A DNA stretch of 41,730 nucleotides from Streptomycetaceae bacterium (GTDB lineage Bacteria > Actinomycetota > Actinomycetes > Streptomycetales > Streptomycetaceae): contig JAFAUH010000045.1 in assembly GCA_019243445.1 (NCBI GenBank), positions 1-41,730 on the forward strand, in the 5' to 3' direction. Below, piece by piece: positions 1-41,730 of the stretch. The notes beneath the pieces were generated by a model. That model was given only the letters and a program-made list of their open reading frames with translations, made no database searches and had not been told where the DNA came from. A program made the translations under genes and the position numbers. The first letter of the stretch is position 1; every line of letters starts with the position of its first letter.

Positions 1-225
1 CCAGGAACTGGCGGAGTTGGCCCAGATCACCTGTGGGCCCGGGCCCTTGCCCCAGACGTTGTTTGCGAGACGGTAGCCACCGATGTCGCGGACTGCCCAT
101 TTGCCGCTCGATTGCCAGACGGGTCCCTGAGCAGCCGCGAAACCCAGGCCGGTCAGCAGCATCACAGCCGGCACCAAGATGAGTGACTTCTTGAATCTTC
201 GTATTCCTGATTTCACAGGCTTCAT
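1..225 (-). CDS. Secreted GH12-type endoglucanase, N-terminal part only
   Basis: The ATG at 225-223 follows a GGAGGG ribosome site six bases upstream, and the frame stays open to the left edge, so only 75 residues are visible. Residues 1-32 form a signal peptide: a basic start (MKPVKSGIRRFKK), a hydrophobic core (LILVPAVMLLTGLGFA) and a likely cleavage after AAA. The mature part begins QGPVWQSSGKWAV and then shows GGYRLANNVWGKGPGPQVIW. The NNVWG block followed by a WANS segment is what I know from the start of actinomycete GH12 endoglucanases and xyloglucanases. The catalytic glutamates of GH12 lie further on, outside the window, so activity cannot be judged. Family assignment rests on this short block; another secreted beta-jelly-roll hydrolase is possible. 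Confidence 0.6.
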   Translation of the reverse strand, partial: MKPVKSGIRRFKKSLILVPAVMLLTGLGFAAAQGPVWQSSGKWAVRDIGGYRLANNVWGKGPGPQVIWANSASSW

Positions 226-621
226 GGTTGCCCTCCGGCGATTGGAATAGACATACTGCGGTGACGTGAGCGCAGTCCGGGCGGAACAGCAAGCTGATCT
301 CGGCTACGGTGCACGGCAGCGTAGCGAACCCTTCCGGGGCCGCCAACCGCAAGAAGTCACCGGATCTCCGTACAGCCTCTCCACCTGTACGGTCACATCG
401 GTGTTCCCAGGAGACAGCAGAGTGCCTTCTTGTGAGGCGCCCTTGCGATCTGCAGAATTTTCCATGCAACGAGGCACAGTCATGCGGCCTCCTCTCCCCC
501 TGGGCGAACCGAGCAAACCGTCGGCAGAATTCCCTCTGAAGAATTCCCGCCGACCGCATCGAATTTCATCGGAAGCAGGCTCCATGAAAGCCTTGATCCC
601 TCTATATTCATATGGAATTCA
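226..621. other. Intergenic region between divergent glucanase and phosphatase-transporter genes
   Basis: No supported gene. It must hold both divergent promoters. At 603-608 a TATATT lies 13 bases before the ATG at 622 and could be a -10 element giving a very short leader. The GAATTCCC motif occurs twice near 526-550, between GTCGGC and GCCGAC arms. I see no CebR-type box (an inverted TGGGAGC repeat) in front of the glucanase gene. Confidence 0.5.
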
Positions 622-2262
622 ATGCCTATCTACTTCATACGTCACGGCGAGTCGCAGGCCAATGAGCAAAATCGGTTCGCTGGGCGCCTGAACGCCCCCC
701 TGACCAGCCTTGGCATACGCCAGGCACACCAGGCCGCACAGCGAGTCGCCGCACTCGGCACCCATATCGACGAGCTCCATGTCTCCCCCCTCGACCGGGC
801 CAGAAACACGGCAGAGATCATCATGGAGGCACAGGCGCGGCAGCCTGAGCGGACTGTCGTCAGCGAGGACCTGGTGGAACGCGACTTCGGGGACTTCAGC
901 GGCCGTAACAAGAGCCTGGTCAAAAAGACAATCGGCTTCGCGGCGTACACCGAGTACTTCCACTCCCACACCGGTTGCCCGCCCGGCGGCGAGAGTTGGG
1001 AGGCGATGTACGAGCGAACCGCCGCCTACTACCACAACGTCCTGCTTCCCGCCTCCCGCTCGGGGCGTACCGTGCTGGTCGTCTGCCACAAGTACATCGT
1101 TGAGATGTTCGCACTGGTTGTCGCCGGCGTCCCGGTGGAGCAGGTCCGGGACTTCAAAATTCCCAACGCCCGGCCACTGAGCGAGGAGGACTTGCGGAAG
1201 GCGGTCGGCCGCCCGGCCGCCGCCGGATTCCTCAACAACCTCGGCGAAATCGTCGAGATCCGCCTGCCGCTGCTGGTGGCCTCGGCCGCCGTGCTCGGTA
1301 TGGTAGTCCAGTTGCTGGTCGGCTACCGCGTCCCGCCGTGGCTGTTCTCCACGCTGATGACTGCGTTCCTCGCAGTCGGTTCATTCTTCACGATGCTGCG
1401 AGTGGATCCCCGCAACCTGCGCGGCGCCTTGGGCAGCATCCGGCCGATCGTCCCGCTGCTGCTCGTACGCCTTGCGGTGGGACTCGTCCTGCTGTGGACC
1501 AGCCGGAGCCTGGAGCAGGACCTCGCGGGCCTGTTCTTCCTGCTGCCGTCCGCGCTCCTCACGCCCACCCTCTCCCTGCTCTGGGGCGGCGACTACTTCT
1601 TCTCGGTACGCCTTGCAGTCGCCTCATCCCTCCTTCTGCCCGCAGTACTTCTCGGCGCGGTGGTGATCCCGATGGGTGTGCCGATGCTGCATGGCCTCCC
1701 GCTGGGTGCTCTCACTCCGGCTCTCGGGAGCTATGGGGCAGTCCTCGTTGCCGCACTCGTTGTGCCGGGCGTCGGCGCACAGCTGCTACGCCGCCGCGAC
1801 CCGATTCGCGCGGGGTCTGTCAGCACCAACTGGAACTGGCTCGGCGGGCTTACGCTGGTGCCGCTCGCAGGACTCGCCACTTTCACCCTGACACCGCCCA
1901 CCGGGCTCACTCATCACGGTGAACTGACCTCCCTGCTCACTGCCATGGCGGTCACCGTAGCCGCCCATACCGCTTTGCGCCTGCTGGCTCTGGCCTTCCT
2001 GCACGGACGCCGCCGAGGGGTGGGCCTGGGCCGTGACATCTTCATCACCCAGAACACGCCCAACATCTTTCTCTGGCTGGCGATGGCCTCCGTCCTCGCC
2101 CCGGTGACCGCACACCAGGTTTCGGTGACCGGCCTCGGGATGGCGCTGGTCTTCTTCCTCGCCATGTACGGCGACGAACGCGTCTTCCTCGTCCGCCATC
2201 GCCGCGAGATGCGCACCCGCCGCCGTCATGCGAGGCGGAGGCGGGCCGCCCTGGCGTGGTGA
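622..2262 (+). CDS. Histidine phosphatase fused to a ten-helix BASS/SBF-like membrane domain
   Basis: Residues 1-200 are a phosphoglycerate-mutase-type histidine phosphatase. The RHGES motif gives the phospho-accepting His8 beside Arg7; SPLDRARNTAE supplies the pocket arginine at 59-61; LVERDFGDFSG carries the acidic residue near 86; and VCHK gives the second histidine, His156. Residues 213-520 are about ten hydrophobic segments. The stretch LLPSALLTPTLSLLWGGD, followed by SVRLAVASSLLLP, resembles the core of the bile-acid:sodium symporter (SBF/BART) fold, in which PG-rich and LxxGDxxLSV motifs occur. The tail is very basic. The start has no clear Shine-Dalgarno sequence, only an AT-rich TATATTCATATGG just upstream. 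The last 37 bases overlap the convergent gene. The fusion is unusual: the phosphatase should sit in the cytosol at the membrane. The substrate is unknown, and the transporter family is inferred from motif resemblance only. Confidence 0.8.
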   Translation: MPIYFIRHGESQANEQNRFAGRLNAPLTSLGIRQAHQAAQRVAALGTHIDELHVSPLDRARNTAEIIMEAQARQPERTVVSEDLVERDFGDFSGRNKSLVKKTIGFAAYTEYFHSHTGCPPGGESWEAMYERTAAYYHNVLLPASRSGRTVLVVCHKYIVEMFALVVAGVPVEQVRDFKIPNARPLSEEDLRKAVGRPAAAGFLNNLGEIVEIRLPLLVASAAVLGMVVQLLVGYRVPPWLFSTLMTAFLAVGSFFTMLRVDPRNLRGALGSIRPIVPLLLVRLAVGLVLLWTSRSLEQDLAGLFFLLPSALLTPTLSLLWGGDYFFSVRLAVASSLLLPAVLLGAVVIPMGVPMLHGLPLGALTPALGSYGAVLVAALVVPGVGAQLLRRRDPIRAGSVSTNWNWLGGLTLVPLAGLATFTLTPPTGLTHHGELTSLLTAMAVTVAAHTALRLLALAFLHGRRRGVGLGRDIFITQNTPNIFLWLAMASVLAPVTAHQVSVTGLGMALVFFLAMYGDERVFLVRHRREMRTRRRHARRRRAALAW

Positions 2263-5200
2263 GCGGGCGGCAGTGAGTTGGCCCCGGTGGTTGTGGGAGC
2301 CGGCGTTCCGTCGTCGCCGATGATCTGTCCCATGCCGTCGAGGTGGAACGTCCAGCCGGTGGGCGTGAAGGTGAGGGCGATGCCGTCGGGATGCTGCGCT
2401 GCCAGTTCCTGCGGAAGCGGCCCGGCCGAGAAGCGTCTGGTCGGCGTGGAGGACCCGTCGCGGCAGAAGCGGACTTCGTACGACGGCTTGCGCGGATGCG
2501 CATAGACGATGCTGATCCGCACCGCCGCGGGCAAATCCGGCCCTGTCACCGGCACCTCTCGCTCACGCAGCGCACCGTAGTTGTCGAGATGCCACGCGGC
2601 CATCTCATCTGTGTCCGGTACCGGTAGGCGCACCGTGAAGCCACTGCGCTCCTTGTGTGCGAGCAGCCGCGCGCCCGGGAGGAAATGGCCGTCGGCGTCG
2701 ACCAACTCCGCATCGCGGAAGTCAACGACTCTCTCTCCCCCGGTGGAGAAGCGCAACAACGCACCACCACTGCCCGGCAGTTCAAGAGTCCGGAAATCAT
2801 TCGTGGGCTGCCACCGCCCGTGCAGAGCATCCGTCAGGGGGCGCTGCAAGACCGCCTCGCCGCTTTCGGCCACGAGCCGCAGCATGCCGTCCGGCCCGAA
2901 GTGGACGGAGGCTGCCTGGCCGGTTGGCCGGCCAGTTTCATCAAGGCGCACAGCGGAAGCGGGCTCGGCTGCGTAGTCGATCTGCCAGTACGGACCGCAG
3001 GCATCGGCGTGGGCGCAGAGGGTCTGCTTCAGCACCCGGCTGTCGGCCGGATCGATCATCAGCCGCACCGGGGAGGCCAGCGGGGCATCGTGTGGTCTCA
3101 AGGCCACCCGTCCGTCCCGCATCGCATTCGCCGGCCAGGCCGTCATCGGTTCGCCTTCGGTATCCAGCAGCCGCGGGGCCCGGTTGCGGCCTTCCAGGGG
3201 CAGACGGAGGACAGCTACCCTTTGCGCTTCGCCGGCTCCCGTGACGCTCTCCGTTCCGGTCAGCGTCAAGTCGGCATGGACGAGCGTGGCGGCTGAGGTG
3301 GTGTTCTCAAGGCCAACGCGGAAGAAAAACACACCGTTTGCCAGGTCTGTGACGGTGAAACCGTCCGACGGCTGGCCCGCTCCCCCGACGGGCTTGATGC
3401 TCAAACGGGTGTCCCCCAGGATCTCGAAATCCCGTCCGGTCTGTGGATGGCGGATCGCCCACACCGTTGCACCGTCCAGCAGCTCGCCGATGCCCTCGCC
3501 GCGCAGCGGGACGGGTTCGACCAGGCCCAGGCCGAAGTGGCCATCCAAGGTTTCGAAGACAGTCCTCCCCGACTCCGGCCACTGGTAAAGCCAGTTGCGA
3601 ACCGTTGCTTCCGAGCGGTCGAAGTGCGATGCCAGGCGGGCCCGATCGTGCCCGCTGTTCTTGTAGAGGGCCAGCAGCGCACCGAAGTGCTCGGGCAACA
3701 CCCCGCTCCCGGACCCGGCTGCAGCCTCCCCGGTGCGCTGGGCGGCGACGTCGAGCGCCTCACTAAGGTCGGCCGACAGCAGTTGCCCGGTGAGGGTATC
3801 GACCAGTTCGCCGGGCGTGGCGCCCAGGCGGTCTGCCACTTTCCCCACATCATATCCCTCACTCTCAATCAGGGAGAGCAGCCGCAGGTACGGGTGGCGT
3901 GCAACTGTCCGGGGCTGCGCGGGGGCCAGCGTCTGTTCCGAGTTTCCGGCTGAGATCACGCGGCTTGGCGATTCTGTCTCCTGCGTAAGGTGTGGCGCCG
4001 GCAGGTGCGCCGCTGAGGGATCGGGCGCCCCCGCGCGCAGCAGTTCCAGTATCTGACTCACCTCCAGATGCGGCGTGGGAAGGCCTTCGGCGCTGTCTTG
4101 GCCTGCGGTGAGTCCGCCGGAGTGCGCCAGGGTGTCGGATGTGCTGGATGTGCCGGTCAGAGACGGGTCAGCGCCCGGCCACATCAACTGGCGTAGCGGC
4201 GGGGCGATTTCGAGGCGCGGCACGCCTTGTGTCCGCACCGGCACTCCGGCCGCGGTATTCATGAACGACGCGGGCCGGAACAGTGTCTCCAACAGCCCCG
4301 GACGCCGGCCTGCGCCCAGCCCGGCAACTCTCAACCAGTCCGGGATTTGCGCCGCTTGTCGATCCGCCTGGCCCGGCAGCCACAGTCGGGAAAAGGCCGG
4401 AGTGCTGGATTCATCCGGCCAGCCGACCGTACTGAATCCATCAGGCCGCACTCGGACCGGCCAGCCCCTCTCCGCTGCCAGCAGTGGCTCGTCCAGCTTC
4501 CCTGTCGCGTCCTTCGTCCACACCACCGGCCCGGGCAACAGCACGCCCGGTCCCGTCTTGGCTCCGGCTGCCGCATCCGGCAGGAAGTCCTTCGGCCCCG
4601 GTCTGCCTCTTGGACGCAAGCCCTGCATCGCGTGCAGCATTCCGAGCACCTCCAGACCTGCTCGCGCCGCCCGTTGTCCGTACCCCTTCCACCCCGCGCG
4701 GAAGTCGCGCGCCGCATTCGTCAGATTCGTCAGTTGCGCCCGTCGGCGCATCGCCGCCCACGCCTCACGAAAACCCAGCGTCGCCATCTCGCCAAACGTC
4801 ATCGGCGTCAACAACGCCGCGCCCGCCCGCCCCAGATTCGTCAGCCCATATGCCGTATGCGCCCCCACCCCCGCGACCAGATCCGGATACCACTTCATCA
4901 CCCGGCCGACATCCCGCCCCACCGCAGCCGAAGCGCTCTCCCATGCACTCCCCAATACCTCCGGCGTCTTCGTCAGCATCCCCGGAAGCGCAACCACCCC
5001 CCGCCAGGTACTCGCTCCGGTCTGCGCCATGAACTCCGCGAATTTCACAGGCGAGGACAGTACATTCGCCATTTTGGCTGCGGCATGTCCCGTATTTCCC
5101 AGCAGCGCCCGCGTCGCGGCCCCCAACTCCCCGGCAGTGAACAGCCCTCGCGTCTCCGGCAGCAAAAACCCCAGCGATGCCAGCGCCAGACTCTGCCATT

Positions 5201-5885
5201 TCTCCCGACCTTCGGCGAAATCCACCGCATTCATCCCGAACGCGGCCACCCCCATCCCGAACCCGATCACACCGAGCGGACCATCCACCACCGACGACAG
5301 CAAAATCAGCACCATTCCGGTGATCTCCAGGGCCATCTCAACGCCCTTCCAGATCCGCTCGGACAGACTCGGCACCTCGATCGGCTGCGATACCATCTCC
5401 GAGGCATCCCGCAGCACCTGTTCCATCGTCCGCGCCGCGGCATTCACCTGGCCCACCTGGTCTTGGACCTGCTGCTTGAGCCCCGCCAGCTTCGGATCCC
5501 CCGCCGTCAACTCCGCCGCCTGCGACACCACTCCGGCCGCCGTCTGCTGTCCCTCCATCAGCGCCAGCCGGTATTCGGCCACCGCCTCTCCGGCCAGCGA
5601 AAACGCCCGTGCGAGGTTGTAGACAAACGTCTTCAGCCGCCCCGAGATCACCCCCCGCAGCACATTCGCCGTGTCCCCCCCGAACCCCTCCGAGGACGCC
5701 GACGCAAACGCATCCAACCCCTGGGACACCGACCACGCCGTATCCCGCAGATACGTGAAATCGTCGATGATCCCCTGCAATACTCGCGGATCACCCGGCA
5801 ATGGAGCCCCGTCGAACCCCAACCTCGACCAATCAGCGTCCAGGAAAACGGACATCACAGGATCACAAACTTGACGATGCGTCAC
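2226..5885 (-). CDS. 1,219-residue protein: type VII-like secretion domain, HTH-like pair, giant-protein repeat module
   Basis: Residues 17-115 (DADWSRLGFDGAPLPGDP, then a helical segment with SEGFGG) resemble the T7SS signal or WXG100-like domain that opens many large actinobacterial exported proteins. A coiled region (130-165) precedes a hydrophobic stretch at 184-222. Residues 230-430 are helical, and 430-660 look disordered and proline-rich. Two helix-turn-helix-like segments follow (about 665-712 and 732-782, the second with HFDRSEATVRNWLYQW). From about 840 to 1020 the protein aligns with a repeat module of the giant protein at 22-41 kb: DGFTVTDLANG, TEGEPMTAW, GRVALRP, RLMIDP, PYWQIDYA and AVRLDETGR occur in the same order. 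The remainder is beta-rich and ends without a recognisable toxin domain. The GTG at 5885 gives the longest frame; the ATG at 5855 (MSVFLDADW) is an equally good start, and neither has a good ribosome site. Function unknown. Confidence 0.75.
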   Translation of the reverse strand: MTHRQVCDPVMSVFLDADWSRLGFDGAPLPGDPRVLQGIIDDFTYLRDTAWSVSQGLDAFASASSEGFGGDTANVLRGVISGRLKTFVYNLARAFSLAGEAVAEYRLALMEGQQTAAGVVSQAAELTAGDPKLAGLKQQVQDQVGQVNAAARTMEQVLRDASEMVSQPIEVPSLSERIWKGVEMALEITGMVLILLSSVVDGPLGVIGFGMGVAAFGMNAVDFAEGREKWQSLALASLGFLLPETRGLFTAGELGAATRALLGNTGHAAAKMANVLSSPVKFAEFMAQTGASTWRGVVALPGMLTKTPEVLGSAWESASAAVGRDVGRVMKWYPDLVAGVGAHTAYGLTNLGRAGAALLTPMTFGEMATLGFREAWAAMRRRAQLTNLTNAARDFRAGWKGYGQRAARAGLEVLGMLHAMQGLRPRGRPGPKDFLPDAAAGAKTGPGVLLPGPVVWTKDATGKLDEPLLAAERGWPVRVRPDGFSTVGWPDESSTPAFSRLWLPGQADRQAAQIPDWLRVAGLGAGRRPGLLETLFRPASFMNTAAGVPVRTQGVPRLEIAPPLRQLMWPGADPSLTGTSSTSDTLAHSGGLTAGQDSAEGLPTPHLEVSQILELLRAGAPDPSAAHLPAPHLTQETESPSRVISAGNSEQTLAPAQPRTVARHPYLRLLSLIESEGYDVGKVADRLGATPGELVDTLTGQLLSADLSEALDVAAQRTGEAAAGSGSGVLPEHFGALLALYKNSGHDRARLASHFDRSEATVRNWLYQWPESGRTVFETLDGHFGLGLVEPVPLRGEGIGELLDGATVWAIRHPQTGRDFEILGDTRLSIKPVGGAGQPSDGFTVTDLANGVFFFRVGLENTTSAATLVHADLTLTGTESVTGAGEAQRVAVLRLPLEGRNRAPRLLDTEGEPMTAWPANAMRDGRVALRPHDAPLASPVRLMIDPADSRVLKQTLCAHADACGPYWQIDYAAEPASAVRLDETGRPTGQAASVHFGPDGMLRLVAESGEAVLQRPLTDALHGRWQPTNDFRTLELPGSGGALLRFSTGGERVVDFRDAELVDADGHFLPGARLLAHKERSGFTVRLPVPDTDEMAAWHLDNYGALREREVPVTGPDLPAAVRISIVYAHPRKPSYEVRFCRDGSSTPTRRFSAGPLPQELAAQHPDGIALTFTPTGWTFHLDGMGQIIGDDGTPAPTTTGANSLPPAHHARAARLRLA

Positions 5886-5889
5886 GGAA

Positions 5890-5917
5890 ATTATGGCTAA
5901 AGTTCAGAAAAACGCAA
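5890..5917 (-). promoter_or_regulatory. Possible promoter for the 1,219-residue protein gene
   Basis: On the minus strand TTGCGT (5917-5912) and CATAAT (5895-5890) are separated by 16 bases in an AT-rich patch. CATAAT ends four bases before the GTG at 5885, so a transcript from here would be leaderless or would start just inside the frame. This is a weak match and only tentative. Confidence 0.3.
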
Positions 5918-5990
5918 AAGCCACAGTACCGTACACCATGGGTTTCACGGAAAGCAACTCATCGCGGCCATCGCCGCATGGCCACGTCGT

Positions 5991-6059
5991 CGTCACGGCT
6001 CGCTTCCCTCCATAACGGCGAAGCGAGCCGTGACGCTCACTGCACAAACCCGGTGAGCG
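5991..6059 (-). terminator. Tandem hairpins downstream of the amino-acid permease
   Basis: A perfect 16-bp stem (arms 5991-6006 and 6020-6035, beginning CGTCACGGCTCGC, 13-base loop) is followed by a 7-bp stem (CGCTCAC at 6034-6040 with GTGAGCG at 6053-6059). They lie directly behind the permease stop codon and before the next minus-strand gene. A U-run is lacking, as is common for actinomycete terminators. Confidence 0.75.
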
Positions 6060-6060
6060 G

Positions 6061-7659
6061 CTAGCGTTCAGCAGGCGCGAACGGCTCGTTCACCGCAGAG
6101 ACGGTTTCTCCCTCCATCGCCTCTCCAGTGAAGTAGCCGCTCCTGACGCCCCACTGGTAGAAGGCGAGAGCGCTGACCGCCACAATCGCCATATCCCATC
6201 CGTAGGGCAGCAGGCCATGGCCTCCGAAGCGGTCGCTGCCGATGGCGGAGAGCCCTGCCATCCACAGCAAGTAGACCGGCAGCCAGGCTCCGGAGCGCAA
6301 CTGCTGCCCGAATCCCTCGAATCGCGCCTTGGCCTGGTAGTACAGGTAGATCGGGAAGCCGATCGCCACGATGAAGATCACCTGGCCCGTGAGCGGCCAG
6401 CGGGACCAGTACAGGGCTTCCGAAGCAAGAACGAAGGAGACGGGGCCGAGCAAGCGAAGCCCCTTCAGCCGCAGCGGCCGGGGAAGACCGGGAGCGGTGC
6501 GGCGTAGCACCATGACGGAGACGGGGCCAGTCAAGTAGGAGATGACGGTGGCCACACCGATGACCGACGACAGCGTGCCCCAGCCCCGGAACATGAACAG
6601 GAAGACGAAGGAGACAGCGAGATTCAGCCACATCGCGGGGCGCGGCACGCCGTAACGGGGGTGGAGCTTCCCAAAGAGCTTGGGGAAGTAGCCGTTGTCA
6701 CTCATGCCCTGGATCATCCGGGATGTCGTCGCGGTGTACGTCATGCCGGTGCCGGACGGAGACACGAAGGCATCCCCGTACAAAACGATGGCCAACCAGT
6801 TGAGGTTGAGGGCGATAGCCAGGTCGGCGAAGGGTGAGTGGAAGTTCACCGATCCCCAACCGCTCACCAGGTCGTGGACAGGGACGGCTCCGATGAACGC
6901 GACCTGCAGGGCGACGTAGATGACGGCTGCGGCGAGCACGGAGCCGATGACTGCAATCGGCACGTTGCGGTTGGGGTTGCGGGCCTCGCCCGCCATGTTC
7001 ACCGGGCTCTGGAAGCCATTGAAGGCGAACACGATCCCGGAGGTGGCTACTGCTGTGAGCACTGCGGACAGGCCGTTGGGGGCGAAGCCGCCGTGGTCGT
7101 GGAAGTTGCCGCTGTGGAAGCCTGAGGCGATCAGAGCCCCCACAGTGATCGCGGGGATGGCGAACTTCAGAACCGTGATGAAGCTGTTGGCGTGCGAAAA
7201 TGCCTTGACTGTCCAGTAGTTGATGAGGAAGTAGATCACCACTAGCACAGCGGCCACGGCCAGACCTGTTGGCTTGAGCTCATGTCCATCGTACATCTGC
7301 TGGGCCCAGTGCCATTTCCAGGACGCCATGTACTGGGCCGATGCCTGCGCCTCGACGGGGATGACAGACACGACGGCCACCCAGTTCGACCAGCCGGCGG
7401 TGAACCCGGCGAGTGAGCCATGGGTGTACTGCGCGTAGCGGACCATGCCGCCGGACTCGGGGAACATGGCGCCGAGTTCCATGTACGAGGCCGCAATCAG
7501 CAAGATGATCAGCGCACCGATCAACCAGGCCAGAACGGCGGCTGGTCCGGCCACCTTGGCCGCCTTCCAAGCGCCGAACAGCCAGCCGGACCCGACGATC
7601 GAGCCAAGTCCCGTCATGAAGAGCGCAACAGGGCCGATGCTGCGGCGATAGTTGCTCAT
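6061..7659 (-). CDS. APC-family amino-acid permease, aspartate:proton symporter-like
   Basis: A 532-residue polytopic membrane protein of the amino acid-polyamine-organocation superfamily. TM1 has the family's unwound glycine motif in GLGSIVGSGWLFG, and residues 50-75 carry the conserved ELGAMFPESGGMVRYAQYTHG. Further on, SGIVFAFNGFQSPVNMAGEARNP is the TM6 region and loop. About twelve hydrophobic segments can be counted. Length and motif order fit the aspartate:proton symporters related to Bacillus YveA, but substrate cannot be fixed from sequence. The ATG at 7659 is preceded by GCAGGAG about nine bases upstream. It is divergent from a LysR regulator, the classic arrangement in which the regulator controls the neighbour; that link is inferred. 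A strong hairpin pair follows the stop codon, so it is probably transcribed alone. Confidence 0.85.
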   Translation of the reverse strand: MSNYRRSIGPVALFMTGLGSIVGSGWLFGAWKAAKVAGPAAVLAWLIGALIILLIAASYMELGAMFPESGGMVRYAQYTHGSLAGFTAGWSNWVAVVSVIPVEAQASAQYMASWKWHWAQQMYDGHELKPTGLAVAAVLVVIYFLINYWTVKAFSHANSFITVLKFAIPAITVGALIASGFHSGNFHDHGGFAPNGLSAVLTAVATSGIVFAFNGFQSPVNMAGEARNPNRNVPIAVIGSVLAAAVIYVALQVAFIGAVPVHDLVSGWGSVNFHSPFADLAIALNLNWLAIVLYGDAFVSPSGTGMTYTATTSRMIQGMSDNGYFPKLFGKLHPRYGVPRPAMWLNLAVSFVFLFMFRGWGTLSSVIGVATVISYLTGPVSVMVLRRTAPGLPRPLRLKGLRLLGPVSFVLASEALYWSRWPLTGQVIFIVAIGFPIYLYYQAKARFEGFGQQLRSGAWLPVYLLWMAGLSAIGSDRFGGHGLLPYGWDMAIVAVSALAFYQWGVRSGYFTGEAMEGETVSAVNEPFAPAER

Positions 7660-7922
7660 CGAGAACTACTCCTGCCTTTGGGCAGACTGATGGCCGTGAG
7701 GAACGTCCTCGCGGCCACGAACTGACATGAGATGAACCCCGTTTGCCCAGCAGTCCACCCGTCGAACGGGGGTGCCGGGAGAAGGTGGAAAGAAAATTCC
7801 AGGGGTGGTCGGCCCCTGGCCTGACGATCACTCACCCCGACGGGAACGAGTGTGACCGAATGTCGTTCACATGTCCAATACGAAGCGTTCATCAAGATAT
7901 CAAAGGTTCTTATAGTCAGAGG
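7660..7922. promoter_or_regulatory. Divergent control region, permease and LysR regulator
   Basis: A 21-bp dyad lies at 7799-7819: CCAGGGG, seven bases, CCCCTGG. It is a candidate regulator site between the two divergent starts. TATAGT at 7911-7916 sits six bases before the GTG at 7923, the spacing expected when transcription starts at the start codon itself. No other gene is present. Confidence 0.5.
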
Positions 7923-8957
7923 GTGCTAGACATTCATCAACTCAGGGTGCTCTCCGAGATCGCCCGTGTGGGTTCCTACACCGAAGCAGCCAAGTCACTG
8001 GGCTACTCGCAACCCGCTCTTAGCTACCACATGCGCTGCCTGGAACGCACACTGGGGGTACCGCTCACCGTCAAAGTCGGTCGCAGGGCGCAGCTCACGG
8101 ATGCCGCAGTCAGGCTCGCCGAACGGGCTGACGCCGTACTGGGCGGGCTGCGCGCGGTGGAGCAGGAGTTCAAGGCACTGGCCGCCGAGCCTTCCGGGAC
8201 GGTTCGGCTCTCGGCGATCCAAAGTGCCTGCACGGCTCTGGTTCCCGGTGCGATGTCCAGACTGCGGTCCACCTACCCCGCTGTCGAGACGGTGATCAAC
8301 CAGGCGACCTGCACCGGTTCTTACCGTCTATTGCGGTCAGGGCAGACAGATCTGGCCATCATGTGTGATCTCGATTCCCCGGCTCAAACCCATCAGAGTG
8401 TCGCAAGCAGCCCTGGTCTGCTGCGAGTCCCACTGCTCACCGACCGCCGTTGTGTGTTGCTGCCGAGCGACCACCCCCTCGCGGAAAGGCCGACACTCGC
8501 CCTGGCAGACCTGTGCAATGAACGATGGGTTCTGGAACCCAACCGCACCCGGTTCCTCGCCGGCTGTGCCGAGGCAGGATTCACACCAAAGGTCGTCGCG
8601 ACCGCCGACGAGCACGTCACCGTACATTGCCTGGTCGCCGGTCACGTGGGCGTGGCTGCGGCCGACGCGCTCGGCCTTCTCTCGCAGCACGATGCCCGGG
8701 TAGTGGTGCGACCGCTGGACGACTGGCCCGTGCGACACGTCTTTGCACTGCTGTGGCCGGAGATGGCCAAGGTGCCCGCCGTCGCTGCGCTGCTCGAGGC
8801 GATGCGAGCCGAGGTGAAGGAACGATTCTTCACGGCCGGCGAGCACGGTGATCCACAGGCCGGATCGCTCGCCGGACTGGTGACGAGCGCGCCGGAGACC
8901 ACGGAGGCATCGGACGCCGTGGAGACGGCAAACGGCGTGGAAACGGCGGCCCCGTAG
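7923..8957 (+). CDS. LysR-family transcriptional regulator
   Basis: 344 residues. The N-terminal winged helix-turn-helix reads IHQLRVLSEIARVGSYTEAA, then SLGYSQPALSYHMRCLE, the standard LysR DNA-binding domain at residues 3-62. The rest (90-300) is the periplasmic-binding-like effector domain, with typical segments such as LPSDHPLAERP and VVRPLDDWPVRHVFALLWP. The last 40 residues are a loose Thr/Glu-rich tail. I chose the GTG at 7923 because the domain begins there and because a TATAGT element is positioned for leaderless transcription; the open frame reaching back to 7743 adds 60 residues with no family match. It is divergent from the amino-acid permease, which is its likely target. The effector is unknown. 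Confidence 0.85.
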   Translation: MLDIHQLRVLSEIARVGSYTEAAKSLGYSQPALSYHMRCLERTLGVPLTVKVGRRAQLTDAAVRLAERADAVLGGLRAVEQEFKALAAEPSGTVRLSAIQSACTALVPGAMSRLRSTYPAVETVINQATCTGSYRLLRSGQTDLAIMCDLDSPAQTHQSVASSPGLLRVPLLTDRRCVLLPSDHPLAERPTLALADLCNERWVLEPNRTRFLAGCAEAGFTPKVVATADEHVTVHCLVAGHVGVAAADALGLLSQHDARVVVRPLDDWPVRHVFALLWPEMAKVPAVAALLEAMRAEVKERFFTAGEHGDPQAGSLAGLVTSAPETTEASDAVETANGVETAAP

Positions 8958-9041
8958 CAGAATCGCTGCATCGGCGTGATGTACACCACAGACGTGAACT
9001 CCCTATGCCATCGACCACGTCTTACGGGCGTCGTGAGCATG

Positions 9042-9064
9042 ACGGGGTGAGCCTTGTCACCCGT
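9042..9064 (+). terminator. Small hairpin after the LysR gene
   Basis: ACGGGGTGA (9042-9050) can pair with TCACCCGT (9057-9064) with one bulged G and a six-base loop. It lies between the LysR stop and the next start at 9084. It is short, and close to the downstream ribosome site, so it might instead act on translation. Confidence 0.35.
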
Positions 9065-9083
9065 GGCCAGCGGAGGTAGGCCC

Positions 9084-9965
9084 TTGTCCAGACGCCGCAG
9101 GAGCTACTCCGGTGAGAGTGCAAAGTGGCCTCAAGCAGGTGACTTCGCGCATCTCTTCGCCAGCCGAACTCGCACACCGGTCCGGATGTTCCTGCCTGAG
9201 CATCGTTTCTGGCAGAGCCTGGCCGGCGCTGCCGGTGTCCTGGCTGTGCTGACCGGGATCACGGTGGGAATCTCCCAACTGCACCTGAGCAGGGGCGTGA
9301 ACGACAGCCAGTTGCGGACGCTCGGCCTGACTGCAGCACCGGATCAGCAGTCGCAGTCATCCCAAGGGAACGTCGTGCAGCCGCCGGTCGGCGGTGGCCC
9401 CGATGGTGGATCCCCGCAGCCGGCGAGCAGCCAGCCGCCACGCAGTAATGCGGCACCGCCACCGCTTGCCGCGTCGTCGCCACCGACTACGTCATTGGCA
9501 CCCCCAGCAGCCAGTACAACCCAGCACTACACCATTGGGCAGACCAACAACGCACCGCCTGCGAACACGCCCCCTGCACCGCCCACCCCCTCCCTGTCGG
9601 TCCGCAAGGACGTCTACACGGGTGGCAACGGGTCCTGGGCGGAGGACATGGTCGCCCTCACTTCCAACGTGCCGCTCAGCGGACTCAAAATCACTGTGCG
9701 TGTGGCCCAGACCGGCGGCGTGGCCAGTACGGGCACCTGGACCTCACTGTCAGGAAAGGTGAACATCAGCGTGGTTGCCGACAGCAGCGCGGTCAACTAC
9801 CTGCTGACCTTGAATCCCGGCGTCACGCTCCCCCCGGGAACCTATGCCCTCGAAGCCCAGTACAACCACGCCACGGGCAGCCGGGACACCCAGAACGATC
9901 TGTACACCATCACAGCGACCACGGCCGGCTCCGGCACCTCCCAGAGCGCGAACGGCCACTTCTGA
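9084..9965 (+). CDS. Type II membrane protein with proline-rich stalk and extracellular beta-domain
   Basis: Starts at TTG (9084), chosen because GGAGG at 9072-9076 is correctly spaced; 293 residues. The N-terminal 45 residues are cytoplasmic and contain GDFAHLFASRTRTPVRMFLP. One membrane segment follows (FWQSLAGAAGVLAVLTGITV). About 100 residues of Pro/Ser/Gln/Ala-rich stalk come next, and then a C-terminal domain of roughly 110 residues of alternating beta pattern (SVRKDVYTGGNGSW to LYTITATTAG). The gene at 18,724-19,599 is a clear paralogue: GDFAALFARKARLPLRSFMP, the same anchor position and stalk, and the same C-terminal ending (TYTVTATS). That paralogue is linked to the giant-protein genes, so this protein probably belongs to the same machinery. 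I do not recognise the extracellular fold; ligand binding or cell-wall contact is only a guess. Confidence 0.75.
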   Translation: MSRRRRSYSGESAKWPQAGDFAHLFASRTRTPVRMFLPEHRFWQSLAGAAGVLAVLTGITVGISQLHLSRGVNDSQLRTLGLTAAPDQQSQSSQGNVVQPPVGGGPDGGSPQPASSQPPRSNAAPPPLAASSPPTTSLAPPAASTTQHYTIGQTNNAPPANTPPAPPTPSLSVRKDVYTGGNGSWAEDMVALTSNVPLSGLKITVRVAQTGGVASTGTWTSLSGKVNISVVADSSAVNYLLTLNPGVTLPPGTYALEAQYNHATGSRDTQNDLYTITATTAGSGTSQSANGHF

Positions 9966-9991
9966 ACGCAGCCACTTCTGACTGGATCCGC

Positions 9992-10018
9992 AGGCCGCCA
10001 GTACCCAGCTGGCGGCCT
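9992..10018. terminator. Bidirectional hairpin between convergent genes
   Basis: AGGCCGCCAG (9992-10001) pairs perfectly with CTGGCGGCCT (10009-10018) around a seven-base loop. It sits between the stop of the membrane protein (9965) and the stop of the GH13 homologue (10066), where it can serve both strands. Confidence 0.8.
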
Positions 10019-10065
10019 TGCTACATCACCCCGTCTTCCCCTCTCGCCTGCAATGGCGGCTCGCC

Positions 10066-11778
10066 CTATTGACGCCGGGCGTTCCAGCCTTCGCGGAACC
10101 GCGTGGCCGATGTGGACCGGGAGGGCGTGTGCGTCCACAGCCACGCGGCCGAGTTGTTCGGCAGCCACCTGTCACGTGTCATCGGGACGCTTGTGAGCAT
10201 GACCGAGCCCCACTCTCTCGGCAGGAACAGCGGCGCGTCGCCGAAGAGGACGACACACACGACGTCGCCACGTCGGAAGGCAAGCACGTCGTGCCTGCCT
10301 TCCACATCAAGCCAGGTGATCCGGTCGTTCTCGGGACGGAACACCTTCCGGCGCTGCCGCAGCGCGTTCCGGTAGAGGGAGAGTGTGGATGTCTCTTCCT
10401 CCCACTGCTCTTCCACCGTGTACTTGGCAAACCACTCAGGTTGTGGGAGCCACGGTGAGAACGCCGACTTCCCGTGCGAGAAGCCGTAATCGGCTTCCTT
10501 GCCCGACCAGGGCAGCGGCACCCTGCAGCCGTCGCGACCCGGGTCGAGCGCCCCGGAGCGGAACCACGCCGGATCCTGGCGGGCTTCGTCAGGAATGTCG
10601 AGCACCTCCGGCAGACCGAGTTCCTCGCCCTGGTACACATACTGCGAACCGGGCAGGGCGAACAGCAGGAGAGCCGCGGCACGAGCGCGCCGCTCGCCCA
10701 GCGAGACATCCACCGGTCCACGCGGCCGGATCAAGCCGATAACGGGATCCAAGGACCCGTGGTAACCCTGGTGGCGGATGATGCCGTAACGCGTCACCGC
10801 GCGGTGGACGTCGTGATTGGCCAGCACCCAGGTGATGGTGGCGCCGGTGGGACTGATCCCGGCGAAGGCACGGTCGATCGAGAAACGGAACTGGTCGGGA
10901 TTCCAGGGCTGTTCGAGCAGATCGCCGTAGCAGCCCTGGGGCAGTTCGTCCTGCCGCAGATAGGAGGCAAGGTCGATCATCGTTGGTACCGACAGATCGC
11001 CGACCAGGGCGAGTTCGCGCTCTGGCCGGTACTCGTCGATGATGCAGCGCCAGTGCCGGTAGATCTCGTGCACCTCGGGCTGGTTCCAGGCATAGGAGTT
11101 GAAGAAGTCACCATTCCAGTCCGGAAGGGAACTGTGCTTGTACAGCCCGTGCGCAGTGCTGACGTGGAAGCCGTCGATGCCGCGGTCGAACCAGAAACGC
11201 AGGATTCCGTCAAACATGGTACTGACATCGGGATGCCGCCAGTTGAAGTCCGGCTGCCCGGCATCGAACATGTGCAGATACCACTGGCCACTGCATCCGT
11301 CGGGTTCCGTCACTCGCGTCCAGGCCGGATCACCGAACTGCGTACGCCAGTTGTTCGGCGGCAGACTTCCGTCCGCCCCGCGCCCGTCCCGGAAGAGGAA
11401 ACGTTCCCGCTCGACAGAGCCCGGTCCGGCAGCCAAGGCTTCCTGAAACCAGGGGTGCCGGCTGGAGCAGTGGTTGGGCACGAGATCCATCACCACCTTC
11501 AACCCACGGGCGTGGGCCTTTGCCAGGAGGTCGTCGAACTCCTCAAAGTCACCGTAGTCCGGATCGATGCCGGTATGGTCGGCAATGTCGTAACCATGGT
11601 CGTGCTGCGGTGAGGGGTAGCACGGACTGAGCCGGATGCCGTCGACGCCCAGTTCGACGAGGTAGTCCAGACGGGAACGGAGTCCGGCCAGGTCGCCGAT
11701 GCCATCACCGTCGCCATCGGCGAAGGAGCGCAGATAGACCTGATAGATGACGGCATCGCGCCACCAGGGCAGAGTCAC
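10066..11778 (-). CDS. GH13 alpha-glucosidase homologue with degenerate catalytic site
   Basis: 570 residues from a GTG at 11778, supported by GAAAGGACC upstream and by the family's usual opening (LPWWRDAVIYQVYLRSFADG). The alpha-amylase (beta/alpha)8 barrel is clear: region I is DLVPNHCSSRHPWF (residues 98-111) and region IV is WVLANHDVHR with Asp323. Region II, however, reads GFHVSTAHG, where active members have GFRxDxAHG. The nucleophile Asp is thus Ser207 (AGC at 11160-11158) and the Arg is His205. Region III reads VGDLSVP in place of VGExxxP, so the acid/base Glu is Asp261. Everything around these positions is well conserved and the frame is intact. I infer a protein kept for binding or regulation, or one with altered chemistry, rather than a normal alpha-glucosidase. 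It lies downstream of a LacI regulator. No signal peptide is seen, so it is cytosolic. Confidence 0.88.
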   Translation of the reverse strand: MTLPWWRDAVIYQVYLRSFADGDGDGIGDLAGLRSRLDYLVELGVDGIRLSPCYPSPQHDHGYDIADHTGIDPDYGDFEEFDDLLAKAHARGLKVVMDLVPNHCSSRHPWFQEALAAGPGSVERERFLFRDGRGADGSLPPNNWRTQFGDPAWTRVTEPDGCSGQWYLHMFDAGQPDFNWRHPDVSTMFDGILRFWFDRGIDGFHVSTAHGLYKHSSLPDWNGDFFNSYAWNQPEVHEIYRHWRCIIDEYRPERELALVGDLSVPTMIDLASYLRQDELPQGCYGDLLEQPWNPDQFRFSIDRAFAGISPTGATITWVLANHDVHRAVTRYGIIRHQGYHGSLDPVIGLIRPRGPVDVSLGERRARAAALLLFALPGSQYVYQGEELGLPEVLDIPDEARQDPAWFRSGALDPGRDGCRVPLPWSGKEADYGFSHGKSAFSPWLPQPEWFAKYTVEEQWEEETSTLSLYRNALRQRRKVFRPENDRITWLDVEGRHDVLAFRRGDVVCVVLFGDAPLFLPREWGSVMLTSVPMTRDRWLPNNSAAWLWTHTPSRSTSATRFREGWNARRQ

Positions 11779-12298
11779 GGAAAAGGTCCTTTCGTGGGGG
11801 GATTTACGACTCGGAGGCGGCCAATAGACCCTGCCTGGTCGATCTTCGCGCGCCCGGACATGGCCTGGGGAACAGGCTCCCGACGCCCTATTGCTCCCCA
11901 GGTCGTTACCGATTGCGCGAGTCGTACCGGGTAACCAGCCAGCCCGTGCCGACGTTCGATGGCGAACTCGGTGGCGAAGCCAAAGGGGATCTGTGAAGGT
12001 ATGGCGGCGCTGCAGCCGTTGGCACGTGGACGGCAACGGCCATGGGTCGCTACATCCCTTCAACGCTGAAGGATGCGGCTCGCCGCCTGGTCCCCGTGTT
12101 TCCGGATTACGGAGTCCCAGCCTGCAGGGTGCCGACAGTGCACTGTGCCCGGGCCCACCCCACGCGGGACCCCCCGTGCCGTTAGGCACATTGCGCTCCC
12201 GGGCACACTGTGGCTTCACGATTGAATCGAGTTAGCCAACCAGATGATGCGCCCTCGTTCCCCGCACGTCAAGTGCTCGTTACCCGCTGTCTTAAGAT
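11779..12298. promoter_or_regulatory. Leader and spacer between LacI regulator and GH13 homologue
   Basis: The GH13 frame stays open through most of this stretch, but the translation has no family match and I treat it as non-coding. It contains GTTACC (11905-11910) facing GGTAAC (11930-11935), and GTTCG (11954-11958) facing CGAAC (11963-11967); both are possible operators. The leader next to the start shares the 10-mer CGAAAGGACC with the GH28 gene leader. Confidence 0.4.
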
Positions 12299-13357
12299 TC
12301 ACCGCTCCCGCACGGCTTGCTGCGAACCAGGCGCGGAGGTGATGGGCGCGACCGAGGCACGGAGCCGGAGCGGCATCGGGATGCGGTGGCGGACGGGCGC
12401 CAACTGGTCGCTGAGGAGCAGTTCGACCGCCCGGCGGCCAAGGTCGTAGTGCGGGAGGGCGATGCTCGTCAGCCTCGGGCGCAGCCACGAGGCGAGGTCA
12501 CTGTCGTCGAAGGAGATCACGGAGACGTCCTGGGGGACCGACAGGCTCACCTCGGCCAGCGCCTGGTACGCACCCAGTGCCAGTCGGTCATTGCAGCAGA
12601 TCAGGGCGCGGGGACGGTGGCGGGAGAGCAGTTCGCGCAGCTCGCGGTATCCGTCCTGGGGTTGCCAATCGCACTCCACCACCCCGGCGAGGCGCACCCC
12701 GGCGCTGCTCAGCACCGTCTCGATGCCGCTCACCCGCTCGCGCCCGGCGAAAACACCTGAGGGTGTTTCCGGTATGGCGTGACGGCCGCCGAGAACGTAG
12801 ATGCCCTCGCGGTGCCCGGCGCCGAGGAGGGTCTGCGCGGCCAGGCACCCGGCAGCGTACTCGTCCGGGATGACGGACGCTGCCGGGAAGTCGTCCGCAA
12901 GGCAGTTGAGGAGTACGACAGGGTGGTTGCGCAGTGCGGAAGGGGGCGTTACCTCGTGAGTGAACATCGCCGCGTAGACGAAGCCGTCGACTTGCCGGTC
13001 CAGCATCCCCTCGACGAGCCGGGCCTCGGCCACCGGGTCGCCCTGAGTCTCGGCGACAAGCAACACGCGGCCTTGGGCCGTCGCCGCGTCCAGGGCACCG
13101 TGGATCACCTGTCCCGCGTAGGCGGTAGTCGCGATAGTGTCCGAGATCAGGGCGAACGTGCTGGTCACCGAGGTGCGCAGACTCCGTGCGGTCAGGTTCG
13201 GGCGGTATCCGAGCTCGCGCGCCGCCTGGTGGATGCGTTTCTGGGTGGCCTCGGCGATCCGCATATCCGTCCGCCCGGAGAGGACGAACGAGGCAGCGGT
13301 GCGCGACACCCCCGCGCGCCGAGCCACATCGGCCATCGTGACCCGTCGGCTGGACAT
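12299..13357 (-). CDS. LacI-family transcriptional regulator
   Basis: 352 residues from an ATG at 13357 preceded by GAGGAGGG. The N-terminal helix-turn-helix is textbook: VTMADVARRAGVSRTAASFV, then the hinge (RELGYRPNLTARSL). Residues 65-340 form the sugar-binding periplasmic-protein-like domain, with VDGFVYAAMF, VVLLNCLADD, ASVIPDEYAAG, ALICCNDRLALGAYQAL, VSVISFDDSDLASWLRPRLT and the family's ending RLRASVAP. It lies upstream of the GH13 homologue in the same direction and back to back with the small protein and PfkB kinase, so these are its likely targets. A palindrome 49 bases upstream of its start is a good candidate for its own operator. The sugar it senses is not deducible. The open frame extends to 13867, but that extension crosses the operator and has no family match. 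Confidence 0.9.
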   Translation of the reverse strand: MSSRRVTMADVARRAGVSRTAASFVLSGRTDMRIAEATQKRIHQAARELGYRPNLTARSLRTSVTSTFALISDTIATTAYAGQVIHGALDAATAQGRVLLVAETQGDPVAEARLVEGMLDRQVDGFVYAAMFTHEVTPPSALRNHPVVLLNCLADDFPAASVIPDEYAAGCLAAQTLLGAGHREGIYVLGGRHAIPETPSGVFAGRERVSGIETVLSSAGVRLAGVVECDWQPQDGYRELRELLSRHRPRALICCNDRLALGAYQALAEVSLSVPQDVSVISFDDSDLASWLRPRLTSIALPHYDLGRRAVELLLSDQLAPVRHRIPMPLRLRASVAPITSAPGSQQAVRER

Positions 13358-13405
13358 CGTCCCTCCTCGTCTGCGGCACGCGCCTACGGCACGGAGGCCA
13401 CACAC

Positions 13406-13422
13406 TGCTAAACACGTTAGCA
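13406..13422. promoter_or_regulatory. Candidate LacI-type operator
   Basis: TGCTAA (13406-13411), five bases, TTAGCA (13417-13422): a perfect inverted repeat 49 bases upstream of the LacI-family start. Its position suggests autoregulation and possibly control of the divergent genes. Binding by this regulator is inferred. Confidence 0.6.
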
Positions 13423-13575
13423 ACCTCAGTATCGTGGGCCGTCCGTACCTCGTCAAGGACGATCCGTCACCGCCGGACCCATTGGTTACCTCAATGTGCC
13501 TTCGACACACGGAAGTTCCTACTTGCGGAGACTGGCGCATTCCGTGAGTCTCAAGTGGAGTCCACCACCATGTCC

Positions 13576-13611
13576 GGTGGAACGACGGGTGGGACGACCT
13601 GTGGAACGACC
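13576..13611. repeat. Three tandem 12-bp direct repeats
   Basis: The units are GGTGGAACGACG, GGTGGGACGACC and TGTGGAACGACC, with no spacers. They lie between the LacI operator and the start of the small conserved gene. A period of about one helical turn would place copies on the same DNA face, as in binding-site arrays. No function is known. Confidence 0.6.
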
Positions 13612-13632
13612 GGTAAAACCGCCCAGGGATCC

Positions 13633-13668
13633 GGTGCGGTGGCGCGAGGGGACACGCGCCACCGCACC
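13633..13668 (+). promoter_or_regulatory. Strong hairpin upstream of the small conserved gene
   Basis: A perfect 14-bp GC-rich stem (GGTGCGGTGGCGCG at 13633-13646 with its complement at 13655-13668) encloses an eight-base loop and ends 28 bases before the ATG at 13697. No gene ends here on either strand, so an ordinary terminator is unlikely. It could be an attenuator or an RNA element in the leader. Confidence 0.55.
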
Positions 13669-13696
13669 CAGCCCTTATCCATCTCAGGGAGTGCAG

Positions 13697-14170
13697 ATGA
13701 CAGGTCCTGATCCCGCACGCCCAGCGGATTCCCTCCCCGAACCGGCAGCCGCGGCGAACTGGCCGGATGCCGTCCACCAGCCCGGCTCTCCGGGCTTCGA
13801 GCGGTCGGTCAAATCTTGGCTCTTCGACCTCGCGCCGCCCCGGTGCCGGTATGAGGATGTACTGCACCGCCGCACGCTCGAACTTGCCCGACTGGTCCGG
13901 CTACGGCTGGAAGCCGATACCGTAGCCATGCATGGGGGGCTGCGGGCACTGGTGGGGGACCCGGTGCGTACACACGGCGAGTTTTTCGACGCCACCGAAC
14001 TCACCGACCTCTACAGACGTGAGCGCGACCATGCCTGCGACACGCTGGAGCAGGTCAAGCTCGTCGAGCGCTGCCTCACCGAGGTCGGTGACGACCTCCC
14101 CGTACACCGCCATCCGCCGGTGGAAACGGACCGGATCGCCCACATCCCGCCGCAGCGCGCGCCTGGGTGA
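13697..14170 (+). CDS. Small conserved actinobacterial protein of unknown function
   Basis: 157 residues from an ATG with CAGGGAG ten bases upstream. The central part, FERSVKSWLFDLAPPRCRYE and then VLHRRTLELARLVRLRLEAD, is a pattern I recall from small uncharacterised Streptomyces proteins. The remainder is helical and charged (LYRRERDHACDTLEQVKLVE) and the ends look disordered. There are no membrane segments, no signal peptide and no catalytic motif. It is back to back with the LacI regulator and lies ahead of the PfkB kinase on the same strand, 328 bases apart. The open frame reaches back to 13496, but this crosses the repeats and the hairpin, so the later ATG is preferred. Function unknown. 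Confidence 0.6.
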   Translation: MTGPDPARPADSLPEPAAAANWPDAVHQPGSPGFERSVKSWLFDLAPPRCRYEDVLHRRTLELARLVRLRLEADTVAMHGGLRALVGDPVRTHGEFFDATELTDLYRRERDHACDTLEQVKLVERCLTEVGDDLPVHRHPPVETDRIAHIPPQRAPG

Positions 14171-14498
14171 CCGAAGTCTTGAACGGCGGTGTTGCTTAAG
14201 GCTCCGATTTCCGGTTTGCTGCAAGTGGCTGTGCATCAGGGGGAAGTGGAAGACAGTTGCATGCGCACGCCCATCGCCGATGAGCCTGGCGCGACGTGTC
14301 ATATGTTCACGCCTGCGGTTCACCCATGCCGGCCCATCGCCGGTCCAACGATCAGCTCACCCGACCACAAGTCACCGACAAACGGGAGCCCGAACGGCCA
14401 TGTCCGCAGTCGCCGGCGACACGACATCCCGAACTCCGTCCTCCGCCTCATCCCCATCACCGGATGACGGCAGAACACCGGGGAGGAACGCCCTAGGT
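14171..14498. other. Spacer before the PfkB kinase gene
   Basis: No gene supported. It contains an alternative in-frame kinase start at 14400 (ATG with GGGAG upstream), which would add 33 Ser/Pro-rich residues. I found no clear palindrome or terminator here. Confidence 0.4.
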
Positions 14499-15461
14499 AT
14501 GATCACCGTTGTGGGCGAGGCTCTCGTCGACCTCGTCGCCGTCGACGACGGCAGGTACGTACCGCATCCTGGTGGCAGTCCCGCCAACGTCGCGGTGGGG
14601 CTCGCCCGTCTCGGCATCCCGGTACGGATGGGCGCGCGCATCGCCGAGGACGACTTCGGGGCCCTGTTGCGCTCCCATCTGGAAGCGCAAGGCGTCGACT
14701 GCCGCAGCACCATCCATGCCTTGCAGCCGTCGTCTCTCGCCGTCGTGACCAAGACATCCGACGGTCAGCCCAGTTATGACCTGCGCCTGGAGGGCACCTG
14801 CGACTGGCAGTGGAAGCAAACCGAAACCATTGCGCTCCACACGCCGGACATGTGCGCGCTGCATCTGGGCTCGCTCTCAGCAGTCCTTCCTCCCGGTGCC
14901 GACGCGCTGCGCCAGCTCGCCGAGACTGCCCGCACCGATGCGACCATCAGCTACGACCCCAATATCCGATGTTCCGTCATGGACAGCGTCCCCGAGGCTC
15001 GCGAACGCGTCGAGGCACTCATCAGCATCGCCGATATCGTCAAGCTCAGCGACGCTGACCTCGCGTGGCTCAGGCCCGGCACCACTCCTCCGGGCTTCGT
15101 TCGCGAACGCGCCCGCGCCGGCGCCCCCCTCACCGTGGTGACCTGCGGTGCCGGCGGAGCCGTCGGCGCGGCGCCGCAGACTGGCATCCTGCACTCTCCT
15201 GCGCAGCGTGTCACCGTGGCGGATACCATCGGTGCAGGCGATTCCTACCTCAGCGCGCTGCTCTTCGGACTGCACCGCCGCAAGCTGCTCGGTGCCGAAC
15301 GGCGAGAAGCACTCTCCGCCATGACCACAGACGAGCTGTTCCGCCTGATGGAACAGGCCGCCTGCGCCGCCGCCTTGACGTGTTCCACTCCGGGGGCCAA
15401 CCCGCCGACTCTGAAGGAACTCAATCGCGCACTGGCGGCCCGCAGGTGCCGGACCCTGTAG
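14499..15461 (+). CDS. PfkB-family sugar kinase, fructokinase-like
   Basis: 320 residues from the ATG at 14499, where the family fold starts (MITVVGEALVD); GGAGG lies about 12 bases upstream. PfkB signature 1 is present as GGSPANVAVGLARLG (about residues 25-39). Signature 2, which carries the anion hole and catalytic Asp, is DTIGAGDSYLSALL. Residues between them, such as SYDPNIR and KLSDADLAWL, match the ribokinase/fructokinase class. It would phosphorylate a monosaccharide or a related substrate with ATP in the cytosol; fructose is the usual guess for this subgroup but is not proven. The LacI regulator and the GH13 homologue next door suggest a sugar-responsive unit. The hairpin at 15591-15629 closes it. 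Confidence 0.85.
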   Translation: MITVVGEALVDLVAVDDGRYVPHPGGSPANVAVGLARLGIPVRMGARIAEDDFGALLRSHLEAQGVDCRSTIHALQPSSLAVVTKTSDGQPSYDLRLEGTCDWQWKQTETIALHTPDMCALHLGSLSAVLPPGADALRQLAETARTDATISYDPNIRCSVMDSVPEARERVEALISIADIVKLSDADLAWLRPGTTPPGFVRERARAGAPLTVVTCGAGGAVGAAPQTGILHSPAQRVTVADTIGAGDSYLSALLFGLHRRKLLGAERREALSAMTTDELFRLMEQAACAAALTCSTPGANPPTLKELNRALAARRCRTL

Positions 15462-15590
15462 CGTCCGCCAGGGGTAACACGCATATTCCTTCTTGCCACG
15501 GATTTCACATGGGCGAGCTTTCCCGGTAGTTGGTGTTCCATCGTTCGCAACCGCAGAGCGCTGATAGGCCGAGGCTTTCCCCCTGCGCCT

Positions 15591-15629
15591 GTGGCCCGGC
15601 GTACCGCTCGGTGCAGTATGCCGGGCCAC
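15591..15629. terminator. Hairpin between convergent kinase and polygalacturonase genes
   Basis: GTGGCCCGGC (15591-15600) pairs with GCCGGGCCAC (15620-15629) across a 19-base loop. It lies in the 227-bp gap between the kinase stop at 15461 and the GH28 stop at 15689. Confidence 0.65.
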
Positions 15630-15664
15630 GGGGGTGATCCTGCCTCAACGGACTTAACGCCTTG

Positions 15665-15691
15665 GCAGACTTAGCAGACTTAGCGGACTTA
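15665..15691. repeat. Three 9-bp repeats at the GH28 stop codon
   Basis: GCAGACTTA, GCAGACTTA and GCGGACTTA in tandem. Read on the minus strand in the GH28 frame, each unit supplies a TAA, so the natural stop is followed by two further in-frame stops nine bases apart. Confidence 0.6.
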
Positions 15692-17353
15692 GAGGCCCGG
15701 AAAAGCCGGGAAACTGCAGGAGTCGCCAGAGCCCGCCCCACCGGAGGAGGCAAAGACGGTTACATCCGTCCCGGCCGGACTGATGTTGCTGTTGGATGTC
15801 GTGATCTTGGCATACTGCGCAGTGCTGGCCGTGGCGTCCAGGGTGACATTGTTCAACGTCACACCCAGCGGGTGGGCGGCGTCGTAACCGTCGAAGACGG
15901 AACTGGCCCCGGACGGCGAGTGAGTCGCCGTCACGTTGCTGACTGTGATCCCCGTGTAGTATGGGATGTTGCTGCCGCTGCCCCCGTCGGCATAGTGGGT
16001 GTCGAAGACCAGCGGCTGCTGCACATTGCGCAGGCAGATGGTGTTGTAGGTGACGTTGGCGACCTTACCGCCGTTCTTCCCCGAACTCTTGATCCGCAGC
16101 CCGCTGTCCAAGGTGCTGGGGATGCCGGTGGCGCCGATGCCGTCAAGCGTGTCGTTCTGGAAGAGCACGTTGGTGAGCCCGCCATTGGTCTCGCTGCCGA
16201 TCGAGAGACCGTGGGTGCCATAGCAGTGGGTGTTCTCGACCGTGATGTTCTTGGAGGGGGCAGCTGCCTTGATGGCGATGCAGTCGTCACCGGTGGAGAT
16301 GTAGGAGTCGTTGATGGTGACGTTCGACGAGCCGGACGGGTCGATGCCGTCGGTGTTGCGGGCATTCGAAGGGGTCAGGATACGCACACCCCAGGCCGTC
16401 ATGCCGTTCGCATTCTTGAAGGTGACGTGGAACTTGGGCGAGTTCAGCAAATCAATGTGGTAAAGGGTGAAATTGTCACCTTGAGCCACGAGCGTGCGCG
16501 GCACGTTCTGCTTCTTGTTGGCTTTCCCCGCGTCCCGGGCCAGCTGCCACCATGTCTCGCTTTTGCCGCTCATGGTCTGGCCGCCCTGGCCGTCGATACG
16601 GCCCTGGCTGCCGTCGGCGGCACGCACACCCTCCACACCCGCGTTCACAGCGTCACCGGGGACATCGATCAGCGGATTGCAGCCCTCGCCGGTCGAATCG
16701 AGCGTGCCGCAGGTCGGGCCGCCCGGGACCTGGTAATCGGCCGGGTTGAGAGAACCGTAGAGGGTGACGTTGCTGTCGACCAGCAGCACCTCGCCCTTGT
16801 GGATCTTGAGTGCCCCAGAAAGGAAGGCGTTGTACCCGCCCTGCGCCTTCAACTCGACCGCGACCTGTCCGGAACTGGTTTGGCAGGAGTCCAGTGCACG
16901 CTGGATCCGGGAGGTGTCCGGCGCGGCCGTCGGCAGCGAGGTGCCGACCAGGTTGGCTGTGAGGGCGGCGCATATCCGGGACGGCACCGTCGGCTCGATG
17001 ATGTGGCGAGTGTCACCAGTGCCCATCCCCGCAGAGGTGACGGAGGTGGAGGCGGCGGGGGTGCTGGAGTAAGCGCCCGTTGAGGCATCGGAGTTGCCTC
17101 CGCTCCCCGACTTGCTGGGCTTTTGCTCCTTTTGTTTCTCATCTCTCGTCTTTTGGAGCTTTTTGTGGTGGCTCGCACCATGGTGCTTGTTGTCGTCCGA
17201 GCTCAGCGAGTGCGCGCCGGCCAACTGGGCGGTTCCCAGCACTCCGAGTGTCAGCGCGACGCCTGCCGCGGCTATCTTGGCGGCCTTGCGCCGACCTCTG
17301 TTCCCACTACCGGAACGGCGTCGGCTCCATCGAGACGTTGGAATAGGCAACAC
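15689..17353 (-). CDS. Secreted GH28 polygalacturonase
   Basis: 554 residues from a GTG at 17353 with GAAAGGACC upstream. Residues 20-48 are a signal peptide (RRKAAKIAAAGVALTLGVLG, then an Ala-rich cleavage site). A low-complexity Lys/Ser-rich linker (50-115) precedes the right-handed beta-helix catalytic domain (120-554). All four GH28 signatures are present: NTDGID (Asp335), TGDDCIAIK (Asp356 and Asp357), YGTHGLSIGS (His381) and RIK (420-422). It should hydrolyse alpha-1,4-galacturonan (pectate) outside the cell. The GTHGLSIGS form is seen in several exo- and bacterial members, but endo or exo action is not settled. The charged linker may bind the cell wall or space the domain. A 16-bp palindrome lies just upstream of the ribosome site. 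Confidence 0.92.
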   Translation of the reverse strand: MLPIPTSRWSRRRSGSGNRGRRKAAKIAAAGVALTLGVLGTAQLAGAHSLSSDDNKHHGASHHKKLQKTRDEKQKEQKPSKSGSGGNSDASTGAYSSTPAASTSVTSAGMGTGDTRHIIEPTVPSRICAALTANLVGTSLPTAAPDTSRIQRALDSCQTSSGQVAVELKAQGGYNAFLSGALKIHKGEVLLVDSNVTLYGSLNPADYQVPGGPTCGTLDSTGEGCNPLIDVPGDAVNAGVEGVRAADGSQGRIDGQGGQTMSGKSETWWQLARDAGKANKKQNVPRTLVAQGDNFTLYHIDLLNSPKFHVTFKNANGMTAWGVRILTPSNARNTDGIDPSGSSNVTINDSYISTGDDCIAIKAAAPSKNITVENTHCYGTHGLSIGSETNGGLTNVLFQNDTLDGIGATGIPSTLDSGLRIKSSGKNGGKVANVTYNTICLRNVQQPLVFDTHYADGGSGSNIPYYTGITVSNVTATHSPSGASSVFDGYDAAHPLGVTLNNVTLDATASTAQYAKITTSNSNISPAGTDVTVFASSGGAGSGDSCSFPAFPGL

Positions 17354-17371
17354 AGCGTGGTCCTTTCGCGT

Positions 17372-17387
17372 GTGTGCTACAGCACAC
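17372..17387. promoter_or_regulatory. Inverted repeat at the GH28 leader
   Basis: GTGTGCT, AC, AGCACAC: a 7+2+7 inverted repeat centred 26 bases before the GTG start and adjoining the GAAAGGACC ribosome site. It could be an operator for a carbohydrate regulator, or a small leader hairpin affecting translation. Confidence 0.45.
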
Positions 17388-18013
17388 TCCCGCAGTCGGC
17401 CACCAAACGCCGCCTGTTCGCCGGAAGTCCGCCGAGCGCGAGTGAGAGGCCGCGCGGATAGGGCTCGCAGTGTCGCGCGCCAGAGGGGTACCTCCCGCCG
17501 AAGGCAGAGGGAGGCTCTCTCCCCCTGGCCTTCGACCCGCTCCTTCACCCGCGCTCCCTACCCGCGCGGCCCCTTATGCCAGGTAGACGGCACACCATCG
17601 TCGAGAGTTCTCTCACATTGAGCCGTGTGACTCTCGCCATGCCGGTGAACTATGCGCACCCCGGCAGGAGGCCCGCCGCGTCGCCCTGGCGCTCCTGGAG
17701 GCTGTTCCACGTTCCCGGCCGGGCCGGCGGCGTTTCCCTGCCGGTTGGCATTCAACCCTCGAATCGGGCATTCCCGCATGAATCCCACGCCGGATCGCCC
17801 GGCGATGCCAAGAGGTTATGAACCCATCGATAAAACTTTTGTTAGCCTTGGGCCACTGCGACGACCGCAGGCTAAATCGTAGGACTGACCCGGTCACGGG
17901 ATGCGCCTTCCTGCTTCACCCCCGGCAGTTCCTGCTCCGCCTTCTCACAGGACGAATTCGGGGATTGCGAACCGGCTTTGGGAAACCTTCGCAGCACGCA
18001 AGGAGAGATCTGC
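17388..18013. promoter_or_regulatory. Divergent region between GH28 and HxlR regulator
   Basis: No gene supported. It must carry both divergent promoters. An AT-rich patch (about 17815-17850) holds TTAGCCT (17842-17848), which faces AGGCTAA (17869-17875) 20 bases away. This is a candidate site for the HxlR regulator, which lies 139 bases downstream. Confidence 0.4.
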
Positions 18014-18598
18014 ATGGAGCACGAACTCAGCCAACCTGCCGCCGACCAGATCGCCTGGGAAGTCGCCTGCCCAGTCTTCCGTTCGATCCTCGACCGGATC
18101 GGCGACCGGTGGAGTGTGCTGGTCCTGCTGGAGCTGAGGAACGGGCCCCAGCGTTTCAATGAAATGCACCGCATCCTGCCGGGGATCAGTCGGCGCATGC
18201 TGACCTTCACTCTCCGCAACCTCGAACGCGACGGCCTGATCTCACGGAAGGTCTATCCCACAGTCCCGCCGAAGGTGGAGTATGCGCAGACCCCTCTTGC
18301 GCTGGAACTGCGGCACACCATGGAGGCGCTGGCCCAATGGGCCCTGCGGAACCGCGGGCCGGTGTTGGAGGCGCGAGCCGCATACGACGAGCGGGAGTCG
18401 CAAAAGAGCGAAGAACCCAAGCAGCAGGAAAGCCTCGTATCGGCCAAGCCATCAATGCCCGCACCGGCCCGGCCATCGGTTCCAGGGACTCGCAGTTGTT
18501 TCCCGGCTCCCACGGGCGTGCCGGTGAACGGCACCCGGAACGCGATGGCCAGGAAAGCAGCTCTTCCACCTTCGGGAAGAAGCCTGCGCACCACCTGA
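18014..18598 (+). CDS. HxlR-family winged-helix regulator
   Basis: 194 residues from the ATG at 18014, preceded by AAGGAG. Residues 19-115 are an HxlR domain: [20 protein letters not shown], then [40 protein letters not shown] and [12 protein letters not shown]. Cys19, just before the first helix, is the position used as a redox or thiol sensor in several family members, so a similar role is possible. The final 75 residues are low-complexity (Ala/Pro/Ser/Lys) and not part of the fold. No obvious partner enzyme is adjacent; the divergent neighbour is the GH28 gene 660 bases away. Two hairpins follow the stop. Confidence 0.85.
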
Positions 18599-18623
18599 TT
18601 CACACGTCGTCGTTTGTGAGCCC

Positions 18624-18670
18624 CAGGCCCTGTCCGGGCAATCTTCGCAGATCAGCCCGGACAGGGCCTG
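18624..18670. terminator. First of two abutting hairpins, 16-bp stem
   Basis: CAGGCCCTGTCCGGGC (18624-18639) pairs perfectly with its complement at 18655-18670. The 15-base loop itself contains ATCT facing AGAT. It lies 26 bases after the HxlR stop codon. Confidence 0.85.
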
Positions 18671-18722
18671 ACTGTGTGCTTGGTGGGTAATGACCTTGTC
18701 GTTACCCACCAAGCACACAGTC
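18670..18722. terminator. Second hairpin, about 25-bp stem
   Basis: Arms 18670-18690 and 18702-18722 are perfect 21-base complements (core GTGCTTGGTGGGTAA). The stem continues inward by a wobble pair and GAC/GTC to a three-base loop. It shares its first base with the preceding hairpin and ends one base before the stop codon of the minus-strand gene, so it can act on both strands. Confidence 0.85.
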
Positions 18723-18723
18723 C

Positions 18724-19599
18724 TCATTGCATGACGCCGTGCAGGTTCTGGCTCACCCCGGAGGTGCTGGTGGCCGTCACGGTGTATGTGTCGCCGCTCG
18801 TGTCGTGCCCCCCATTGCCGACCCAGTAGTCGGCTCCGGACGTGTAGTCCCTTGCGCCAAGGGTGACGCCCGGTCTGGTGGTCCACGTCCAGTCGAACGA
18901 GCCGTCCGCCTCCGTCTGCTGGCTGAGAGTGCCCTGGCTGTTGTTGATGGTGCTGAATGTACGGTTGCCGGGCTTCACGTTGCCCGTAACCCGCATCTGT
19001 ACAGTCAGCGAGCTCAGCGGCACCGTGGTTCGTACCATGATGTTCTGGAGCTCGTACTTGCCGTCTCCCGAGTGTGGTGTGCCGAGCAACGACAGGAAGT
19101 CCGTCACCGGGGCAACCTGCGTCGCGTGCTGTTGGGCGTTCGCCGGTGCCGGGGCGGGGGCCGGGGCCGGGGGATTCGGCTTGGGCGGAGACTGAGGCGT
19201 CGGGCTGGGACTCGGGCTGGGGCTCGGGCTGGGCGAGGGGCTGGGGGAAGAGGCGACGGGTGGTTGCTGGAGGGAAGCCGGCAACTGGGCCACGGAGGCA
19301 GGAGGCCGGGAGGCGGCTATCTTCTGCGGCGTCCCCTGCTGGTCGACGAGCTCGTAGAGACCGGACAGCCCGTACCCGGCACCGCCCAGCACCACCACCC
19401 TCGCGGCAGCCGCCACGACCGCCATCCACACCCGCCGCTCCGGCATGAAGCTGCGCAGCGGCAGGCGGGCCTTGCGGGCGAAGAGGGCGGCGAAGTCACC
19501 CGGTGAGTTCTGGGACGAGAAGCCGTGCGACTCTTCCCCTTCGGGATCCTCCGCGGGTCGGAAGCGGCCTTCGGTGAGCTGCCGGGCTTGGTTGAACAT
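18724..19599 (-). CDS. Type II membrane protein with Pro/Ser stalk, linked to the AAA+ ATPase gene
   Basis: 291 residues from an ATG with GGAGG ten bases upstream, which itself lies in the 24-bp gap behind the ATPase gene; the two are surely co-transcribed. The cytoplasmic N-terminus (1-58) ends GDFAALFARKARLPLRSFMP. One membrane segment follows (VWMAVVAAAARVVVLGGAGY), then a stalk rich in Pro, Ser and Ala with an SPSPSP run and a PAPAPAPA run. The extracellular C-terminal domain is about 120 residues (VRTTVPLSSLTVQMRVTGNV to TYTVTATSTSGVS). It is a paralogue of the protein at 9084-9965 over its whole length. I propose that it anchors or presents the product of the upstream giant gene at the cell surface; this is inferred from gene order only. 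Confidence 0.8.
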   Translation of the reverse strand: MFNQARQLTEGRFRPAEDPEGEESHGFSSQNSPGDFAALFARKARLPLRSFMPERRVWMAVVAAAARVVVLGGAGYGLSGLYELVDQQGTPQKIAASRPPASVAQLPASLQQPPVASSPSPSPSPSPSPSPSPTPQSPPKPNPPAPAPAPAPANAQQHATQVAPVTDFLSLLGTPHSGDGKYELQNIMVRTTVPLSSLTVQMRVTGNVKPGNRTFSTINNSQGTLSQQTEADGSFDWTWTTRPGVTLGARDYTSGADYWVGNGGHDTSGDTYTVTATSTSGVSQNLHGVMQ

Positions 19600-19623
19600 T
19601 TGTCCCTTACCTCCGCATCGGGA

Positions 19624-22323
19624 TCAGGCCGGGAGATCCTCGGGCCTGAGGGTGACCAGGTCGGACGCCTGCGGGTCGGCCAGCTCGGCAACTCGGTATG
19701 CCTGCCGTTCCGTCATGGTCTGGAAGATCTGGCGTGCGGTGCGGCCGTTGCCGAACCGCCGGTCCCTGGGCAGCATGTCGAAGTACGAAGACAAGGACCC
19801 ACGGGTGGATTCGGTCAGCTCGTACTGGTGCTTGCTCGCGTGGTGCTCAACGATCCTGACCAGCTCCGACGTCCCGTAATTCTCGAAGAGCAGCGTGCGG
19901 CTGAAGCGCGAGGCCAGACCTGGGTTGGACTGGACGAAGCGCTCCATCTCCTCCGGGTAGCCCGCAACAATCACCACGAACTGGTCGCGGAAGTCTTCCA
20001 TCATCTTCAGCAAAGTGGCAATCGCCTCGTGGCCGAAGTCGTTGCCGGCGAAGGCGGGGGCCAGGGAGTACGCCTCGTCGATGAAAAGTACGCCGCCCAT
20101 CGCCTGCTGGATGACCTTCTGGGTTTTCGGGCCGGTGTGGCCGACGTACTGGCCGACCAGGTCCGAGCGGTCCGTCTCCACCAGGTGCCCGCGCTCCAGC
20201 AGCCCGACTGCGCGCAGGATCCGCCCGTACAGCCGGGCCACCGTGGTCTTGCCGGTGCCGGGGTTGCCGGTGAAGACCAGATGCCTGCTGAGCGGCGGGG
20301 CGGCCAGGCCCGACTCCTCACGGCGGCGCACCATCTGCATCAGTTTGACAAGCGACGACACATCGTGCTTGACCCGCTCCAGGCCGATCAGGTCGTCCAA
20401 CTCGGCGAGCAGCTCCTCCAGCGTCTCGTCCGGGTCAGCCTCCGTCTCTCGTGCCTTGGGCGCATCCGCGTCCTCGGGCGAAGGAGCGCCGCCCTCACTC
20501 ATCGGCTTCGCCTTCAGCAGGCTGGAACCCGACGACGGCAGCGCGGCCTTCTTCACACCGCGGGAGATGCAGTCCTCCAGGACCGGCTTGGCGCCCTCCG
20601 CCAGCGCCACATCCTCCTCGGCGTCGCGCACCACGCACCCGCGCAGGACGGGGACGGATCTCGCGGACAGGTGCAGCGCGGGGTAGGCGTGCCCTTCTCC
20701 CTCGGCGTTTCCCGGCTCTGAGAAGACGCAGTCCTGGTAGGTGCCGCGCGCATCCTCGCCGACGAAGAGGGAGTTCATGCCGGTGCGGCTGACGCTGACA
20801 CCGGTCAGCCGGGGATCGGCACCCTTGGCCACGACCACGCCCGACCCGGCCGCGTCAAGCACCATGCAATCCTCGAACGTCGCGGTGGACCGTTCCATCA
20901 CCACCACGCCCGCGGTCCCCTGCCCGCTGATCCGGCACTCGCGCAGCACCGGCGCCGCGCCGGGGCCGCAGGTCACCCCGGCCCGTTCGGAGCCGGCTAT
21001 CCGGCACTCCTGGAGCAGTACCGTGCCACTGGACTCCATGGTGACGCCGAAGACGCCGCGCAGTACGGACAGGCCGCGTACTCGGGCTGCCGCCTCGTTG
21101 TCCACATGCAGGCCGGACAGGCCGCAGTCGGACACCTGGCCGCCCTCGACGGTGATCTCGGCCCGCTCGGTGGCCCGGATGCCGTGCTCGCGGGTGGCGC
21201 CAATGCGACAGTCGGTGATCTGCACCCGTGCCTGCCCGCAGGCGTGCACGGCACTGAACTTGCTGTCGGTCAAGGCGCTCGCGGACAGCTGCACCGCGGA
21301 GTCCTCTCCCGCCAGCAGGCCGTTCTCGCGGGTGCCGCGCACCGTGCTTTCCCGGGCCGTGAGCTGTGCGCTGCCCCGGCCCACCAGGCCGGCGCCGTGC
21401 TGGCGGCTGATGTGGCTGTCCACGATCTCCACCCGTGCCTCGCCCTCGGCACACACCCCGGCCCCGCCGCCGTCGCGCACCTTGGTCGCCATCAGCAGCA
21501 CATCGCCGGAGCCGGAGGCGGCCACCCCGGCCGTGCCCGAGCGCAGCACCTCGCAGCCGACGAGGCTGATTCCGCCGCCGTCCGCGGAGGTGGGCACGGA
21601 GCCGTCGCTGTGGCCTGCGCGCGACGAACTGCCCAGTACCCGGACGCCCTCGGTGGCCGAGTCCTCCAGGCGGCAGTCGGTCATCAGTACCGCGGCGGTG
21701 TCCTCCACCAGCAGCCCGCTGCGGCCCGCGCCGGTCACCTGGCAGTCCTGGAAGGCCACGGTGGCCCGGCCTCGCACCCGCAGGCCCGAACCGCCCGCCT
21801 TGCGCACCACGACACGGGTCAGCGTGGCGGAGGTGTCGGATCCGATGACGATCCCGGTGCCGTCGACGCTCTCGACGGTGCACTCCTCGAGCACCGCGGA
21901 GCCGGTGCTGTTCAGGTGCACCCCGGCCAGCGTGCCGCCGCTGATCCCGCAGTGGCGCAGCGTGATCGATGCGTCGCCGTCGGCCTCGACCCGGCCGCCG
22001 GAGATCTCGCAGCCTTCCATCTCCAGGTCACCTTCGAGCACCGCGACCGCAGGTGCGTTCCCGGCGACGCCGCCGATGAGGGTGAGCCCTTCAACCTGCG
22101 CGCCCGCGGTCCGGACAGTCAGTGCCGGCGTGCCCGCTGCCAGCACTCGGACCGGGCCGTCCTCCGCCACCAGGCGGACCGGCCGATCCAGCACCAACGG
22201 CTCGACGTACTCGCCTTCGGCGATTCTGATCTCGCTGCCGTCTCCGGCAGCGCGCAGGGCCTCCCTGATCGTCCGGTGGGCGCCGCGCCCCTTAGGGGCG
22301 ACCCGGTGCACCGTGGCTGCCAT
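19624..22323 (-). CDS. Right-handed beta-helix fused to CbxX/CfqX (EccA-like) AAA+ ATPase
   Basis: 899 residues from an ATG with GGAG just upstream. Residues 1-585 are a long series of about 22-residue beta-helix coils of the pectate-lyase/PbH1 type, recognisable by repeated patterns such as VEDTAAVLMTDCRLEDSA and VSDCGLSGLHVDNEAAARV. No catalytic lyase residues are evident, so this is a structural or binding solenoid. After a charged linker (about 590-635), the AAA+ domain has Walker A GNPGTGKTT (686-694), Walker B LFIDEA (746-751), the VIVAGYPEEMERF segment and SRF as the likely arginine-finger region. This domain is closest in pattern to CbbX and to EccA of mycobacterial type VII secretion, where the ATPase follows TPR repeats; here the beta-helix takes their place. 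It is encoded 142 bp behind the giant gene and probably handles that protein. Cytosolic, with no membrane segments. Confidence 0.88.
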   Translation of the reverse strand: MAATVHRVAPKGRGAHRTIREALRAAGDGSEIRIAEGEYVEPLVLDRPVRLVAEDGPVRVLAAGTPALTVRTAGAQVEGLTLIGGVAGNAPAVAVLEGDLEMEGCEISGGRVEADGDASITLRHCGISGGTLAGVHLNSTGSAVLEECTVESVDGTGIVIGSDTSATLTRVVVRKAGGSGLRVRGRATVAFQDCQVTGAGRSGLLVEDTAAVLMTDCRLEDSATEGVRVLGSSSRAGHSDGSVPTSADGGGISLVGCEVLRSGTAGVAASGSGDVLLMATKVRDGGGAGVCAEGEARVEIVDSHISRQHGAGLVGRGSAQLTARESTVRGTRENGLLAGEDSAVQLSASALTDSKFSAVHACGQARVQITDCRIGATREHGIRATERAEITVEGGQVSDCGLSGLHVDNEAAARVRGLSVLRGVFGVTMESSGTVLLQECRIAGSERAGVTCGPGAAPVLRECRISGQGTAGVVVMERSTATFEDCMVLDAAGSGVVVAKGADPRLTGVSVSRTGMNSLFVGEDARGTYQDCVFSEPGNAEGEGHAYPALHLSARSVPVLRGCVVRDAEEDVALAEGAKPVLEDCISRGVKKAALPSSGSSLLKAKPMSEGGAPSPEDADAPKARETEADPDETLEELLAELDDLIGLERVKHDVSSLVKLMQMVRRREESGLAAPPLSRHLVFTGNPGTGKTTVARLYGRILRAVGLLERGHLVETDRSDLVGQYVGHTGPKTQKVIQQAMGGVLFIDEAYSLAPAFAGNDFGHEAIATLLKMMEDFRDQFVVIVAGYPEEMERFVQSNPGLASRFSRTLLFENYGTSELVRIVEHHASKHQYELTESTRGSLSSYFDMLPRDRRFGNGRTARQIFQTMTERQAYRVAELADPQASDLVTLRPEDLPA

Positions 22324-22382
22324 GACCGCTCCGTTTCGTTCCTACCTGATTGTTCTGGTCGTTCCGCTGCCGCACGCATACG

Positions 22383-22459
22383 CGTCCTCGTCATGAGGAC
22401 GTTTCGCGAGGCGAGGAGAGTTCAATGTGATTCGGACGAGTGACCGTGCTCCTCGTCCG
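22383..22459 (-). terminator. Two hairpins between giant gene and ATPase gene
   Basis: CGGACGAG (22433-22440) pairs with CTCGTCCG (22452-22459) six bases after the giant gene's stop codon. CGTCCTC (22383-22389) pairs with GAGGACG (22395-22401) nearer the ATPase gene. Neither has a U-run. They may give partial termination that lowers expression of the downstream genes relative to the giant gene, or mark separate transcripts. Confidence 0.5.
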
Positions 22460-22465
22460 GGGAGA

Positions 22466-25400
22466 TTACACCCGGTCCGGTTCGCCTCCGGAAGCTCCGC
22501 CGGACCATACGCCCCTTCCAGAGCTTTCGTCGACCTTCCGGAACAGCATGGGCAGAACACCGCCCAGGGCGTGGGTACGGTCCTCAACCCGGCGCCCGGT
22601 CTCCGGGTTGAGCAGAATCACATTCAGCCCAGGTCCGGTCGCCAGCACCACCGCCACTTGGTCGTCGCGGAGCCGCATCACCCACACGTCGGTCAGCTGG
22701 GCACCGTCCGTGCCGACCACCCGCGGCTCGTCCGCCCGGCGGCCGGTCCCGACCCGCAGATAGCCGCGCCGCTCGCTCGGGGAATCCAGCGGCAAGTCCC
22801 GGAAGACCAGGGCGGCTCCGGCTCCGTAGTGGCGCCGGATCCCGGTGGCAGGCTCGGTCACGGTGAACCCGCCCCGGAGTTCGGGAGCACGCTCGGCCTC
22901 CGCCTCGGCCAACTCCTCGACGCGGAACAGCCGGGCGTCGGTGCCCTGGAGTTCGCGCCGTATCGTCCTGGATTGTGGGACCAGCCCGCGTCCGGCCTCC
23001 CAGGTCTCTTCCCAGGTGCGTTCCGCGACGATCCGCAGCTTGTCCAGCCGCTCCTCTGCGCTACCGCCGCCGGTCAGTGGCAGATCTTCACGCAGCAGCC
23101 ATCCCTGCTCGTCGAACTGGTACTCCGCGGTGACCCCGTGCGGAGCACCGGGCGTCGCGAACCTTGCCCTCACCCCCCACATGTCGTATGTGTGCTCGGT
23201 CGCCAACTCCAGACGCAGGCTGCTGGTGTGCAGGAGCAGCGGTACGTCGGGGACGATCCCGCTCTCGTTGGGGAAGCGGAAGTCCCGCAGCACAACTAGC
23301 CGGCAGCCGCCCAGGTCCTCGGCTATCCAGCCGAGCAACTGCTTGCCGGCCTCATTGATCACTACGGCGTCTCCGCCCGGACGGCCCAGGATGTGCATGC
23401 CCGTCCGGCCAAGCGGCAGTTCCCACAGCGGCAGGCCCCTGCCGTAGGAAGAGTCGGAGTAGTAGGTGCGGATGCCGGTGGCTCGCTCGGTGATGGTGAA
23501 CACCTCGTCCATGCGGAGATTCATGAAGAACAGCCGCCGGAGATCGTCGTTCTGGCGCAGGTGCGTGGGTACCCGACCGATCTCGAACCGTTCCACCACC
23601 TCTCGCGGCCCGGCCAGCCGATGGGAGAAGGCAGGCAGGGGGGCTGTGTCCCGGGCACTGGGCCGCCACGCGATCACGCGCAGCGAGGGGGGCGGGGCCC
23701 AGGCGTCGCTCGCCGGCACCGGCCACTCCTGCCCGACCAGGTCGGCGTGATCGTCGAAGCGGTACACGGCCATCGCTGCACCCGGTTGGTCGGACAGCCG
23801 GAACCACACCGCCATGCCGTCCGCCATGCCGTCCGCAGGTGTGGCGTGCTCGGCCCGTTCCGCCGGGAGGCTCTCCCAGAGGTCGCCCGCCCTGCGGGGA
23901 GTCGAGCGCGGGGCGGTTCCCCGGCCCGTCAGCCACGGCGGGAGGGTTTCGAGATCGTAGTCTCCGTCTTCGATGAGCTCCGCTCCCAGCGCCGGCCGGT
24001 TGAAAAGGTCCGTCATTCCTCCAGTGGCCGGGTTGAGAACGGTGACATATCCGTCCTTTGACCGGAACGGCGGGCAGTACCAGACCTCCTGCACGCGGTC
24101 AGGGGCGTCGAACTCCTCAACAATCCTGTTGACGCGGTCGACCCTCCAGTAGCGTGTGCCGAAGGCGCCTCCCCTTGTGATCCTTCCGAGCCACGACGTC
24201 GTGTCCCTGCTGCGCTCGGCGATGATCTCTTCCAGCAGCCGGCCGTCGCGGGCGTCGACCACCAGTTGTTCCAAGGGCGCGCCGCCTCCGGCCTCGGTCG
24301 GAACGAGGGCCAGACGCCAGCTGTCGAGCCTTGCCACCCGCAGCTTCACGAGCAGGTTGCCGTCCACATCCACCAGGCGGGGCAGCGTGCCGGGGGGCTG
24401 ACCGGCGTCGTACCGCAGATACCCCAAGCCGGTGGTCTGCCCTTCGTCGCCCACCCAGATATCGCGCGTGACCTGGGAGCCTTCGGCACTGTAGGAGTAG
24501 CGGTGACCGGCCGTGCGGTCGGTGACGACGAAGGCGTGTCCGGAGTCCGACGTGCCCTCCGCGACGGCCGCGACGGCGAACTGCTCCACCCGTTCCCGGT
24601 CACCCGCCAATCGGCACGACCCCGTAGGGGTGACGACTGCCCTGAGTCCTTCCAGTCCTTCCCATCCGTCCGCCGCATGGGCGAGAGGGATCTCGAAGTA
24701 GTCCCTGGCGTCCTCGAACACCTCCTCCTCGCCATGGCCCCTGGTGTTCTCGAACACCTCGAGATATCCCGTAGCAACCGGCTCCTGCGGGTCGATGAGG
24801 TGCGTCGCGACCATCGGCGCGGCACGCATTGCCTGGTCGGCCCGCCTCACCAGGGCACGCTCGGCCTGTGCCCCCGCCACAATGTCCTCCCGGGCGCCAT
24901 CGATGATCACTTGTCCGGTTCCGGAGTCGATCACCATCCAGGTCAGCGGCCGGCCCTCCTCCGGCAAGGAGTTCCAGGCTGTGGGCACAAGGGCCACCCG
25001 GTCACCGTGGAGCCGTTCCACCCGCCACTGTGGGAGCAGCGCGCCGTCCGCGCCGAATACCTGCAGGTCGTCCTCCTCGTTGTCCGCACCCACCTCAACG
25101 CGCAGGTAGCTGCCCTCCGGATTCAGCGGTTCCAGCGGTAGATCCTGGTGGGTGAGATCGCCGTTGGCGGTGTAGTGGCGCCGGATGCCGGTTTCGCGTT
25201 CGGTGAGGGTGAATCCTCCTGGGATTTCGCGCGCGAGCCGGGCGTCCACCACGGCCGTCCAGTCGAGCCGGAACTCGGCCCAGGTGTCCTCCGTCGCGTA
25301 GAGAGCCGGCACCCGCGCCACCAAAGCGTCTGTGTCCCTGGTGAACTCGGCCCCGACAACCGCCTCCTGCGTCGGCTGGCCCGCGGCCATCAGCCGCAGG

Positions 25401-28400
25401 CCGCCGTCCAGGCAGACCCGTGCGCGCCAGGCGCTCTCCTTTGAGCGCGGGACCCGCAGCGGGAACCTGTCTCGTGCCTCGATCGGCAGACGCCACTGCG
25501 TACCTGCGCGCATCATCCACGACGGGGCCCTCAGCTGCTGGGGGAGGATCGGCCGGAGTTCCCAGCGGCCTCCCAGCGCCGGGCGGGAGAACATGACCTG
25601 GCCGTCAGCTTCGCGTATCAGCACATAGAACGCGCCATCCCGCTGACGCCGCACCGGCTCCCACGGCTGCTCCTCCTCCTCGTGGAAGAGTTGGGTGGTG
25701 GTGACGGTCATGGCCCGGCTGCGCTCGTGGTCGTATCGCACATAGGTGGAGCCCCACTGCCTGTTCTCGTCAAGAATGGCGAAGGCCTCCTCCACGAGCG
25801 CGCCGTCGGCGGCACGGACGCGCAGTTGCTCCAGGGGCTGGGCGGAGTCGGCGGGCGGCCACAGCAGGAGATGGCCCTCACCAACCGACGCCTCGCGCCA
25901 GCCGGCCAGCGGATCGCCGAGCGCGTTCACCAGGCGGGGCAGCGTGCCGTCCGGCCGATCCGTGGCAGACCGCAGGTAGCCCAGGCCCATGGCATGCCCC
26001 TGGTCGCCCACCCAGACGTCGCGCAGCACCTCGATGCCCTCGCCGCTGTAGTAGTGGCGGTGACCGGCCGCTATGTCGGTGATGACGAAGGCCGCGCCGG
26101 ACTGCGCCTGTCCTTCCTCGACGGCCGCGATGTTGTACCGGGCGGTCACCGCGGACGTACCCGTCAGCTCGTAGGAGCGCAGCTCCGCCCCGCTCTCCGC
26201 CCAGGTACGGGTCACCACCGTCGTGAGCCCGCTTTGGACAGGGATCTCGTAGGAGATCCACTGGCACTGCGCGTCGAATACCGTCCGCTGCCCCGACTCG
26301 ATGTGCAGCGCCCCATGATGGCCGCCATCGAGAGCCGTGACGGCGAATCCCCCGATCGTCCGGTCGGCCTGCGGTGCCCCTTCTGTGGCCAGGTGCGAGA
26401 ACTCCACCACCGCCTGCTGTGCATCCCCCAGCAGCCGGTACTGAGCGGATGCCCGCAGCACTCGCGCTCCGCTTATGTCCAGCGGCGGGCGCCACCGGGC
26501 GCGGTCGAAGACCACCATGCCCTTGTGCACGAGCAGTCGGGTATTCAGGTCGGGCGAGAGCGCCACGCGCACCTCACGGATCGCCGCGCCGCCCACCTCG
26601 CGGCCTTCGGCGTCGAGCCGCACCGCCTTGAGCGAGCCGTAGTCGATCCTCCAGTATCCGATCACAGCGCCGCCCTCGGCGTGGAGAGTGAGAGTCTCCT
26701 CCACCGGACGTCCGTTGTTTGTGTCGATCTCCATCCGGATCACCGGCCGGCTGTCTTGAGGCAGGTCGTCCCAAGCCGTGGGCACAAGGGCCACCCGGTC
26801 ATCCTCAAGCCGCTCCGCCCGCCAGCTCGCGAGCGGCACACCGTCCGTGCTGATCAGCCGCGCGTCGCCTTCCCGGCCGCCTACGCCGATGCGCACGTAT
26901 GTCTCTGCCTGCAGCGGCAGGGAAAGCGGCAAGTCCCGGTAGAGCAGGACACCATTGTGGTTGTAGTGGCGCCGGATGCCGGTCCGCCACTCGGTGACGG
27001 TGAACCCGCCCGGCAGGTCGCTCAACAATCCGGTGTCCGCCGCGGGAAGCACATCGAGGCGGAACAGCTCAGCTTCCCTGCCCCGGAGCGCTCGCGTCAC
27101 CAGCCGCGCATCGTCGGGAGCCCGGGTGTGTGTGGCGAGGACTCGCACCTCACGCAGGAGCGCGTCCCCGTCCCCACCGCCGGTCAAGGGCAGGTCTTCA
27201 CTGGCCACCCACCCGTCGCTGGTGAACCGGTACTCCGCGATGGCTCCCTCGGGAGCGCCGGGCACAGCAAACCGCGCCGTCCAGCCCTGCGTGTCATAGG
27301 AGAAGCGGGTCGGCACCTCGCTACGCAGCCCGTCGGGGTGAATCTCGTCGGGGTGAACACGGTGCACCAACAGCGGAACGTCGAGCTCCCGCAGCACGAC
27401 CACCCGGCCGCCGCGCAACTCAGCGGTCACCATGCGGTCACCGTTCTTGTCGTAGAAGCCCAAGTCAGCGGCGTTCGCCTCGAGTCGGACGAGCCGAAGT
27501 CCAAGCTCGTCGTCCAGCGGCAGCTCCCGCGCCAGGAGCCTGCCGTTGATCCGGTAGTAGGAGCGGTCGCCGGTTTCCCGGTCGGTGATCGCCAGCACCC
27601 GGCCGGGTGCCTGCCGAAACAGATCTTGAGCCAGGTCGCTCGGGTAGGACTCATCGCCGAGCGGTTCGATCCGCAAGCAGCGCACCACCTCCTGCGGCCC
27701 GACCAACTCGTAGGCCCAGCGCGGGGCGGACGGGCGCATGCCTTGAGCGGGCTGCGGTCGATATGCCGTCGGCGCGGCGCGGCGGGTCATTGCCACCCGC
27801 AGCGCACCAATACCCGCCCTGTCGTGGTGCCACGCCAGCGGCCACTCATGACGAAGCAGCCTCCCCTCCAGGTCGAACCGGAGCTCAGCCTCGGCCGTCT
27901 CCGGCCTGTAGGGCCGCCACGTCCGCACCGTCAGTCCCTGCGCGTCCCAGGCGAACTCGCCCGGCACGCACGTCCTGCACAAGCTCTCGTCCGGATGGAT
28001 CTGCTGCGGAGCACTCCCCGGGTCGCCCGCCGGCAGCCGCAGGCAGTAGTGCTCCTCCAGGGGAACCTCCCGCCACGCCAGGCGGCCGTCGGAGCCGTAG
28101 AAGCTGCGAATGCCGGTGACCGGCTCGATCCGGGTGGTGTCACGGACCAGCTGCCCATGGATGTTGAACCGGTACTCCACGGTGGCGTCGTCCGGGGCAT
28201 CGGGAGCCGCGAACCTCGCTGTCACCCCCTCGGCGTCCCTGGCGAACTCTGTCGGCATCTCGACGCCCCGGCTGTCAGCATGAACGAGCAGTGGGGTGCC
28301 GTTCGGCCCGATCGCGGCCAACCAGCCGCCCTCCAGCTGTTCGGCGGGCAACTCCGCTCCGCGGGCGTCGTAAAGCTGCGCGACGAGCGTGGAGGTATAG

Positions 28401-31400
28401 GTATCGCGCCAAAAGACGAGCCGGACGCCGGGTATACCGCCCAGCGGCTCCTCCCAGGCTGCAGGCGTGACGGGCAGGCGCCAGTAGTAGTAGCGGAGAA
28501 TGCCCGTGGCATGTTCGGTGATCACAAAAAGGTCACTGACAGGCGTGAAGGGAGCGAAGAGCCACGCGCCTACCTCGCTGTGCAAGAACTCCTCCGTCAC
28601 CAGTCCGATCTGGAACCGGTCTACGGCTTGGGGTGGTCCGACCAGCGTGTAGCTCCACTGAGCAGCGGACGGTTCGGCACTGCGCGCCATGACGACCCGC
28701 AGTGAGCCGAGATTCGCGTCGCCATGCCCAACCAGCGGCCACTCCCCAGCCAGTGGCCATTGCGCGCCGACCAACTCCCCCTCCCAGTCGAACCGGAACG
28801 CGGCTCCGGCTTCATCCGGCGCATAGGGCACCGGCACCCGCACCGTCAGACCGTCTTCGTCTCTGGCGAACCAGACCGGCACATCGACCGCTTGTTCGTG
28901 CGCGTCTGTCAAAAACAGATGCACATCCAGCAAAAAGTCGCTGCTCAGGACCGTCAGGTCCAGTCCGTTGTCGGACGCGGCGACCTTGGCATGCCGCTCG
29001 CCGCCGCCCGCAAGCGCCACCCACAGGCGGAACCGCTCTTGTATGGTGAACGCGTCGCCTACCCTGTTGAACGGCAGGCGCCTGGCCGTCCCCTGTCCCT
29101 CCAGCCAGTGCGGAGCTCCGCCGGCGGAGGGAGCGGAGCCCAACGCCTGTCGGGCGGACAGGACTTGACCGTCGCGAACCATCCTGAGGACTTGGCCATC
29201 CGCCTCGTATTGCGCGTTCCCGTTCCCGTTCTCCAGCAGGCGGTGGGAGCTGTCGAAGCGTGAGAGCTCCCCGTTCAGGTGCTGGAACATCTGGAAGCCC
29301 TGAAGCTCCTGTGCCCCGTCGTAGACTGCGATGTACTCCCGCGTCAGCTGGCCGGTGGACGCATCGACCTGCAGGAATTCCGACGGCAAAGCAGAGCTGC
29401 CGGGCGGCTTCAGCATCACCTCACCAGGGAAGTCGGGCGTGCGAACCACACGCCACCCCTCCAGCGGCCTGCCGTCGACATCCACCAGGGTGGGCAGGGT
29501 GCCTTCCGGCTGACGGCTGTCATACCGCAGGTATCCCAGACCCGTGGTCCGGTCCTCGTCGCCGACCCAGAGCTCATGCATGACCTGGGTGCCTGCGGCA
29601 TCGAAGTGGTAGCGGTAACCGGTCGCCACATCGGTGACGACGAGGGAGTATCCGGCCTGTGATGTGCCCTCCGTGACCGCCGCAATATCGAACCGCACCA
29701 CCCGGCCCAGCAGGTCACCTGCCGGCGGGTACGACAGCCAGTGCGAGCGGATCCCCGTACCGCCCTCCGCCCGGGAAGAAGTCACCACCGCAGTGAGCCC
29801 GTCCAAGATGTGCTCCGCGTCAGTGAAACGGACCTCACGAGAGATCCAGCGGTCCTGCGCGTCGAACACCGTGCGCAGCCCCGACGGGTTGTGCAGCGCG
29901 ACATGGCCGCCCCCGTCAACCGGGACCACGGTGAACTCGCCGATCGCGTGAGCGTCCTCCGCCTCCCCGATCTCCCCGACGGCAGGACGGCGCGAGAACC
30001 CCTGCACCGCCTGGCGCGCGTCCTCCAGCTGTGAGTCGTCAGCGGCCTCTCCCGTCCTTGCGTCCTCGATCACCTCAATGCGTTCTGTCGCACTCAGCTC
30101 CGCCGGATCGATGACATGCGTCACAGCTGCCGGCGCGTGCTGGGCCCGCATCATCCGCACCCCAGTCCCCGGCTCAAGCGCCCGCAGCCGCATCCCCGCC
30201 GGCTCCCCCCCCGACAGCGACACCTCACTGACACCCCGCGCTTGGACCGGCCCACCAGCGACGATGTCCCAAGTGGAGCGGTCGAAGATCACCTCACCGT
30301 CGCAGACCAGCAACCGGATACAGAAGTCGCGCGAGACCGCCACCCGTTCGGCCCGCTCCAGCGCGTCGCCGGTGGCGTCGCGCAATACCGCATCACGCGA
30401 AATGTAGTCGATCTCCCAGTACGCACCGGGCGGAACGCTGTCCCTGAGGTGCAGGATCTCCCCCAAAGGCAAGCCGTTCCCTGCGTCGACCACGATCCGG
30501 CTCGGCGGCCGCTCCTCCTTGGGCAGGTCGTCCCAGGCGGTGGGTACCAAAGCCACCCGGTCACCCTCGAGCCGCTGCGCCCGCCAGCCCTCCAACGGGC
30601 CACCACCTGCACCGATCAGCTGCAGCGCATCCTGTCCGCCGCGCATGTCGACACGCAGGTAGCCGCCCAGTCCATCCAGGTCAACTGGTACATCACGGAA
30701 GACCAAGCAATAGTCGATGTCGTAGAAGCGCCGCACACCGGCTGCCGGCTCGGTGAACCGCTGGTCGGGCGCCCGCTCGGAGAGGGTGAACCCACCCAGG
30801 AGGTCTGGCTCGTGCCGGATGTCCGCGCCTGTCACCTCACCCATCTCGAACAGCGGGGAATTCCGGCCGCTCAGCTCCACCAGCTGTATATCGGGCAGAC
30901 CATGCTCGGAATAGAGAATCTCCCTGACCACTCGCACATCCGCCAGGTGCGCCTCCGCGGCCCCGCCGCCGGTCAGCGGTCGCAGCTGGCGTTCACTGAC
31001 CAGCCGCTTGTCCGCGGCGAACCGGAACTCCACCCTGGCCGCGTCCGGCGCGCCAAGCACTCGGTACCACAGCGTCGTACCCCCTTCCGCATCCTGGGAG
31101 AAACGGATCGGCACCTCGAAGCGCCCGGTGTCGGTGTATACGAGCAGCGGGTCGGCCTCTCCCAGCACGATCAGCCGGTCAGCGCCCGCGTCCACCGTGG
31201 GCACACGGTTGTCGATCTCGTCGTAGATTCCGGCGCTGACGCGGGACGAAGAGCCTTCCGCATAGCGTACGAACCGAAAGCCGGGCCCACCGTCCACCAG
31301 CAGCTCCTCCGCCAGACGCCCGCCGTTGAACCCGTAGAAGACGCGTTCGCCGGTCTCGTGATCGACCATCATGAAAACCCGGGCGTTGCCCAGGTCCATC

Positions 31401-34400
31401 GCCAGGTCCGTCCACAGGAATGCTTCGGTGGGTACTTCGATCGGGAGCCGCTCCAGCACGTCGGACGGACCGATCAGCTCGTAGGACCAGTACGGCACCG
31501 ATGGGTCCGCGCTCCGGTCCATGACCACCTGCAACGCGCCGAGGTGTGGCAACTCGATGTCGTCCCGCAGTGGCCACACCTGGCGGACCGGCATTCCCTG
31601 TGCGTCGAACCGGAACTCGGCCCAGGTCCCCTGCGGCGCGTAGGGCGCCGGCAACCTCACCGTCAGCCCCTCTGCGTCCCTGGCCACCTCCATCGGCACA
31701 CAGCAAGAAGTCCCGTCCGCACCGACCACTTGCGGAACAAAGTCCCGGTCGCCCGCGGCCACGCGCAGGAACAGGCCGTCGTCCAGCGGAAGGTCCCGGT
31801 AGACCAAAGCGCCATCGAAGGTGTAGAGGCGCCGCACGCCGGCCGCCAACTCGGTCACGGTGAACTCGTGCCCGAATTCGGCGGTAAGTCCGGCAGCCTC
31901 CTGAGGACCTTCGATGCCGAAGAGTTCAGACTCCTCGCCGTGGAGCTCCAGAATCGGTGCATAGGTGTCCACCTCTTCCATGGTCACCCGCAGGGCGCCG
32001 AGATGCGCCTCCCCGGCATCGCCGCCGGTCAGCGGCAGCTCCACTCGTGTCAGCCACCCGTCCGTGTCGAACCGGTACTCCGCCGTGACCCCCTCAGGAG
32101 CGCCCGGCACCGCGAACCTCGCTGTCGTCCCTTCCTCGTCGCGGGTGTACTCAACCGGCAGTTCCCCTCGCCCGTTTACTACGTCCACCAGCAGCGGTAC
32201 GCCGTCTCCCCGTACCACGGCGAGCCGGCTGCCGCCCAGTTGGGCCGAGAAGAGCCAATTGCCGGACTCGTTGTAGATGGTCGCTGCCTCGTCCAACCCG
32301 CCCGGTCTGCGCAGGAGCCGGAGACGGGGCTCACCGTTGACGGGCAGTTCCTGGCACAGGGACCTGCCGGTGAGCCGGTGGTAGGTGCGGTAGCCGGTGT
32401 CGTGATTAATGATCGTGAATAGTCGGCCCCCTGTACCCGGCACGCTCACACCCAGGTGGCTCTCCTGGAGCTCCTCGGCAAGGGGTTCGACCCGGAACCG
32501 GCGCATCGCCTCCTCCGGCCCGTCCAGCTGGTAGGCCCAGCACGGGACGGACAGGGGCGTGTCCTGGGCGGGCACACGATCCACGGCCAGATCCATGACC
32601 AAACGCAGCGAGTCGAGGCCCGCCATATCAGGGTTCTCCGCCAACGGCCACACCTGGCGGACCGGCATTCCCTCCGTATCGAACCGGAACTCGGCCCAGG
32701 TCCCCTGCGGCGCGTAGGGCGCCGGCACCCGTACCGTCAGACCCTCCGCGTCCCTGGCCACCTCCATCGGCTGGCGCGGGCTGACCGGTGCTCCGCGATC
32801 GGTGACCACCCGTGGCTCGCCCTCCCGACCACCCGCGGCCACGCGCAGGAAGCTGGTCTCACTGAGCAGGCCCTCGCCCAGCGGAATGTCCCGGTAGATC
32901 AGATGACCTTCGGAGGTGTAGAGGCGCCGCAGGCCGGTCGGCAGCTCGGTGATGGAGTAGCCGCTTCCGAACTCGCGCATAAGCCCGGCATCCGTCTGGG
33001 GTGTCTGGAGACCGAACCGTTCCACCGCCTCCCCGTAGAGCACCACGCTCTCTCGAGGCACTTTGGTCACGACCACCCGCAGCGCGCCGAGGTATGCCTC
33101 CGCGGCACCGCCGACCAGCGGCAGATCCATACTCAGCAGCCTCGCATTGGCGTCGAACCGGTACTGAGCCCTGGCTCCGTCCGGAGCACCGGGCATCGGG
33201 AACGTCGCTGTAGCGACCTCGGCATCCCACGAGAAGCTGGTCGGTACCTCGACGCGCAGGCTGTCGGTGTGTACGCACAGCAGGGTGCCGCCACTGCGCA
33301 GCACGGCCAACCGCCGGGGGGCGAACTGCCCGACGTGCCAGCTCAGCTCCCGCTGGCCGCCTAGGTCGTACACCTGCGAGGACACGGCTGAGTTGCCCGC
33401 GAGCCGGAGCAGCACACCGGTTTCCGGCTCCAGCCGCATCTCCCAGGCAAGGACCCTGCCGGGCCAGCGGGAGGAGAAGTAACGGCGATTGCCGGTGGCC
33501 TCTTCGATGACCGCGAACGCGTCAGTACGGGGCCGCCCGAGCCTGTCCCTGGCCAGGTCGCTCTCCCAGAACTCCCCGGTGAGCGGTTCGATCCGGGAGC
33601 GGTCTGCGGCGTCGGACGGGATCAGCTGATAGGCGAAGTGCAGGGCGGACGGGTTCGCGCTCCGGTCCATGATCAGGCGCGGCGGGTCGAGGTCGGCCCC
33701 GCCGCCCCATACCAGCGGCCACTCGCAGCGGACCAGTGTTCCCCGCGTGTCGAACCGGGCCACGGTCCTGGCGTCCTGCGACACGTAGGGCATCGGCACC
33801 CGCACCGTCAACCCCTCGGCATCCCGCACGAACTCGGCGCGGATGCCCAGTGAGTGCCCCTGCTGATCCGTCAGCTCCAAGCCGCGAGTGGCCGCCGAGA
33901 CCCGGACCCACTGCGGGCTTCCGTACTGTCGTGCGATCCATATCCCGTACGCGCCTGGCGTGTCGAACGGCAAGTGCCTGGCCGTCCCCTGGCCCATCAG
34001 CCACTGCGGGGCGGCACCCCACAAAACGTCCGTCCAGTGCTCCAAGTCGAGTCCCAGGACCGGGCGGCGGAAGATGACGTGGCCGTCGTCGGTCAGCAGG
34101 AGGATCGATGAGCCATTCGACTGATGCGATGCTCGCTGCACCGCGATCGGAAGGCCGGATTCTCCCAGGGTCATGGCGCAGCCTTGCCTGTAGTCGTACA
34201 CCAGGTAAGTGCCCTGGAACTCACCCCTCACGTCACGGATGCCGAGGACCACCTCCAGCACTTGACCATTGAGGTGGACGGTCAGGCTCTCGAAGGGCTC
34301 GGCCGACCCGCCGGTCGGTCGCAGCATGAGGCGATCGCCGTCCGCCATCGTGACCTGCCACCCTTCGAGCGGATCGCCGTGCACGTCCACCAGGGAGGGC

Positions 34401-37400
34401 GGTAGGCCGCCCCGCTGACGACTGTCGAACCGCAGATAGCCCAGCCCCGTGGTCTGTCCCTCGTCGCCCACCCAGACATCGGTCATGACGTGGGTGTCCT
34501 CGGCGTCGAAGTGGTAGCGGTAACCGGTCGCCAAGTCGGTGATGACGAAGCCCTGTCCGCCCTGCGCCGACCCCGCCGCCGCGGCGGCCGCGATGTCGAA
34601 CCGCGCCACCAGCTCCGACCCGCCCCGCAGCTCGTACCTGCCGACCTCCGCCCCGTCCCGCGCCCACGAGCGGGTGACGGACACGCTCAGCCCGGCCAGG
34701 CTCTTCGTCGCAGCTGTGAGCGGGATGTCGCGGGAGATCCAGGCGCCGCCGTCGGCGGTCGCGAACCCCTCCACCACGTGTCCCGTGGCATTCAGCTCTT
34801 CTTCCGGGTTCACCAGGTGCGTCTCGGCTATCGGCGGGGGCGCGTCGTTGCGCATCACCGAGGAGCCGGCGACCAGCCGCTCCCACGGCCGGTCGGTGGC
34901 GTTGACCGGCACCAGCGCCACCTCGTGGGGACCCACCCGCTCCGCCCGGAACAGCGCCGACGGCACGCCCTCGGCCGCCAGCCGCTGCGGCGTCACGGAC
35001 GGCTCAAGCATGTCCATGCGCAGCGTGCCCAGACCGTTCTCCAGTGTCAGCTCCCTGGCAACCGGCCTGCCGTCCGCCAGGTAGTGCAGCCGCGCGAGGA
35101 GGTCGGCCGGCTCCTGGGGCGGCGCTGCAAGCAGTTCCGCAGGATGCTCCACCGGCGTGAGGGCCATGCCCACCATCACCTGCGCCCCGGCCGCGGCCGC
35201 CGGCGAAGCCTGCTCCAAGTCGGCCTGGGTGGGCATCCACCACTCGGAACGGGAGAAGATCATCACGCGGTCGCGTATCAGCCCCGCGGTGCCCTGCGAG
35301 GCATCCACGACGGCTTCTTGAATGAGGTCCCCGGCGAGGTTGCGCTGCACGGCCCGCCCGGAGGCGTAGTCGATCCACCAGTACGACTCGGGCAGCAGAG
35401 TGTTTCCCTCGTGGATACCGAGAGTCTCCTCCACCGGACGCCCGGTCTGCGGGTCGAACACGATTCGGGTCAGCGGCGCCCCCTGCCCGCCCAGGGCTTG
35501 TTCGCTCAGGTGGTCCCACAGCGTCGGCCGCAAAAGCACCTGGCCGTTGGCAAACGGCTCCGCCACCCAGCCCGGCAGCGCAGCACCGTCCGCACCGAGC
35601 AGTTGCAGGGCACTGGCCCGTCTGCCCACATTGACCCGCAGATAGCCGTTTCCTCCCGCCTGTATCTGCACCGGCAGCTCCCGGTAGGTCAGGACGCGGT
35701 CAGCACCGTAGCGACGTCGGATGCCAGTCGCCCGTTCGACGACGGTGAAGCCGCCCCGCGCGGCGCTCCCCACAATGCCTTGCGGGACGAGTTGGAACGC
35801 CTGTGCATCGTCGCCGGAGAGCGCCGGGGGCATGGCGAGGCGCACCTCGCGCCCGTCCTCCAGCATGACGATCTGCCACTCGCGCACCATCCGCAGCGAA
35901 CCCAGGTGTTCATCCGCGCCACCGCCACCGGTCAGCGGAAGATCATCCCGGATGATCCGCCCGTGCCTGAAGCGGTACTCCGCCCTGGCTTCCCTCGGCG
36001 CACCGGGCACCCGGAACATCGCCGTCAGAACATGCTGCTCGGGCCTGGTGACGGCGAGCGGGAATTCGACGCGCGGGGTGCTGCCGAGGTGCATGAGCAG
36101 CACATCGGGCGGTGGGCTGAGGGGGGCATCGCCGCTCTCCTGGAAAGGGTTCGCGATCCTGAAGTCCCGCGCCACGACCGCCCGGCCGCCGTCCACGAAC
36201 TCGGCGTGCCAGGCAGGCAACCGCCTGCCATACAGGTCATACACGCGTACCGGGCCATGAACCGCCCCCAGGATACGCAAGCCCGCTCGCTCCACATCCC
36301 TGACCTTCGAGATCAGACCGGCGGTGATGGCGATGTAGTAGCGGCGGATACGGGTAGCAGGTTCGAAGATCGCGAACGCATAGGCACGGTTGTTCCCGAA
36401 GCTGTCCCTGGCCAGGTCGCTGTCCCAGAACTCCAGGGTCGGCGGTTCGATCACGAACCGGCCCGTCGCCTCGGAGGGTCCGATCAGCTCATGAGTCCAG
36501 CGCGGCTCACCGCCGAAGCCTGGGGAGGGATCCCGGTGCAGGGTCACCTGCAGCGAGCCGAGCGGCTCCCAGAACCCGGTGTCCGGCAGCGGCCACATCT
36601 GCCGGATCAGCGTCCCGTTCGCATCGAACCGGTATTCGATAGTGCGTGCGATCGGCCGGTCGGATGTCGGCACCCGCACTGTCAGACCGTCCACGTCCCT
36701 GGTGAACTCGCCCCTCATGGCAACCGGTTGCATGACGGCCCGTTGCCCATGAGGATTGCGCCTGCCCACCACTGCAAAGCCGTCAGCGGTCGGCCTGATA
36801 CTGACCGATTCCAGGTCATGACCCAGGAGTCGGCCCATCTCAAAGGCGCCCTCACGGCCGAACGGCAGCCGCATACCGGTCCCTTGGCGTGTCAGCCACC
36901 CAGGGGCGGATCCCTGGAACCACACTCCCTCCGGCCGCGCCCCGGCCTCCGTCCCCAGTGCCGGGCGGGAGAAGAGGATCATGCCCGAGGAGCTGTAGAC
37001 CGACACCCATCCGTCTGTGAAGCGGCTGACCGTGTTTGCCCAGGAGTCGCGCGTGTTGTAGTAGGCGTCGAGATCATCGGTGATCCCCGTGACCCGGTCG
37101 ACCCTCCAGTAGGTGCCCGCGAACGCCCCCGCCTCGTCGCGCACAGCGATGATCTCCCCCACCAGCTGGCGGTCGGCGCCGATCACCAGCCGTTCCCCCG
37201 GCGCGTCCGAGTGGGCAGTCGGCACCAGCGCCAGCATGTCGTGGTCGAGCGCTTCGACCTGCAGCGTCTCCAGCGGCCTGCCCTGCGCGTCCACCAGGTC
37301 GGGCAGTGCCTCGCCCCGCCGGTTGCCAATGAACCGCAGATAGCCCAGCCCCGTGGTCTGCCCCGGATCGCCCATCCACCGGTCTTCGATCACCATGTCG

Positions 37401-40400
37401 CCTGCGGTATCGAAGAAGCGCCGGTGACCGAACGCCATGTCCGTGACGACAAAGTCCTCGCCGTAATCCGCCGAGCCCGGCGCGACCACCTCGATGTGAT
37501 TCCTCGCAACCAGCGCAGAGCCACCCTCCAGGCGGCACGAGACGACCCTCGCCCCGTTCTCATCCCAGCTGCGGAGGAGGACCGCAGTCAGCCCGGCACC
37601 GTCCTCAGCCGAGCTCAGCAGCGGGATGTCCCGGCGGACCCACTCGCCCCGCGAGTCGTACTCCACGCGCAGCCCCGACGGGGCCTGCACCACGGTGTGG
37701 CCGTTCGCAAGAGAGATCAATCTGAAGCCCAGCAGTTCCTCGGTGTGTTCCGCCGGATGCTCCACCCGGGTCAGAGCCATGCCCACCATTACGTGTGTCT
37801 CGGCCCCCGGCTCAGGCCGCGCCACCAGCTCTGTCCCCGTCACCGGGGCACGCCCGGCCTCGGCCCCGGCGACGATGTCCCACCGGGAGCGGTCAAGAAT
37901 CAGTCGGCCGCCGGCGCCCCAAAGCCGCCGGACCGTGAAGTCGGGCGAGACTTCCACCCGTTCGACGCGCTCCAGCACCCCGCCGTCGGCGTCGCGCAAC
38001 ACCGCACCGCGCGGCTCGCCGTACTCGATCTCCCAGTACGCACCGGGCGGAACGCCGTCCTGGAGGTGCAAGATCTCCCCCAGCAGCAAGCCGTTCCCCG
38101 TGTCGACCACGGTCCGGGTCGGCGGCCGCTCCTCCTCAGGCAAGTCGTCGAGTGCGTCGTACACCGCCCGGCGGCCATCCGGAAGGTGCACCAGCCAAAG
38201 AGGCCCACGACCGGGCGCGCCCTCCGCCGGAACCACCGGAACCGCACGCGCCAACTCCCGGCCGTCAAAAGCGCGGTAGATGCGCTCGCCGCTCTCCTGA
38301 TCGACAACCACCAGCACCCGGTGGCTCCCCAGCTCCCGCGCCAGGGCACGGAAGCGGAAGTCCCCGTCCGGCAGCTCGATCCAGTACCGGCGCACCGAGC
38401 CGTCCGCTCCGGTCCCCTCGAAAGCCCACCGTGGCGGCACATATTCCCGTGCCAAGCCCTCGGCATCTTCCGTATGCCACCACTCCCGGACCAGCCCCGC
38501 ACCCGCCGGCACGACCAGCTGATACGTCCAACCCGGCACGGACGGATCCGCGCTCCGGTCCAAGACCACCCGCAGCGACCTGAGAGCCGCCAAGTGGCCC
38601 TCACCCGCCAGTGGCCATTCCTGACGGGTCAGCACTCCCGCCTCATCGAAGCGGAATTCGGGCCCGCCCTCCTCCGGCGTATAGGCCACTCGCGCCCGTA
38701 TCTGCGTCGGATGCTCCAAGGGGATCAGCCTGCCCAATGAGTCCACGAGGTGCGGATCATGCTCCGGGCCCGCGGGCACGCGCAGGTAGCGGCTCGGAGC
38801 CACCGGAAGATCCCAGTGGACCAGGCCACCGTCGCGTCCGTAGTGGAACCGGACGCGGCTCGCCTGTTCAATGAGCGTGAATCTCCTCAAAGGCAGGGGC
38901 GCATGGAAGCGGAACCTTTCGGAGCCCTGACCGTAGAGCCCCGCCACCGGAAACCGGCGAGGCGGGTTCTCCACGCGCATGCGCAGCGGGGCGAGGTGTG
39001 CTTCTTCGGCACCGCCGCCGATCAGCGGCAGATCCTCATACCGCAGGAAGCCGTCGTCGGCGTCGAACCGGTATTCGGCCGTGACGCCCTCGGGCGCACC
39101 GGGTACCCGGTACCTCGCCGTTACCGCTTCCTCGTCCCAGGCGTACCCGATGGCGGACTCGACACGCCCGCTGTCGAAGTGCACGAGCAGCGGCGTGGCG
39201 TTGGACCGCAGCACGGCTGCCCGGTGGCCGCCCAGTTCCCTGATCCACAGGAACGGCGCCCGCCTGCCGGCGCCGTCGTACAACATCGGCTCATCCAGGC
39301 AGTGGCCCTCCACGAGCCGGGTGCCGGTTTCGTCCAGCCGTACCTCCCATGCCTGGGCCACGCCGAAGTAGTGGCGGCGACCGGTGGCCTGTTCAGTGAT
39401 CATGAACGCGTGGGTGTGGACTGCCTGCAGCCTGAGCGTCTCCCTGGCCAGGTCGCTCGTCCGGAACTCCTCAGTCAGCGGTTCGACCGTGAACTGGGCC
39501 ATCGCGGAGGGCGGCCCGACCAGTTGGTAGCTCCCGCGCGAGGGGCCAATCCCGCCGGTCATGACCACCTGCAGCGGTCCGAGGTCGGCGAGCTGGAATT
39601 CCTCGACCCGTTCCACCGTGCCCGTCGCTTCATCTTCCGGGTCGACGATGTGCATCTCGGCCCTCTGCGGGTACCGCTGCATCAGGTCGCGGCGGACGGC
39701 GGGGAGGCCTGCCTGGCGAGCGGGCCGTATCTCCCTCTCACCCGCCTGCCTGCCGTCCCGGGACACGGTGATCGGGCCGTTTCCTTCCGCCGGGGTAACC
39801 CTCGTCGGCTCGCCGCCGGAGGTGAACAAAGTGCGCTGCACCAGCCGCCCGGACGGGTCGCTTTCCGTCACCGTTAGGGTCACTTCCTTCGGCTCGCCGC
39901 TGGAGGTGAACACCGTGCGCTGCACCAGCCGCCCGGACAAGTCGGTTTCCATCACCGCGAACCGGCCGTCGCCCAGGAACTCTGTCGACAATCGGCGCGC
40001 GGCTGCTCCCTTGGCGCCGTTCAGCAGTTCCGGGCGGCGTCCGGGCTCTGCGAAGTACACCCGCACCGTGCGCAGCCGCTCGCCCAACTGCAGGTCGGCG
40101 TTGAAGAGCGTGCCCTCCGGGCCGAAGCGGAACTCGTTGCGGGTGATCCGGTTGATGATCTTGAAACCATTCTGGACCTCCCACTTGCGGCCGATCCTGG
40201 TGACGCTCAGCCCCTCACATCGTGAGGACGGGCCCACAAGCTCTTCCGGCCTCAGCTTCGTGCCGGTGCCGCGCAGCCGGATCTTCAGCCCTTCCAGCTC
40301 CAGCGGCACGTCACGCAACGGGACCTCGCGGACGACATCGTCCCCACCGTGGAACTCCATCCGCGTGTCGCTGGGCTGGTGGACGACGGCATAGTCGCCC

Positions 40401-41730
40401 TTGTGCAGCGGAATGATCTGGAAGTCCCTCAGATTTTTCGGGAGCCATTTCGGAGTCCAGGTCCGGGGTGGGGATCCGTGCAGATGCATATGCAGTGCAA
40501 AACGCGCCCTGGTGATCACCGACTCCAGGGCCTGGGCCAGCAGCTCCCGCAAGACCCCGTGCAACTCGCGCGGATCCCGACCACTCGCCAGCAGACCGGC
40601 CCGGACGGACGGCACGGCCTCCTCCACCCGGCGGGGATCCAGCATCCCCACCCACGCGCCGGTGCGCCAGTCCCACTCCGGAGACTGCGGAAGGTCATCG
40701 AGGAAACTCAGGCCCGTCAGATCCAGCTTGACCTCATCGACTTCACCTCCGGCCTGCGCGACCGGTGTGATCCGGTCATCGGGGACGGAGCGCGCGAGCT
40801 TCAGCAACTGCTGGAACGCCCAGGGGGCGTCCATCGCGTCCTCGGGACCGGGTACGTCTTCCTCTACGAGCTCTGCGCGCCCGATCTGTCCGTGCGGCTG
40901 TTCCAGGTATGTCCGTACCAAAGGCTCCGGCTGGAGCATCGGCATAGCCCGCACGACGGTCGCGCCACTCGCCTCGGCATCGCCCGATAGCGTGCCGAAG
41001 ATGCCTGGTTCGCCGAGGGGCTCGATTGCCTCGACAACATGGCGGGGGGCAACGTCTGTGGTGACGGCCTGCTCTGCTTGTGCTGCGGGGGCGGGCTGGG
41101 CGGGGGTGAGTGGGCGGAACGGCAGCGTGAGCCTGTTGCGGCCGACGCGGACGCTGGACAGCAAGACGCTGCCGTCTTGCTCCCGCAGCAGCCAGACCTG
41201 GCCGTTTTGCTCCGCCTCGAGCCGGGCGGTGCGCAGCACCGCGCCGCTTGCGTCCCGCAGTTCGGCCTCGGGCCGGGAGAAGTCGATCCACCAGGAACCG
41301 AGGGGCGTGCCGCGCTTGTCGAAGTAGGGGATCACCTCTTCCAGCCGTTTTTTCTCCTGGAGATCGAGCACGGTGTGCATCGACAACCCGTGCTGCGTTC
41401 TTACCGGTTCGATGCGCAGCCGGGCGCCGCCCAGCGGTTGGACGCGCCAGTCCTGGAGGGTTTGGCGGGCTCGGGGGGCCAGGGGGCCGTAGGGCAGGTG
41501 GACCAGCTCGATGCGGTCTTGGGTGACCTGCACCAGGTAGTTGGCCTCCAGTGGCAGTTCGTCGTGCAACAGGCTGCCGTCGGCGGCGAACTGGTACTCC
41601 GCTCGTGTCGTCTGCGGGCTGCCGGGCACCGGCACCCGCACCGTGATGCCGTCTCCTTGTCTGGCGAAGTCGACGTCCATCCCGCCGATTCGAGTGCCTT
41701 GCACGTCCACCAGGTGCAGTCCGGGGGCTG
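22466..41730 (-). CDS. Giant modular repeat protein, at least 6,420 residues, N-terminus outside the window
   Basis: One uninterrupted frame from the right edge to the TAA at 22468-22466. It is still open and in mid-module at the edge, so the ATG- or GTG-like codons near 41,700 are not the true start. Nearly everything is beta-rich repeats. The basic motif is a hairpin of the type FDxxGxLxxxDLPL, reminiscent of Rhs/YD repeats. These build larger modules in the order A (VPGAPEGVTAEYRFD...LPLTGGG), B (GGFTVTExxTGIRRHYG...VALVPTAWDDLP...YWEIDY...WDIVAG), C (about 300 residues, with WVGDEGQTTGLGYLRYDSRQ) and D (ARDAEGLTVRVPxPYA...RSADPSVPxWxYELIGP). I count about nine A, six or seven B, five C and nine D copies. 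No membrane segment, protease site, toxin domain or catalytic motif was recognised. The 1,219-residue protein at 2.2-5.9 kb shares module B. The beta-helix ATPase and the membrane anchor follow directly. Probably exported or surface-bound; function unknown. Confidence 0.9.
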   Translation of the reverse strand, partial: APGLHLVDVQGTRIGGMDVDFARQGDGITVRVPVPGSPQTTRAEYQFAADGSLLHDELPLEANYLVQVTQDRIELVHLPYGPLAPRARQTLQDWRVQPLGGARLRIEPVRTQHGLSMHTVLDLQEKKRLEEVIPYFDKRGTPLGSWWIDFSRPEAELRDASGAVLRTARLEAEQNGQVWLLREQDGSVLLSSVRVGRNRLTLPFRPLTPAQPAPAAQAEQAVTTDVAPRHVVEAIEPLGEPGIFGTLSGDAEASGATVVRAMPMLQPEPLVRTYLEQPHGQIGRAELVEEDVPGPEDAMDAPWAFQQLLKLARSVPDDRITPVAQAGGEVDEVKLDLTGLSFLDDLPQSPEWDWRTGAWVGMLDPRRVEEAVPSVRAGLLASGRDPRELHGVLRELLAQALESVITRARFALHMHLHGSPPRTWTPKWLPKNLRDFQIIPLHKGDYAVVHQPSDTRMEFHGGDDVVREVPLRDVPLELEGLKIRLRGTGTKLRPEELVGPSSRCEGLSVTRIGRKWEVQNGFKIINRITRNEFRFGPEGTLFNADLQLGERLRTVRVYFAEPGRRPELLNGAKGAAARRLSTEFLGDGRFAVMETDLSGRLVQRTVFTSSGEPKEVTLTVTESDPSGRLVQRTLFTSGGEPTRVTPAEGNGPITVSRDGRQAGEREIRPARQAGLPAVRRDLMQRYPQRAEMHIVDPEDEATGTVERVEEFQLADLGPLQVVMTGGIGPSRGSYQLVGPPSAMAQFTVEPLTEEFRTSDLARETLRLQAVHTHAFMITEQATGRRHYFGVAQAWEVRLDETGTRLVEGHCLDEPMLYDGAGRRAPFLWIRELGGHRAAVLRSNATPLLVHFDSGRVESAIGYAWDEEAVTARYRVPGAPEGVTAEYRFDADDGFLRYEDLPLIGGGAEEAHLAPLRMRVENPPRRFPVAGLYGQGSERFRFHAPLPLRRFTLIEQASRVRFHYGRDGGLVHWDLPVAPSRYLRVPAGPEHDPHLVDSLGRLIPLEHPTQIRARVAYTPEEGGPEFRFDEAGVLTRQEWPLAGEGHLAALRSLRVVLDRSADPSVPGWTYQLVVPAGAGLVREWWHTEDAEGLAREYVPPRWAFEGTGADGSVRRYWIELPDGDFRFRALARELGSHRVLVVVDQESGERIYRAFDGRELARAVPVVPAEGAPGRGPLWLVHLPDGRRAVYDALDDLPEEERPPTRTVVDTGNGLLLGEILHLQDGVPPGAYWEIEYGEPRGAVLRDADGGVLERVERVEVSPDFTVRRLWGAGGRLILDRSRWDIVAGAEAGRAPVTGTELVARPEPGAETHVMVGMALTRVEHPAEHTEELLGFRLISLANGHTVVQAPSGLRVEYDSRGEWVRRDIPLLSSAEDGAGLTAVLLRSWDENGARVVSCRLEGGSALVARNHIEVVAPGSADYGEDFVVTDMAFGHRRFFDTAGDMVIEDRWMGDPGQTTGLGYLRFIGNRRGEALPDLVDAQGRPLETLQVEALDHDMLALVPTAHSDAPGERLVIGADRQLVGEIIAVRDEAGAFAGTYWRVDRVTGITDDLDAYYNTRDSWANTVSRFTDGWVSVYSSSGMILFSRPALGTEAGARPEGVWFQGSAPGWLTRQGTGMRLPFGREGAFEMGRLLGHDLESVSIRPTADGFAVVGRRNPHGQRAVMQPVAMRGEFTRDVDGLTVRVPTSDRPIARTIEYRFDANGTLIRQMWPLPDTGFWEPLGSLQVTLHRDPSPGFGGEPRWTHELIGPSEATGRFVIEPPTLEFWDSDLARDSFGNNRAYAFAIFEPATRIRRYYIAITAGLISKVRDVERAGLRILGAVHGPVRVYDLYGRRLPAWHAEFVDGGRAVVARDFRIANPFQESGDAPLSPPPDVLLMHLGSTPRVEFPLAVTRPEQHVLTAMFRVPGAPREARAEYRFRHGRIIRDDLPLTGGGGADEHLGSLRMVREWQIVMLEDGREVRLAMPPALSGDDAQAFQLVPQGIVGSAARGGFTVVERATGIRRRYGADRVLTYRELPVQIQAGGNGYLRVNVGRRASALQLLGADGAALPGWVAEPFANGQVLLRPTLWDHLSEQALGGQGAPLTRIVFDPQTGRPVEETLGIHEGNTLLPESYWWIDYASGRAVQRNLAGDLIQEAVVDASQGTAGLIRDRVMIFSRSEWWMPTQADLEQASPAAAAGAQVMVGMALTPVEHPAELLAAPPQEPADLLARLHYLADGRPVARELTLENGLGTLRMDMLEPSVTPQRLAAEGVPSALFRAERVGPHEVALVPVNATDRPWERLVAGSSVMRNDAPPPIAETHLVNPEEELNATGHVVEGFATADGGAWISRDIPLTAATKSLAGLSVSVTRSWARDGAEVGRYELRGGSELVARFDIAAAAAAGSAQGGQGFVITDLATGYRYHFDAEDTHVMTDVWVGDEGQTTGLGYLRFDSRQRGGLPPSLVDVHGDPLEGWQVTMADGDRLMLRPTGGSAEPFESLTVHLNGQVLEVVLGIRDVRGEFQGTYLVYDYRQGCAMTLGESGLPIAVQRASHQSNGSSILLLTDDGHVIFRRPVLGLDLEHWTDVLWGAAPQWLMGQGTARHLPFDTPGAYGIWIARQYGSPQWVRVSAATRGLELTDQQGHSLGIRAEFVRDAEGLTVRVPMPYVSQDARTVARFDTRGTLVRCEWPLVWGGGADLDPPRLIMDRSANPSALHFAYQLIPSDAADRSRIEPLTGEFWESDLARDRLGRPRTDAFAVIEEATGNRRYFSSRWPGRVLAWEMRLEPETGVLLRLAGNSAVSSQVYDLGGQRELSWHVGQFAPRRLAVLRSGGTLLCVHTDSLRVEVPTSFSWDAEVATATFPMPGAPDGARAQYRFDANARLLSMDLPLVGGAAEAYLGALRVVVTKVPRESVVLYGEAVERFGLQTPQTDAGLMREFGSGYSITELPTGLRRLYTSEGHLIYRDIPLGEGLLSETSFLRVAAGGREGEPRVVTDRGAPVSPRQPMEVARDAEGLTVRVPAPYAPQGTWAEFRFDTEGMPVRQVWPLAENPDMAGLDSLRLVMDLAVDRVPAQDTPLSVPCWAYQLDGPEEAMRRFRVEPLAEELQESHLGVSVPGTGGRLFTIINHDTGYRTYHRLTGRSLCQELPVNGEPRLRLLRRPGGLDEAATIYNESGNWLFSAQLGGSRLAVVRGDGVPLLVDVVNGRGELPVEYTRDEEGTTARFAVPGAPEGVTAEYRFDTDGWLTRVELPLTGGDAGEAHLGALRVTMEEVDTYAPILELHGEESELFGIEGPQEAAGLTAEFGHEFTVTELAAGVRRLYTFDGALVYRDLPLDDGLFLRVAAGDRDFVPQVVGADGTSCCVPMEVARDAEGLTVRLPAPYAPQGTWAEFRFDAQGMPVRQVWPLRDDIELPHLGALQVVMDRSADPSVPYWSYELIGPSDVLERLPIEVPTEAFLWTDLAMDLGNARVFMMVDHETGERVFYGFNGGRLAEELLVDGGPGFRFVRYAEGSSSRVSAGIYDEIDNRVPTVDAGADRLIVLGEADPLLVYTDTGRFEVPIRFSQDAEGGTTLWYRVLGAPDAARVEFRFAADKRLVSERQLRPLTGGGAAEAHLADVRVVREILYSEHGLPDIQLVELSGRNSPLFEMGEVTGADIRHEPDLLGGFTLSERAPDQRFTEPAAGVRRFYDIDYCLVFRDVPVDLDGLGGYLRVDMRGGQDALQLIGAGGGPLEGWRAQRLEGDRVALVPTAWDDLPKEERPPSRIVVDAGNGLPLGEILHLRDSVPPGAYWEIDYISRDAVLRDATGDALERAERVAVSRDFCIRLLVCDGEVIFDRSTWDIVAGGPVQARGVSEVSLSGGEPAGMRLRALEPGTGVRMMRAQHAPAAVTHVIDPAELSATERIEVIEDARTGEAADDSQLEDARQAVQGFSRRPAVGEIGEAEDAHAIGEFTVVPVDGGGHVALHNPSGLRTVFDAQDRWISREVRFTDAEHILDGLTAVVTSSRAEGGTGIRSHWLSYPPAGDLLGRVVRFDIAAVTEGTSQAGYSLVVTDVATGYRYHFDAAGTQVMHELWVGDEDRTTGLGYLRYDSRQPEGTLPTLVDVDGRPLEGWRVVRTPDFPGEVMLKPPGSSALPSEFLQVDASTGQLTREYIAVYDGAQELQGFQMFQHLNGELSRFDSSHRLLENGNGNAQYEADGQVLRMVRDGQVLSARQALGSAPSAGGAPHWLEGQGTARRLPFNRVGDAFTIQERFRLWVALAGGGERHAKVAASDNGLDLTVLSSDFLLDVHLFLTDAHEQAVDVPVWFARDEDGLTVRVPVPYAPDEAGAAFRFDWEGELVGAQWPLAGEWPLVGHGDANLGSLRVVMARSAEPSAAQWSYTLVGPPQAVDRFQIGLVTEEFLHSEVGAWLFAPFTPVSDLFVITEHATGILRYYYWRLPVTPAAWEEPLGGIPGVRLVFWRDTYTSTLVAQLYDARGAELPAEQLEGGWLAAIGPNGTPLLVHADSRGVEMPTEFARDAEGVTARFAAPDAPDDATVEYRFNIHGQLVRDTTRIEPVTGIRSFYGSDGRLAWREVPLEEHYCLRLPAGDPGSAPQQIHPDESLCRTCVPGEFAWDAQGLTVRTWRPYRPETAEAELRFDLEGRLLRHEWPLAWHHDRAGIGALRVAMTRRAAPTAYRPQPAQGMRPSAPRWAYELVGPQEVVRCLRIEPLGDESYPSDLAQDLFRQAPGRVLAITDRETGDRSYYRINGRLLARELPLDDELGLRLVRLEANAADLGFYDKNGDRMVTAELRGGRVVVLRELDVPLLVHRVHPDEIHPDGLRSEVPTRFSYDTQGWTARFAVPGAPEGAIAEYRFTSDGWVASEDLPLTGGGDGDALLREVRVLATHTRAPDDARLVTRALRGREAELFRLDVLPAADTGLLSDLPGGFTVTEWRTGIRRHYNHNGVLLYRDLPLSLPLQAETYVRIGVGGREGDARLISTDGVPLASWRAERLEDDRVALVPTAWDDLPQDSRPVIRMEIDTNNGRPVEETLTLHAEGGAVIGYWRIDYGSLKAVRLDAEGREVGGAAIREVRVALSPDLNTRLLVHKGMVVFDRARWRPPLDISGARVLRASAQYRLLGDAQQAVVEFSHLATEGAPQADRTIGGFAVTALDGGHHGALHIESGQRTVFDAQCQWISYEIPVQSGLTTVVTRTWAESGAELRSYELTGTSAVTARYNIAAVEEGQAQSGAAFVITDIAAGHRHYYSGEGIEVLRDVWVGDQGHAMGLGYLRSATDRPDGTLPRLVNALGDPLAGWREASVGEGHLLLWPPADSAQPLEQLRVRAADGALVEEAFAILDENRQWGSTYVRYDHERSRAMTVTTTQLFHEEEEQPWEPVRRQRDGAFYVLIREADGQVMFSRPALGGRWELRPILPQQLRAPSWMMRAGTQWRLPIEARDRFPLRVPRSKESAWRARVCLDGGLRLMAAGQPTQEAVVGAEFTRDTDALVARVPALYATEDTWAEFRLDWTAVVDARLAREIPGGFTLTERETGIRRHYTANGDLTHQDLPLEPLNPEGSYLRVEVGADNEEDDLQVFGADGALLPQWRVERLHGDRVALVPTAWNSLPEEGRPLTWMVIDSGTGQVIIDGAREDIVAGAQAERALVRRADQAMRAAPMVATHLIDPQEPVATGYLEVFENTRGHGEEEVFEDARDYFEIPLAHAADGWEGLEGLRAVVTPTGSCRLAGDRERVEQFAVAAVAEGTSDSGHAFVVTDRTAGHRYSYSAEGSQVTRDIWVGDEGQTTGLGYLRYDAGQPPGTLPRLVDVDGNLLVKLRVARLDSWRLALVPTEAGGGAPLEQLVVDARDGRLLEEIIAERSRDTTSWLGRITRGGAFGTRYWRVDRVNRIVEEFDAPDRVQEVWYCPPFRSKDGYVTVLNPATGGMTDLFNRPALGAELIEDGDYDLETLPPWLTGRGTAPRSTPRRAGDLWESLPAERAEHATPADGMADGMAVWFRLSDQPGAAMAVYRFDDHADLVGQEWPVPASDAWAPPPSLRVIAWRPSARDTAPLPAFSHRLAGPREVVERFEIGRVPTHLRQNDDLRRLFFMNLRMDEVFTITERATGIRTYYSDSSYGRGLPLWELPLGRTGMHILGRPGGDAVVINEAGKQLLGWIAEDLGGCRLVVLRDFRFPNESGIVPDVPLLLHTSSLRLELATEHTYDMWGVRARFATPGAPHGVTAEYQFDEQGWLLREDLPLTGGGSAEERLDKLRIVAERTWEETWEAGRGLVPQSRTIRRELQGTDARLFRVEELAEAEAERAPELRGGFTVTEPATGIRRHYGAGAALVFRDLPLDSPSERRGYLRVGTGRRADEPRVVGTDGAQLTDVWVMRLRDDQVAVVLATGPGLNVILLNPETGRRVEDRTHALGGVLPMLFRKVDESSGRGVWSGGASGGEPDRV
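23870..24760 (-). repeat. Module C, copy 5
   Basis: Markers are VAAVAEGTSDSGHAFVVTD, GHRYSYSAEGSQVTRD, WVGDEGQTTGLGYLRYDAGQ, FGTRYWRVDRVN and WLTGRGTAP. It begins only about 1.56 kb after copy 4, against 2.9-4.9 kb between earlier copies, so intervening modules have been lost here. Confidence 0.7.
25455..26360 (-). repeat. Module C, copy 4
   Basis: Markers are QRTVFDAQCQWISYEIPV, YNIAAVEEGQAQSGAA, WVGDQGHAMGLGYLR and the weaker end WMMRAGTQWRLPI. A shortened module follows, after which module B resumes early. Confidence 0.7.
29020..29950 (-). repeat. Module C, copy 3
   Basis: Markers are LRTVFDAQDRWISREV, FDIAAVTEGTSQAGYS, VATGYRYHFDAAGTQVM, WVGDEDRTTGLGYLRYDSRQ and WLEGQGTARRLPFN. The lead-in THVIDPAE lies about 150 bases upstream in the gene. 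Confidence 0.7.
31572..32771 (-). repeat. In-frame 1,074-bp internal duplication, near-identical edges
   Basis: The 126 bases at 31572-31697 and at 32646-32771 align without gaps with nine mismatches by hand count. The offset is 1,074 bp, exactly 358 codons. Both encode ARDAEGLTVR, a PAPYAPQGTWAEFRFD segment and GMPVRQVWPL. Neighbouring modules are far more diverged at DNA level, so this is the youngest duplication I can see. Confidence 0.8.
33920..34800 (-). repeat. Module C, copy 2
   Basis: Markers are WISRDIPL, ARFDIAAAAAAGS, ITDLATGYRYHFDAE, WVGDEGQTTGLGYLRFDSRQ and WLMGQGTARHLPFD. It is preceded by ETHLVNPEEE, the lead-in seen in several copies. Confidence 0.7.
36830..37740 (-). repeat. 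Module C, copy 1, of the giant protein
   Basis: Roughly 300 residues: GFRLISLANGHTVVQAPSGL, VVTDMAFGHRRFFDTAGDMV, RWMGDPGQTTGLGYLRF and the end GWLTRQGTGMRLPFG. It is the most divergent copy around the glycine-rich marker. Module edges are approximate. Confidence 0.7.
39807..39974 (-). repeat. 84-bp tandem duplication inside the giant gene
   Basis: Two units of 28 codons start at 39807 and 39891, with seven mismatches over the first 67 bases. They encode SGRLVQRTVFTSSGEP and SGRLVQRTLFTSGGEP, which look like two YD-type hairpins. Confidence 0.75.

What the first reader, a model, noticed from the sequence alone, without database searches (positions are those of the whole stretch)
19624..22323. 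Beta-helix solenoid takes the place of TPR repeats in an EccA-like ATPase
Walker A and B and the CbxX/CfqX layout are intact, while the N-terminal 585 residues are about 25 beta-helix coils without catalytic lyase residues. Solenoid-AAA+ pairing fits a substrate-binding chaperone. The beta-helix might recognise the beta-rich repeats of the giant protein by edge-strand pairing; this last step is speculation.
Basis: partly seen in the sequence, partly recalled or inferred. Interest (0 to 1): 0.6.

Follow-up and report, generated by a model that had tools for sequence, protein, structure and literature searches.

The report
Beta-helix ATPase of type VII secretion
This bacterial gene joins a 25-turn beta-helix to a protein-remodelling motor, and its relatives in Streptomyces and related genera sit beside type VII secretion genes and giant secreted proteins, so it is probably the helper that prepares those giants for export.

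Summary
The minus-strand gene 19624-22323 (899 aa) is a confidently modelled right-handed beta-helix (residues 5-590, 23-residue period) joined by a disordered linker to an intact CbxX/CfqX AAA+ domain (635-899).

The architecture is not new: Delerue et al. [quoted passage not shown]

New here is the setting. Full-length orthologues (54-64% identity) lie in a compact type VII secretion locus: an EssC-like ATPase, WXG-type proteins and a sigma factor, then a giant T7SS_signal protein (3,980-5,852 aa), then this ATPase, then a single-TM protein. The window's giant very probably has its N-terminus on contig C220, beside an EssC gene.

Twelve of 20 non-core beta-helix ATPases lie within 30 kb of an EccC/EssC gene (about 0.8 expected). 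None of 12 core-clade beta-helix ATPases or 13 TPR-type EccA-like genes do.

Single-AAA beta-helix loci carry a giant ORF of at least 2,300 aa in 23 of 31 cases, against 0 of 20 T7SS loci without the ATPase.

The chaperone reading is supported by genomics only. Edge-strand pairing with the giant's beta-repeats is not: most partner giants lack those modules.

The parts
19624..22323 (-). PbH-AAA gene, 899 aa: right-handed beta-helix (residues 5-590) + disordered linker (599-628) + CbxX/CfqX AAA+ and lid (635-899)
20554..22311 (-). Beta-helix solenoid, about 25 coils of about 23 residues (protein residues 5-590)
   Evidence: AlphaFold2 pLDDT mostly above 90; period 23; matches solved beta-helices 8egr, PL6 lyases, GH87, pertactin
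19627..20421 (-). AAA+ domain and AAA_lid_6 (residues 635-899): Walker A, Walker B, pore loop YVGHT, R806/R809, sensor 2
22466..41728 (-). Giant protein, at least 6,420 aa, open at the contig edge, with about 350-residue beta-rich internal repeats; directly upstream on the same strand as the ATPase; inferred T7SS cargo
   Evidence: orthologous giants carry an N-terminal T7SS_signal domain
18724..19599 (-). 291-aa protein with one predicted TM segment, Pro-rich linker and C-terminal domain; downstream partner in the operon
   Evidence: same position and N-terminal motif (F..LFARKAR.PLR.F.P.RR) in orthologous loci
2226..5885 (-). Second, shorter T7SS_signal-type protein (about 1,210 aa) with two giant-type modules
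9054..9965 (+). Paralogue of the downstream TM protein
   Evidence: both it and 18724-19599 match the orthologous TM protein G531_21

Best explanation
The gene encodes a cytosolic, probably hexameric AAA+ chaperone or unfoldase of the SpoVK/CbbX/EccA clade that serves a type VII secretion system. The N-terminal beta-helix takes the role that TPR repeats have in EccA: it docks the T7SS cargo or its secretion-signal region. The AAA+ ring then uses ATP and its pore loop to pull on or unfold the cargo, keeping a giant protein export-competent until the EssC-type ATPase moves it across the membrane. Shown by sequence: the architecture, an intact ATPase, and operon linkage to a giant T7SS_signal protein and an EssC locus in orthologues. 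Inferred: hexamer, docking by the beta-helix, unfolding, and timing before EssC.
For: Orthologues G460, G531, G545 (62-63%) and G473 (54%) lie in one conserved locus: EssC-like ATPase, TM protein, sigma factor (not in G473), two WXG-type genes, giant 3,980-5,852 aa, then the ATPase with a 4-nt start/stop overlap, then a TM protein. T7SS_signal PF21725 is found at the N-terminus of the G531 giant and of the own-genome C220 fragment. EssC identity rests on TIGR03928, 558 bits for own contig C220. Proximity to EccC/EssC: 12 of 20 against about 0.8 expected, p about 2e-12; core-clade and TPR types 0 of 25. A giant ORF of 2,300 aa or more in 23 of 31 single-AAA loci, 0 of 20 control T7SS loci, 0 of 15 tandem-AAA loci. 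Named replicates: Streptomyces sp. NBC_00019 (giant CDS of 19,038 bp) and S. coelicoflavus, where the ATPase lies with EccCa, WXG100 genes and a 33,030-bp CDS. Characterised clade members are dedicated chaperones with substrate-recruiting N-domains (PMC10659427). The pore-loop region and all ATPase motifs are intact.
Against: No biochemistry, and no complex model could be run. A core Streptomyces clade with the same fold has no T7SS neighbours. Tandem-AAA forms sit in ESX loci without giants. The link between the window and its own EssC contig C220 rests on synteny and module similarity, not on an overlap. The 2,300-aa threshold was chosen after seeing the data, and the loci are not phylogenetically independent.
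Confidence: 0.62

Rival explanations
1. It is a T7SS machine accessory, not a cargo chaperone: the beta-helix docks on EssC/EccC, EccD or the downstream TM protein, and the AAA+ ring remodels or recycles the secretion apparatus.
For: The common denominator across loci is the T7SS locus; partner giants differ in their modules, and tandem-AAA forms lie in ESX loci without giants. The last coils and a mid-helix patch are conserved across unrelated giants.
Against: Four-nucleotide overlap with the giant gene in several loci and absence from 20 EccC/EssC loci that lack giants.
Confidence: 0.22
2. The beta-helix binds the beta-rich repeats of the giant by edge-strand pairing.
For: The giant module is beta-rich in a decent model (pLDDT 85), and the two genes are adjacent.
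Against: The module is absent from most giants next to orthologous ATPases (G473, NBC_00019, L046, L048, L095, L040), while beta-helix length stays about 520-640 residues in most of them. The most conserved coils are those next to the AAA domain and a mid-helix patch, not a uniform edge.
Confidence: 0.06
3. It is a carbohydrate- or envelope-related enzyme or enzyme activator: the beta-helix binds or cleaves a polysaccharide, or activates an envelope enzyme as SpoVK does for MurG.
For: GH28, GH13, LacI and PfkB genes lie in the window; the solenoid fold resembles PL6 and GH87 enzymes; conserved H360/E379/H380 in the T7SS clade; the core Streptomyces clade has no T7SS neighbours.
Against: No lyase or glycosidase family match; no export signal apparent at the N-terminus; the window's GH28 and GH13 genes had no homologue in 40 related loci and the four orthologous T7SS blocks lack such genes.
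Confidence: 0.08

Closest known systems
EccA of ESX/T7SSa systems (NCBIfam TIGR03922; PDB 9lur EccA1)
   Same: Cytosolic CbxX/CfqX-type AAA+ with a large N-terminal solenoid, encoded in or beside T7SS loci; proposed substrate chaperone
   Different: Beta-helix instead of TPR; 241 bits against a cut-off of 466.65; AAA+ forms a separate clade
Beta-helix member of the EccA-like clade noted by Delerue et al. 2023 (PMC10659427)
   Same: Same architecture: beta-helix N-terminal domain on an EccA-like AAA+
   Different: That paper gives one clause and an architecture figure; the linkage to giant T7SS proteins and EssC-like loci is worked out here
CbbX rubisco activase (PDB 3syk, 3zuh)
   Same: Closest solved AAA+ domain, 42-44% identity, same pore loop and arginine-finger region
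   Different: No beta-helix; acts on rubisco; no rubisco genes seen here
SpoVK (TIGR02881)
   Same: Best NCBIfam score of the AAA+ domain (268 bits)
   Different: Below the 422.95 cut-off; sporulating Firmicutes only; short N-terminal domain (PMC10659427)
T7SSd of Actinomycetota (PMC11217815)
   Same: EssC-type rather than EccC-type ATPase in an actinobacterium, WXG protein, single-TM protein
   Different: T7SSd was described with five core parts and no AAA+ chaperone or giant cargo; FHA domains of the EssC were not found by Pfam here
Streptomyces core beta-helix protein, Cluster 1451 (PMC13118837), syntenic with cysK
   Same: Very probably the paralogous core-clade beta-helix AAA+ protein found here beside MOSC, DeoR and cysK genes
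   Different: Not linked to T7SS; lacks the T7SS-clade polar patches

Membership tests
EccA (TIGR03922) | Score above curated cut-off 466.65 bits | tested here: not met
   241.3 bits, AAA+ part only
EccA (TIGR03922) | N-terminal TPR domain | tested here: not met
   Residues 5-590 are beta-helix
EccA (TIGR03922) | CbxX/CfqX AAA+ with intact Walker A/B, sensor and arginine fingers | tested here: met
EccA (TIGR03922) | Encoded in a T7SS locus | tested here: met
   Met in orthologues; for the window itself inferred through contig C220
EccA (TIGR03922) | Recruits T7SS substrates | not testable with these tools
   needs binding or secretion assays
SpoVK (TIGR02881) | Score above 422.95 bits; sporulating Firmicutes | tested here: not met
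   267.8 bits; actinobacterial relatives
CbbX (TIGR02880) | Score above 459.25 bits | tested here: not met
   240.2 bits
Beta-helix polysaccharide lyase / glycosidase | Match to a catalytic PL or GH family with its conserved catalytic residues | tested here: not met
   Only generic Beta_helix and NosD matches; no invariant Asp/Lys/Arg/His across 25 homologues. A clade-specific polar patch remains unexplained
T7SSd (PMC11217815) | EssC-like ATPase in an actinobacterium | tested here: met
   TIGR03928 558 bits vs EccCb 342 for own C220, all below curated cut-offs
T7SSd (PMC11217815) | FHA domains on the EssC-like ATPase | tested here: inconclusive
   Pfam found none in two such proteins, but the N-terminal 280 residues were not modelled
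T7SSd (PMC11217815) | TsdI (Ig-like envelope protein) and TsdD kinase | not tested
   not searched for specifically

The most novel reading that the evidence does not exclude
Beta-helix EccA-like ATPases define a class of T7SS, found in both EccC-type and EssC-type loci, that is dedicated to exporting giant proteins of about 2,300 to 11,000 residues, and the beta-helix is the adaptation that lets a CbxX-type motor hold or unfold such cargo.
Probability: 0.35. Interest if true: 0.72.

Novelty: new variant of a known kind. Interest (0 to 1): 0.5.

Why it matters
How T7SS handles very large cargo is open, and EccA's own role is still listed as unknown (PMC11217815). Here is a chaperone-like ATPase that tracks with giant T7SS proteins, some carrying a Scabin-like ADP-ribosyltransferase domain, in laboratory-tractable Streptomyces. 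[quoted passage not shown]

Tried and rejected
The genome-contig scan with the single protein returned only seven distant AAA hits and no close named orthologue, so named orthologues came from the plasmid collection.

No sequence overlap joins the window end to contig C220; the link rests on synteny.

The giant module gave no significant PDB fold match: best Z 5.7 to an Rhs core and about 5.5 to OspA. Pfam found no domain in the window's giant.

A first naive self-BLAST of the giant found nothing, probably because of HSP culling; windowed search found the repeats.

A first Fisher count used 24 of 32; merging two pieces of one locus gives 23 of 31. One locus labelled as beta-helix (G044:C397) had no beta-helix and was dropped.

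Full report
What is there. The minus-strand ORF 19624-22323 encodes 899 aa with strong coding signal. Pfam finds Beta_helix, AAA and AAA_lid_6. AlphaFold2 on 25 homologues gives a continuous right-handed beta-helix over about 5-590, a disordered linker and a well-folded AAA+ domain, mean pLDDT 89. The 23-residue period is visible in the sequence itself. PDB comparisons match the AAA+ half to CbbX (42-44% identity) and the solenoid to a phage tail protein, PL6 alginate lyases, GH87 and pertactin. All ATPase motifs are intact and conserved. No lyase or glycosidase family matches, and no Asp, Lys, Arg or His is invariant in the solenoid across the alignment. T7SS-linked members alone do conserve H360, E379/H380, K516/N517 and D567/D571, which may be a docking patch.

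Family. On a tree of 89 AAA+ domains (quick method, so moderate trust), all beta-helix members form one supported clade, apart from true mycobacterial-type EccA and from two TPR-type EccA-like proteins of the same genome. Some tandem-AAA rows looked helix-free only because the loci were cut; fuller stretches show the helix. The clade splits into single-AAA T7SS-linked forms, tandem-AAA forms in ESX loci, and a core Streptomycetaceae form beside MOSC, DeoR and cysK genes, annotated elsewhere as a beta-helix protein syntenic with cysK. Orthologues of the window gene are patchy: at the strict threshold used, 33 of 294 genomes of the order have a match.

Neighbourhood. In this window the operon order is giant (at least 6,420 aa, open at the contig edge), ATPase, TM protein. 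The other neighbours (GH28, LacI, PfkB, GH13) look carbohydrate-related, but GH28 and GH13 have no homologue in 40 other loci and the orthologous T7SS blocks lack all four. In the closest full-length orthologues (G460, G531, G545, G473) the gene sits in a compact T7SS locus: EssC-like ATPase, TM protein, sigma factor (absent from the G473 block), two WXG-type genes, a divergent giant of 3,980-5,852 aa, then the ATPase overlapping it by 4 nt, then the TM protein. The same block, with the N-terminus of a giant cut at the contig edge, is on contig C220 of the window's own genome. Giants of three orthologues match both that C220 fragment and the window's giant, so the two contigs very probably carry one gene, although no overlap joins them. 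The C220 fragment and the G531 giant carry PF21725, a putative T7SS secretion signal.

Statistics. In 21 genomes searched for both, 12 of 20 beta-helix ATPases outside the core clade lie within 30 kb of an EccC/EssC-type gene (about 0.8 expected, p about 2e-12), against 0 of 12 core-clade and 0 of 13 TPR-type genes. An ORF of at least 2,300 aa is present in 23 of 31 single-AAA loci, in 0 of 20 T7SS loci without a CbxX-type gene and in 0 of 15 tandem-AAA loci; most of the eight negatives are cut by the end of the stretch read. The threshold was set after looking and the loci share ancestry, so the p-values (4e-8 and 2e-6) are indicative only. Named replicates: Streptomyces sp. NBC_00019 (giant CDS of 19,038 bp overlapping the ATPase) and S. 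coelicoflavus NBC_00357 (ATPase among EccCa, WXG100 and EsaB/YukD genes, then a 33,030-bp CDS). Giants in the same position in G460 and NBC_00019 carry a Scabin-like domain, which suggests effector cargo; no Pfam domain was found in the window's giant.

Mechanism. The SpoVK/CbbX/EccA clade consists of narrow-target chaperones with variable N-terminal recruiting domains, and a beta-helix among them is already on record (PMC10659427). Combined with the linkage, the best reading is a T7SS cargo chaperone or unfoldase whose beta-helix does the docking. Direct pairing of the helix edge with the giant's beta-repeats is unlikely: the module is beta-rich, but most giants beside orthologous ATPases lack it. 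The shared T7SS_signal region or the machine itself is a better candidate partner. None of this has been tested biochemically.

Verdict. Real and mostly as described; architecture previously noted; the tie to giant T7SS proteins and to an EssC-like locus in Streptomyces and its relatives is the new part. The papers searched here did not describe it, but the library is open-access only.

Noticed in passing
2226-5885 (-): A second, shorter T7SS_signal-type protein (about 1,210 aa) with two of the giant's modules: a small paralogue of the giant.
   Followed up: partly
9054-9965 (+) and 18724-19599 (-): Two paralogous single-TM proteins sharing a cytoplasmic motif F..LFA...R.P.R.F.P; in relatives the C-terminal part is often a ricin-B lectin (L041).
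   Followed up: partly
L087 (G000:C220): Own-genome contig with EssC-like ATPase, WXG-type genes, sigma factor and the N-terminus of a giant cut at the contig edge; very probably adjacent to the window's right end.
   Followed up: yes
L070 (G000:C57) and L129-L134: A TPR-type EccA-like gene is conserved beside hisG in Streptomycetaceae (73-81% identity to the own-genome copy) far from any T7SS locus: a core gene of unknown role.
   Followed up: partly
L156 (S. coelicoflavus NBC_00357 plasmid, 250460-283489): A 33,030-bp CDS (about 11,009 aa) annotated 'hypothetical protein' in an ESX locus with the beta-helix ATPase.
   Followed up: partly
L141 (G460) and L155 (NBC_00019): Giants in the same position carry a Scabin-like ADP-ribosyltransferase domain (PF22596).
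   Followed up: no
L119 (G012): The EssC gene near the sister of the window ATPase is split over several frames, so it is either a pseudogene or a sequencing problem.
   Followed up: no
L034 (Streptomonospora mangrovi): A 1,253-aa protein with three tandem CbxX-type AAA+ domains.
   Followed up: no
622-2262 (+): Histidine phosphatase domain with a long hydrophobic, probably multi-TM C-terminal half in one ORF.
   Followed up: no
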